In this document: in pieces, positions 1 through 45,398 of the stretch
How the letters are laid out: each line of letters starts with the position of its first letter
Numbering within the stretch: position 1 is the stretch's first letter
NCBI GenBank assembly: GCA_947644195.1
Contig: CANRZB010000030.1
Coordinates: 1-45,398, forward strand
DNA: 45,398 nucleotides
Reading direction: 5' to 3'
From: an uncultured Clostridium sp.
GTDB lineage: Bacteria; Bacillota; Clostridia; Lachnospirales; Lachnospiraceae
Made by a program: the position numbers and the translations under genes
Notes under the pieces: model-generated
What the model was told of the DNA's origin: nothing
Databases searched by the model: none
Seen by the model: only the letters and a program-made list of their open reading frames with translations

Positions 1-138
1 AGCACGCCAATAAACAATACGGCACGCAAGGCAGACAGTTTCTTCGAAAGGCGTATACTTGCTAGGCAGGGCAAATTTTGTCTCATCGGACATATTGGGA
101 TTTTGCGGACGAAACAGCAGAAGGGATCTGATAAATAG
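1..138. other. Window edge, coding content unresolved
   Basis: Frame 1 on the plus strand is open from the first base to a TAG at 136-138 and could be the last 45 codons of a gene that starts outside the window. A second plus-strand frame ends at 61-63. The minus strand also holds an ATG near 105 with an open frame to the edge, but it has no ribosome binding site. None of the peptides is recognised, and I cannot choose between them. Confidence 0.2.
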
Positions 139-207
139 TGGATAACAGAAAATTACCTGTCAGAAATCATCGGTAAATGATTATATTTGAAAATTGATTT
201 CCGTGAA
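139..207 (+). repeat. Dispersed 69-bp intergenic repeat, copy 1
   Basis: This stretch matches 27855-27923 at about 65 of 69 positions, with one mismatch near 168 and three near 184-186. It sits just upstream of the tRNA promoter. The second copy carries a 22-bp inverted repeat whose left arm is absent here, so this looks like a half copy. Nothing in it resembles a gene; a short open frame across it exists only because both copies share the same bases. Confidence 0.75.
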
Positions 208-235
208 ATCTTCCGTAAAATCCTAAAAATGGATC

Positions 236-264
236 TTTACAAACGGCTGGATTCCATGTATAAT
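236..264 (+). promoter_or_regulatory. Sigma-A promoter of tRNA-Arg
   Basis: TTTACA at 236-241 and TATAAT at 259-264 are separated by 17 bases, an almost ideal housekeeping promoter. The predicted transcript would start near 271 and reach the tRNA at 299. A short perfect hairpin with arms TCGTTTG (274-280) and CAAACGA (287-293) lies in the leader just before the mature tRNA and may guide 5' processing. Confidence 0.8.
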
Positions 265-298
265 CTTAAAGTGTCGTTTGGAGTTTCAAACGATTTAC

Positions 299-370
299 GC
301 ACCTGTAGCTCAGGGGATAGAGCACCGGCCTCCGGAGCCGGGAGCGGGAGTTCGAATCTCCCCAGGTGCG
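299..370 (+). tRNA. tRNA-Arg (anticodon CCG)
   Basis: The sequence folds as a standard 72-base cloverleaf. The acceptor arms are GCACCTG and CAGGTGC with a G discriminator. The D-arm is GCTC/GAGC. The anticodon stem CCGGC/GCCGG carries the loop CTCCGGA, so the anticodon is CCG, reading the arginine codon CGG. The T-arm is GGGAG/CTCCC around TTCGAAT. The 3' CCA is not encoded. A run of T follows directly, but the coding sequence at 404 begins so close that co-transcription is possible. Confidence 0.95.
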
Positions 371-403
371 TTTTTGTATAGCATGAAAAGGAGGGGTTGG
401 ATC

Positions 404-1201
404 ATGCCATTACGTTATAAAAAATTAATTTGGATCTTTACTTTGGCGATTATGCTGCTTGGTTTGGGAACCTTTTCTTTGTTGGCGACAGAGATCAGTT
501 TTGCTTTTTCTTCCCGCGGAAATAAGGATACCGCAGCGGATAAGGCGTTAGAGGGTAAATCAAAAAAAGAGATTGAAAAGGAGATCAATGAATTAATCCA
601 GGGGTATTTTGCGACGAAATTAGGCGTTGATATGGAGAAGTTAGGAGATTATGTCAGTGATGTGAGCCATATTGATGAAAAGAAGCTTGTCACGGAGGCT
701 GCCTATATTGAGGCCTATGATAACATTAGCTGTACCATCATGAAAGGCAGTGAAAAGGCGAGTTATCGAGTCTATGTCTATCACGAGGATAAGTATTTTG
801 ACATTGATGCAAAAATTCCTTCTTTGACCGGATTGTATGTGAAAGCGGTCAAGGGTGGTAAGTTTGCTGTTTATACTGGTACATTGAGCTCGAAAGAGCA
901 AGATAAACTGAAAGAATTGGATCAAAGTGCAGATGTGATTGCATTGAGGGATGAAGTTAATAAAAAATTGGAAACGTTAATTTCTTCGAATCAGCAGGTA
1001 AAAGAATTTTATGAGATGTTAGAGAGTTCCGGGGAAGAGGAAGAAGAAGGAACCGAAAATATTGACCAGGAAGCAGGCAGTGCAGCAGGAGCAGCGAATC
1101 CAGCAGTGACGCCAGATCCGGCGGCAGGAGCAGCAAATCCGGCAGTGACGCCAGATCCGGCAGCGGGGGCAGCAAATCCACCGGCACAGCCACAACAATA
1201 G
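404..1201 (+). CDS. Membrane-anchored protein with repetitive Ala/Pro tail
   Basis: The ATG at 404 is chosen because AAGGAGGGG lies seven bases upstream; any earlier start would overlap the tRNA. The 265-residue product has a basic N-terminus followed by one hydrophobic segment (about residues 8-30), so it is probably anchored in the membrane with the rest outside. The middle (about 55-215) is charged and predicted soluble, with no domain I recognise. The C-terminus is a low-complexity tail built from units of the type AAGAANPAVTPDP, encoded by a 39-bp tandem repeat. This resembles wall-spanning linkers of clostridial surface proteins. The gene stands alone between the tRNA and a terminator. 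Function unknown. Confidence 0.75.
   Translation: MPLRYKKLIWIFTLAIMLLGLGTFSLLATEISFAFSSRGNKDTAADKALEGKSKKEIEKEINELIQGYFATKLGVDMEKLGDYVSDVSHIDEKKLVTEAAYIEAYDNISCTIMKGSEKASYRVYVYHEDKYFDIDAKIPSLTGLYVKAVKGGKFAVYTGTLSSKEQDKLKELDQSADVIALRDEVNKKLETLISSNQQVKEFYEMLESSGEEEEEGTENIDQEAGSAAGAANPAVTPDPAAGAANPAVTPDPAAGAANPPAQPQQ
1082..1179 (+). repeat. 39-bp tandem repeat, 2.5 units, in frame
   Basis: Two near-identical 39-base units (1082-1120 and 1121-1159) and half of a third (1160-1179) encode 13-residue Ala/Pro repeats at the end of the preceding protein. Units differ mainly at third codon positions. The length is a multiple of three, so gain or loss of a unit would keep the frame. Confidence 0.9.
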
Positions 1202-1225
1202 TAGATTTGTAATACAGAATAACAA

Positions 1226-1256
1226 GAAAGGTGATCTGGTCATGGGTCACCTTTTC
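1226..1256 (+). terminator. Rho-independent terminator
   Basis: GAAAGGTGA at 1226-1234 pairs with TCACCTTTTC at 1247-1256 around a 12-base loop, ending in a T-rich stretch. It closes the transcript of the membrane-anchored protein before the pseudouridine synthase gene. Confidence 0.8.
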
Positions 1257-1395
1257 TAATCCGTTGATCTTAGACCAGGCCAATAGAAAAAGAATGAAAT
1301 GATAGGGTAAAGTAAAGGCTTGTATCAAGGCGAAAGATTTGATTGATGGAAAAAGGCAGGAATCTACGTGGTCTGAGAGAACAGGAGAGATAGAG

Positions 1396-2130
1396 ATGGA
1401 TCAGGAAAAAGGGAATACGGGAATTCGATTAAATAAATATCTGAGCGAGGCAGGCGTATGCTCCAGGCGGGAGGCAGACCGGATCTTGGCAGAGGCAGGC
1501 AGGGTCCAAGTGGATGGACTGCCTGCTGTTCTGGGGCAGAGGATCCAGGAGGGACAGCAGGTAACCTTGGATGGACAGTTAGTTACTTTGGAAGAAGAGG
1601 AAATTTATCTGGCATTTTATAAGCCCAAAGGGATTGTCTGTACGACAGCAGAGCAGGAAAATGGCCAGAGGATTTGTAATGTGGTAGACTATATCCAGTA
1701 CCCGAAAAGGGTTTATCCTGTGGGAAGGTTGGATCAGGCATCCGAGGGACTGTTGCTATTGACCAACCAGGGTGAGGTCATGGAAAAGATTTTACGAGGA
1801 AGATATCAGCATGAAAAGGAATATTATGTGAAGGTGGATCACAAAATATCGGATGAGGTATTACGTCAGATGGCAAAAGGTGTTCCAATACTTGATACTG
1901 TTACCAGATCCTGTAAACTATGGAGAGAGACAGAGGACAGTTTTCATATTATTCTGACGCAGGGATTAAATCGTCAGATTAGACGTATGTGTGATTACTT
2001 TGGATACCGTGTAGTACATTTGCGCAGAGACCGGGTTATGAATATTACCCTGCAAGGATTGAAAAAGGGAAGATACCGGGAGCTTACAGTATCTGAAATT
2101 CGAAAAATGAAACAAGAGTTAGGGTTATAG
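1396..2130 (+). CDS. rluF: 23S rRNA pseudouridine synthase, RluF/RsuA family
   Basis: The product (244 residues from ATG 1396, AGGAGA seven bases upstream) converts a uridine in rRNA to pseudouridine. An upstream TTG at 1339 has no ribosome binding site. Residues 9-55 form an S4 RNA-binding domain (LNKYLSEAGVCSRREADR). The catalytic motif is YPVGRLDQASEGLLLLTN, with the nucleophilic Asp at residue 113. The KPKGI motif around 77-80 and the NRQIRRMCDYFGY block near the C-terminus are typical of the RsuA/RluB/RluE/RluF branch. The S4 spacing and YPVGRLD form favour RluF (E. coli U2604), but substrate position cannot be proven from sequence. A 110-base gap separates it from the ligase gene. Confidence 0.88.
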   Translation: MDQEKGNTGIRLNKYLSEAGVCSRREADRILAEAGRVQVDGLPAVLGQRIQEGQQVTLDGQLVTLEEEEIYLAFYKPKGIVCTTAEQENGQRICNVVDYIQYPKRVYPVGRLDQASEGLLLLTNQGEVMEKILRGRYQHEKEYYVKVDHKISDEVLRQMAKGVPILDTVTRSCKLWRETEDSFHIILTQGLNRQIRRMCDYFGYRVVHLRRDRVMNITLQGLKKGRYRELTVSEIRKMKQELGL

Positions 2131-2240
2131 AATCAGACTGGCATGGGAATCGAGAATGAATGATGGAAACTATGCGGAGATTTGTCAAGATAGGGAGTAA
2201 GAATAGAAAAAGATCGTTTCTTTAGGAGGGTTTGGTTTCA

Positions 2241-4217
2241 ATGGAAGAAAAGCAGAAACGCATGAAAGAACTGACAGAATTGCTCAACCGGGCGGCAGCT
2301 GTCTATTATCAAGGGAAAGATGAAATTATGAGCAATTTTGAATACGATAGATTGTATGATGAATTGCAGGTTCTGGAGGAGGAAACGGGAATCATTCTGG
2401 CAGGTAGCCCGACGAACCGGGTGGGATATGAGGTGTTGAGTGAACTTCCCAAGGAAGCGCATCCGTCGCCTATGCTCTCTCTGGATAAGACCAAGGAGGT
2501 AGCGCAATTGGAAAGCTGGTTGGGGACGCAGGAGGGCTTGCTGTCCTGGAAAATGGATGGCTTGACTATTGTCCTTACCTATCAGGATGGCAGTTTGCAG
2601 AAAGCGGTAACCCGTGGCAATGGAAGGATTGGTGAGGTTATTACCAACAATGCCAGGGTATTTCAGAACGTTCCATTGTCGATCCCTTTTTCGGGAGAAT
2701 TGGTTTTGCGTGGAGAGGCGGTAATATCTTATGCAGAGTTTCAGCGGATCAACCAGTCTCTGGCAGAGGAAGAACAGTATAAAAATCCAAGAAATCTCTG
2801 TGGAGGTACCGTCAGACAATTGAATAATGAAATCACAGCGGAAAGGAATGTGAATTTTTTGGCATTTGCCTTGGTGTCGGCAGAGGGAGTTGATTTTGAT
2901 AATTCACAGGAGAAGAAGATGCGTTTTTTGCAGGAACAGGGTTTTGATGTCGTCGAATATTATCGAGTGACTGCGGACAATTTGGCGGAACGCGTAGCAT
3001 GGTTTGCTGAGCAAATTCATAGTAATGAATATCCATCGGATGGATTGGTGCTTTTAATGGATGATATTGCCTATGGGGAGAGTTTGGGGCATACGGCCAA
3101 ATTCCCAAGAAATGCGTTGGCGTTTAAATGGGAAGATGAAACGGCGGAAACAACATTACTCGAAATAGAATGGAGCGCTTCCCGTACCGGTCTGATCAAT
3201 CCTGTGGCAGTGTTTGAACCGGTGGAACTGGAAGGAACGACCGTGAGCCGTGCCAGCGTGCATAATGTCAGTATTGTGGAACAGCTGGAACTGGGGGAAG
3301 GAGATCGGATCGAGGTATACAAAGCAAATATGATTATTCCACAAATCGCGGAGAACCTGACGAGATCCGGTCGGTGCCATATTCCTGCAGCGTGTCCGGT
3401 ATGCAAAGAGGGTACGGCGATTCATGAAGATAACGGTGTCAAGACATTATTTTGTGAAAATTCAGAATGTCCAGCCAAGAAAATTAAAACCTTTGCCCAT
3501 TTTGTCAGCCGGGATGCAATGAATTTGGATGGAATGTCGGAAGCGACGATTGAAAAATTTATCAACCATGGGATGATTCATGAACTGGCGGATCTTTTTC
3601 ACCTGGAAAAACATCGGGATCAGATCGTTGCGCTGGAGGGATTCGGAGAAAAATCGTATCAGAGGCTGGTGGATTCTGCAGAACGTGCCAGACATACGGA
3701 TGTCGTGCGCTTTGTATATAGTCTGGGGATTCCCAATGTGGGATTGTCTAATGCGAGATTAATTTGTCAGGCATATGGACAGGATTTTGATCAGATCCGG
3801 CAGGCAGATGAGGAGACATTGGATGATATTGAGGGGGTCGGGCCAGTCATTGCTAAGACTTTTGTGTCTTTCTTTCAGGATCCGGGAGTACAGGAAATGG
3901 TATCCCATTTATTACAGGAGGTCATCATAGAAACACCTGCGGATCAGGAAGTCGGACAGGATATGCAGGGAATGACCTTTGTGATCACAGGGGCGGTTGC
4001 ATATTTCGCAAATCGGAAGGAAGTAAAAACCCTGATTGAAGCGCATGGAGGCAAAGTGACAGGCAGTGTCTCCGCCAAAACGGATTATTTGATTAACAAT
4101 GATGCTGCTAGCCAGTCTTCTAAAAACCGCAAGGCAAAAGAATTAGGAATCCCGATATTGACGGAGAAACAGTTTATTGACCAGTTTCATCTTCAGGTAG
4201 ACGGAGTAGAGCAGTAA
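2241..4217 (+). CDS. ligA: NAD-dependent DNA ligase, LigA type
   Basis: This 658-residue protein seals nicks in duplex DNA using NAD. The ATG at 2241 has AGGAGGG ten bases upstream; a TTG at 2232 is too close to that site. Visible domains in order: Ia and adenylation domain with KMDG (Lys about 104), OB fold with RTGLINPVAVFEPVELEG, a four-cysteine zinc finger (CPVC then CENSECP), helix-hairpin-helix repeats (GIPNVG, IEGVGPVIAKT) and a C-terminal BRCT domain (FVITGAVAYFANRKEV). Length matches the family. The adenylation motif reads SWKMDGLTIVLTY, where most LigA proteins have Glu two residues before the Lys; here it is Ser-Trp. That departure suggests a second or divergent LigA lineage. Confidence 0.92.
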   Translation: MEEKQKRMKELTELLNRAAAVYYQGKDEIMSNFEYDRLYDELQVLEEETGIILAGSPTNRVGYEVLSELPKEAHPSPMLSLDKTKEVAQLESWLGTQEGLLSWKMDGLTIVLTYQDGSLQKAVTRGNGRIGEVITNNARVFQNVPLSIPFSGELVLRGEAVISYAEFQRINQSLAEEEQYKNPRNLCGGTVRQLNNEITAERNVNFLAFALVSAEGVDFDNSQEKKMRFLQEQGFDVVEYYRVTADNLAERVAWFAEQIHSNEYPSDGLVLLMDDIAYGESLGHTAKFPRNALAFKWEDETAETTLLEIEWSASRTGLINPVAVFEPVELEGTTVSRASVHNVSIVEQLELGEGDRIEVYKANMIIPQIAENLTRSGRCHIPAACPVCKEGTAIHEDNGVKTLFCENSECPAKKIKTFAHFVSRDAMNLDGMSEATIEKFINHGMIHELADLFHLEKHRDQIVALEGFGEKSYQRLVDSAERARHTDVVRFVYSLGIPNVGLSNARLICQAYGQDFDQIRQADEETLDDIEGVGPVIAKTFVSFFQDPGVQEMVSHLLQEVIIETPADQEVGQDMQGMTFVITGAVAYFANRKEVKTLIEAHGGKVTGSVSAKTDYLINNDAASQSSKNRKAKELGIPILTEKQFIDQFHLQVDGVEQ

Positions 4218-4247
4218 AGGGAAAAGTATTGGAAAGGGGTGTTTGTT

Positions 4248-5156
4248 ATGCCGATTAAGGTACAGAATAATTTGCCGGCTAAAAAAATTATGGAACAGGA
4301 AAATATCTTTATGATGGATGAAACCAGGGCAGTGTCCCAGGATATTCGTCCTCTATATATTGCTGTTCTGAATTTGATGCCGTTAAAGGAGGAAACGGAA
4401 GTACAGCTGTTACGTAGTTTATCCAATACTCCGCTACAGGTGGAGATTACTTTCCTAACGACAGCATCCTATATTGGCACGAATACCAAGGCCAGCCACC
4501 TGAATGAATTTTATCTGACGATTGATGATGTCAGAAAACGCAAGTTTGACGGGCTGATTATAACTGGTGCACCAGTGGAACAATTGGAATTCGAAGAAGT
4601 ACAGTATTGGGAGGAATTAAAACAAATTATGGAGTGGTCGAATACCCATGTGACGTCTACCATGCATATCTGCTGGGGGGCTCAGGCGGGATTATATTAC
4701 CACTATGGCATACATAAATATCTGTTACCGGAGAAGATTGTGGGCGTATATGAACATCGTGTCCACCATCGCAAGGAACCTCTGCTGCGGGGATTTGATG
4801 ATGTGTTTTATGCACCTCATTCCCGTTATACCGGAGTAAGTCATGAGGAAATTGAGTCATGCGGCGATTTGACGATTTTGGCAGATTCTGAAGAGGCAGG
4901 GGATTTGCTATTGGTGTCTAAGGATGGAAGGAGAGTATTTGTCCTGGGACATCTGGAATATGACAGGCTGACTTTGGATGCAGAGTATAAGAGAGATACC
5001 GATAAAGGTCTGCCGGTCGGTCTGCCGGTAAACTATTATCCGGAAGATGACCCGAAGGTACGGCCGTTGCTGCGCTGGCGGGGGGCTTGTAATGCAATGT
5101 ATTCCAATTGGATTAATTATTATGTATATCAAAATACGCCGTATGATTGGTCGTGA
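4248..5156 (+). CDS. metA: Homoserine O-acetyltransferase (MetA family)
   Basis: MetA acylates homoserine, the first committed step of methionine synthesis. The ATG at 4248 (302 residues) has AAAGGGG eight bases upstream and gives the usual N-terminus MPIKV. The catalytic Cys142 lies in MHICWGAQAG, and His235 and Glu237 in VLGHLEYDR. Residue 111 is Glu (ITGAPVEQLEFEEV). In characterised family members Glu at this position goes with acetyl-CoA, while Gly, as in E. coli, goes with succinyl-CoA. Acetyl-CoA is therefore inferred as donor. The gene follows ligA by 30 bases and may be read through from it. No SAM riboswitch is visible. Confidence 0.93.
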   Translation: MPIKVQNNLPAKKIMEQENIFMMDETRAVSQDIRPLYIAVLNLMPLKEETEVQLLRSLSNTPLQVEITFLTTASYIGTNTKASHLNEFYLTIDDVRKRKFDGLIITGAPVEQLEFEEVQYWEELKQIMEWSNTHVTSTMHICWGAQAGLYYHYGIHKYLLPEKIVGVYEHRVHHRKEPLLRGFDDVFYAPHSRYTGVSHEEIESCGDLTILADSEEAGDLLLVSKDGRRVFVLGHLEYDRLTLDAEYKRDTDKGLPVGLPVNYYPEDDPKVRPLLRWRGACNAMYSNWINYYVYQNTPYDWS

Positions 5157-5248
5157 ATGGTGGGGAATACTGGGGAAGATCTTGGGAAAGAAAGATATGG
5201 CATTATTGCCGTGGACTATTAATAAAAGGAGAATTTCTGAAAGTTTAA

Positions 5249-5452
5249 AGTAAACAAAAAAGTCCTAGGCTAAGCAGAGAATGGTTAAAAACCGCTGCAT
5301 ATTGTATGACACCAGAATGTAAGAAGGCATTAATTAATTTATATGGGTTCAAGTTTGAGCAGCACCCTAAGTATAACTGGCCAGAATGGAGAATTGAGGT
5401 AATAAAGCAGTTAATCAATCAGAATATTGAAACTATACTGAGTTACTTATGA
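5249..5452 (+). pseudogene. Unrecognised coding remnant, N-terminus missing
   Basis: An open frame runs from a stop at 5246-5248 to a TGA at 5450-5452. Its amino-acid composition looks genuine (for example LINLYGFKFEQHPKYNWPEW), but the first ATG is at 5306 with no convincing ribosome binding site, and coding-like sequence continues upstream of it. It is probably the 3' end of a truncated gene. If the ATG at 5306 is used the product would be 48 residues. I do not recognise the family. The 157 bases after it, up to the next gene, show no further feature. Confidence 0.4.
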
Positions 5453-5609
5453 TTGGCAGTTATCTTAAGTCAAAGGCCGTGTAAGGTAAGTGACCGGGAA
5501 TTTCTATAGGATGGCATATTTTAATAGGGAGTAATGCTAATAAGCTGCTCTTATCATGATCTGACAGGTAGTGATATTGATTGTTAAACTTGAATCATGG
5601 AGGAGAGAG

Positions 5610-6113
5610 ATGATATTAAAAAAATATCAAGAAGAAGATTCCGCAGTAATATGTAGTTGGATTCAGGATGAAAAAAGTTTATATCAATGGTCTGCCGACA
5701 GAATAGGAAAATTTCCGCTTGCAGATAACGATTTAAATGAAACTTATGCACCCATGATTCAAAGCAAGCGATTTATTCCGCTCAGTGCATTTAATGATGA
5801 TAACAATCTTGTGGGGCATTTATGTATCCGGTATCCGAAAGAAGATGATGACAGTATCGTGCGTTTTGGATTTGTTATTGTTGATCCTGCTCTCAGGGGA
5901 TGTGGGAATGGAAAGAAAATGCTACAGTTGGCAATTGACTATGCGAAAAATACTTTGTATGCTTCAAAAACTACGTTAGGGGTATTTGCAAACAATGGCA
6001 GTGCCAGATTTTGTTATGAATCGGTCGGATTTCAGTCAATAGGAAGGACTGAAATTTACAAAATGCCTATCGGTGAGTGGGAATGTGTGGAAATGGAGTT
6101 GATTGTTTTGTAA
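5610..6113 (+). CDS. GNAT family N-acetyltransferase
   Basis: The 167-residue product begins at ATG 5610 with GGAGGA five bases upstream; a GTG further up at 5571 lacks such a site. It is a single GNAT domain. The acetyl-CoA binding region reads RGCGNGKKMLQLAIDYAK, and the C-terminal part has the pattern NGSARFCYESVGF common to RimJ/RimL-like members. The substrate is unknown. It begins a patch of AT-rich accessory genes and sits 50 bases ahead of another GNAT gene, so the pair may form an operon, although the two proteins are not closely similar. Confidence 0.85.
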   Translation: MILKKYQEEDSAVICSWIQDEKSLYQWSADRIGKFPLADNDLNETYAPMIQSKRFIPLSAFNDDNNLVGHLCIRYPKEDDDSIVRFGFVIVDPALRGCGNGKKMLQLAIDYAKNTLYASKTTLGVFANNGSARFCYESVGFQSIGRTEIYKMPIGEWECVEMELIVL

Positions 6114-6163
6114 CACTTCTACTTTGTCAGACTTGAACATTATCACACGAAACAGGAGAGTAT

Positions 6164-6619
6164 ATGGTAGAAATTTATTTAATGAAAAAAGAACACGAAT
6201 ATTGGAATGAGATTATTTCTTTCGCAGAAAGATGTTCATGGAAAGCAGGTCCTTTTCTGGCGAAGAAAATGCAGGGCAATGAATTTAATGAATGGGAAAG
6301 AGTATGTGCCATCTGTGAAAATGGGAAAGTGGCAGGATTTTCTACATTTACGGAAAGGGACGAGTTATCGGAACAGTATGGTTTTACACCATTCATAGGA
6401 TTTGTTTTTGTAGATGAGAAGTATCGTGGGAAAAGATTGTCGGAAAGGATGATTCAACATATCATTTCTTATGCAAAGAGGCTTGGCTATGAAAAAGTAG
6501 ATTATGCTAATTGTCGGGAGTGTCACATTACACCAGACTGGCTTCTTGTGTATGAAATTGATAAAGGGGAATTGGTCTTATATCTGACAAGACCAGGAAC
6601 ACATAGCGATTTGTTTTAA
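6164..6619 (+). CDS. GNAT family N-acetyltransferase
   Basis: The 151-residue product starts at ATG 6164 with AGGAGA four bases upstream. The central region (GFVFVDEKYRGKRLSERMIQ) is the acetyl-CoA binding motif A of GNAT enzymes, preceded by a beta strand carrying the FTPFIGF segment. The C-terminus (ELVLYLTRPG) is a final strand. Such stand-alone GNAT proteins act on small molecules, antibiotics or proteins; no substrate can be inferred. The gene ends in a clear terminator. Confidence 0.83.
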   Translation: MVEIYLMKKEHEYWNEIISFAERCSWKAGPFLAKKMQGNEFNEWERVCAICENGKVAGFSTFTERDELSEQYGFTPFIGFVFVDEKYRGKRLSERMIQHIISYAKRLGYEKVDYANCRECHITPDWLLVYEIDKGELVLYLTRPGTHSDLF

Positions 6620-6636
6620 GTTTAAAATGGAAAAAG

Positions 6637-6670
6637 AAAGCATTTGGAATAAAAATCCAGATGCTTTTTT
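6637..6670 (+). terminator. Rho-independent terminator
   Basis: AAAGCATTTGGA (6637-6648) pairs with TCCAGATGCTTT (6656-6667), with one mismatch, followed by a T run to 6670. It ends the two-GNAT transcript. Confidence 0.85.
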
Positions 6671-6805
6671 ATGATATAAATAATGACATATTAAAGCATT
6701 TCTATAGAGAATGAAATTTGAATTTTGATAAAATAATATTTTCCCGTATGATGTGTATGAGTTTCGCGAGTTAGTACACCAGAAAACAAATAAGATTTTA
6801 TAGCA

Positions 6806-7026
6806 ATGAAAATAAAGAATGAAACTAGTCTGAAACAGAAAGTAACAACAATCAAAACGGATATCCTTGTTGGTCGGCGTGGTATAGCCGAAAACAACCA
6901 GTGGGCAAGGTTCGTTGATTCCGGGGGAAAGAACATGACCGTGTCCTGAAATTCAAGAATAACAAAGCCAGCTTTGAAACAATTTTAGTGGATGATATAA
7001 AGAGTAATATATTAAGGGCAATTTGA
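6806..7026 (+). pseudogene. Two overlapping frames, decayed or frameshifted gene
   Basis: An ATG at 6806 opens a 47-codon frame ending at 6947-6949. The -1 frame over the end of that stretch is also coding-like (KFKNNKASFETILVDDIK) and ends at 7024-7026, directly inside a terminator stem. The join falls at GGGAAAG (6925-6931), which is in register as G GGA AAG, the form of a classic -1 slippery heptamer. A fused product would be about 73 residues. No ribosome binding site is obvious upstream of 6806 and I do not recognise the protein. A simple frameshift in a dying gene is the plainer reading. The 135 bases before it show nothing else. Confidence 0.35.
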
Positions 7027-7065
7027 CGCAGAACATTAAAGTTTTCTGCTGAATTGTCCTTTTTT
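7016..7065 (+). terminator. Rho-independent terminator
   Basis: The two arms, starting GGGCAATT and ending AATTGTCC, pair with an inner GCAGAA/TTCTGC stem and a small internal loop, followed by a run of T. It lies exactly at the end of the -1 frame above, which supports that frame being the true 3' end of a gene. Confidence 0.75.
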
Positions 7066-7130
7066 GCCCATAGTTTTTAAGGTTTTTTCACTTATTCAAA
7101 AACCGTGCCAGTTTCTATTAAATAAATGCA

Positions 7131-7159
7131 TTGACTATTTTGTAAGTAGTATATATAAT
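7131..7159 (+). promoter_or_regulatory. Sigma-A promoter upstream of HicB-like remnant
   Basis: TTGACT (7131-7136) and TATAAT (7154-7159) are 17 bases apart. Transcription would start near 7166 and run into an AGGGG site followed by an ATG at 7214 that meets a stop after one further codon. The promoter has outlived the gene behind it, and could now serve the gene at 7549. Confidence 0.75.
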
Positions 7160-7213
7160 GATTCTATATGGATAATACTGGAAGAATATTAACGGCTGCA
7201 AGGGGTGAATGAT

Positions 7214-7413
7214 ATGAGATAAGTATACTAGCATTTGTATAAAATATAGATAATTATTATAAGCATCTCTTTATATTACGTGTATCCTGTATGGATATCT
7301 TTACGGAGGGAAATTCTGTTGTAGATACTATGGAAAAGACAAAGGATGCTATTGGATTAGCTAGAATTTCAATGTAAGACGATAGAGAGGAGCTTTCTGC
7401 ACTGCCAGACTAG
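7214..7413 (+). pseudogene. HicB-like antitoxin remnant
   Basis: The original start appears to be ATG 7214 (AGGGG upstream), followed at once by TAA. From about 7276 a frame shows YYVYPVW and, after a shift, FTEGNSVVDTMEKTKDAIGL at 7300-7359, then a stop at 7375 and a continuation DDREELSALPD. The order fits the HicB pattern, where a short VYFPD-type strand is followed by TEGDSLEEAxxxAxDAIGL and an acidic segment ending in PxPS. Several stops and at least one frameshift make it non-functional. No HicA-like toxin is seen next to it. Coding-like residue may continue to about 7508. Confidence 0.6.
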
Positions 7414-7548
7414 ACAAATGTAATTGAAATAGTTCAGCAAGGTACAGAATTTCTTGATTATTTTCAAGGTATTTTGACTTATTTGGGCGTTTTTTTGATT
7501 TCAGAAAGAAAACTATTTTGATGAATTGATTATAGGGAGGAAAATTAA

Positions 7549-7938
7549 ATGAATGAAAGATTTTACATTTCAGATGAATTAAAAAGGGTAGAATTAAATC
7601 GTAAGGTTGCTGTAGAATTATTAAAATATGTTATTGTTAATCAAAGTGAACCTACTATTACCTATGGTAAATTGGCTTCAAAAATAGATAGAGATTTTAA
7701 TCCGCGTAATTTGGATAAACCTCTTGGTGTTGTCTCAAGTGTATGTATAGAAAATAACTTACCTCCTGTGTCTGGAGTGGTTATTAATAAAGAATTTAAA
7801 CTACCAGGGGAAGGATTTTATAAAGAGTTTTTTTCTGGAAGGAAAATGAATGAATGGGAAGAAATATACAAAAATAACATATTGGAAATTAAAACGTGTA
7901 ATTTATGGAAAGACTTTTTAATTGCAATTGAGTCTTGA
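7549..7938 (+). CDS. Uncharacterised 129-residue protein
   Basis: The ATG at 7549 has GGGAGG about ten bases upstream. The product has no signal peptide or membrane segment, so it should be cytosolic. The recognisable part runs ITYGKLASKI, NPRNLDKPLGVVSSVC, ENNLPPVSGVVINKE and LPGEGFYKEFF. This order, an ITYxxLA segment, a helix ending in Cys, then LPPxxxxVxNK and PGEGF, recalls small proteins with an alkyltransferase-like (MGMT/ATL) layout, but I cannot confirm that. It is AT-rich like the patch around it. Its role, and any link with the dead antitoxin upstream, are unknown. Confidence 0.7.
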   Translation: MNERFYISDELKRVELNRKVAVELLKYVIVNQSEPTITYGKLASKIDRDFNPRNLDKPLGVVSSVCIENNLPPVSGVVINKEFKLPGEGFYKEFFSGRKMNEWEEIYKNNILEIKTCNLWKDFLIAIES

Positions 7939-8025
7939 AAATCAAATACTACATAAAATGGAAATCTTCCCTTTGTTATTTCCTGTTAGAATAACAAAAA
8001 TAAAAATTATGGAGGAAAAAACGAT

Positions 8026-8382
8026 ATGGAATTAATTATGCAGAATTCATTTGCAACATGTGGACAAGCGTGTATTGCTATGATTGCCAATAAAGAGATC
8101 GAGGAAGTGATTAAAGACATGAAAACGGATGGGCCGACAAGTATTGGCCAACTGATAGAAATCCTTGATTTTTATGGGATAAAGCATGCGGAACGGAATA
8201 AAAGAATTTCTAAGAAAAATCCGGTACCTTATAGATATTCTATTTTAACAGTCCACACAAAGGAAGGATATACGCATTGGACGTTGTTGCATGACGATAA
8301 ATATTATGATCCAGAATTCGGCTTGATTGAGGGTGAATACACATATGGGAAAATTACATCATTTTTAGAAATATATAAATGA
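8026..8382 (+). CDS. Stand-alone C39-like cysteine peptidase fold protein
   Basis: The ATG at 8026 has GGAGGA nine bases upstream and gives 118 residues without a signal peptide. The N-terminus NSFATCGQACIAMIA resembles the catalytic Cys region of C39 (bacteriocin-leader processing) peptidases, with Cys12 in the expected place. The later THWTLLHDDKYYDP supplies a His (84) and an Asp (95) in the usual order. No ABC transporter domain or double-glycine precursor is nearby, so a leader peptidase role is not supported. The last codons overlap the remains of a GNAT gene. The family fold is inferred from motifs only. Confidence 0.65.
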   Translation: MELIMQNSFATCGQACIAMIANKEIEEVIKDMKTDGPTSIGQLIEILDFYGIKHAERNKRISKKNPVPYRYSILTVHTKEGYTHWTLLHDDKYYDPEFGLIEGEYTYGKITSFLEIYK

Positions 8383-8650
8383 CCGAGTAATCGGTAGTGT
8401 CGGGTATCGTTCTATGGAAGGCACGGACGAAGTTTGGTTGCACCGATTATTTTTGAAATATAATCATAAGCATGAGGGGATTGGAACACAGCTTCTCCAA
8501 ACGGCGGAAACTCACATCAAACAAAGAGGGAAAAAGACGATAAAAATTCATCTTGGAACACCCAGAGACCAGTGTTTTGAATCCTATGCATTTCATTTGA
8601 AATAGGGATATCGAGAGTACGAGAAACAATATATGAAAAAGGAACTGAAA
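8381..8650 (+). pseudogene. GNAT acetyltransferase, broken by in-frame TAG
   Basis: One frame reads DRVIGSVGYRSM, then WLHRLFLKYNHKHEGIGTQL, then FESYAFHLK, a TAG at 8603-8605, and GYREYEKQYMKKEL. These are motif A and the C-terminal strands of a GNAT acetyltransferase. The residues after the stop are in the same frame and still make sense, so the stop is a recent point change. The N-terminal third is missing: the frame is closed by a stop at 8366, inside the preceding gene. A 63-codon frame from 8414 could in principle be translated but would be a fragment. Confidence 0.75.
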
Positions 8651-8692
8651 AAGCGAGTTATTCATGATTTATTGATACCGGGAGTCCTACCA

Positions 8693-9247
8693 ATGAAAAC
8701 AGAACTCATCAGAAGCAGCCGAAAATCCATCGCAATCCAGGTCTGTCCAGACGGTCATCTCCGAATCCGCGCTCCCAGACGGATGCGGGATGCAGAAATA
8801 GCCGAATTTATTGAGCAGAATTCTTCCTGGATCAGTAAGCAGTGCGAGAAAATGCGGGAGTACCGTGAGAGCATGTCAGAGTGTCCGCCGCTTACGTTAC
8901 AGGAACTTCATGCGCTGTCTGATCAGGCACTGGAAGTTTTGCCGAAACGTACTGCCTATTTTGCAGAGCAAATTGGCGTTACCTATGGACGGATTACCAT
9001 ACGTAATCAGAAAACCCGGTGGGGGAGTTGCAGTGGGAAGGGAAATCTAAACTTTAACTGCTTATTGATGTTAGCGCCAGCGGATGTTCAGGACTATGTG
9101 GTGGTGCATGAACTATGCCATCGGAAAGAAATGAACCATTCTCCGAAATTTTGGGCAGAGGTAGCAAAAATCTTGCCGGATTATCAGGAGAGAAGAACCT
9201 GGTTGAAAGAAAATGGTGCCTGGATCATGGGACGGATGGAACGATAA
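8693..9247 (+). CDS. YgjP-like zinc metallopeptidase domain protein
   Basis: The 184-residue product (ATG 8693, GGGAG upstream) belongs to the YgjP/DUF45 group of small putative metallopeptidases. The zinc site is HELCH (139-143) with a further His at 149 in MNHSPKFW; a conserved TRWGSCS motif lies at 108-114. There is no signal peptide, so it is cytosolic. The open frame extends upstream to 8633, but those residues are the tail of the broken GNAT gene, so the later ATG is preferred. The cellular substrate of this family is not established. It marks the return to ordinary chromosomal genes after the decayed patch. Confidence 0.85.
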   Translation: MKTELIRSSRKSIAIQVCPDGHLRIRAPRRMRDAEIAEFIEQNSSWISKQCEKMREYRESMSECPPLTLQELHALSDQALEVLPKRTAYFAEQIGVTYGRITIRNQKTRWGSCSGKGNLNFNCLLMLAPADVQDYVVVHELCHRKEMNHSPKFWAEVAKILPDYQERRTWLKENGAWIMGRMER

Positions 9248-9288
9248 TATCGTGGACTAGATGCATAAACTCAAAGAAAAAACAGTGG

Positions 9289-9317
9289 TTGTATTTCTGG
9301 GAAAAATTGCTTATAAT
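9289..9317 (+). promoter_or_regulatory. Sigma-A type promoter of flagellin-like gene
   Basis: TTGTAT (9289-9294) and TATAAT (9312-9317) are 17 bases apart, 92 bases before the chosen start. No sequence like the sigma-28 flagellar promoter (TAAA, about 15 bases, then CCGATAT) is seen in this gap, although late flagellin genes usually have one. Confidence 0.7.
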
Positions 9318-9408
9318 GTTTTTAAGAATGATTAATTTCTGTTGCTGGAATCCATGGTGAGAACAAAGACAAGAAATCTTAGTGGAATAGGGAAAGGATG
9401 TGACGGAG

Positions 9409-10164
9409 ATGAGCAGTATTTCAAGTATGGGAAATCGCTATTACAGTCAGATTACCAGTGGAAACAAATTACAGTCTGCGGCAGATGGAGCTGCCCAGAT
9501 GAATATTGTGCAGAGGGAAAAAGGGCAGGTCAATGGATATGATATGGGCACCCGGAATGCCTGGGATGGGAGAAGTCTGCTGGATGTGGCAGATGGCGCT
9601 TATCAGGGCATCACGGAGAGTCTTCAAAGGATGAGAGAACTGGCTGTGCAGGCATCAAATTCGGCGGTGTTATCGGACAGTGACCGTCGGATGATCCAGG
9701 ATGAAGTAGACCAGTTAAAACGTGGAATTTCTGATATTGCAAATAATACAGAATTTAATACCAAAAAACTGTTGGATGGCAGTTCTTCAGATCTTTATTT
9801 ACAGACAGGTGCCAATGCGGGGCAAGGACAGACGGTAGATACTGGAAATGCGACCTTGCAGGCGCTTGGGATTGCTGATTTTGATGTGACGGGGAAATTT
9901 GATATACGGACGATTGATGATGCATTGTCGAAAGTATCTTCGAATCGCAGCAAAATCGGCGCACAGAGTAACTCCCTGGATCATACGATTGGATATAATA
10001 CCCATACCTCGTACAATTTGACGAGGACGGTAAGCCAGATGGAAGATACGGATTTTGCCAAGGCAGTAACGGATCTCAATAAAAAGCAGTTGATGGATAC
10101 CGTGAAGTTTATGATGCAGAGAAAACAGCAGGAAGAGCAGCAGCGCAGGAACTGGTTTTTTTAA
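9409..10164 (+). CDS. Divergent flagellin-like protein
   Basis: The likely start is ATG 9409 (251 residues), with AAAGGA ten bases upstream; a GTG at 9400 sits too close to that site. The region ITSGNKLQSAADGAAQM through LLDVADGAYQGITESLQRM, RELAVQASN and NNTEFNTKKLLDGS is the flagellin D0/D1 core. The usual N-terminal helix (M-I-N-x-N-x-x-A-L-N) is replaced by a short SSISSMGNRYYSQ, and the C-terminal helix is also unlike flagellins, ending in a Gln/Arg-rich EEQQRRNWFF instead of the usual tail. It has no flagellar neighbours. It could be a minor filament protein, or a flagellin-derived protein with another role. Confidence 0.75.
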   Translation: MSSISSMGNRYYSQITSGNKLQSAADGAAQMNIVQREKGQVNGYDMGTRNAWDGRSLLDVADGAYQGITESLQRMRELAVQASNSAVLSDSDRRMIQDEVDQLKRGISDIANNTEFNTKKLLDGSSSDLYLQTGANAGQGQTVDTGNATLQALGIADFDVTGKFDIRTIDDALSKVSSNRSKIGAQSNSLDHTIGYNTHTSYNLTRTVSQMEDTDFAKAVTDLNKKQLMDTVKFMMQRKQQEEQQRRNWFF

Positions 10165-10205
10165 GTAAAGGGTACGACAAAAATGTAATTGCGATATATA
10201 AAAAT

Positions 10206-10255
10206 AAGAAACAGCGAACATAGCCGGCAACGTCCGATGGTGTTCGCTGTTTCTT
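10206..10255. terminator. Bidirectional terminator hairpin
   Basis: AAGAAACAGCGAACA (10206-10220) pairs perfectly with TGTTCGCTGTTTCTT (10241-10255) around a 20-base loop. It lies between the flagellin-like gene and the convergent HD-domain gene, with T-rich tails in both directions. Confidence 0.88.
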
Positions 10256-10281
10256 TTGTCTTTGCCATATATTATGTTAGC

Positions 10282-10854
10282 TTAGGATAGAAATAACTCT
10301 TCATAGATCTGGGATAATTCTTCATATTTTGACTGGCAGTCTGCTTGTCCCCCTAAAGGGGCCATGGCATCCCGCATTGCTCCATAGTACCAGCATTGTT
10401 TTTCTCTGGGTGCATGAAAGCGTTTCCAGAGCTGCTCCCCCTCCAGTGCGTAGTCAGCGGCCATGCTCCGAAGGTTTGACAGGGCGTCGGCCAGGATCAG
10501 CATTTGGTATCTTTTTTCAGCGGAACGAAGTGTTTTAACAGCGTCGGTTTTTCGTTCTTCCCAGGACAGGTCTTTGTTTTCGGTATGTCTTCCTACCAGG
10601 TTGGCAACATTTTCGCCAAAATTCTCACGGATCTGTTCTAAGGTCAATGGAGTGTCTTCCACCGTGTCGTGCAAAATACCTGCAATCATGAGATCGGTAT
10701 CGGCATGCATGGAGGACAGGATTTCCAGTACTTCCATGGGATGAACCAGATAGTCAACCTTCGTGCCTTTCCGAAACTGTCCCTGATGTGCCTTTGCTGC
10801 CTGCATGATGGCATGATGTATTCTGCTTCCTGCGGTCTTTCTGTCTGATCCCAT
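10282..10854 (-). CDS. HD-domain hydrolase, SpoT/MESH1-like
   Basis: The 190-residue product starts at 10854 with AGGAGG correctly placed. Residues 10-130 form a metal-dependent HD domain: AHQGQFRKG, YLVHPMEVLEIL, GILHDTVEDT (His62-Asp63) and FGENVANLV, followed by an alpha-helical region with LILADALSNL. This is the pattern of the ppGpp hydrolase half of RelA/SpoT and of small stand-alone hydrolases such as MESH1. There is no synthetase domain. Removal of the 3' pyrophosphate of ppGpp is likely but inferred; other nucleotides are possible. It is cytosolic and single in its transcript. Confidence 0.82.
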   Translation of the reverse strand: MGSDRKTAGSRIHHAIMQAAKAHQGQFRKGTKVDYLVHPMEVLEILSSMHADTDLMIAGILHDTVEDTPLTLEQIRENFGENVANLVGRHTENKDLSWEERKTDAVKTLRSAEKRYQMLILADALSNLRSMAADYALEGEQLWKRFHAPREKQCWYYGAMRDAMAPLGGQADCQSKYEELSQIYEELFLS

Positions 10855-10950
10855 GGATACCTCCTGAATTTGGTTCTAAGTATGCAGACTAAAAATTCGT
10901 TCTGCGCCATTTGGCTGAAAATGAACAGGTCAGCACACGAATTTCTATGT

Positions 10951-11040
10951 CATGATGTTGGGGTCAAAAGGTATTTTGTCCCAACGGATGCTGCGGATTG
11001 CCGCATTGCTGCGCAATTTTTGCAACCCTGGCATCATATG
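10951..11040. repeat. Hairpin-rich intergenic element
   Basis: The 223 bases between the HD gene and the flippase gene hold no gene. GTTGGGGTCAAAA (10957-10969) pairs with TTTTGTCCCAAC (10974-10985) across a GGTA loop. A second small hairpin TGCGG/CCGCA follows near 10990-11005, and outer arms CATGATG (10951) and CATCATATG (11032-11040) can close the whole stretch. This is the look of a palindromic intergenic repeat, though no second copy is proven in this window. Confidence 0.5.
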
Positions 11041-11077
11041 ATTTACTCAAAAGTATAACAAAACCCTCAGGGTAAAG

Positions 11078-12475
11078 TCAAATTCTTTCAATGCTCTGGG
11101 AAGAATCTCGCTTAAAATATTGGCGCAGGCAGAGGCAGGACAGAATAGTCATGATAATCTGGCTGGCTAGGATACCGATTAGATAGGCATAAATCCCGAA
11201 GCGAGGCACGCAGAAGACCAGACTGCAAAGTTTGATGGACTGACTGACAACGGTAATGAGGAAAGTCTGACGATTTTTTCCGAGACCATTGATAATACTA
11301 TTCAAAGTAGTGGACAGGTAGAGAAAGGGGCAGAGCCAGGACAGGATACGCAGGAACGAGCCGGCGGTCTGGTTATGAAAACACAGTTCGCCAATAAGGT
11401 TGCCAAACAACAGAAAGAATATGGTAAACAGAAAGCCAATCAGCAGACAATACAGCGTTGAAGTGGTAACATAGCGTTTTACCTGTTTTTGCTGTCCCAT
11501 GGCCTGAGAGTCCGCGACCGCCGGCAAAAGCATGACGGCGATAGAATTCGTGATACTGGAGGGAAACAGCAGAAAGGGCAGTACCATGCCGGTCAGGATT
11601 CCATAGAGCGCCAGGGCATCAGAGGCAGAGTAGCCATACATCCGCAAGGCAGCCGGGATGAAAACTGCTTCCGTACTGTTCAGTATGGATACGACTAATT
11701 TTGTACCAGTCAGGGTAATGCTGACAGATAGCAACCGACGAAACAGGCGATCCCGGCGGAAAGGACGGATGCTGGATCCTGGCTTTTTCACTGGAATTTT
11801 CTGGTGATGGATAAATTGACAGATCACATAGAGATTAGACACGACTTCACCGACTACCAATCCCCAAACGGCTACAATACATCCCTGTTTGGGCGGCATG
11901 GGATACAGGCACAGAATCAGAAATACGAAACCGAGCCGGCTGAACTGTTCTACAATTTGTGTCATGGCAGGAACTTTGGCATTTTGCAGGCCATAGTAAT
12001 ATCCATTTAGGCAGGCTGAGACACCGCAGAATGGAAAGAGCAGGGACAGGATGCGCAGATAAGGTGTGCAGGAAGGCTCCAATAGCAAATAGGTGGCAAT
12101 CGTTCCCGCAAAATTCTGTATCAAGGTCAAGAGTGTTAATGACAGGCAGAGGGAGATCCCTAAACCATAGGCAAGGATTCGTCGGGCTGTGGGACAGGCA
12201 TTTCCTTGATCGTTTCTGGGAACTTTATCGGAGACTGCACAGGAAGAGGCAATAATCTGTGATATGGCGGTTTGAATACCAGCGCCGTAAATGGTAAAAG
12301 CGATCCCATAGACTGGGAAAATGAGCTGATAGGTTCCTAAGAGGGATGCGCCCAACCGATCTGCCAAAAAGATGCGGTAAAAAAATCCCAGGAATCTGGT
12401 GATAAATCCGGCAACCGTCAAGATTAAGGTTCCTTTGATAATCTTATTTTGTAGGAATTGCATGTTGAAACTCAT
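11078..12475 (-). CDS. SpoVB-like polysaccharide/lipid flippase (MATE fold)
   Basis: The 465-residue product starts at 12475 with AAAGGAGG eight bases upstream. It is an integral membrane protein with about twelve to fourteen hydrophobic segments. The N-terminus (KGTLILTVAGFITRFLGFFYRI, here described by its first part KGTLILTVAGF) and GTYQLIFPVYGIAF are typical of the SpoVB/MurJ branch of the MOP superfamily, which moves lipid-linked sugars across the membrane. In spore formers the family acts in spore cortex synthesis; copies outside sporulation loci are common in Clostridia. A role in cell-wall precursor flipping is inferred only. Confidence 0.85.
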   Translation of the reverse strand: MSFNMQFLQNKIIKGTLILTVAGFITRFLGFFYRIFLADRLGASLLGTYQLIFPVYGIAFTIYGAGIQTAISQIIASSCAVSDKVPRNDQGNACPTARRILAYGLGISLCLSLTLLTLIQNFAGTIATYLLLEPSCTPYLRILSLLFPFCGVSACLNGYYYGLQNAKVPAMTQIVEQFSRLGFVFLILCLYPMPPKQGCIVAVWGLVVGEVVSNLYVICQFIHHQKIPVKKPGSSIRPFRRDRLFRRLLSVSITLTGTKLVVSILNSTEAVFIPAALRMYGYSASDALALYGILTGMVLPFLLFPSSITNSIAVMLLPAVADSQAMGQQKQVKRYVTTSTLYCLLIGFLFTIFFLLFGNLIGELCFHNQTAGSFLRILSWLCPFLYLSTTLNSIINGLGKNRQTFLITVVSQSIKLCSLVFCVPRFGIYAYLIGILASQIIMTILSCLCLRQYFKRDSSQSIERI

Positions 12476-12500
12476 AGAAAGAGCCTCCTTTGCGAACCGT

Positions 12501-12557
12501 AGAAACTCTTTCTTTGTTTAGATGTGTACGGAAAACATCGTTGATTTTAGAGTTTCT
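12501..12557. promoter_or_regulatory. Inverted repeat between divergent genes
   Basis: AGAAACTCT (12501-12509) and AGAGTTTCT (12549-12557) are perfect arms, and GATGT (12521-12525) with ACATC (12535-12539) form an inner stem. It lies between the divergent flippase and cysteine desulfurase genes and may be an operator or a transcript structure. A TTGATT at 12541 could be part of a promoter for the desulfurase, but the matching -10 is poor. Confidence 0.45.
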
Positions 12558-12709
12558 TCTCAAACTAATACTATGGGAATTTCTGAAAAAATATGTCTAA
12601 AAGCCGATTCACAGATCCGTTCCTTTTCTTCCGTATATCTGGGGGCGCACCAATGAGGCTCCGGCGCATAGAATATAGAGAGTGGCATTTCTGTGGAAGG
12701 AAGATAGCA

Positions 12710-13882
12710 ATGGACGGAACGTCGATCTACATGGATCATGGCGCTACTACATCAGTAGAAGCAGAAGTGGTTAAGGCAATGCAGCCATGGTATTCACAAT
12801 GGTATGGGAATCCATCTGGAGTATACGAATTCGCAGATAACAGCAAGAAGGCAGTGGAACATGCCAGAGAAGTAATTGCAGAAAGTATTGGAGTGAAGCC
12901 AGAAGAAATATATTTTACCGGAGGAGGAACGGAAGCCGATAACTGGATTTTGAAAGGAATAGTGTTCCGAGATGGTGCGGCTAATACGAAAAAACATATT
13001 ATTACATCAGCAATTGAACATCACGCAGTATTACACAGCTGCCAGTTTTTAGAGCGGATGGGTTGTGACGTGACCTATCTGCCGGTCGATGAAGTGGGAA
13101 TGATTGATGTCCGGGAATTGGAACAGGCGATTCGGCCGGAGACAGTATTAATCAGCATTATGTTTGCAAACAATGAAATTGGTACGATAGAGCCTGTCCG
13201 TGAAATAGGACAGATTGCACAAAAGTATCAGATCCCATTTCATACAGATGCCGTACAGGCATATCTGCATGTGCCAATCCAGGCAAAAGAGCTGGGGATC
13301 ACAGCGTTAAGTGCGAGCAGCCATAAATTCAACGGGCCCAAGGGAGTCGGTTTTTTATATCTGGAAGAGGGGACAGAACTGGAAGCGTTGCTGCATGGTG
13401 GTGCACAGGAAAAGAGGATGCGTGCCGGGACGGAAAATGTTCCGGGGATCGTTGGCATGGGCAGGGCGGTAGAACTGGGGATGCAGTATATGGAACAGGA
13501 TATGGCATATGTGAGGGAATTACGGGATTATATGCTTTATGAGTTGTTCCGGGAAATTCCTGATCTTTGCTTAAATGGTTCTTCGACCAGGAGATTGCCA
13601 GGAAATATTAATATCAGTCTACAGTATGTAGAGGGAGCGTCACTGCTAGTCTTACTGGATATGGAGGGGATCTGTGCCTCTGCGGGTTCGGCATGTACCG
13701 CCGGAGACCGGGGGATTTCTCATGTTTTACAGGCAATTAGACTGCCGGAGGATCTGGCGAGGGGAACGATTCGTTTTACTCTGGGGCCGGATAATACCAA
13801 AGAAGAGGTAGATCAAGTGGTACGACATATGAAACAATTTGTGCAGGATTTGCGGGGATTTTCAGAGGAGAGCGACTCTTGA
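12710..13882 (+). CDS. Cysteine desulfurase, NifS/IscS family
   Basis: This PLP enzyme removes sulfur from cysteine for iron-sulfur clusters or tRNA thiolation. The ATG at 12710 (390 residues) has GGAAGGAAG upstream and gives the usual IYMDHGATT start; an in-frame ATG at 12593 would add an atypical Arg-rich leader. The PLP lysine is Lys206 in SASSHKFNGPKG, His104 is in AIEHHAVLHS, and the sulfur-accepting Cys329 is in ASAGSACTAGD. The short loop around this Cys places it with group I (IscS/NifS). No IscU or ThiI gene follows, so the sulfur acceptor is unknown. Confidence 0.92.
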   Translation: MDGTSIYMDHGATTSVEAEVVKAMQPWYSQWYGNPSGVYEFADNSKKAVEHAREVIAESIGVKPEEIYFTGGGTEADNWILKGIVFRDGAANTKKHIITSAIEHHAVLHSCQFLERMGCDVTYLPVDEVGMIDVRELEQAIRPETVLISIMFANNEIGTIEPVREIGQIAQKYQIPFHTDAVQAYLHVPIQAKELGITALSASSHKFNGPKGVGFLYLEEGTELEALLHGGAQEKRMRAGTENVPGIVGMGRAVELGMQYMEQDMAYVRELRDYMLYELFREIPDLCLNGSSTRRLPGNINISLQYVEGASLLVLLDMEGICASAGSACTAGDRGISHVLQAIRLPEDLARGTIRFTLGPDNTKEEVDQVVRHMKQFVQDLRGFSEESDS

Positions 13883-13899
13883 CGCTATCTATAACATGA

Positions 13900-13952
13900 A
13901 AAACGGTGCAATCCAAACCTCCATGATGGAGTCGTTTGGGTTGCACCGTTTT
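13900..13952. terminator. Bidirectional terminator hairpin
   Basis: A stem of about 19 pairs joins 13900-13918 (starts AAAACGGTGCAA) to 13934-13952 (ends TTGCACCGTTTT), with a 15-base loop. It separates the desulfurase gene from the convergent PHP gene, with T runs on both strands. Confidence 0.9.
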
Positions 13953-13981
13953 GTAAATCTATTGCGGTTTTACCAAGAGAA

Positions 13982-14845
13982 TCAAGGCTCTATTGGAACC
14001 ATCACTGGATTCCGTTGATGAAATTCTGTATAATAGCGAAAACCACATTGCGCCAGTAACTGTGGCACCACAGAAAATTGATAGCCCAGATGGTTGCACT
14101 CATGTGCATCGGAACCCACGGTAATGATCTCTCCTCCCAGTTCCCGATATCTGGACAGAATCCATTCATGTGGGTTCGGATGTCCCATGCCATATTTTAG
14201 TCCTGCGGTATTTATTTCGATGCCATGTCCTGTTTCTATGAGACGAGACAGGATTTCATCAATTACATCCGCATGAATCTTACACTGCGTTTCCAGATAG
14301 GAATCTGTGTTTCGGTGTTCCTGCTGCAGTCGCTTTAGGGAAGGAGAGTAGCGCAGGATATAATCCAGATGGCCGTATACGTCATAATCAAAGGACAGAT
14401 CAATATTTGCCAGGGTCGCTTCATAGTAGCGGCGGATACCATTGTTTTCCTCCGATCCTTCCCAATAGACCGGGTAATAGGGATCGATGTCATCCACCAG
14501 ATGGGTAGAGCCGATGACAAAGTCCAGAGGATAGTTTTGCGTCAATGCCAGTGCCTGCTTTTGGACGGATGGCTTTAGCCCCAGTTCAACTCCCTGCCGG
14601 ATCTCCAGTGTTGGAAATTGCCTCCGCATAGCCTGGATCTCTGCCAGATATTCCTCCATATCAAAGACAAAACCCGGTTTCGATGGATCAGACTTTATAA
14701 ATGCCGATGGAAAATCATAGTCCATATGATCGGTAAGACAGATGGAAGCAAAGCCGGTATTGACTGCCTGTTGCAGCATCTGCACCATGGGCTCCCGGGA
14801 GTCGGTAGAAAAGGAAGTGTGTACATGGTTGTCAGAACGTATCAT
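13982..14845 (-). CDS. hisK: Histidinol-phosphatase (PHP family)
   Basis: The 287-residue product starts at 14845 with GGAGG six bases upstream. It is a PHP-domain phosphoesterase with HVHTSFSTDS (metal ligands His7, His9), CLTDHMD, the Glu of RQGVELGL, IGSTHLVDD, VYGHLDYILR and VGSDAHE. This set and length match HisK/HisJ histidinol-phosphate phosphatases, which carry out the eighth step of histidine synthesis. No other his gene is near, so related sugar-phosphate or nucleotide phosphatase activity remains possible. It lies 98 bases downstream of rqcH on the same strand and may share its transcript. Confidence 0.85.
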   Translation of the reverse strand: MIRSDNHVHTSFSTDSREPMVQMLQQAVNTGFASICLTDHMDYDFPSAFIKSDPSKPGFVFDMEEYLAEIQAMRRQFPTLEIRQGVELGLKPSVQKQALALTQNYPLDFVIGSTHLVDDIDPYYPVYWEGSEENNGIRRYYEATLANIDLSFDYDVYGHLDYILRYSPSLKRLQQEHRNTDSYLETQCKIHADVIDEILSRLIETGHGIEINTAGLKYGMGHPNPHEWILSRYRELGGEIITVGSDAHECNHLGYQFSVVPQLLAQCGFRYYTEFHQRNPVMVPIEP

Positions 14846-14943
14846 TGGGTACCTCCGTTTTGCTGTCTCTTGACAGCGAGATTATTAATGTGATTATGGT
14901 GTTCGGATGTTTTCTTTGCAAAGTTTCCAAGCAGGGAGGGTTT

Positions 14944-16731
14944 CTATACGTCCTGGATTTCTTCGATCCCCGTAATATCTGTAGAGATATTCATGGAGTA
15001 ATTAGTATAATAAACTACAAATCCAGGCTTACTCCCGTTTGGTTTTTTGACATGTTTCTTCTGAATATAGTCAATTTCTGCCTTTCCCTGGTCCCTGGCT
15101 TTGGAGTAATAGGCTGCCAGTCTGGCGGCTTCCTCAAAGGTTCGGTCCGGCAATTCTTTCCCATCCGTTTTGACAATTACATGGGAGCCGGCGCTTGCTT
15201 TGGCATGAAACCACCAGTCATTTCCAGTAGCGAAATGAAAGGTCAGTTCATCGTTCTGGTAATTATTTTTGCCGACATACATATGAAATCCGTCAGAGGA
15301 AATATAGTGAAAGGGTTTGCTTTTTTCCGTTTTATGCGGCTTTTTTTTGCCGGTGTTGTGCCTGCGCAGATAGCCGTATTCTGTCAGTTCCTGTTTGATC
15401 GCGGCCAGATCACTTTCCTGTCTTGCAATATCCAGGGCATTACTGATGGATTCCAAATGGCTGATTTCATCCTGTGTCTCAGCAATTTGAACCGTCAATG
15501 CCTCGTAGGTCCGTTTCAGTTTTCCGTATTTTTCAAAAAAATGCTTGGCGTTTTCCATGGCATCCTTAGTATCGTCTAACGGAATGGTAATCGGCTCTCC
15601 GGTATAGTAGTTATCGCAGGTCAGTTTCTTTTCTCCGCCGTGTAGTTCATAGCCGTAGGTCGTCAGCAATTCCCCATAGACCTTATATTTATCCCGTTTT
15701 TCCGTGTCCTTTAGCTGTCGTCTTTGCAAATCATATTTTTTGCGGCTTCGCTCCAGTGCAGTGGTAGTAATACGGCGAAGGTCAGAAGATTTTTGCTGGA
15801 TGCGGGACAGGATTTCCCTGGTGGCATAATATTCCCGCAGCATGGAGCTTACCTGTGGGAAACGCCGAAACGTATACGGTTCGGCCTGTTCATAACTGGT
15901 TAATGCAATACTGGAAAATTCTACCGGCATCCCATCTCGATAATAGATGGTGGGGGTAAAGGCTTTTTCCCGGATTTCCTCCATCATACGGACAAAATTG
16001 CGGTAGAGGTGTAGTTTTTCCATTTCTGTCAGGGAATCCGTGCTTTCCCGATCTGCCAGAGAGGAACGATAGAGCAGTTCTCCCGAAATTTGTGGGCTGA
16101 ATCCGGTCAAAGAGGTGTAAAGGGCTTTGGCCGGGGGAAGCGGTTTCGTTAATATATTCTGCACAAAGATATCTTCCTCTATGGTATAGGGATCTAGCTT
16201 GTCCTGCGTGTTAGGAATAAAATATTCCCGGCCCGGAAGCACTTCCCGTACGGAACTGACCAGGAGGGAAATATGTTTGATACTGTCAATGACCGTGTCA
16301 TGTTCGTCACAGAAGATAATGTTGCTGTGTTTACCCATCAGTTCAATATATAAAGATTTGGTGCAGAGATCCCCCATTTCATTGAGATGTTCCAGTGAAA
16401 GGCGGATGACCCGCTCTAATCCGGCCTGTTCTATGGCGGTGATACGGCAGTTATTGAGGTGTTTGCGCAGGACCATACAAAAAGTAGGCGCCTGCAGGGG
16501 GGAATTTTTGTTATCCTCCGTCAGATAAAGCAGTGGGAGACTGGGGTTGACGGAAATGACAAGACGATGTTGGCTGCGTACCGTCTTACCCTGATCACTG
16601 TTTTTGCTTTGTTTTATCGTTAAAAGAAGCTCGTCCTTTTCCGGTTGTGCAATTTTTGTAATGCGTCCCCCAGTTAAAAGAGTATCTAACTCGGATACCA
16701 GGTTGGCAATTACCATTCCATCGAATGCCAT
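14944..16731 (-). CDS. rqcH: RqcH ribosome quality control protein (NFACT family)
   Basis: The 595-residue protein starts at 16731 with AAGGAGG placed seven bases upstream. It has an N-terminal NFACT-N domain (MAFDGMVIANLVSEL), two helix-hairpin-helix/coiled-coil regions between about 280 and 430, and a C-terminal NFACT-R domain (GFHMYVGKNNYQNDEL, then DWWFHAKASAGSHVI). RqcH binds stalled 50S-peptidyl-tRNA and adds alanine tails that mark the peptide for decay. Older annotations call the family fibronectin-binding (FbpA). Length and domain order are complete. Confidence 0.9.
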   Translation of the reverse strand: MAFDGMVIANLVSELDTLLTGGRITKIAQPEKDELLLTIKQSKNSDQGKTVRSQHRLVISVNPSLPLLYLTEDNKNSPLQAPTFCMVLRKHLNNCRITAIEQAGLERVIRLSLEHLNEMGDLCTKSLYIELMGKHSNIIFCDEHDTVIDSIKHISLLVSSVREVLPGREYFIPNTQDKLDPYTIEEDIFVQNILTKPLPPAKALYTSLTGFSPQISGELLYRSSLADRESTDSLTEMEKLHLYRNFVRMMEEIREKAFTPTIYYRDGMPVEFSSIALTSYEQAEPYTFRRFPQVSSMLREYYATREILSRIQQKSSDLRRITTTALERSRKKYDLQRRQLKDTEKRDKYKVYGELLTTYGYELHGGEKKLTCDNYYTGEPITIPLDDTKDAMENAKHFFEKYGKLKRTYEALTVQIAETQDEISHLESISNALDIARQESDLAAIKQELTEYGYLRRHNTGKKKPHKTEKSKPFHYISSDGFHMYVGKNNYQNDELTFHFATGNDWWFHAKASAGSHVIVKTDGKELPDRTFEEAARLAAYYSKARDQGKAEIDYIQKKHVKKPNGSKPGFVVYYTNYSMNISTDITGIEEIQDV

Positions 16732-17026
16732 GGATACCTCCTTGTGGTTACGTACTTAATCAAATTCAGTTCTGATGTGGCAGATTATATCACATTTCCT
16801 GTCATGCCGCCAGTCAGTTTTTGACCTCTTTGTTCTACTATGTTCCTGGCTCTACATCATACCAGGTTGTTATGCCATCAATCCGTTTTTCGCCTCTTTA
16901 CTCCGTCATAAACGGATGTTCATCAAACGTTTAGCACCTTGCAAACACCTCCAATCCTGCATATTTGCAAGCAAATCTGCCTCTTGTCGGTGTTTGGTGT
17001 GCTAAGGTTCATAGATTCCATGCAGG
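16732..17026. other. Non-coding gap with several hairpins
   Basis: No gene is supported in these 295 bases. TTAGCACC...CAAACACC (16931-16949) pairs imperfectly with GGTGTTTGGTGTGCTAA (16989-17005), with ATTTGC/GCAAAT inside. ATCCGTTT and AAACGGAT form another hairpin near 16880-16916. They follow the carboxypeptidase gene on the minus strand, but none is followed by a T run, so simple terminators are unlikely. They may be a palindromic repeat or a structured RNA. Confidence 0.45.
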
Positions 17027-18313
17027 TTATGCGGCTGTGCTGCTACAAAAAAACAGGTGGCAGAGGAGCTTTGCCAGATAGCGGTGGTCAGCCGAAGTAA
17101 CCTCCTGGGCAGCGGTCAGTGGGATATTATAGATCAGGGATTCTCCTAGATAATATTGTTCATAACCAATAATGTCACCTGCTCGGACAGGGGCAGACAC
17201 AGATTGCGGAAGGTCGTAGGAGATAGCGAGGGTATCCTGTGCCGCAAGGTAGAGAGAGGACAGTTCCTTTTTGACGGTACGATTCAAATGCAGCTCTGCC
17301 AGAGTGCCATTCCGTACCTGTATGGTAGGCAGGGCGGGCTTATCTGGTAGGTTGACGCGGGTAAATGCCTGGAAACCATAATCCATGAGTTTTTTGGTAT
17401 CGGCCCATTTATATGTTTTGTGCGGTGGCCATCCGCAGGCAAGCACACTGGAAATCAGGGTGGTGCCGTTCCGGGTGGCGGCACCGCAGAAGCAGTAACC
17501 GGCATTGCCCGTAAATCCGGTTTTAATACCGATGGCGCCTTCATAGCTGGTTAAAAAAGCGTCCCGGTTCCGAACCTGAAAGGAACGGTTTTTGTTTAAA
17601 CTGTGGAAGGCATGGGAGGGAGTGCGGATAATATCACAGAAGGCTTCATTTTGTATGGCGTAAGCTGCAATGTGGCATAATTCCTTGGCTGTGGTATAGT
17701 GTTCCTCGTCATCCAGGCCATTGGGTGTGACAAAATGAGTATTTACCAGTCCAAGTTCCTCTGCTTTCTGGTTCATAAGTGCGGCAAATCCTTCTACGGA
17801 ACCACCAATATGTTCGGCAATGGCTACAGCGGTGTCGTTATGGGATTCCAACATCAGAGAATACAGCAGATCCTTGAGCACAAATGTTTCTCCAGACTGG
17901 GCGTTTAACTGGACATCCGGCATGGAAGCAGCGTGGGAAGAAAAGGTGACTTCATCAGCAAGATTGCCCTGTTCCAATGCCAGGATACAAGTCATAATTT
18001 TGGTAGTGCTTGCCATGGGCAGAGGTTCCTCCTCTGCTTTTCCAAAAAGCACCCGCCCGCTGTCGGCGTCGATCAGGCAGCTAGCTTTGGCATGCAGGGC
18101 AGATGGAGGGGTTACATTAGTTTCGGCGGCTCCCAGCTGAACAGCAGTATATTGGATGTTCTGGGGTTTTGCACTGATGTTGCTCCGTTCTGAGGTAAAC
18201 GGCGGCTGACCAGCCAGCTGGGTATGTAATGCGTTCCACAGTGCCAGACCGGAGAGCAGGATGCTGACGGATAACAGAAGGGAACAGATGATTTTCTGCA
18301 GAATGGAGTACAT
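17027..18313 (-). CDS. D-alanyl-D-alanine carboxypeptidase, DacF/PBP5 type
   Basis: This penicillin-binding serine peptidase (family S11) trims the terminal D-Ala of peptidoglycan stem peptides outside the membrane. It has 428 residues from ATG 18313 (AAGGAGA upstream). A hydrophobic segment at 8-27 is a signal peptide or anchor. Catalytic motifs are STTK (Ser102, Lys105), SHN (157-159) and KTG (264-266), followed by the family's C-terminal beta domain from about 320. No clear C-terminal amphipathic membrane helix is seen; the protein ends in LCHLFFCSSTAA. It is divergent from the decarboxylase operon. Confidence 0.9.
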   Translation of the reverse strand: MYSILQKIICSLLLSVSILLSGLALWNALHTQLAGQPPFTSERSNISAKPQNIQYTAVQLGAAETNVTPPSALHAKASCLIDADSGRVLFGKAEEEPLPMASTTKIMTCILALEQGNLADEVTFSSHAASMPDVQLNAQSGETFVLKDLLYSLMLESHNDTAVAIAEHIGGSVEGFAALMNQKAEELGLVNTHFVTPNGLDDEEHYTTAKELCHIAAYAIQNEAFCDIIRTPSHAFHSLNKNRSFQVRNRDAFLTSYEGAIGIKTGFTGNAGYCFCGAATRNGTTLISSVLACGWPPHKTYKWADTKKLMDYGFQAFTRVNLPDKPALPTIQVRNGTLAELHLNRTVKKELSSLYLAAQDTLAISYDLPQSVSAPVRAGDIIGYEQYYLGESLIYNIPLTAAQEVTSADHRYLAKLLCHLFFCSSTAA

Positions 18314-18523
18314 ATTGATTGGTCTCCTTGTACCATGTAAACTTTGTAATAATCCTATGCAAAATCAATAAATAATATGAAAAAAGGTTATGTGATTGTT
18401 TTATGTCAAACATAAAGTTGCCGGTTTGTAAATGGAAATCGAAAAAAAGAGGAAAGTCAAAAAAAAGGTTGCTATTTCCAGCCAAAAGAGATAGAATTAT
18501 ACTCGGTGTAAATTTGTTTTTAG

Positions 18524-18558
18524 GTTATGATTTGCGGGGTTGGACAGTAAATCATAAC
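18524..18558 (+). promoter_or_regulatory. Operator-like inverted repeat before decarboxylase operon
   Basis: GTTATGATTT (18524-18533) and AAATCATAAC (18549-18558) are perfect 10-base arms with a 15-base spacer, 36 bases before the first start codon. A weak promoter, TTTCCA (18475) and TATACT (18498) 17 bases apart, would start transcription near 18510, placing the repeat just downstream of the start site as a repressor operator would be. The rest of the 280-base gap from 18314 holds AT-rich sequence without a further feature. Confidence 0.55.
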
Positions 18559-18593
18559 GTTTCAAATTATTTTAACAATATGGAGGGCTGAAC

Positions 18594-20027
18594 ATGAGTA
18601 ACACAAATGCTATGTCAGCGAAAGACCGCATTGCGGCTTTGGTTGACGACAATAGTTTTGTTGAGATCGGTGCAGGCGTTACCAAGAGAAGCACAGATTT
18701 CAACATGCAGGAAAAGTCAGTACCTGCTGACGGGGTCGTTACAGGGTATGGACTGATCCAGAATAATCCGGTTTATATCTACAGCCAGGATGCATCTGCG
18801 ATGAATGGTACGGTTGGCGAGATGCATGCAGGTAAGATTGCGCATGTCTATGAGCTTGCAATGAAAACAGGCGTTCCAGTGGTCGGTCTGATTGACTGTG
18901 CCGGGATGCGTTTGCAGGAATCAACGGACGCTCTGGCCGGGTTTGGTAAAATTTACAGGATGAAGGCAAAAGCATCCGGTGTTGTTCCACAGATTAGTGC
19001 TATTTTTGGAAATTGCGGCGGTGGTGTTGCTGTCATGGCGGCCATGAGCGATTTTACCTTTATGGAGCAGAAGGAGGCCAAGCTTTTTGTCAACTCACCG
19101 AATACACTGGATCAGAACTATACATCCAAGCTGGATACGGCGGGAGCTGATTTTCAGAAGACGGCTTCTACCGTGGACTTTATCGTAGAGGGAGAAAATG
19201 AACTGTTACAATCGGTGCGTGAACTGGTAAGTATCCTGCCGGCAAATAACAATGAGACAGCATTTTCCGATGAGTGTATGGATGACTTAAACCGTCTGGT
19301 ACCGGATTTTGGGACAGAGCTGGCAGATCCGGCGGTTGCCCTGGAGGATCTGGGAGATAATAACTTCTTCTTGGAAGTAAAGAAGGGGTATGCAAAAGAG
19401 ATGGTTACCGGTTTCCTGTGTCTGGATGGAATCACGATCGGCGTCGTGGCAAACCGTACCGCAGAATATGATGCGGATGGCAAGACGGCAGCAGAGTATG
19501 CACCTCGTCTGACAACCGCAGGCTGTGAGAAGGCCGCTGCATTTGTTTCCGTGTGCGATGCCTTTAATATTCCAGTTTTGTCAATGACGAATGTCGAGGG
19601 ATATGCCACTTCTGTTGAGGAAGAGAAAACGATCGCCTCTGCAGCAGCAAAGTTGACAGCGGCATTTGTGGAAGCCGATGTTCCTAAAGTAAATCTCATT
19701 ATCGGAAATGCTTATGGCAGCGCTTATATTACCATGAACTCCAAGCATATCGGTGCGGATATGGTATTTGCTCTGCCGGATGCAAAGATCGGTATGATGG
19801 ATGCAGAGGTTGCAGCAAAGATTATGTATGCAGATGAAAAGGATGTGGATCTTTCTGCTAGGGCAGCCGAGTTTGCAGAGCAGTCTGGAACCGATGCGGC
19901 AGCAGCAAGAGGATATATTGATTCTGTGATTGCGCCAGAGAGTGCTAGAAAGCAGCTGATGTATGCATTTGAAATGTTGTATTCCAAGAGTGAGTACCCG
20001 ATTGGCAAGAAGCACGGGACGATTTAA
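18594..20027 (+). CDS. mmdA: Acyl-CoA carboxyltransferase, MmdA/12S type
   Basis: The 477-residue product starts at ATG 18594 with GGAGGG upstream. It has the two crotonase-like halves of biotin-dependent carboxyltransferases. The N-half shows DCAGMRLQEST and GNCGGGVAVMAAMSDF; the C-half shows NVEGYATS and IGNAYGSAYITMNSKHIGADMV. This family moves a carboxyl group between a CoA ester and carboxybiotin. Best matches in pattern are methylmalonyl-CoA decarboxylase alpha and transcarboxylase 12S; malonyl- or glutaconyl-CoA cannot be excluded. It opens a five-gene operon that holds its carrier and sodium pump. At about 477 residues it is somewhat shorter than typical MmdA. Confidence 0.85.
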   Translation: MSNTNAMSAKDRIAALVDDNSFVEIGAGVTKRSTDFNMQEKSVPADGVVTGYGLIQNNPVYIYSQDASAMNGTVGEMHAGKIAHVYELAMKTGVPVVGLIDCAGMRLQESTDALAGFGKIYRMKAKASGVVPQISAIFGNCGGGVAVMAAMSDFTFMEQKEAKLFVNSPNTLDQNYTSKLDTAGADFQKTASTVDFIVEGENELLQSVRELVSILPANNNETAFSDECMDDLNRLVPDFGTELADPAVALEDLGDNNFFLEVKKGYAKEMVTGFLCLDGITIGVVANRTAEYDADGKTAAEYAPRLTTAGCEKAAAFVSVCDAFNIPVLSMTNVEGYATSVEEEKTIASAAAKLTAAFVEADVPKVNLIIGNAYGSAYITMNSKHIGADMVFALPDAKIGMMDAEVAAKIMYADEKDVDLSARAAEFAEQSGTDAAAARGYIDSVIAPESARKQLMYAFEMLYSKSEYPIGKKHGTI

Positions 20028-20045
20028 TTGGAAAAGGAGAGACAT

Positions 20046-20864
20046 ATGAAGCATTTAAATAAAAAAATCACATTTGTTCTCTGTGTGTTGTCTTTTGGAT
20101 TACTTCTGTCTGGCTGTAATGTGAGTTTAACGAAGCAAAATAAAAATTTTGCTGAGAAAAAACTTAAAAAAAGTGCAGACAGCGCCATTGAAGAGTGGTT
20201 TAAGGTAGACTATGCCGCCCAGATGGATCAATACCAGCAGGCCATTGATTACTATGATGGTATGAAGGATCAATTTAGTCAATCCGACTGGGAGAGTTAT
20301 CAGACACAGCGGGCAGAGTGGGTAAAGCAGATAAAAGAGTTCAAGAAAAATGCCGATTTACAGAAAAAATATGGCAAAGAAAAGAAAAAAGAGGTCGGGA
20401 AACCGGAATATACGATTAGTTCCGAGTCTGCTACCGTCAATATTACAGTGCAGACCGAGAAAGGAAAGAAACTAATCTTTTCTGTATCCTATGACAAAAA
20501 GGGCAGTCAGACAGAGCTTCGCATTGAGGAGTATAAGACGCTCGGACAGAAGATGGGAAAAGCCGGACTCAATACGATCATGAGCATGGCGATTGTATTT
20601 GTGGTATTGATCTTTATTTCCCTGGTTATTAGCTGTTTTGTGATTATTGGGATACTCCAGAACAGGAAGAACCAGAAAATGGCAGCCAGCGTGCAGATTG
20701 CACCGGTGCCAGTGCAGCCATCTACGGCTGTGAAGGCTCCTTCTTCGGAGGAGGATCTAATGGATGACCTGGAACTTGTTGCAGTGATCACAGCGGCAGT
20801 GGCGGCAGCCAGTGAGACAGAAAGCGCCGATGGATTGGTAATCCGTTCTATTGTACGCCGATAA
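20046..20864 (+). CDS. OadG-like subunit fused to a lipoprotein domain
   Basis: ATG 20046 follows AAAGGAGA by five bases and gives 272 residues. The N-terminus is a lipoprotein signal with lipobox LLSGC (Cys24). Residues 30-165 are a charged extracellular domain with EEWFKVDYAAQMDQYQQ, similar in style to DUF3887-like domains. One membrane helix follows (178-204), then a short cytosolic tail ending ELVAVITAAVAAASE and DGLVIRSIVRR (243-272), which is the C-terminal signature of OadG/MmdC small subunits. Ordinary OadG proteins are about 80-100 residues and lack the outer domain. It should assemble the decarboxylase at the membrane; the outer domain has no known role. Confidence 0.75.
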   Translation: MKHLNKKITFVLCVLSFGLLLSGCNVSLTKQNKNFAEKKLKKSADSAIEEWFKVDYAAQMDQYQQAIDYYDGMKDQFSQSDWESYQTQRAEWVKQIKEFKKNADLQKKYGKEKKKEVGKPEYTISSESATVNITVQTEKGKKLIFSVSYDKKGSQTELRIEEYKTLGQKMGKAGLNTIMSMAIVFVVLIFISLVISCFVIIGILQNRKNQKMAASVQIAPVPVQPSTAVKAPSSEEDLMDDLELVAVITAAVAAASETESADGLVIRSIVRR

Positions 20865-20957
20865 GCTACAGTGAAGCAAAGCTTATCTGTTAGTGGCTGG
20901 TAGGATGAGAAGTATGTAAGAATGGAAGATATATCATTAATAATGGAGGAAGAAATC

Positions 20958-21326
20958 ATGAAAAATTATACGATTACAGTCAATGGGACTGCTTATGATG
21001 TAACAGTAGAAGAGGGAACGGGATCTGCAGCGCCGGCTAAGCAGGCAGCAGCGCCAAAGAAGGCGGCACCGGCAGCGCCGAAAGCTGCACAGGGAGCTTC
21101 CGCAGGCCAGGGGGCAACGAAAGTCAATGCGCCGATGCCGGGTAAGATTTTATCTGTGAAGGTAAGTGCCGGGCAGGCGGTCAAGAAAGGGGACGTCCTG
21201 ATGATCCTGGAAGCTATGAAGATGGAGAATGAAGTGGTAGCTCCAAGTGACGGTACCATCGCAAGCATTGATGTGACAGAGGGATCTTCGGTGGAAGCTG
21301 GCGCTGTATTGGCATCACTGAACTAA
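20958..21326 (+). CDS. Biotin carboxyl carrier protein of the decarboxylase
   Basis: ATG 20958 has GGAGGA seven bases upstream and gives 122 residues; an earlier in-frame ATG at 20922 has no good site. Residues 1-20 are a short N-terminal strand region, 21-55 an Ala/Pro/Lys-rich flexible linker, and 56-122 the biotinyl domain. The biotin lysine is Lys88 in EAMKMEN, and PMPGKI and GDVLMI are typical. The linker lets the carrier swing between the carboxyltransferases and the membrane pump. It is the only biotin domain in the operon, since neither carboxyltransferase carries one. Confidence 0.92.
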   Translation: MKNYTITVNGTAYDVTVEEGTGSAAPAKQAAAPKKAAPAAPKAAQGASAGQGATKVNAPMPGKILSVKVSAGQAVKKGDVLMILEAMKMENEVVAPSDGTIASIDVTEGSSVEAGAVLASLN

Positions 21327-21379
21327 TTTAGTAGATTTGAGACAATGGCTGGCAGGAGGATTACTTCCTATCAGCACTG

Positions 21380-21405
21380 AAACAGGTCAGCGTTGCGCCC
21401 TGTTT
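21380..21405 (+). other. Intercistronic hairpin in decarboxylase operon
   Basis: AAACAGG (21380-21386) pairs with CCTGTTT (21399-21405) with an inner GCG/CGC stem, in the 120-base gap before the pump gene. The T run is short, so partial termination or RNA stabilisation between the carrier and pump genes is more likely than a full stop. Confidence 0.5.
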
Positions 21406-21446
21406 TAGTATATGCCTACTATGCAGCGCAGAAATGAGGAGTTACG

Positions 21447-22598
21447 ATGGATTACGTTATGGACACGCTGGGGAATCTGGCCCACCAGACGGCGTTTTTT
21501 AACCTGACGCTGGGAAACTATCTGATGATTATCGTGGGCTGTATATTCCTGTATCTAGCGATTAAAAAAGAATATGAGCCATTGTTGCTGGTGCCGATTG
21601 CTTTTGGCATGATCCTGGTAAATATTTATCCGGATATCATGGCGAAGCCAGAGGATACGGCGAATGGCGTAGGTGGTTTGTTACACTATTTTTATATCTT
21701 GGACGAGTGGAGTATTTTACCTTCTCTGATCTTCCTGGGTGTGGGGGCAATGACGGATTTTGGACCGCTCATTGCAAATCCGATGAGTTTTCTGCTGGGG
21801 GCAGCCGCACAGTTTGGTATTTTCTCTGCCTATCTGATTGCGATCCTGTTAGGATTTAATGACAAGGCAGCCGCTGCCATTTCCATTATCGGTGGAGCGG
21901 ATGGCCCGACTTCCATCTTTTTGTGTGGTAAGCTCGGTCAGACGGAATACATGGGGCCGATTGCTGTGGCGGCATACTCCTATATGTCACTGGTTCCGAT
22001 TATCCAGCCGCCAATCATGAAATTATTGACAACCAAGAAAGAGCGGCAGATCAAGATGGAACAGCTTCGTCCGGTATCGAAACTGGAAAAAATTCTGTTC
22101 CCAATCATTGTTACGATTATTGTCTGTTTAATTCTGCCTACCACAGCCCCTCTTGTGGGAATGTTGATGTTAGGAAATTTATTCAAAGAAAGTGGCGTGG
22201 TAAAGCAGTTGACCGAGACTGCTTCCAACGCATTGATGTACATTGTGGTAATTTTGCTGGGAACTTCCGTGGGGGCTTCCACGAGTGCAGAAGCATTTTT
22301 AAAGTTCACAACACTGAAGATCGTGGCTCTGGGTCTGGTTGCTTTTGCAGTCGGCACGGCAGCTGGCGTCTGCTTTGGTAAACTGATGTGTCTGGCAACG
22401 CGGGGCAAGGTGAATCCGTTAATCGGCTCTGCCGGAGTATCTGCGGTACCGATGGCTGCCAGAGTTTCACAGAAGGTTGGCGCAGAGGAAGACCCTACTA
22501 ACTTCCTGCTGATGCATGCAATGGGCCCGAATGTGGCAGGTGTTATTGGAACTGCCGTTGCGGCGGGTGTATTTATGGCAATCTTTGGCATTAATTAG
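21447..22598 (+). CDS. mmdB: Sodium-pumping decarboxylase beta subunit (OadB/MmdB)
   Basis: The 383-residue product (ATG 21447, TGAGGAG upstream) is the membrane part of the biotin-dependent sodium pumps. It has about nine to eleven hydrophobic segments and the conserved block IIGGADGPTSIFLCGKLG, where the Asp and neighbouring residues handle sodium and decarboxylation of carboxybiotin. A second conserved stretch is IGSAGVSAVPMAARVSQ. It releases CO2 from the carrier and exports sodium. Sequence does not distinguish oxaloacetate from methylmalonyl-CoA systems. It follows the carrier gene and precedes the 5S-type subunit by 17 bases. Confidence 0.92.
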   Translation: MDYVMDTLGNLAHQTAFFNLTLGNYLMIIVGCIFLYLAIKKEYEPLLLVPIAFGMILVNIYPDIMAKPEDTANGVGGLLHYFYILDEWSILPSLIFLGVGAMTDFGPLIANPMSFLLGAAAQFGIFSAYLIAILLGFNDKAAAAISIIGGADGPTSIFLCGKLGQTEYMGPIAVAAYSYMSLVPIIQPPIMKLLTTKKERQIKMEQLRPVSKLEKILFPIIVTIIVCLILPTTAPLVGMLMLGNLFKESGVVKQLTETASNALMYIVVILLGTSVGASTSAEAFLKFTTLKIVALGLVAFAVGTAAGVCFGKLMCLATRGKVNPLIGSAGVSAVPMAARVSQKVGAEEDPTNFLLMHAMGPNVAGVIGTAVAAGVFMAIFGIN

Positions 22599-22615
22599 AA
22601 AGGAGAAATGATAAA

Positions 22616-24028
22616 ATGGCTGATAAAAAGAAACCGGTAAAAATTACGGAAACGGTTCTCCGTGATGCACATCAGTCTCTGATCGCTACTCGTATGACGA
22701 CAGAGCAGATGCTGCCGATCGTGGATAAGATGGATAAAATCGGATACCATGCAGTAGAGTGTTGGGGCGGAGCTACCTTTGATGCTTCTCTGCGTTTCCT
22801 CAAGGAGGATCCATGGGAGAGATTGCGGAAACTTCGTGCAGGCTTCAAGAATACAAAGCTGCAGATGTTATTCCGTGGACAAAATATTTTAGGTTACAAC
22901 CATTATGCAGATGATGTGGTTGAGTATTTTGTGCAAAAGTCGATTGCGAACGGAATTGATATTATCCGTATCTTTGACTGCCTGAATGATGTGAGAAATC
23001 TGGAGACCGCAGTTAAGGCAGCGAACAAGGAAAACGGACACGCTCAGGTTGCCCTTTCCTACACCCTGGGCGATGCGTATACGATGGACTACTGGAAAGA
23101 TATGGCAAAGCGTATTGAGGAAATGGGTGCTAAATCATTGTGTATTAAGGATATGGCGGGATTACTGGTTCCGGTAAAAGCAACCGAGTTAGTCGAGGCA
23201 TTGAAGGAATCCGTGGAGATTCCGATCGACCTGCATACTCATTATACTTCCGGTGTGGCTGCTATGACCTATATGAAGGCGGTAGAGGCAGGCTGTGATA
23301 TCATTGACACGGCGATGTCTCCATTCTCTATGGGTACCAGCCAGCCAGCGACAGAGGTTATGGTCGAGGCATTTAAGGATACTCCATATGATACCGGTCT
23401 GGATCAGGAAAAATTGGCAGAGATTGCAGATTATTTCCGTCCGATGCGGGAAGAGGCACTGCAATCCGGTCTGATGAATACCAAGGTTCTGGGGGTTAAT
23501 ATTCAGACACTGCGTTATCAGGTGCCAGGCGGTATGCTGAGTAATCTGGTGTCCCAGTTGAAGGAAATGGGGCAGGAAGATAAATATGAGCAGGTGTTAG
23601 AGGAAGTGCCGAGAGTGCGTAAAGATTTCGGCGAGCCACCTTTGGTTACGCCGTCCTCTCAGATCGTGGGTACGCAGGCCGTGTTAAATGTGGTATCCGG
23701 TGAGCGCTATAAGATGGTAACCAAGGAATCCAAGAAACTGTTGTCCGGTGAATTTGGCCAGACAGTTAAGCCATTTGATAAAGAAGTACAAAAGAAATGT
23801 CTGGGAGATGATGTGGAAGTGATTACCTGCCGTCCGGCAGACAAGATTGCTCCTCAGTTGGAAACTTTGGAGAAAGAGATGGCACAATACAAGCAGCAGG
23901 ATGAAGATGTTTTATCCTACGCTCTGTTCCCACAGGTGGCTACAGAATTCTTCAAGTATCGTGAGGCACAGCAGAAAAAAATTGATGCCGATGCTGCCGA
24001 TACGGAGAATAAGGCTTATCCGGTATAA
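22616..24028 (+). CDS. OadA/transcarboxylase 5S-type carboxyltransferase
   Basis: The 470-residue product starts at ATG 22616 with AAAGGAG ten bases upstream. It is the TIM-barrel carboxyltransferase of pyruvate carboxylase and oxaloacetate decarboxylase: ETVLRDAHQSLIATRM holds the metal-binding Asp, SLCIKDMAGLL the carboxylated Lys, and DLHTHYTSGVAAM the two metal His residues. The C-terminal part (about 300-450) is the PYC/OADA domain. OadA proteins normally end in a biotin domain of about 120 residues, which is absent here, so it must use the separate carrier. It moves a carboxyl group between oxaloacetate/pyruvate and biotin. A terminator lies 110 bases on. Confidence 0.9.
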   Translation: MADKKKPVKITETVLRDAHQSLIATRMTTEQMLPIVDKMDKIGYHAVECWGGATFDASLRFLKEDPWERLRKLRAGFKNTKLQMLFRGQNILGYNHYADDVVEYFVQKSIANGIDIIRIFDCLNDVRNLETAVKAANKENGHAQVALSYTLGDAYTMDYWKDMAKRIEEMGAKSLCIKDMAGLLVPVKATELVEALKESVEIPIDLHTHYTSGVAAMTYMKAVEAGCDIIDTAMSPFSMGTSQPATEVMVEAFKDTPYDTGLDQEKLAEIADYFRPMREEALQSGLMNTKVLGVNIQTLRYQVPGGMLSNLVSQLKEMGQEDKYEQVLEEVPRVRKDFGEPPLVTPSSQIVGTQAVLNVVSGERYKMVTKESKKLLSGEFGQTVKPFDKEVQKKCLGDDVEVITCRPADKIAPQLETLEKEMAQYKQQDEDVLSYALFPQVATEFFKYREAQQKKIDADAADTENKAYPV

Positions 24029-24138
24029 AGCAGTATGTTTCGAAGTTATGTCTGAGATAGGCGAAACATACAGGATAGCCTAACATACGGGTGGTTTTTG
24101 TCACTGTTTTGCAAAATGAAATGGATTTAATAGGCGCT

Positions 24139-24176
24139 AAAAAACAGAAATTCTAATTTAGGAATTTCTGTTTTTT
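24139..24176 (+). terminator. Terminator of decarboxylase operon
   Basis: AAAAAACAGAAATTC (24139-24153) pairs perfectly with GAATTTCTGTTTTTT (24162-24176) around an eight-base loop. It ends the five-gene transcript. Confidence 0.9.
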
Positions 24177-24340
24177 AATAAAACAAACTTTGAAGTTCAG
24201 AGAGAATATGTACTGTTTTGCGGAAGAAAAATTTTGTCTGGATTGTCAAAATAAATAAGATAATTTATAATGTATTTGGAAGAGGAATGATAGAAATATC
24301 TGCTTGTAGGCCGGATTCAGAAAGGTTGGAGGGTGGTAGC

Positions 24341-26020
24341 ATGAGTGATATTTTCAATAATGAATTGTTTGAGGCGTTTGCATCGGCATCAGATCATGTT
24401 TATATCTATGTATGTGATATGAAGACAGATATTTCCCGCTGGTCCAGAGCTGCCGTGGATTATTTTGGGTTGGCGGGGGAATATCTGGAGGACGCAGCGA
24501 ATGTATGGGGGCAACATGTACATCCGGATGATCTGAAAGTTTATACGGAGGATATCACAGGGGTATTTTCCGGGGAACGGAAATATCATGACTGCCAATA
24601 CCGGGCAAGGAACGCATCGGGAGGATATGTATGGGTGGAATGTAAGGGCAGCGTGATCCGGGATGCGCAAGGAAATCCTATCATTTTTGCGGGGCTGATG
24701 ACGAGGATAGACGGACAGAGCAAATACGATTCTCTGACCGGACTATTGACAACCCAGGAGATGCACTATTTTGATTTTACTTCGCAGCCTGGAATTGCCT
24801 TGTTGATTGGCATGGACGGATTCCGAAAGATCATAAGTAATTATGGATATAATATCGGGGATGAGATATTAATTAAATTTGCGAGGGAGATTAGCGAATT
24901 ATGCAGGCCTGGATGGAAGGTTCTGCGATTTAGTGGAGATGAATTCCTTGTACTTGCTTTTTCGTCTAATTTGCAGGAAGTAATGGATTTTTATGAGGAA
25001 ATATGCCGGGAAACGGATAATTTGATATTGGAAGACGGGCGGAAGGTTGTCATTTCCATATCGGCTGGTGGAATACTTTTCCCTCAGGATGCGGATACCA
25101 GAGAGCTTTTGATCAATAAACTGGAACACTCGTTGGAATATGCCAAGAATAACCAGAGAGGCAAGATGGTGCTATTCTCGGAGGAGATTGCCAGACAACA
25201 TGAGAGAGGACTGGTTTTGCGGGAGGATCTCAAACAGTGCATAAAAAATGATTTTCAAGGTTTTGAATTATACTACCAGCCATTTATCCATCCAGAAGCC
25301 GGTATCATTGCTGGCTGTGAATGTCTGCTACGATGGAAAGGGGAAAGAATTAAAGATTCTTATCCGATGGAGTTTATAAAAGTCTTAGAAGATTATGGAG
25401 AGATTCATGAGGTGGGCTTTTGGGTCATGGAGCAGGCAATCCGGCAACAGGCAGCATGGCGCGATACATACGGAGATCTACAGATCAGCTTTAATGTATC
25501 TTATCAGCAGTTTTTAGATGAGACCTTTGAGGAAAGGGCAATTTCCTATGTGAAAAAGTATGGAGCGAATCCAAACTATGTCATAATAGAACTTACAGAA
25601 AGTTGCCAGGTAGAAGACCCCAAGGAACTTGCGCTTATGTTTCACAGACTGAGGGAGCAGGGATTTCAACTTGCACTGGATGATTTTGGGACGGCATATG
25701 CTTCCATGGAAATGTTAAAATGGCTACCAGTGGATTATATTAAAGTGGAACATTCTTTTATCAGGGAACTTTCACAGCCGGGGCACGACATAGATTATGT
25801 AATTGTTGACAGTCTGTTAGAAATGTGCAGGCGTTTAGGATATCATTCTATTATAGAAGGTGTGGAAAACAGCAAAGTAGCAGATATCGTGGGAGGGTTA
25901 CATGCCACGCTGCTGCAGGGATACCATTATTCACATCCTGTCTGCCAAAAAGAGTTTGAAAAACTGCTGGAGGAAGACCGAACAAAACATCACGTTGGCC
26001 AGGGGGGCAGACAGCCATAA
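24341..26020 (+). CDS. PAS-GGDEF-EAL protein, likely c-di-GMP phosphodiesterase
   Basis: The start ATG 24341 has GGAGG nine bases upstream (559 residues); a TTG at 24218 is less likely. Residues 15-125 form a PAS domain (HPDDLKVYTED, YVWVECKGSV). The GGDEF domain (about 130-285) is degenerate, with SGDEF at 198-202. The EAL domain (about 300-540) keeps the key residues: Glu327 in GCECLLRW, Asn385, Glu417 in IIELTES, Asp447-Asp448 in DDFGTAYAS, Lys468, Glu506 in EGVE and Gln526 in QGYHY. It should therefore hydrolyse c-di-GMP, with the GGDEF part perhaps sensing GTP. No membrane segment; cytosolic. ylxM starts 15 bases after its stop. Confidence 0.88.
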   Translation: MSDIFNNELFEAFASASDHVYIYVCDMKTDISRWSRAAVDYFGLAGEYLEDAANVWGQHVHPDDLKVYTEDITGVFSGERKYHDCQYRARNASGGYVWVECKGSVIRDAQGNPIIFAGLMTRIDGQSKYDSLTGLLTTQEMHYFDFTSQPGIALLIGMDGFRKIISNYGYNIGDEILIKFAREISELCRPGWKVLRFSGDEFLVLAFSSNLQEVMDFYEEICRETDNLILEDGRKVVISISAGGILFPQDADTRELLINKLEHSLEYAKNNQRGKMVLFSEEIARQHERGLVLREDLKQCIKNDFQGFELYYQPFIHPEAGIIAGCECLLRWKGERIKDSYPMEFIKVLEDYGEIHEVGFWVMEQAIRQQAAWRDTYGDLQISFNVSYQQFLDETFEERAISYVKKYGANPNYVIIELTESCQVEDPKELALMFHRLREQGFQLALDDFGTAYASMEMLKWLPVDYIKVEHSFIRELSQPGHDIDYVIVDSLLEMCRRLGYHSIIEGVENSKVADIVGGLHATLLQGYHYSHPVCQKEFEKLLEEDRTKHHVGQGGRQP

Positions 26021-26035
26021 GGAGGAGACAGGGGA

Positions 26036-26410
26036 ATGGAAGCAAAAACGATGACGGAAGTGGAAGAGCGGGTAGAACTGTCTCTGCTCTATGATTTCTA
26101 TGGTGCTCTGCTCAAAGACAGCCAGAGAAGGATGTTCGAGGCATATATGTTGGAAGATTATGGCTATTCGGAGATTGCTGCCAGTGAAGGGATCTCTCGT
26201 CAGGGAGCCTATGATGCGGTGGGACGGGCGGTGAAACAGCTTCGTGTTTATGAAGAAAAACTGGGGCTGGCAGGCCGTTTTCAGAAACAACTCAAAAAGA
26301 TGGGACAGCTGCAGGAGAAGATTGCGGCGTTATCGCTTCCAGAGGATACGCCCGGTTTGCCGGAAATTCTGCAGTTATTGGAAGGATTGCTTCAGGAAGA
26401 ATGGACGTAG
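26036..26410 (+). CDS. ylxM: YlxM/p13-like DNA-binding protein
   Basis: The 124-residue product starts at ATG 26036, with GGAGGAG eight bases upstream. It has the UPF0122 signature: LYDFYGALLKDSQRRMFE, then a sigma-factor-like helix-turn-helix with YSEIAASEGISRQGAYDAV. The family usually lies beside ffh and ftsY and is thought to bind the SRP pathway genes or RNA. Here ffh does not follow; the next gene is convergent. It is close behind the EAL-protein gene and very likely co-transcribed with it. Separation of ylxM from ffh and pairing with a c-di-GMP protein is unusual. Confidence 0.87.
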   Translation: MEAKTMTEVEERVELSLLYDFYGALLKDSQRRMFEAYMLEDYGYSEIAASEGISRQGAYDAVGRAVKQLRVYEEKLGLAGRFQKQLKKMGQLQEKIAALSLPEDTPGLPEILQLLEGLLQEEWT

Positions 26411-26476
26411 AAGCAGGACAGGATCACAGAGCAGTTCGGGTATCTGGAAGATTCTGGGTGAATTTTGTCAGAGGAT

Positions 26477-26565
26477 AAAACAGGAGCCTGGTCAAAAGAT
26501 TGTGATGCTCTCCATCGGTAGATCGGGAGTACCATCCAATTGTTGACCAGGCTCCTGCCTGTTTT
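26477..26565. terminator. Long branched bidirectional terminator
   Basis: CAGGAGCCTGGTCAA (26481-26495) pairs perfectly with TTGACCAGGCTCCTG (26543-26557), flanked by AAAACAGG and CCTGTTTT. The 47-base loop holds a second stem, GATGCTCTCC with GGGAGTACCATC. It lies between the convergent ylxM and Big2-protein genes. A loop this long with its own stem is more elaborate than an ordinary terminator. Confidence 0.75.
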
Positions 26566-26624
26566 CAGATCCATAGGAAAGTGATTGTTTTTCTATGGAA
26601 TGGTTTTGTTCAACTTGTTTCCAA

Positions 26625-27710
26625 TTACCGGATATAATATGCTCTGCCGGATACACTGGTAGAAATCAGAGGCAGATTCGCTTTCTTGTTCTTTACCTTT
26701 GATTTCTTAATCTTAAAGGTGTAGGCTTTTGCCTTACCTGCTTTTAGATTCACTTTTTTGATCTTCTTTGCGGAATATGTTGCGAACGTTTTTCCGTTAT
26801 TATCTTTGATCTTAATTTTCACATTGCGAAGCTCTTTGAGCTTGTAGTTGGAATTGTTCAGGACTCTCGTCTTTAAAATCAGATTTCCTTTTTTGTCATA
26901 GGATACCTTGTAAATGTCAATTCCACTCTTACCATAGGTTACTTTCTTTACGCCCAGTTTTTTCACGCTGTATTCGTTCTTCTTTACGGTAACGCTGCAG
27001 GTCATGGTATAACCGCTGGCTGTTTTGGCACTAATGGTTGCTTTACCAGGTTTCTTACCGGTGATTTTACCATTGCTAACAGTTGCAACGGCTCCGTTGC
27101 TGCTGCTCCAGGTTACTCCTGTGGCATTGTAGGTAGAGATCGTCTGGGAAAATCCTGCAGTCAAGGTTACACTCTGTGCGTTTAAGGACGGGGTCGGTGT
27201 CTTAACCGGAGGCTGTGTTGGAGAAGACGGAGGCGTTGTCTGCTGTACTGCAGGTCCCTGTAATGCTTCTGCGAAGAAGTAGGTATCCTGGTCAAATGTC
27301 AGAGACAAGGTGTAATTTCCTGAAGATGGTCGTGTCCAAGTAATTCCGTTATAATACACAGTGGTATCTTCTAAATTGGCAGTATACCAATAAGGATCTG
27401 TACTTAAGATTGTCTTGTTATAGATCTCTTTGCCTGACGCATCTGTCAGTTTCAGAGTCATTGCCATTTTGCTTGGAGCGTAAACGATAATAGAAATCGT
27501 TCCATTAGAAGAAACCGTAAATGTATGCGTTGCTGGAGTACCTGCTGTCAGTGGTGTTTCATCCAATAGATTGTTAAAATCGTTTACACTGAATATGGAT
27601 GTCTGATCGGTTGCTGCCTTTGCCTCTTTTCCCTGATAGGAAATACCACTGAATACTAATGCAGCAATGAGAAACAGTGATGTCAATGTTTTTGAAAACT
27701 TAGATTTCAT
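26625..27710 (-). CDS. Secreted protein with Big2 Ig-like domain
   Basis: The 361-residue product starts at 27710 with GGAGGA upstream. A signal peptide covers about residues 1-32, cleaved after AKA. Residues 35-150 are beta-rich and resemble a carbohydrate- or adhesin-type jelly roll, ending before a Pro/Thr linker (155-175). A Big2 Ig-like domain follows (176-243: VTLTAGFSQT, TWSSSNGAVATVSNGKITG, PGKATISAKT). The last 115 residues are very lysine-rich with KKVTYGKSG and YTFKIKKSKVKNKK and could bind the anionic wall. No LPXTG is seen. It is probably a surface or wall-associated protein; the binding partner is unknown. Confidence 0.8.
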   Translation of the reverse strand: MKSKFSKTLTSLFLIAALVFSGISYQGKEAKAATDQTSIFSVNDFNNLLDETPLTAGTPATHTFTVSSNGTISIIVYAPSKMAMTLKLTDASGKEIYNKTILSTDPYWYTANLEDTTVYYNGITWTRPSSGNYTLSLTFDQDTYFFAEALQGPAVQQTTPPSSPTQPPVKTPTPSLNAQSVTLTAGFSQTISTYNATGVTWSSSNGAVATVSNGKITGKKPGKATISAKTASGYTMTCSVTVKKNEYSVKKLGVKKVTYGKSGIDIYKVSYDKKGNLILKTRVLNNSNYKLKELRNVKIKIKDNNGKTFATYSAKKIKKVNLKAGKAKAYTFKIKKSKVKNKKANLPLISTSVSGRAYYIR

Positions 27711-27803
27711 AGTTATCCTCCTCTTTCATTAAAAATTTATAAAATCTTCCTGAAAAATCTTATCACATTTTTGTAAAAAAAACAACTCTGAACAAAGTTT
27801 TCA

Positions 27804-27923
27804 CACGGAAATCAATTTTCAAATGTTACCTTTTACTTGTGGTGGATTTTGTAATGGATAACAGAAAATTACCTGTCAGAAATGATCGGTAAATGATACC
27901 ATTTGAAAATTGATTTCCGTGAA
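27804..27923 (+). repeat. Dispersed repeat copy 2 with 22-bp inverted ends
   Basis: The 22-base arms at 27804-27825 and 27900-27921 are perfect inverted copies (right arm starts CATTTGAAAATTGA and ends TTTCCGTG), and pairing continues weakly inward. The right 69 bases (27855-27923) match 139-207 at about 65 positions. The element is about 118 bases, has no coding content, and looks like a small inverted-repeat element in the 450-base gap between two divergent genes. A short open frame starting in it (27903-28094) is not credible as a gene. Confidence 0.7.
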
Positions 27924-28095
27924 GTTTTCATGATTGCCATTGTCATTCTTCTGATTTTCCGGTCAAAAGCATACAAATGGATCGGAAAGAGGAGCTTACT
28001 CGGATTGTTTATGCCCGCGGTGGCGTGTCAGCCTTTCCAAGCTACGAGTAACAAGGTGCGTGTGGCTACAGGGTACCTTCCAATGATAGAATAAA

Positions 28096-28124
28096 TTGAC
28101 AAATCCGGTCAAATAAATTAATAT
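28096..28124 (+). promoter_or_regulatory. Sigma-A promoter of diguanylate cyclase gene
   Basis: TTGACA (28096-28101) and TAATAT (28119-28124) are 17 bases apart, about 40 bases ahead of the start codon, giving a leader of roughly 33 bases. Confidence 0.78.
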
Positions 28125-28164
28125 GAAACGTGTTTTTAGTTCGTGAAAAAGGGAGTGGGTACGG

Positions 28165-29916
28165 ATGAAAAATTGGAAAAAGAAATTTGAGTTGATTTAT
28201 CTTTGCATGGTCTTATTCACGGCAGGAATGATTATTTGGGCAGCTTGTGAATATAAAGGCATAGGAATGAAAGGGGAGTTTTTTGGAAAAGAAACGGTCT
28301 TTGCGTCCGGATGGCATACTGCCCACGGGCAGGAAGTAGATTTGAATAAATTGAATCAGACGGAGGGGACCAGGGAAGGGGAGCCTTTTTCGGTTTACCA
28401 TACGATTCCGAAGGAGATTCAGGAGGGCGATGCCCTGTGCTTTCGGAGTAAAAACATATTTTATCAAGTCTATATGGATGGCGTGCTGCAGTATGATCCC
28501 TATGTCCCGGAGCATCCAGCATATACCAATTCTTATGGGACGGATTGGAATTTTATCCGGATTCCTTCGGCTCTTGCAGGACGTGAAGTCGAAGTCCGTG
28601 TGACTTATGTAGATGCGGATTCCCGTGCCTGTATGGATCATATTTATATCGGACAGCCGGGTGGTGCTATCCTGAATGTGTTCGGTGATAAGCTGGTAGC
28701 GCTCATTACCTGCATTTTACTTCTATTTGTAGGAATATTGTTGATCATTGTAGATATTCCGGTCAATATCAGTTTTCAAAAAAATCATGAACTCCGTTAT
28801 TTGGGGCTGTTTGCAGCATCTATTGCTATTTGGTGCCTGTCTGAGACAAACCTGGTGCAGTTTATCTGGGGAGATAATCGATTGATGCAGGTGGTATCCT
28901 GTTCTTCGTTGATGTTGATTCCTATTCCGATTATTTTGTATCTGGATTCTACGTTTGGTTTCCAGAGAAAAATCGTCGTTCCACTGATTTGCGGTTTGTC
29001 TGCCACGCAGTTTACGGTATGCTGGGGCATGCATCTGCTGGGAATTCGGGATATTCATGAAAGTCTTTCCCTGACACATGCTGTCTTAGGGATTACAGCG
29101 GCAATCCTTTTGTATACAATCCTGAGAAATTATATTCGTACCTACAAGAAATATCGGCACAATATTTACCATATTCTCCGAACCATTGGTCTGAGTGCGA
29201 TTTCGATTGCTACAGCGCTGGATATCATTCGGTATTATCGGGGGAATGGAACGGACAGTGCAATGTTTGTACGCATTGGTATTCTGCTCTTTATTCTCTG
29301 TTTCGGCAGCTCTAGCCTGGAACGTACCATTCATGCTGTCAGACTGGGGGTACAGTCCGAATTTGTAGCGCAGCTTGCCTACCGGGACGGTCTGACCCAG
29401 ATTGGAAACAGAACATCCTTTGAAGAACATCTGGCTGATCTGGATAAAGAAAAAGAGAATATGGATTCGGTAGCAATTGTGATGTTTGATGTGAATGATC
29501 TCAAATATGTCAATGATCATATGGGACATCAATTTGGTGATGAAATGTTGGTGGAGAGTGCCAGATTGATCCAGGAGGCATTTGAAGCGGTAGGAGGAGA
29601 CTGTTTTCGAATCGGAGGAGATGAGTTTGCGGTTCTGTTAAGCGGAGATGATCTGCAGAAACGTTATGAGGACGGAATCCGACATTTTACCGATGCGGTC
29701 AGCCAGTATAATGCAGTGCCGAAGCAGCCGTTCCGTATCAGCATTGCACATGGCTATGCGGTATATTGTCAGGAAACCGGGGATACCAGGATGAAAGATA
29801 TCTATCAGCGTGCGGATGTGGAAATGTATCATAACAAAAAAGAGATCAAGGAAAACCAGGTTTCACCGGAGGAATATTATCGGACACAGGGAAGATCTGC
29901 CAAATCAGAGGTTTAA
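28165..29916 (+). CDS. Membrane diguanylate cyclase with outer sensor domain
   Basis: The 583-residue product starts at ATG 28165. A first helix (9-28) is followed by an outer beta-rich domain (about 35-170) and then seven hydrophobic segments (about 175-400), a layout like 7TMR-DISM receptors. The cytosolic GGDEF domain (about 405-560) begins RDGLTQIGNRTSFEEHL, has VMFDVNDLKYVNDHMGH and an intact IGGDEF with G484-F488, so c-di-GMP synthesis is expected. The RxxD inhibitory site ahead of GGDEF is missing (residues there are VGGD), which suggests no product feedback. Convergent with the regulator gene 57 bases on. Confidence 0.88.
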   Translation: MKNWKKKFELIYLCMVLFTAGMIIWAACEYKGIGMKGEFFGKETVFASGWHTAHGQEVDLNKLNQTEGTREGEPFSVYHTIPKEIQEGDALCFRSKNIFYQVYMDGVLQYDPYVPEHPAYTNSYGTDWNFIRIPSALAGREVEVRVTYVDADSRACMDHIYIGQPGGAILNVFGDKLVALITCILLLFVGILLIIVDIPVNISFQKNHELRYLGLFAASIAIWCLSETNLVQFIWGDNRLMQVVSCSSLMLIPIPIILYLDSTFGFQRKIVVPLICGLSATQFTVCWGMHLLGIRDIHESLSLTHAVLGITAAILLYTILRNYIRTYKKYRHNIYHILRTIGLSAISIATALDIIRYYRGNGTDSAMFVRIGILLFILCFGSSSLERTIHAVRLGVQSEFVAQLAYRDGLTQIGNRTSFEEHLADLDKEKENMDSVAIVMFDVNDLKYVNDHMGHQFGDEMLVESARLIQEAFEAVGGDCFRIGGDEFAVLLSGDDLQKRYEDGIRHFTDAVSQYNAVPKQPFRISIAHGYAVYCQETGDTRMKDIYQRADVEMYHNKKEIKENQVSPEEYYRTQGRSAKSEV

Positions 29917-29973
29917 TTTTTCTATGCGGAAAATATCCATACCTTTTCTGGAAATGACAGCAATAGTAATAGA

Positions 29974-30609
29974 TTACCGTAAATGCCGATAATAAAATAC
30001 TGCCAGTTGGGTCCGGTCCCGCAGTTCTAGTTTTTCTAGGATCTGGCTGAGATAATTCCTTACCGTGCCCTCACTTAAGTAAAGCGCTTCTGCGATTTCT
30101 TTGTTGTTGCAGCCATCGGCAACCTTTTGAATTAGTTCCAGCTCCTTTTCGGTAATGGGGTACTGGGAGAGATCATGGGTAGGAACGGAATGGATAAAAC
30201 CGGGAAGACGTTCCATAATTTCATCCCCAAATACGGTCTGCCCATTCTGGACAGCAAGTAGGGCAGGCAGGATGCTCTCAAAATTTTGTTTTAATAGATA
30301 GCCTTTCACTCCGATGTGGAGGGCTTTTATAATGTATTCGTCATCGGCAAATGTGGTTAGAAGTAAAATTTTTGCATCAGGGTAATTCTGCAACAGAATT
30401 TTGCCGGCATCCAATCCCGACATGGTTTCCATGCGGATATCCATCAGCAGGATATCCGGTTTCCATGTTTCATACAATTCGATGGCTTCCTTCCCATTGG
30501 TACCGATTCCATGGATCTTGATCTCTCCGCTGGCTTCGAGAATGGTCTTTAGTGACAGGGAAACCAGCTTGTCATCATCTACAATACATAGTGTTATCTT
30601 GTTGCTCAT
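29974..30609 (-). CDS. NarL/LuxR-family response regulator
   Basis: The 211-residue protein starts at 30609 with AAAGGAG upstream. The receiver domain (5-120) has the acidic pocket VDDDK, the phosphorylated Asp57 in LLMDIRM, and Lys in GYLLKQ. The C-terminal helix-turn-helix (about 145-205) reads EKELELIQKVADGCNNKEIAEAL (first part EKELELIQKVADGC) and SEGTVRNYLSQILEKL, typical of the NarL/FixJ group. It is the DNA-binding partner of the kinase encoded 97 bases upstream on the same strand. Targets are unknown, though the divergent giant gene is the obvious candidate. Confidence 0.9.
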   Translation of the reverse strand: MSNKITLCIVDDDKLVSLSLKTILEASGEIKIHGIGTNGKEAIELYETWKPDILLMDIRMETMSGLDAGKILLQNYPDAKILLLTTFADDEYIIKALHIGVKGYLLKQNFESILPALLAVQNGQTVFGDEIMERLPGFIHSVPTHDLSQYPITEKELELIQKVADGCNNKEIAEALYLSEGTVRNYLSQILEKLELRDRTQLAVFYYRHLR

Positions 30610-30706
30610 AAGGGGATCTCCTTTCTTGCAGGATCGCGTTTTTGTCGGTTCTCAGAGGGCATGACCGTATCCTGTTCCGTACCAGTTTCACTACAAAATG
30701 TTGGAT

Positions 30707-31810
30707 TTATTTTATTACCGAAATAAATATTTGAAATCCCTGTTCTGTAGAAAAGTGAATATTTCCGTGGAGTGATTCGACCCGCTCCTGCATACTTGCC
30801 AAACCGATTCCCGTGGAGTGAATTTCTCCGATTTGTGTCCCGTTGTCCTGGATCATCAGTTGAAACATGGCAGGGTGTTCCCGGAGCCGGATCACAACCT
30901 GGTCGGCGTTGCTGTGTCTGGTTACATTTTGTAGGGCTTCCTGGATCACAGCAATAAAGGTATATTGGATTTTTTGTGGGAGAACGCTGTCGATATGGTA
31001 GTCCAGACGGATGTCCAGATCGGGGATGGAGTGTATGATCTCTTCTACGGTATGCTTTAAGTCTACCGTGTCTTGATGCAGATCGTGTACACTGTTGCGG
31101 ATACTGGTCATAGCTGTATTTAGGGTGTGATGTAGTTCCTGGATCGGTTCCATCAAATCGGGGTTCTGGTTGATCACCTGGAGCGCACCGGTCTGTAGAA
31201 TAGACCGGGTCAACATGTGTCCCACATTGTCATGGATATCTCTGGCGATCCGGTTGCGTTCCGCTGCCATAGCGAGCGATATTTCATAATCCTGCTGTAG
31301 GATGAGAGCCTCATTCTTTTGCTTGAGATAGCGTTTTGACTGGGAGCTTTCGTCCTGGTAATTATGATAGGTAATCAGCAATGTATCAATCTGCTGGGTA
31401 TAGTACTGCATCAGAAAGGCTAGGGCAGAAAACAGTAGCAAATTAATCATGATTCTGGATGGATGCTGTGGAATGGATAGCAGAGCGGCAAGTAACAGGA
31501 TTCCCCAATTCATAAACCGTTTCACGTTTCTTGTTGTATAACGGCTGTCTGGTAGGCTGCTGGATTTGCTCGTTTTGGCAACATCATAGACAAATACCGG
31601 AAGAAACAGGGCGAATACTGGATGGCAGATAGCCAGAAAGCTGTAAATAATGAGAATACCGGTATGAATCTGCCAGAGATCCGAATAAGTGATCAGGCAG
31701 GACAAACCAATGGTCAGGCAGCAAGCAGTAATCTGTATGGTATCTGTGGGGATTCCTACCAGGGAAACACAGAGTAAAAATAGTATCAATTTATTTTCTA
31801 ATTCTTTCAT
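30707..31810 (-). CDS. Sensor histidine kinase (NarX/DesK-like)
   Basis: The start at 31810 (MKELENK, 367 residues) is preferred: a longer frame reaches a TTG at 31891, but that codon lies inside the -10 box of the gene's own promoter and so cannot be in the mRNA. About four to five membrane segments (residues 8-135) form the sensor, followed by a coiled coil with YLKQKNEALILQQDYE. The HisKA_3 motif is ERNRIARDIHDNVGHML with the phospho-His193, and the ATPase part has QNVTRHSNADQVVIRL, DNGTQIG and GIGLASMQERV. There is no large outer domain, so the signal is probably at the membrane. Confidence 0.88.
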   Translation of the reverse strand: MKELENKLILFLLCVSLVGIPTDTIQITACCLTIGLSCLITYSDLWQIHTGILIIYSFLAICHPVFALFLPVFVYDVAKTSKSSSLPDSRYTTRNVKRFMNWGILLLAALLSIPQHPSRIMINLLLFSALAFLMQYYTQQIDTLLITYHNYQDESSQSKRYLKQKNEALILQQDYEISLAMAAERNRIARDIHDNVGHMLTRSILQTGALQVINQNPDLMEPIQELHHTLNTAMTSIRNSVHDLHQDTVDLKHTVEEIIHSIPDLDIRLDYHIDSVLPQKIQYTFIAVIQEALQNVTRHSNADQVVIRLREHPAMFQLMIQDNGTQIGEIHSTGIGLASMQERVESLHGNIHFSTEQGFQIFISVIK

Positions 31811-31890
31811 GGTTCTCTCATTTCTGCGGAGTAATGGTTTTGTGCGGAGCCGTTTACCAGTGATCTGGTTGGCGTGATCAAGCTGGCTCA

Positions 31891-31919
31891 ATTATAACGG
31901 ATTGGTACATTCTTGACAA
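31891..31919 (-). promoter_or_regulatory. Promoter of the kinase-regulator pair
   Basis: On the minus strand TTGTCA (31919-31914) and TATAAT (31896-31891) are 17 bases apart. The transcript would begin near 31884 and excludes the upstream TTG as a start codon. The site sits 49 bases from the promoter of the divergent giant gene. Confidence 0.82.
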
Positions 31920-31967
31920 GAAAGAGATCCATGGTGTTATTGATAGATTTATTATAACAAAAAATTC

Positions 31968-31996
31968 TTGCATAATACTGATATCTACAATATAAT
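31968..31996 (+). promoter_or_regulatory. Promoter of the giant surface-protein gene
   Basis: TTGCAT (31968-31973) and TATAAT (31991-31996) are 17 bases apart, predicting a start near 32003 and a leader of about 69 bases. A GGAGG at 32061-32065 is well placed for the ATG at 32072. A TTGACA at 31913-31918 on this strand has no suitable -10. Confidence 0.8.
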
Positions 31997-32071
31997 AAAT
32001 ATGTAGAAAGTTATTTCACTTAGGAAGAAGCAGTATACAGATACCACAGGGATGTGGTTTGGAGGAAATGA

Positions 32072-35000
32072 ATGAAAAAAATCGGGAAAAAGTGGTATCG
32101 GGCGCTAGCAATGGTTCTTACTATGGTCTTTGTCTTTGAGAGTATTTTTTTAGATGCAAGCTGTCAATGGGCAAAGGCATCCGTGGGGCAAGTGGATCAG
32201 GCAGACAGTGAGCCGGCTCCATCCCATGCTATTACAGCAGATAACAGGACAATTTCTTCCGAGGTAACTTTGTCGGAAGATGTAGAGGTTGGAAGTCTGA
32301 CGATCACTTCAGGGAAATTAGATCTGAATGGGCATAATTTGATTGTGCAGGGCAGTATCCACCATACCGGTGGCATGCTATATGCCAACGGAGGAATGAT
32401 AACCTGCTATGGCGATTACAAGATGACAGGCAGTGCCGTTTATTCTATGAGCAGTCAGGATGATTATTTGTGTATCTATGGTGATTTCCGTTATCTGGGA
32501 GAAAAAGTTCGTGCAACTATTAATGCAGGCGTTATGGAAATCAAGGGGGATTTCTATCAGGATACCGAGAACGCTACTGTCACATCAACAAGTGGAAGAT
32601 TTTATACTTTTGGTACTAGTACCGTCCTTTTCTCAGGAATTTCGAAACAAACCGTTCATATGAATTCCCAGTATTCCTATTTTCAGAAGGTAGTATTAAA
32701 AAATAAAAGTGAAGAGGGCATCTATGCCGATATGATGTTTCCAGTAATTCATCTGGAGCGCAACAGCACAAAAATTACCTGTGGGGCAGATGGTGAAGTA
32801 GGGGGTACATTAAGAGAAGATAGAGAATATGACGGAGATTTTGTCTTACTTGGAGGTACTCTTGATCTCAATGGATATACCCTTACGGTAAATGGAGATT
32901 TTATACAGGCTGCCGGTATGGTTCAGGTAAATGGTGGTACTCTGAAGGTAAACGGAGATTACAGATTACAGAGTAAAATAGCAGAAGATAGCTATGATGC
33001 GTCTTCTGCTGTTTTCATGATGACAAAAGAGGAGGATCAAGTTCACGTAATGGGTAATCTTACCGTAAATTCCTGTATTAGCAATAAAAACATGCTTATG
33101 GACGGTACCTTAGCAGTCGCCGGAGATATTACACAGATACATACAGATGTTTATGATAATTTCGCTATGTCTGGAGATTTCCATCTTGTATTAAATGGAA
33201 CACAGAAACAGGTAATAGATTATGATAGCAATAGTATAGATAGAAATTATATTAATGACATAGAAATTTTGAATATGAAAGGAGCCGAATTTGTATCATC
33301 TGTCTATATAAATGGCCATGTGAATGACCATGGATATTCAATATCAGGCGCTGACCTGTATCCAACTGGCAATGCTACCTTTGAAAACCATAGGATTCAT
33401 GCTAATGTGAGAATATTATATGGTAGTAATTCCTTAGAGGGAGTAAACTATGTTGGTGGCAATTTAACTGTTTTTTCCCAATTTCATTTAAATACTAATT
33501 TAGTCGTGGGTGGGAATCTGAATTGCTGTAGTGATCTGAATTTTCGAGAGTATACCTTGGAGATTCAGGGGAATGTTTCTGTCTCCGGGTTCTGTTATTT
33601 GGAGACAGGAAAACTGGTCTGTCATGGGGATCTGAATCTGTCCTCCAATGGTCATTTGGTAATGCACCATGAGTCAGCTCATGTTCTGGTAAAAAGAAAT
33701 ATGTTTGTCAACAATCACTATGCCTGGGATGAGAGTTATTTATCAGCAGGGATATTAGAAATGCAGGGGAATTTCACGCATACAACACCAATGTATCAAG
33801 GAAATTTTAAGGCAGCAGCCACCCATATTACCCGATTTACCGGAACTGCCAGGCAAATCATTACCTTTGCAGATTCTCATTCTTACTTTGGTACTGTGGA
33901 ATTACAGAATACAAGCCCGGATGGTGTGTATGCACCGATAGGAATCCCTTGTGCTAAACTTCACAAGAATGATACTTCTTATACAACGGACCTAACTGGT
34001 GTCAGTGGATGGATGCTAAAAGAGGATGAGGAATATGCCGGCGATCTGATCCTGGAGGGAGGCGAACTGGATCTGAATGGACATACCCTGACAATTCTTG
34101 GCAATTTGATCCAGCCATCCGGTACAGTTAATGTAAATGGAGGAAAGCTGGTGGTTAAAGGGGATTATCGTATTCAATCAATAGAAGAACAGGAGGGGGA
34201 AGAGGCTATTTATGGAGAAAGTACAGGAAGTTTATATATGACCAAAGAAGAGGATGTGGTCAAAGTAACCGGAGATTTTATTACGTTCTCCACCAGATCT
34301 CATAAAAATAAATTGACAAATGGGTCATTGAAGATTGCCGGGGATCTTATGGTAAATGGTTCTAACCATATTTATAATCTATATTGTTCCAATGAACATA
34401 GGATTGTATTGGATGGAACACAGAAACAGACGGTTCATTGTACAGATGAGATTACGATGAATTTTTGTGTCAATCATCTGGATATTGAAAATGATAGCGA
34501 AGATGGTGTGGTAATTACAGGATTTCTACCCGTATCTGGACATGTACGGGAAAATAGCAGCCGGGTAGCTGGTACTTATTGGATCGCTTCTACTACCACT
34601 TTTGAAGGGAGAAAGACTTCAGCAGGTGTCCGAACCCCTGCCCTATCTGGTCTCAGCAACCTTAATGAGATCGGTGGCAGTCTGATTACGACAGGGAAGC
34701 TGGTTTTAAAAGAGGATTTGATTGTGGGTGGAGATCTCCAGCTCACAGAGGATTATCTGGATGTAAGTGGCAAGACGTTGACTGTCAGGGGAAAAGTAAC
34801 GATTTCAGGTGCCTATCTTTATTTGAATAAAGGAAGCCTTCTTTGTATTGGGGATTTGACGCTGGCATATCGACAGGGGAAGTCCAGTTATCTGTATATG
34901 GCAAGAGAAGAGGATTACGTATGCGTACAGGGGAATATGTCCGTTTCCTCTTTTGGCGGAAACACATCAGAGATGTCCGCCGGAACTTTGGAGTTAAAAG

Positions 35001-38000
35001 GGAATTTTACTCAGACGCGAACCTATGCTGCCGCTAATTTTGTGATGTCAGGAACCAGTCGGGTCCTTTTAAGTGGAGACAGCCTGCAAACCATTTCCTT
35101 TGGCAGCAATGAATCCGCTTTTATGCATACTAGCATTACCAATACTAGTGAAGAAGGGGTGTATTCACCTGCTGGAATCCATGCGCAGACATTACAAATC
35201 AATGGAAATCATTATCGTACCGGCTATAGCGGCAGACAAGGATGGGTATTGTTCCAGGACGAAGTGGTGGAGAGTGATCTTACTTTAAATGGCGGGATTC
35301 TGGATTTGAATGGACATACCCTGACGGTACAGGGAAATTTGATACAAAACGCAGGTGTGGTAAGTATTCATGGAGGAACCTTAGTGGTAGAGGGGGACTA
35401 TCAGGTTGCTTTGTCAGATGGTTCCTGTTCCTGGGCATATCTGGATATGACCAATGAAGATGATAAAGTGGTAGTAGACGGGGATTTTCTGATGGCATCC
35501 CAGGCCGATCATAAGGGAAAATTAAGTGCTGGGATATTGGAAGTGAAGGGTAATGTAACACAACAATGTGGCATGAAGCAGACAAATTTTGCTTCGACGG
35601 GACGTTTTACTCTGGTGATGAGTGGAAGCCAGATACAAAAGATCAGCTTCGTTAAAGCAGAGCTGGATACTTCCTATGTTGCAAATTTGACTTTGAACAA
35701 TTCCAGTGAGAAGGGAGTAATCTTAGATCAGGTTCTGGTGACAGGAAATGTGAGGAGCAATCACGGAAAAATTTCCGGTGTTCTCACGGTGGCAGGAACT
35801 ACGGTGTTTGAAAAGAACGAGTTTGCTGGGGATCTCCATATTGGTAATTCTACTTCTTATTCCAAAGAATTGCACGTAAAAGGGAATCTGTCTGCAAGTG
35901 CGGCATTTATCCTGGGAGCGGATCTGACGGTAGATGGTAATTTTACGACAGAATACACTACAAATTTAAATAACCATACTATGGATGTGGCAGGAAATAT
36001 AATCATTCAAGAAGGTTTTATCACGGTTGGGAAAGGAAAACTGTTGTGTGGAGGCGACCTGGCTGTAAAGGGAAGAGGCTTGTCTATGTCTGACAGTGAA
36101 GGATTTGTGCTGGTATCTGGTAATGTGGAATGGGAGACTGTTTATCAGCCTACTATGACAGCAGGAACACTGGAACTGAAAGGTGATTTTACAGAGAAAC
36201 GGGATTCTAATTATGGAACGATTCAGCAGGCAGTTGCCGCCAAAACAATATTTAGCGGAGAGCAGTTACAGACCGTTACTTTTCATAGTGATAGTGGAAC
36301 CTTTGGCACGGCTGTACTCAATAATACCAGTAAGGATGGGGTTTACTTTAAGGGTAATACGATACGTGCCCTGGCTCTGGAACGAAATGGATGCAAATTG
36401 CACTGTGATTCGGACGGGACATACGGTTGGCAGTTGACCGAAGATGAAGTGATAGAAGAAGATGTTACTTTGATTGCGGATGTATTAGATCTGAACGGTC
36501 ATACGCTGACCGTGAATGGAACGCTGACGATTAGTTCCGGTGCAATCAAGGTTAACGGTGGAACATTGATTGTCAACCGTGACATGAGAATACAGGGAGT
36601 CGATGGACAGGGAGAGTACACTACCAGTTCTGCTTCATTGAATATGACGGATGATAAGGATGTGGTCGTGGTAAAAGGAGATTTTGTCACGGACTCCCTC
36701 CAAAATACGATGGGCCAGTTATCGGCGGGAACGATGGAATTATATGGGGATTTCCGGCAAAAGTCCTCCGGTAATAATGATTATAATTTTGTAGCTTCTG
36801 GCAACCATACTGTAAAATTTCTTGGTAACAAAAGGCAGAAAATCAGCTTTGCAAGTAATTCCTTCAATCATTTTCATCATGTTTCCTTTGAGAACGAGGC
36901 GAAGGAGGTTTCTTTGGAGAGTTATATTGCAGCGACAGGTATGGTAGAGGATCGCGATAAATGTGTGCGGATGGCGGATCGATGTTACCTCATGCTTTCC
37001 AGTTTGAACCAGCTTGCGGATGGTATGTTTGGTGGGGATATTTATTTAAACCGGGATTGTGTATTGACAGGGGATGTGTCCATTGACGGTAAACTGGATA
37101 CAAACAAAGAGATTACATTAGATCATTACTGTTTTTCGGTGGGTAGTTTCTCCCTTTCTTCCCATTTGAATATTGGCTCTGGACAGATGGTTGTTGCAGA
37201 GAACCTGTTGGTTACCACATCTGGTTCTATTGCCATGGATCAGGAGGAAGCTTACTTGTACATCCAGGGAGATTTCACAATGGCTTCCAATGGAAAGAGA
37301 AATGTCTGGACAGCAGGTGTCCTGCAAGTATGTGGAAATCTGTCTGTCACTACTTATGGCGGAGGTTTTATCCTGTCAGGGACCCATAAAACCATATTGA
37401 GTGGTAAACGGAATCACTTTGGCATGGACTACATTCAGAAGGTTTCCTTTAGCCATTCTTCCGCTAAATTTAATGAATTAGTGCTGACTAAAAATCCTAA
37501 TAAATGTTATCTTTTTAATAAGAATGTGCAGGAAATGTGCAATACCTTAACCATAGAGAATACGGATTATGAACCACCGGAAACCGTGGAAGGATTAAAC
37601 GTCCGTAAGACTACTGCTTCCACGGTGTCTTTAGATTGGGATGCATCTACCGATAATGAGGGAGTAGAAGGATATCAGATTTATCGGGGCAGCAGGCTTG
37701 TAGGCAATACCGCTGAAACCTCATTTACTGATACTGGATTGGAGCCGGAGACAGAGTATTCCTATACCGTTTGTGCCTATGACGCTTCGGACAATTATTC
37801 TTCTGTTTCGGATGCTGTCATTGCGATGACGCTTGCAGATCAAAGCGCACCAACCGAACCGAAAGGGATGAAGGTTGCAACGCAGACAGGCAGTTCCATC
37901 ACTATTTCCTGGAATTCCAGCAGGGATGATGTGAAGGTTACTGCATATCGGATATACCGTGATGGTATCTTGCAGGAACAGGTAAAGGCGGTACAAAAAT

Positions 38001-41000
38001 CTTATCAGGATGTAGGACTTAAGGCAGGTGTGTCCTATTCCTATTATGTTACTGCTATGGACGGAGCTGGTAATGAATCGAAGCCAAGCCCTAGTATTGT
38101 AGGGACACCGATGATGCCTGAAATTATAGGAATCTCACCAGAGAATCAAGCAGTGATTGGTGGAGAAAAAATTAATTTATCTTTGTACTACAAGAATGTG
38201 GGTAATAGCAAGGGAAACAAAGTACAGTTTGAATATTCTTTGGATGGGGGAGAGACTTATGAAAAGATTCATTCTAACAAGTTGGGACAGATGATCCAGG
38301 ATTCTCATACCTTATATTCTGGCTGCGCATGGAATATTGGGAACCTGGCAAGTGGAGATTATAGAGTCAGGGCGACCCTGTATGATGCCGACGACCATAC
38401 AGATATCTGTGAGGTAAGCTATCGACTGGATACAGACGGACCTGTTGCACCGGATCGTATAGAAGCGGTGGAGGATAATGGAGTGGTAACTGTTTCCTTT
38501 AGCGAGTCTGATTCTGCCAATTGCAAAAGCTATGAAATCTACCGTGCTGCAGAGGGAGAAGAATATGTGCTGCTGGATACCCTGCTTGGCAGAGACAATA
38601 CGACATATGTTGACCTGGATGTGGAGCAGGGGGAAGTTTATCGCTATTATGTTGTGGGAATAGATCAGTATGGCCAGAGGGGGAATAAGACAAAACAGGT
38701 GGAAGCAATGGTTCATGCAGATAAGACGGCGCCTGTGGTTCATGAGATCATTCCTCTTACGAACAGGATTACAAAGAATAGTGTTGTGACGGTAAAGGCG
38801 GAGGACAACATAGGAGTTACAAAATGTATCCTGCAATATCAGGATGGCGAGAATTGGATTACCGTGGGTGGTACTACGAAAGAAAGTGGATCCGTGGTAG
38901 TTAAGGCAAATCTTCCACAGGATGGGAGCTATTGGTTCCGTGGCGTGGCGTTGGATGCCAACGGCAATCAGGGAATCAGTACTCCGGTCAAAATAGAGGT
39001 GGATGTTACAGGGGTGGCAAAACCTGTCATTCACCAGGTAAGCGCTACGTCCAATTCCGTAAGGATTACATGGAAACAGCCTACAGATGTAGATTTCGAT
39101 TACTATGTGGTGGAGCAATATATTGAAGGATCTTATGAGGAAGTCGCCAGGGAAGGGACTATATTGGGTGTGTATGTAAGAAACTTGAAAAAAAGTTCTT
39201 CCTATCTATTCCGGGTGGTGGGCTATGACGATCTGGGAAATCGAGGGGAGCCATGTGACTCCTTTTCCATCATTACCCAGGAAGATACCACAGAACCTGT
39301 TGTGAAACGATTTGATCCGGTAAAGAATTACTATCAGTCAGAGATTCCTCTTCGTATTCAGGCAGCGGATGACTGTGCCCTGGGTACAATGGTGATTTCC
39401 TATTCCACGGACGGGAAGAACTGGATCAAAGCGGCAAGGCTGTCCGCTCCGGCCAATTCCACATCTTACACTTATACCTATCGTCTGGATATATCTGGCT
39501 TACCGGAGGGTGACGTCTATGTTCATGTGGATTTAAGTGATACAAGCGGCAATACCTATTCCAGGGATGTGACCAGATTATTTTATAAGGATCTTACGGC
39601 GCCCAATCCGCTGACGGAGATTACCGCAACAGGAAAAGATGGAACGATCGAAGTGCAATGGTCTGCAGCAAAGGAAGAGGACTTTGGTTCTTTTGACTTA
39701 TATCGGTTTAATGTTACGACTAATTCTTTTGAATGTATTTGTAAAGCAACTACGGCATTAAATTTTTATGATACCAAGGTAGATCCGGATCATACCTATC
39801 AATATCGGATCGTTGTTAATGATCAGGCAGGTAATTCCAGTGAACCTTCTAAGACCGTGAGGGGGAAGTGTGTAGAAGATACTACTGCACCGAGGGTTTA
39901 TGGTATTTCTCCTGGAAATGGCAAAAAGGTGGGATGCAATGAAACCATTCAGGCATTGGTGGCAGACAATAGGCAGCTTTCCCACATTACCGTTGATTAT
40001 AAAGCCGTGTACAGCGGTGATATCTGGACGGAAGTATATGATGAAAGTGTGCGCTGTGTCGATCGGACGCTTTCCTTTGTGTGGAAGAATGAAGATTTAG
40101 AAAAGGGAGATTATCTGTTTCGGATTACTGCTACAGACGCCAGTGGAAATGTCAGTGATGAATTTACGGCAAGTTATCATTTTGATCCATCCTATGATAC
40201 GGATACAGAAGGCAGCGAACAGGGAGACGGTTCGGAAACTGGAATGACGGATGGGGGCAAACCTTTTACAGTAGTGGCGGACACCACAGCTTTGCAGAGA
40301 GCGGGTAAAGAATATACTTTTGATGCAACGCAATGTGTCAGTGAGATTTCATCCATAGAATCCTATGTTTGGGATTTTGGTGATGGTACCACTGGAAAGG
40401 GAGCGTCTGTAACTCATGTGTATGAATCAACCGGAGACTATATCGTTACATTGACGGTACAGGACCGGAAAGGGAATCGCCAGTCCCAGACAACATCCAT
40501 CCAGGTGGTTTCTAAAAACAGTGGCGGTGTAAATCTGGTTGTGGAAAATGAGTCAGGAGAGAGAATTTCCAATGCCTATGTCCATATATCGGATGCAAAT
40601 GGAAAAGAACTGGTAACTACCAGAACAAATGAAACCGGTCAGCTGGAGGAAGCGTTAGAGACTGGTCGATATCAAGTATCTGCCTATGCCAATGGATACC
40701 TTCCTTCAGACAAGACAGTTAACGTTACCCCTGGAGCGAATAAGAAACTAACTTTGCGCCTGAAAAAGGATGAAGTTGTGGTGGGGACACTATCCCACAG
40801 ACAGCTGGATGTCCGGGAAATGACAGAGTTGGGGATTGATTTGGAGAATGAGGATAACTGGTACACCTACACTTATCAGGTTACTACCTATCGAAATGGA
40901 GAACCTACCGGGGAGGTCTATCAATTCCATGTTAGCAAGGGACAGGTTGCCCATATCAACAGCGGTAATACAGAATTTGCTTATACCTTGGCCTCCGGTA

Positions 41001-44000
41001 CTGGGGGAGAACATGTTCTGGTAGAATATAGAACGGTGCAGTGGTTAAAACAAATGTATGAGGTGGAACTGACCTTGAAGAATCAGGCAGGAGAAGCCTA
41101 CACGGTTACTGACGGTGTGGCTGATTTGATGCTGCCGGAAGGGTTGAGCCTGGCTGCCATGACGGGAGGGAAGGAACAATCTTTATCTGTTCTATTGGAT
41201 GACATACCGGGACAGGGAGAGGAGAGCATATGCTGGTATATCAGAGGCGATATACCGGGAAGCTATTCGATTCAGGCATCCTTTGAGGGAACTTTATTAC
41301 CGTTTCATGCTAACGTCAGCGCTGTGATTTATGATAAAGAGCCTATTGTTGTCACGGAGGAAAATAAGAACAGCAATACGGATCCTTCTTTCCTGGATCC
41401 AGATAAGGAAACCAGGGATTATGTGATTTCGGTATGCAACTATCAGTCAAAAGCTCTGCGAGGTGCTTATGTAGAATTGTCCTACCAGGGGGTATCCACC
41501 AGAGGGATTACGGATAGTGAGGGGCAGGTAGTTCTCCAGGTAAACAAAGACGATGATAGAATGTTTACCTTACATGTTACCTGTGATGGATACCAGAATT
41601 ATGATGACAGCCATTATTGGATCACGGATATTTATCAGGATTATGTGGTTATGCTGGCGGACGGTGGCAGTGTAAGGGACCACTATCGGGATGAGAACAC
41701 AGAGTATCAGGGGAAGTTTGCCCTGGATTACATAACTTTTGACCATACCGATATCTCCAAAACGAAACTTAGTATCAATACTTATAAGCCGAGAACATAC
41801 CCAGTGGAGATGACTTATAGTGAAAATGCCACCAGGGTTTCGATATTGCAGAAAAACAGGCAGGGAGAAGAGATCACGCTGGTGGAAAAGATCATGGATT
41901 CCAACCATGCGGAGTTTACGATTTCTTCCACGGATCTCCAGGCAGACATGGATTTATATGTCAGGGCAAAGGATAAAAAGACAGGTTCCTGGCATCAATA
42001 TCAACTAAAAAGTGTGGAAATTACCTACCAGAGGCCAGCGTTTCATTCGGGGGAGTATGATGAGGATATGGCGGTGCAATGTGCGGAGTATGCTGCATTG
42101 GCATATAAGGGGGAATTTTCTTATGATACATCGACACAGTGTATCTCCGATAAAAAAGATAGTGGGTCAAACAGTAAAAATGTTACCTGTCTGGATTTGA
42201 AACAGAAATTAAAGGCAGATAAATTCTTTGTGGATGATTTATATTATCGGAGAAACCATGGAGATGATAACAGGGACAATTGCACCTATACTATTGCTAG
42301 TAAACCGGACCCCCATGATTACACTTCCTCCTATGTATATGTCATTGTCAGAGGGACGGATTCGGTGGAGTGGTATGGTAATATGGATGTGACGGGAACT
42401 TCTTACGATGCCAACCAGTGGGATCATAAAAGTTTTAAGACCGCAGAGGAGGGTGTATATCGGCTGCTGCAGGTGTATTTAAGCCAATATCATATTGATA
42501 ATGCCAAGATAGTGGTTACGGGGCATAGCAGGGGAGCAGCGGTATCGAACCTTTTGGCGAAGGATTTAATTGACAATCAAGAAACCTTGGGCTTGGATTC
42601 TGTCTGTGCCTATACCTTTGCCACGCCTACCGTGACTCTGAAAAAGGATGTGGATCTAGACAAATATTCTTCCATCTATAATTTCTGTTTTACCGATGAT
42701 TTTGTCCCACAGCTTCCTCTGGAAGAGTGGGGTTATGGAAAGTACGGTACTACCGTGATTGCAGATTCCCAGGATTTGAGTTGGACGAATGAAGAATACA
42801 ATCAGATGAGGCATTTGATTCGCCATGGAGGAGAAATTAAATATAATTCCGCAGGAACTACTAAGATGATTCAGCATGTCGCTAAAAATTGGGATAATGT
42901 TGAGGAGTATTATAATGATTATAGGCTTTGGTCAGGTATTCATGCTGCGGATCACAATGAATTTAAGACCTTATATGAGGTTATGCATGATTATGTTGCA
43001 GCGGCTGCTGCTAAGGTTGGGTATACAATTCATGGGATTAATTGGCAGGGGATAGTTATGGCAACGGAAATGGTTGCAGTCCTTAGCCCATATCGATGCT
43101 TGTGTGATTATTTTGTAAAGGGAAATTTGGATCTAAAAGGTAATGGGAAGGGCTCATTATTTGACACCCATCATATTGACAATTATTATGCCGCCCTGCG
43201 AACGAAAGGCTTTGAAACCAGAATGTTATCCTCGCATCATAATACCCGGAAAAAAGCAGCAGCTACTAGCTGGGAGGGAGTTGTGCTGGATGACAATGTG
43301 ATGAAGCAGTCTCCGAATATTCAGCAGTTCCGGAATTTCTTAAACCGAAGGACGAGCACTTATGCGGAAGATGGAAGTCAGGAAGTAATAAGCTATGGTG
43401 AGATTTATGGCTGGGATCCGGACGATGCCAATACCTGGTCCAGCGTTCGCTTTGATGAGGAGGGAAATATTACGGCGATTGACCTGCCGTTGTATTCCGT
43501 GGAGGGGGTACTGGATCTGTCCGGTTTCCATAAACTGCAATCTCTGTGCTGCATGTATACGGATCTGGTATCTATTCAATTGACCGGATGTGAGGCATTA
43601 GAAGAATTGGTCGTGCCATATAATCAATTGAAGATGTTGAATCTCAGTGATTGTGATCAGCTGGTTACCGTGGATGTGACGGGGAATGAATTATTTAATA
43701 TTGTGGTGGACAGCTACGATGCTATCCAGGTTTTCCGTTGTGAGTACAATTACCTGGATGTGTATCACAATGAGAATATGAAGAAAATAGTGGAATCCGT
43801 GTCTGGACAGGTAACCTATTGTCACCAGAATCCCATTGAGAATGCCGTATATAATGAGACCGACCTGGCATGTCTCCAGGGATTCTTAAATCAGGCCGGC
43901 AATGCAGAAGTATTGGGGTGGGATGTGAATAACCGTAGTACCTGGGAAGGGGTTACCTGGGCTTACCATGGCGGCACCAACCGGATTACTGCCCTGGATA

Positions 44001-45398
44001 TCGGAGAAGCTGCGGTTGCAGGCAGCCTGGACTTGAGGAAATTAAGCTACTTACAGGAACTGACTTGTGACAATACTCAATTGGCCGATTTGGATATCCG
44101 TGGCTTGAAATACCTGACCCAAGTATCTGCTGATTGCTGTCAGTTGGAGGATCTGCGCATGTCTGGCAATGATGCGCTCCGGTATTTGGATTGCCTGCAT
44201 AACTATCTGGACGTGGATGATATGGGGGATGCCTGCCAGGAGATAGCGGCAAGGGATGGTGCTATTGTGCAGTATGAGGATCAATATATTGCAGCAGGCA
44301 GGGAGGCATTTCATGCCGTAGAACTGAAGGTTCTGGCGACAATGGACCGGGATCAGGAACAGATTGCCTGGGATCTGAACCGCCCTGGCAGTATTCCGGG
44401 GATTACCTGGACAGTGGCAGAGGGAAAATATCGGGTGCAGGCCATCAACTTATCCGGGTACATGTTGGAGGGAGATTTGGATTTCAGTGTCTTTGCCTGC
44501 CTGCAAGATTTTAATGTTGCCACCACCGGGATAGAGCGTGTGACACTGCCGGATCATTTGCGCTCTATTCCAAAGGGTGCCTTTGTTTCCTGCTATCATC
44601 TGGAATCCATTACCATTCCTGCCCAGGTAACTGTTCTGAGGAAAGATGCTTTTTACAATTGCATGAATTTGAAAGAGCTGATCTTTGCCGGAAATGCACC
44701 AGAGCAAATCGGGGAGGATATCCTGGAAAGTACGGATGAGGATTTGACAGTTTATTATTACCGTGGCACCACCGGTTGGGATGCGTCCTACTGGTCTCAG
44801 TACCGATTGTCAGAGATCAGCCGGGAGGAGGTTACGCCAAGTGTTCCTCCGGCTGAAACGGAGATACCTTCCGTAACAAACCCGCCAATGGTAACCGGGA
44901 AGCCTGGCTCATCTCCTTCAGCGACAAATCAGCCGATAGTAACCGGGGCACCAGGTGTATCTCCGAACGTGACCGATACGCCTTTGAGAACGAAAGAGCC
45001 AGATGTTTCGCCGTCCGTAACAGTAATACCAACAGAGCAGCCGGTTGCCACGGGGAAACCAGCACCGATACCAAGTGAGACCGTGAAACCGACGGATCCA
45101 CCGGGGGCTATTGGGAGAGCGACATCATTACCGATCATAACCCAGGCACCATCGGGAAAAAATCCTTCTGTTACCGAACAGAAGAAAGTGAAGGTAAAAC
45201 CCACAAAGATTAAAAAAGTAAAACGAACCAAGAAAAAATTACATATTACTTTAAAGAGGGTTCGTGGAGTGTCTGGCTATGTGGTTTACATCAAAAAAGG
45301 GAAGAGGGGAACATATAGAAAAATCTGGGTTCGGTCCTGGAAAAAGGACAGGATTACCATTCGTAAGCTGAAATCCCGAAAGAGATATACGGTGAAAG
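32072..45398 (+). CDS. Giant multi-domain surface protein, 3' end outside window
   Basis: One frame stays open from ATG 32072 to the last base, at least 4442 residues. GGAGG six bases upstream decides the start. A signal peptide ends near AKA (34-36). Residues about 53-1835 are four and a half copies of a roughly 400-residue repeat (LDLNGHTLTV, VNGG, KGDF, SGxxxQxIxF, GVY, GW). Then come fibronectin type III and Ig-like modules (about 1836-2703), a PKD-like domain (2729-2815, YVWDFGDGTTG), CarboxypepD_reg/CnaB-like domains (2817-2902, 3118-3197), a lipase-like domain (about 3320-3650; Ser3486 in GHSRG, Asp3542/3543, His3624 or 3628), leucine-rich repeats (3770-4067), BspA-type repeats (4143-4234), a Pro/Thr stalk (4254-4370) and a Lys-rich end. 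Probably a wall-attached adhesin with hydrolase activity. Attachment is not visible. Confidence 0.9.
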   Translation, partial: MKKIGKKWYRALAMVLTMVFVFESIFLDASCQWAKASVGQVDQADSEPAPSHAITADNRTISSEVTLSEDVEVGSLTITSGKLDLNGHNLIVQGSIHHTGGMLYANGGMITCYGDYKMTGSAVYSMSSQDDYLCIYGDFRYLGEKVRATINAGVMEIKGDFYQDTENATVTSTSGRFYTFGTSTVLFSGISKQTVHMNSQYSYFQKVVLKNKSEEGIYADMMFPVIHLERNSTKITCGADGEVGGTLREDREYDGDFVLLGGTLDLNGYTLTVNGDFIQAAGMVQVNGGTLKVNGDYRLQSKIAEDSYDASSAVFMMTKEEDQVHVMGNLTVNSCISNKNMLMDGTLAVAGDITQIHTDVYDNFAMSGDFHLVLNGTQKQVIDYDSNSIDRNYINDIEILNMKGAEFVSSVYINGHVNDHGYSISGADLYPTGNATFENHRIHANVRILYGSNSLEGVNYVGGNLTVFSQFHLNTNLVVGGNLNCCSDLNFREYTLEIQGNVSVSGFCYLETGKLVCHGDLNLSSNGHLVMHHESAHVLVKRNMFVNNHYAWDESYLSAGILEMQGNFTHTTPMYQGNFKAAATHITRFTGTARQIITFADSHSYFGTVELQNTSPDGVYAPIGIPCAKLHKNDTSYTTDLTGVSGWMLKEDEEYAGDLILEGGELDLNGHTLTILGNLIQPSGTVNVNGGKLVVKGDYRIQSIEEQEGEEAIYGESTGSLYMTKEEDVVKVTGDFITFSTRSHKNKLTNGSLKIAGDLMVNGSNHIYNLYCSNEHRIVLDGTQKQTVHCTDEITMNFCVNHLDIENDSEDGVVITGFLPVSGHVRENSSRVAGTYWIASTTTFEGRKTSAGVRTPALSGLSNLNEIGGSLITTGKLVLKEDLIVGGDLQLTEDYLDVSGKTLTVRGKVTISGAYLYLNKGSLLCIGDLTLAYRQGKSSYLYMAREEDYVCVQGNMSVSSFGGNTSEMSAGTLELKGNFTQTRTYAAANFVMSGTSRVLLSGDSLQTISFGSNESAFMHTSITNTSEEGVYSPAGIHAQTLQINGNHYRTGYSGRQGWVLFQDEVVESDLTLNGGILDLNGHTLTVQGNLIQNAGVVSIHGGTLVVEGDYQVALSDGSCSWAYLDMTNEDDKVVVDGDFLMASQADHKGKLSAGILEVKGNVTQQCGMKQTNFASTGRFTLVMSGSQIQKISFVKAELDTSYVANLTLNNSSEKGVILDQVLVTGNVRSNHGKISGVLTVAGTTVFEKNEFAGDLHIGNSTSYSKELHVKGNLSASAAFILGADLTVDGNFTTEYTTNLNNHTMDVAGNIIIQEGFITVGKGKLLCGGDLAVKGRGLSMSDSEGFVLVSGNVEWETVYQPTMTAGTLELKGDFTEKRDSNYGTIQQAVAAKTIFSGEQLQTVTFHSDSGTFGTAVLNNTSKDGVYFKGNTIRALALERNGCKLHCDSDGTYGWQLTEDEVIEEDVTLIADVLDLNGHTLTVNGTLTISSGAIKVNGGTLIVNRDMRIQGVDGQGEYTTSSASLNMTDDKDVVVVKGDFVTDSLQNTMGQLSAGTMELYGDFRQKSSGNNDYNFVASGNHTVKFLGNKRQKISFASNSFNHFHHVSFENEAKEVSLESYIAATGMVEDRDKCVRMADRCYLMLSSLNQLADGMFGGDIYLNRDCVLTGDVSIDGKLDTNKEITLDHYCFSVGSFSLSSHLNIGSGQMVVAENLLVTTSGSIAMDQEEAYLYIQGDFTMASNGKRNVWTAGVLQVCGNLSVTTYGGGFILSGTHKTILSGKRNHFGMDYIQKVSFSHSSAKFNELVLTKNPNKCYLFNKNVQEMCNTLTIENTDYEPPETVEGLNVRKTTASTVSLDWDASTDNEGVEGYQIYRGSRLVGNTAETSFTDTGLEPETEYSYTVCAYDASDNYSSVSDAVIAMTLADQSAPTEPKGMKVATQTGSSITISWNSSRDDVKVTAYRIYRDGILQEQVKAVQKSYQDVGLKAGVSYSYYVTAMDGAGNESKPSPSIVGTPMMPEIIGISPENQAVIGGEKINLSLYYKNVGNSKGNKVQFEYSLDGGETYEKIHSNKLGQMIQDSHTLYSGCAWNIGNLASGDYRVRATLYDADDHTDICEVSYRLDTDGPVAPDRIEAVEDNGVVTVSFSESDSANCKSYEIYRAAEGEEYVLLDTLLGRDNTTYVDLDVEQGEVYRYYVVGIDQYGQRGNKTKQVEAMVHADKTAPVVHEIIPLTNRITKNSVVTVKAEDNIGVTKCILQYQDGENWITVGGTTKESGSVVVKANLPQDGSYWFRGVALDANGNQGISTPVKIEVDVTGVAKPVIHQVSATSNSVRITWKQPTDVDFDYYVVEQYIEGSYEEVAREGTILGVYVRNLKKSSSYLFRVVGYDDLGNRGEPCDSFSIITQEDTTEPVVKRFDPVKNYYQSEIPLRIQAADDCALGTMVISYSTDGKNWIKAARLSAPANSTSYTYTYRLDISGLPEGDVYVHVDLSDTSGNTYSRDVTRLFYKDLTAPNPLTEITATGKDGTIEVQWSAAKEEDFGSFDLYRFNVTTNSFECICKATTALNFYDTKVDPDHTYQYRIVVNDQAGNSSEPSKTVRGKCVEDTTAPRVYGISPGNGKKVGCNETIQALVADNRQLSHITVDYKAVYSGDIWTEVYDESVRCVDRTLSFVWKNEDLEKGDYLFRITATDASGNVSDEFTASYHFDPSYDTDTEGSEQGDGSETGMTDGGKPFTVVADTTALQRAGKEYTFDATQCVSEISSIESYVWDFGDGTTGKGASVTHVYESTGDYIVTLTVQDRKGNRQSQTTSIQVVSKNSGGVNLVVENESGERISNAYVHISDANGKELVTTRTNETGQLEEALETGRYQVSAYANGYLPSDKTVNVTPGANKKLTLRLKKDEVVVGTLSHRQLDVREMTELGIDLENEDNWYTYTYQVTTYRNGEPTGEVYQFHVSKGQVAHINSGNTEFAYTLASGTGGEHVLVEYRTVQWLKQMYEVELTLKNQAGEAYTVTDGVADLMLPEGLSLAAMTGGKEQSLSVLLDDIPGQGEESICWYIRGDIPGSYSIQASFEGTLLPFHANVSAVIYDKEPIVVTEENKNSNTDPSFLDPDKETRDYVISVCNYQSKALRGAYVELSYQGVSTRGITDSEGQVVLQVNKDDDRMFTLHVTCDGYQNYDDSHYWITDIYQDYVVMLADGGSVRDHYRDENTEYQGKFALDYITFDHTDISKTKLSINTYKPRTYPVEMTYSENATRVSILQKNRQGEEITLVEKIMDSNHAEFTISSTDLQADMDLYVRAKDKKTGSWHQYQLKSVEITYQRPAFHSGEYDEDMAVQCAEYAALAYKGEFSYDTSTQCISDKKDSGSNSKNVTCLDLKQKLKADKFFVDDLYYRRNHGDDNRDNCTYTIASKPDPHDYTSSYVYVIVRGTDSVEWYGNMDVTGTSYDANQWDHKSFKTAEEGVYRLLQVYLSQYHIDNAKIVVTGHSRGAAVSNLLAKDLIDNQETLGLDSVCAYTFATPTVTLKKDVDLDKYSSIYNFCFTDDFVPQLPLEEWGYGKYGTTVIADSQDLSWTNEEYNQMRHLIRHGGEIKYNSAGTTKMIQHVAKNWDNVEEYYNDYRLWSGIHAADHNEFKTLYEVMHDYVAAAAAKVGYTIHGINWQGIVMATEMVAVLSPYRCLCDYFVKGNLDLKGNGKGSLFDTHHIDNYYAALRTKGFETRMLSSHHNTRKKAAATSWEGVVLDDNVMKQSPNIQQFRNFLNRRTSTYAEDGSQEVISYGEIYGWDPDDANTWSSVRFDEEGNITAIDLPLYSVEGVLDLSGFHKLQSLCCMYTDLVSIQLTGCEALEELVVPYNQLKMLNLSDCDQLVTVDVTGNELFNIVVDSYDAIQVFRCEYNYLDVYHNENMKKIVESVSGQVTYCHQNPIENAVYNETDLACLQGFLNQAGNAEVLGWDVNNRSTWEGVTWAYHGGTNRITALDIGEAAVAGSLDLRKLSYLQELTCDNTQLADLDIRGLKYLTQVSADCCQLEDLRMSGNDALRYLDCLHNYLDVDDMGDACQEIAARDGAIVQYEDQYIAAGREAFHAVELKVLATMDRDQEQIAWDLNRPGSIPGITWTVAEGKYRVQAINLSGYMLEGDLDFSVFACLQDFNVATTGIERVTLPDHLRSIPKGAFVSCYHLESITIPAQVTVLRKDAFYNCMNLKELIFAGNAPEQIGEDILESTDEDLTVYYYRGTTGWDASYWSQYRLSEISREEVTPSVPPAETEIPSVTNPPMVTGKPGSSPSATNQPIVTGAPGVSPNVTDTPLRTKEPDVSPSVTVIPTEQPVATGKPAPIPSETVKPTDPPGAIGRATSLPIITQAPSGKNPSVTEQKKVKVKPTKIKKVKRTKKKLHITLKRVRGVSGYVVYIKKGKRGTYRKIWVRSWKKDRITIRKLKSRKRYTVK
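32230..37560 (+). repeat. Four and a half ~400-residue protein repeats
   Basis: Each repeat has two related halves. One half begins GWxLxEDE and holds LDLNGHTLTVxGNLIQ, VNGGxLxVxGDY and an SGxxxQxI motif. The other begins with a V..G.V strand and holds weaker versions of the same motifs before GVY and a new GW. The GW marks fall at 34007, 35240 and 36425, with an equivalent near 32804, so the period is about 1200 bases. The copies have diverged strongly in DNA but keep the protein pattern. The first unit (32230-32800) is a half. I do not recognise a named domain. Confidence 0.8.

What the first reader, a model, noticed from the sequence alone, without database searches (positions are those of the whole stretch)
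32072..45398. Giant secreted protein with an unnamed ~400-residue repeat
A single open frame exceeds 13 kb. Its first 1800 residues consist of four and a half two-part repeats with regular strand motifs (LDLNGHTLTV, VNGG, VKGDF, SGxxxQxIxF). The pattern suggests a long right-handed beta-solenoid or stacked beta fibre carrying the functional domains outward. I know of no named domain with this motif set, so it may be an undescribed repeat family.
Basis: partly seen in the sequence, partly recalled or inferred. Interest (0 to 1): 0.8.

Follow-up and report, generated by a model that had tools for sequence, protein, structure and literature searches.

The report
Stalk of giant bacterial toxin-like proteins
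The repeat is a conserved nine-unit beta-rich stalk, without a match above cut-off in the domain libraries searched, that forms the front of giant secreted proteins in gut bacteria; most relatives whose rear ends could be read look like weapons against other bacteria, and this one carries a lipase instead.

Summary
The frame from 32072 is open to the contig end (4442 aa); residues about 60-1838 are nine homologous units of about 200 aa alternating between two types, that is, four and a half two-part repeats. No Pfam or NCBIfam model reaches its cut-off there. AlphaFold2 predicts a confident all-beta fold (pLDDT 92.5). The same stalk heads giant secreted proteins in scattered Lachnospiraceae and other Clostridia; 13 share exactly this nine-unit order, with position-specific first and last units. 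Of 36 stalk proteins whose rear parts were read, 32 continue into Rhs/YD repeats, and some Rhs ends carry pretoxin-HINT, AHH nuclease, deaminase or RES domains: polymorphic-toxin architecture. The window protein shares the chassis (Fn3, PKD, carboxypeptidase-regulatory, a Pfam-less domain) but lacks Rhs: it has a class 3 lipase with an intact Ser-Asp-His triad, then BspA-type LRRs. A contig sharing the terminal 55 bases ends the frame 25 residues later and then encodes four tandem paralogous membrane proteins. Best reading: an exchangeable-warhead stalk protein, here possibly an antibacterial lipase with membrane immunity. Activity, immunity and delivery are inferred, not shown; only 3 of 10 such lipase genes have a membrane gene behind them.

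The parts
32072..32179 (+). Sec-type signal peptide (residues 1-36, by eye)
   Evidence: Lysine-rich start and hydrophobic stretch; KD 12-mer maximum 2.7. No signal-peptide program was run.
32249..32800 (+). Unit 1 (B type, N-terminal unit of the array)
   Evidence: unit 1 best matches unit 1 in 13 of 13 nine-unit proteins
32801..33391 (+). Unit 2 (A type)
33392..34009 (+). Unit 3 (B type)
34010..34612 (+). Unit 4 (A type)
   Evidence: AlphaFold2 model of units 4-7
34613..35242 (+). Unit 5 (B type)
35243..35806 (+). Unit 6 (A type)
35807..36427 (+). Unit 7 (B type)
36428..37006 (+). Unit 8 (A type)
37007..37585 (+). Unit 9 (B type, divergent C-terminal unit of the array)
   Evidence: unit 9 best matches unit 9 in 13 of 13 nine-unit proteins
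37586..40261 (+). Fn3 and Ig-like tandem
   Evidence: Pfam fn3 E 2.4e-25, 4 stretches, best 1929-2009; Big_13 below its cut-off
40277..40507 (+). PKD domain
   Evidence: Pfam PKD_4 E 7.6e-18
40535..40765 (+). Carboxypeptidase-regulatory-like domain
   Evidence: Pfam CarboxypepD_reg E 1.2e-9
40760..41368 (+). Conserved domain of about 210 aa before the effector region, no Pfam family
   Evidence: in 44 of 77 unit-bearing ORFs of L029-L101 at >=80% coverage (many of the others are cut short); Pfam 1 of 45 members, weakly; beta-rich AF2 model
42347..42724 (+). Class 3 lipase core; likely catalytic Ser codon 42527, Asp codon 42695 or 42698, His codon 43169 (the last lies behind the Pfam stretch)
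   Evidence: Pfam Lipase_3 E 3.4e-13; alignment of 8 lipases; coordinates
44528..44722 (+). BspA-type leucine-rich repeats
   Evidence: Pfam LRR_5 E 2.4e-11
44834..45187 (+). Pro/Thr-rich linker (approximate limits)
   Evidence: sequence
45188..45398 (+). C-terminal Fn3-like domain, cut by the contig end
   Evidence: residues 4373-4442; contig C78 shares the last 55 bases and ends the frame 25 residues on. The Fn3-like label is by eye.

Best explanation
The repeat array is a fixed-size, nine-unit beta-solenoid stalk, the N-terminal chassis of a family of giant Sec-exported proteins of Lachnospiraceae and other Clostridia. The stalk plus Fn3/PKD/carboxypeptidase-regulatory spacers would span the thick wall and hold an exchangeable C-terminal module away from the cell. 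In most relatives read that module is an Rhs shell with a variable end; in the window protein it is a class 3 lipase followed by LRRs. Most likely mechanism: on contact the lipase attacks membrane phospholipids of neighbouring bacteria, and the tandem membrane proteins encoded just behind the gene protect the producer. Shown here: the units, their conservation, the shared chassis, the Rhs and toxin-like ends of relatives, the lipase triad, the tandem paralogs. Predicted only: the solenoid fold. Inferred: wall spanning, display, lipase activity, target, immunity.
For: Nine units, z 5.6-48.5. Same unit in 73 loci. Same domain order in relatives. Rhs in 34 of 39 rear parts fetched; of the 39, 36 belong to stalk proteins and 32 of these 36 have Rhs (one of the 36, L119, is tied only by frame length). 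In 19 post-core segments, 17 of them from stalk proteins, Pfam finds PT-HINT in 6, AHH in 2, a YwqJ-type deaminase in 1, RES in 1 and NCBIfam SitA6 polymorphic toxin in 2. Own genome: divergent unit-bearing proteins with EndoU (E 3.6e-11) and a sub-threshold YwqJ-type deaminase. AF2 pLDDT 92.5. Lipase_3 E 3.4e-13, triad invariant in 8 aligned lipases. Four tandem membrane paralogs, 39-49% identical, behind the gene on C78, with no match in 298 other sampled family genomes. Lipase locus L155 is followed by tandem duplicated membrane-protein pairs and L158 by an overlapping membrane protein. Precedents: TslA, an antibacterial phospholipase A with tandem tilA immunity genes (PMC10730906, abstract and passages); TsaI, a polytopic membrane immunity protein in multiple copies (PMC9484751, passages); polyimmunity loci (PMC3482391, passages).
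Against: The window protein has no Rhs and no C-terminal toxin: its lipase is internal and its C-terminus is Fn3-like. No lipase was seen inside another stalk protein: in 50 genomes the 9 other lipase proteins lie on contigs other than those of the stalk genes known to me. Only 3 of 10 lipase genes (counting the window's via C78) have a membrane-protein gene directly behind them on the same strand. Chassis proteins without units exist too (L118, L130, L135). Gut bacteria also secrete nutritional lipases. The C78 link is a 55-base overlap, not a proven join. No base rate for tandem membrane paralogs was measured.
Confidence: 0.48

Rival explanations
1. The stalk is as described, but this member is an adhesive or nutritional surface enzyme: LRRs, Fn3 and PKD bind host mucus or feed particles and the lipase releases fatty acids. 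It reuses the chassis of toxin relatives but is not a weapon; the tandem membrane genes are unrelated neighbours.
For: BspA-type LRR_5; other stalk proteins without Rhs end in LRR_5 (L110, L129, L131) or SLH (L119) and show no toxin domain in Pfam at E<=0.01; the closest lipase elsewhere sits with LRRs on a secreted protein whose N-terminal part looks like RCC1 repeats, with what looks like a sigma factor gene behind it (both by eye); 7 of 10 lipase genes lack a membrane gene behind them.
Against: The tandem paralogous membrane array directly behind the gene and its apparent restriction to this genome; the dominance of Rhs and toxin-like ends on the same chassis.
Confidence: 0.37
2. The protein is a former Rhs toxin that lost Rhs and toxin by recombination and now carries passenger domains, with no dedicated function of the lipase.
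For: Same chassis order up to the point where relatives begin Rhs.
Against: A 4442-codon frame with no stop and an intact triad argue against decay.
Confidence: 0.08
3. The repeats are only a composition-driven beta-rich array like many unrelated adhesins; the apparent family is convergence.
For: Weak matches to bactofilin, LptA and haemagglutinin repeats; in one divergent relative (G003) a stretch of 29 residues matches the NCBIfam filamentous-haemagglutinin repeat TIGR01731 above its cut-off, 22.2 against 18 bits.
Against: 0 of 812 reversed ORFs at E<=1e-10; position-specific best matches of unit 1 and unit 9 in 13 of 13; linked downstream domains.
Confidence: 0.03

Closest known systems
WapA / Rhs polymorphic toxins of Gram-positive bacteria
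   Same: Sec-type signal, giant size, conserved front and variable rear; relatives of the window protein carry DUF6531, Rhs repeats, Rhs core and toxin-like ends.
   Different: S. suis WapA has a DNRLRE and LysM wall-binding front (PMC12704120, passages); here the front is the nine-unit stalk plus Fn3/PKD, and the window member has no Rhs.
TslA/TilA phospholipase toxin of Staphylococcus aureus
   Same: A lipase with tandem paralogous (candidate) immunity genes nearby (PMC10730906, abstract and passages).
   Different: TslA is type VII-secreted with an LXG-like C-terminal domain; the window protein has a Sec-type signal and a stalk, and the candidate immunity proteins are multi-span membrane proteins rather than lipoproteins.
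CdiA / FHA-type beta-helical stalks (comparison recalled)
   Same: Works like it: a long repetitive beta stalk at the front, toxin at the end; Foldseek weakly lists the haemagglutinin-like adhesin EtpA; one divergent relative (G003) has a TIGR01731 repeat match above cut-off.
   Different: No haemagglutinin-repeat match is listed for the window protein and 1 to 2 of 141 units match such Pfam models weakly; different phylum.
Class 3 lipases (PF01764)
   Same: Pfam match above cut-off and catalytic triad.
   Different: Internal in a stalk protein of more than 4400 residues.
BspA-type LRR surface proteins (PF13306)
   Same: LRR_5 near the C-terminus.
   Different: The LRRs make up a small part; the stalk and lipase are extra.

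Membership tests
Rhs / WapA polymorphic toxin | Sec signal and conserved N-terminal chassis shared by proteins with different C-termini | tested here: met
   the signal peptide was judged by hydropathy and eye only
Rhs / WapA polymorphic toxin | RHS/YD repeats and Rhs core | tested here: not met
   none listed by Pfam or NCBIfam for the window protein, though 32 of 36 stalk relatives with a rear part read have Rhs
Rhs / WapA polymorphic toxin | variable toxin domain at the C-terminus | tested here: not met
   C-terminus is Fn3-like and ends on C78, if C78 is the neighbour; the lipase is internal
Rhs / WapA polymorphic toxin | immunity gene directly downstream | tested here: inconclusive
   four tandem membrane paralogs on C78; no Pfam family above cut-off
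Class 3 lipase | PF01764 above gathering score | tested here: met
   50.1 bits against a cut-off of 22
Class 3 lipase | Ser-Asp-His triad | tested here: met
   invariant in the 8 lipases aligned; the 8 were picked by the GHSRG motif out of 10, so Ser is invariant by choice
TslA-type lipase toxin | LXG-like helical domain, type VII secretion | tested here: not met
   no such Pfam match listed; Sec-type N-terminus by eye
Filamentous-haemagglutinin / CdiA stalk | haemagglutinin repeats above cut-off | tested here: not met
   none listed for the window protein; weak in single units of 141. Against this: the divergent G003 relative matches TIGR01731 above cut-off over 29 residues
Bactofilin | PF04519 above gathering score | tested here: not met
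   not listed for the window protein; 6 of 141 units at E<=0.01, best 1.3e-4; relative C39 21.1 against 27.9 bits
Parallel beta-solenoid fold | stacked short strands along the whole array | tested here: inconclusive
   AlphaFold2 gives regular short strands over 806 aa, pLDDT 92.5, and weak beta-helix neighbours; coordinates not inspected
Parallel beta-solenoid fold | right-handed coil | not testable with these tools

The most novel reading that the evidence does not exclude
An undescribed class of Gram-positive contact weapon: a fixed-length nine-unit beta-solenoid stalk with distinct first and last units acts as a ruler across the thick wall and carries swappable warheads, mostly Rhs-caged toxins but here a class 3 phospholipase working outside the cage. 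The warhead's site of action sets the immunity type: soluble paralog arrays behind the EndoU-bearing protein, membrane-protein arrays behind the lipase protein.
Probability: 0.33. Interest if true: 0.78.

Novelty: new variant of a known kind. Interest (0 to 1): 0.6.

Why it matters
Rhs toxins of Gram-positive bacteria need some way past a thick wall, and how WapA proteins pass it is stated to be unresolved (PMC12704120, passages). A conserved stalk, often of constant unit number, in front of many Rhs toxin-like proteins of gut and rumen Clostridia offers a testable answer. It also gives a name-ready domain family covering about 1800 residues that Pfam and NCBIfam leave blank here, marks toxin-like genes in genomes where the front is unannotated, and points to a lipase-armed member with candidate membrane immunity.

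Tried and rejected
Known family: Pfam and NCBIfam on the whole protein, Pfam on 141 units, PDB sequence searches with one repeat, a 71-row and a 141-row profile: sub-threshold or weak matches to assorted solenoids (best 5t5i_C, E 1e-5, 27 bits). Foldseek against PDB found nothing at E<=0.001, and against viral models 7 matches at E<=0.001 with TM 0.07-0.17. Viral origin: 0 of 56 pattern stretches in viral contigs encode a relative. Four-unit profile searches split into fragments, so units were typed one by one. Idea that the C-terminus holds an unread toxin: rejected as far as C78 is the true neighbour. Idea that every lipase relative has membrane immunity behind it: not supported (3 of 10). 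Idea that every chassis protein has the stalk: not supported; 3 of 39 fetched (L118, L130, L135) show no units in the upstream stretch fetched, one of them cut by its contig end. Paper searches; none of the listed titles and abstract beginnings pointed to this repeat, but the lists are partial (one search showed 12 of 30, 6 of 12, 8 of 26). Within Zhang 2012 (PMC3482391, first 300,000 of 357,715 characters held) the terms beta-helix, FN3, Lachnospira and Ruminococcus gave 0 hits.

Full report
Observation. The window is the whole contig G000:C30. From 32072 a frame of 4442 codons runs off the contig end. Residues 60-1818, cut into nine segments, align pairwise with z 5.6-48.5 against shuffles in all 36 pairs; the ninth unit extends to about residue 1838. 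Units alternate between types A and B, unit 1 being B type. A unit profile (A1, 21 units, themselves among the sequences searched) finds 85 of 812 ORFs (at least 120 aa, loci L023-L101 plus the window) at E<=1e-10 and 0 of the same 812 reversed; at E<=1e-3 it is 88 against 4.

No named domain. For the whole protein Pfam gives fn3, PKD, CarboxypepD_reg, Lipase_3 and LRR_5 above cut-off, with best stretches all after residue 1818 (25 of 26 listed families were shown, and only best stretches); none of the 8 NCBIfam rows is above cut-off. Of 141 single units scanned, the most frequent Pfam family at E<=0.01 matches 7 (pAdhesive_15), then bactofilin 6; the lowest E is 2e-5 for a beta-galactosidase domain in 3 units; the window unit that heads the alignment matches none (that tally does not show gathering scores). 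Against this, a 29-residue stretch of the divergent G003 relative matches the NCBIfam haemagglutinin repeat TIGR01731 above its cut-off (22.2 against 18 bits). PDB sequence searches give weak solenoid matches.

Fold. AlphaFold2 on units 4-7 (806 aa, 71-row alignment A6) gives mean pLDDT 92.5, pTM 0.78, and strands only, apart from a three-residue helix at two places. Foldseek against PDB: 69 matches at E<=10, none at E<=0.001, best Ag43, then the S-layer protein RsaA; TM-scores in the 50 listed rows are at most 0.33. I could not inspect coordinates, so solenoid topology rests on the strand pattern and these weak neighbours, and handedness is untested.

Distribution. A genome scan with six A-type units confirmed 144 of 540 pattern stretches; the best 80 gave 73 loci, nearly all labelled Lachnospiraceae, Oscillospiraceae/Ruminococcus or other Clostridia, with two records labelled Thermoflexaceae and single ones labelled Desulfuromonas, Electrothrix and Alistipes. 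In sampled genomes, 13 of 299 of the window's family and 3 of 398 of the phylum have a match at E<=1e-12, the window's own genome included in both; with a single repeat at E<=0.001, 4 of 61 relatives including itself.

A fixed nine-unit array. Typing units with A and B profiles built from the window gives the pattern B-A-B-A-B-A-B-A-B in 13 of the 51 long ORFs listed, the window's included; several others differ by one or two typed pieces. Among these 13, chosen for that pattern, the best match of a unit in other proteins has the same position in 81 of 117 cases; unit 1 matches unit 1 and unit 9 matches unit 9 in 13 of 13 each. The 117 of 117 agreement in type is partly built in, since types were assigned by profile. 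Other members differ, for example an all-A array of 14 in Herbivorax and shorter arrays elsewhere.

What follows the stalk. Many relatives share the order Fn3s, PKD, carboxypeptidase-regulatory domain and then a domain of about 210 aa, the last found at >=80% coverage in 44 of 77 unit-bearing ORFs of L029-L101 (many others are cut short), with no Pfam match except one weak one in 45 members and a beta-rich model, pLDDT 79.7, whose Foldseek neighbours are complement C3/C4 pieces and a TRAP subunit. I fetched rear parts for 39 chassis places of those listed; not all listed places were taken (for instance G083:C63, G066:C55, G068:C112 and G072:C72 were not). Of the 39, 34 show Rhs by comparison with the G036 protein, whose own Pfam scan gives RHS_repeat at E 6.8e-122, DUF6531 and a sub-threshold ParB_N end and the Rhs core in NCBIfam.

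Check of that count. The 39 were picked by the chassis, not the stalk, so I tied each to units: 33 share sequence with a unit-bearing ORF, L113 and L143 show units upstream in the same frame, and L119 lies in the 6151-codon frame of the Herbivorax stalk ORF. These are 36 stalk proteins: 32 with Rhs, three ending in LRR_5 (L110, L129, L131) and one in SLH domains (L119). The other three (L118, L135 with Rhs; L130 with SLH) showed no units in the upstream stretch fetched, L135 being cut by its contig end. For the 19 that show the Rhs core and end at a stop, 17 of them stalk proteins, Pfam finds PT-HINT in 6, AHH in 2, DUF2380 in 2, YwqJ-type deaminase in 1 and RES in 1; NCBIfam names 2 as SitA6 polymorphic toxins. 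The tallies do not say which members match; the first member matched nothing.

Own genome. Divergent units occur in three more proteins: C54 ends in EndoU (E 3.6e-11), C81 in a sub-threshold YwqJ-type deaminase, C39 has a CBM_2 front and an end without a Pfam match above cut-off. In the same genus, G003 has a unit-bearing protein whose end matches a Doc model just under its cut-off. Behind C54 lie several similar soluble small proteins, and behind the G003 gene a run of similar soluble small proteins (similarity judged by eye, solubility by hydropathy), as polyimmunity loci would look (PMC3482391, passages).

The window protein's own module. After the chassis comes a class 3 lipase. Ten lipase-like proteins were found counting the window's, in 9 of 50 genomes. 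Eight with a GHSRG motif were aligned; Asp and His of the triad are invariant as well as the Ser used to pick them; the two without the motif (in L160, L161) were dropped. The nine others lie on contigs other than the stalk genes known to me. The closest, in G083, is a secreted protein with an RCC1-like front (by eye), the lipase and LRRs.

Behind the gene. Contig C78 (4908 bases) ends with the same 55 bases as the window, the pattern of two neighbouring contigs of one assembly graph. Read alone, its frame stops after 25 further residues. Behind it on the same strand lie four tandem paralogs of about 150 aa, two of them in one ORF, 39-49% identical to each other, with hydropathy-predicted membrane spans, no Pfam match above cut-off and no match in 298 other sampled genomes of the family. 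Fast-evolving small membrane proteins are easily missed by such a search. Of the ten lipase genes, three (window via C78, L155, L158) have a membrane-protein gene directly behind on the same strand, seven do not.

Interpretation. What is firm: a repeat family without a curated model here that forms the N-terminal chassis of giant secreted proteins, most of which, where the rear could be read, are Rhs polymorphic-toxin-like. What is likely but predicted: a beta-solenoid stalk. What is inferred: that it spans the wall and displays the module, that the window lipase is an antibacterial phospholipase and that the tandem membrane proteins are its immunity. TslA shows that a lipase toxin with tandem immunity genes exists in Gram-positive bacteria (PMC10730906, abstract and passages), and TsaI shows multi-copy polytopic membrane immunity (PMC9484751, passages). 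The window protein itself fails two defining features of Rhs toxins, so I do not file it as one; it shares their chassis and may work like them.

Organism. G179 and G263, counted as the window's family, show the same contig numbers and ORF lengths as the genomes of loci L055 (Anaerosacchariphilus) and L070 (Anaerosporobacter), so the family is probably Lachnospiraceae; this is inference.

Noticed in passing
window 29974-31891: A histidine kinase and a LuxR-type response regulator are encoded divergently just upstream of the giant gene, a possible regulator; GGDEF and EAL genes lie further up.
   Followed up: no
window 40760-41368: A conserved domain of about 210 aa without Pfam family, found ahead of the effector part in 44 of 77 unit-bearing ORFs of L029-L101.
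   Followed up: partly
L025: In a species of the same genus, a second piece of stalk unit (8733-9164) and a small ORF resembling the pre-toxin region (13203-13427) lie behind the stalk toxin-like gene among runs of similar small proteins, as orphan toxin/immunity cassettes would.
   Followed up: no
L030, L034, L046, L097: The stalk gene is split into two neighbouring ORFs, by sequence error or gene decay; left as found.
   Followed up: no
L119, L130: The Herbivorax stalk protein ends in three S-layer SLH domains, so the same stalk can be anchored at its C-terminus; an Acetivibrio chassis protein also ends in SLH but shows no units upstream.
   Followed up: partly
L164-L166: Chassis proteins with Rhs or SLH ends but without stalk units in the upstream stretch fetched: the chassis can carry other fronts.
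   Followed up: no
L155-L162, L107: Secreted class 3 lipases of Lachnospiraceae and relatives with fronts that look by eye like CBM2, Ca-binding or RCC1 repeats, an apparently little-described group.
   Followed up: partly
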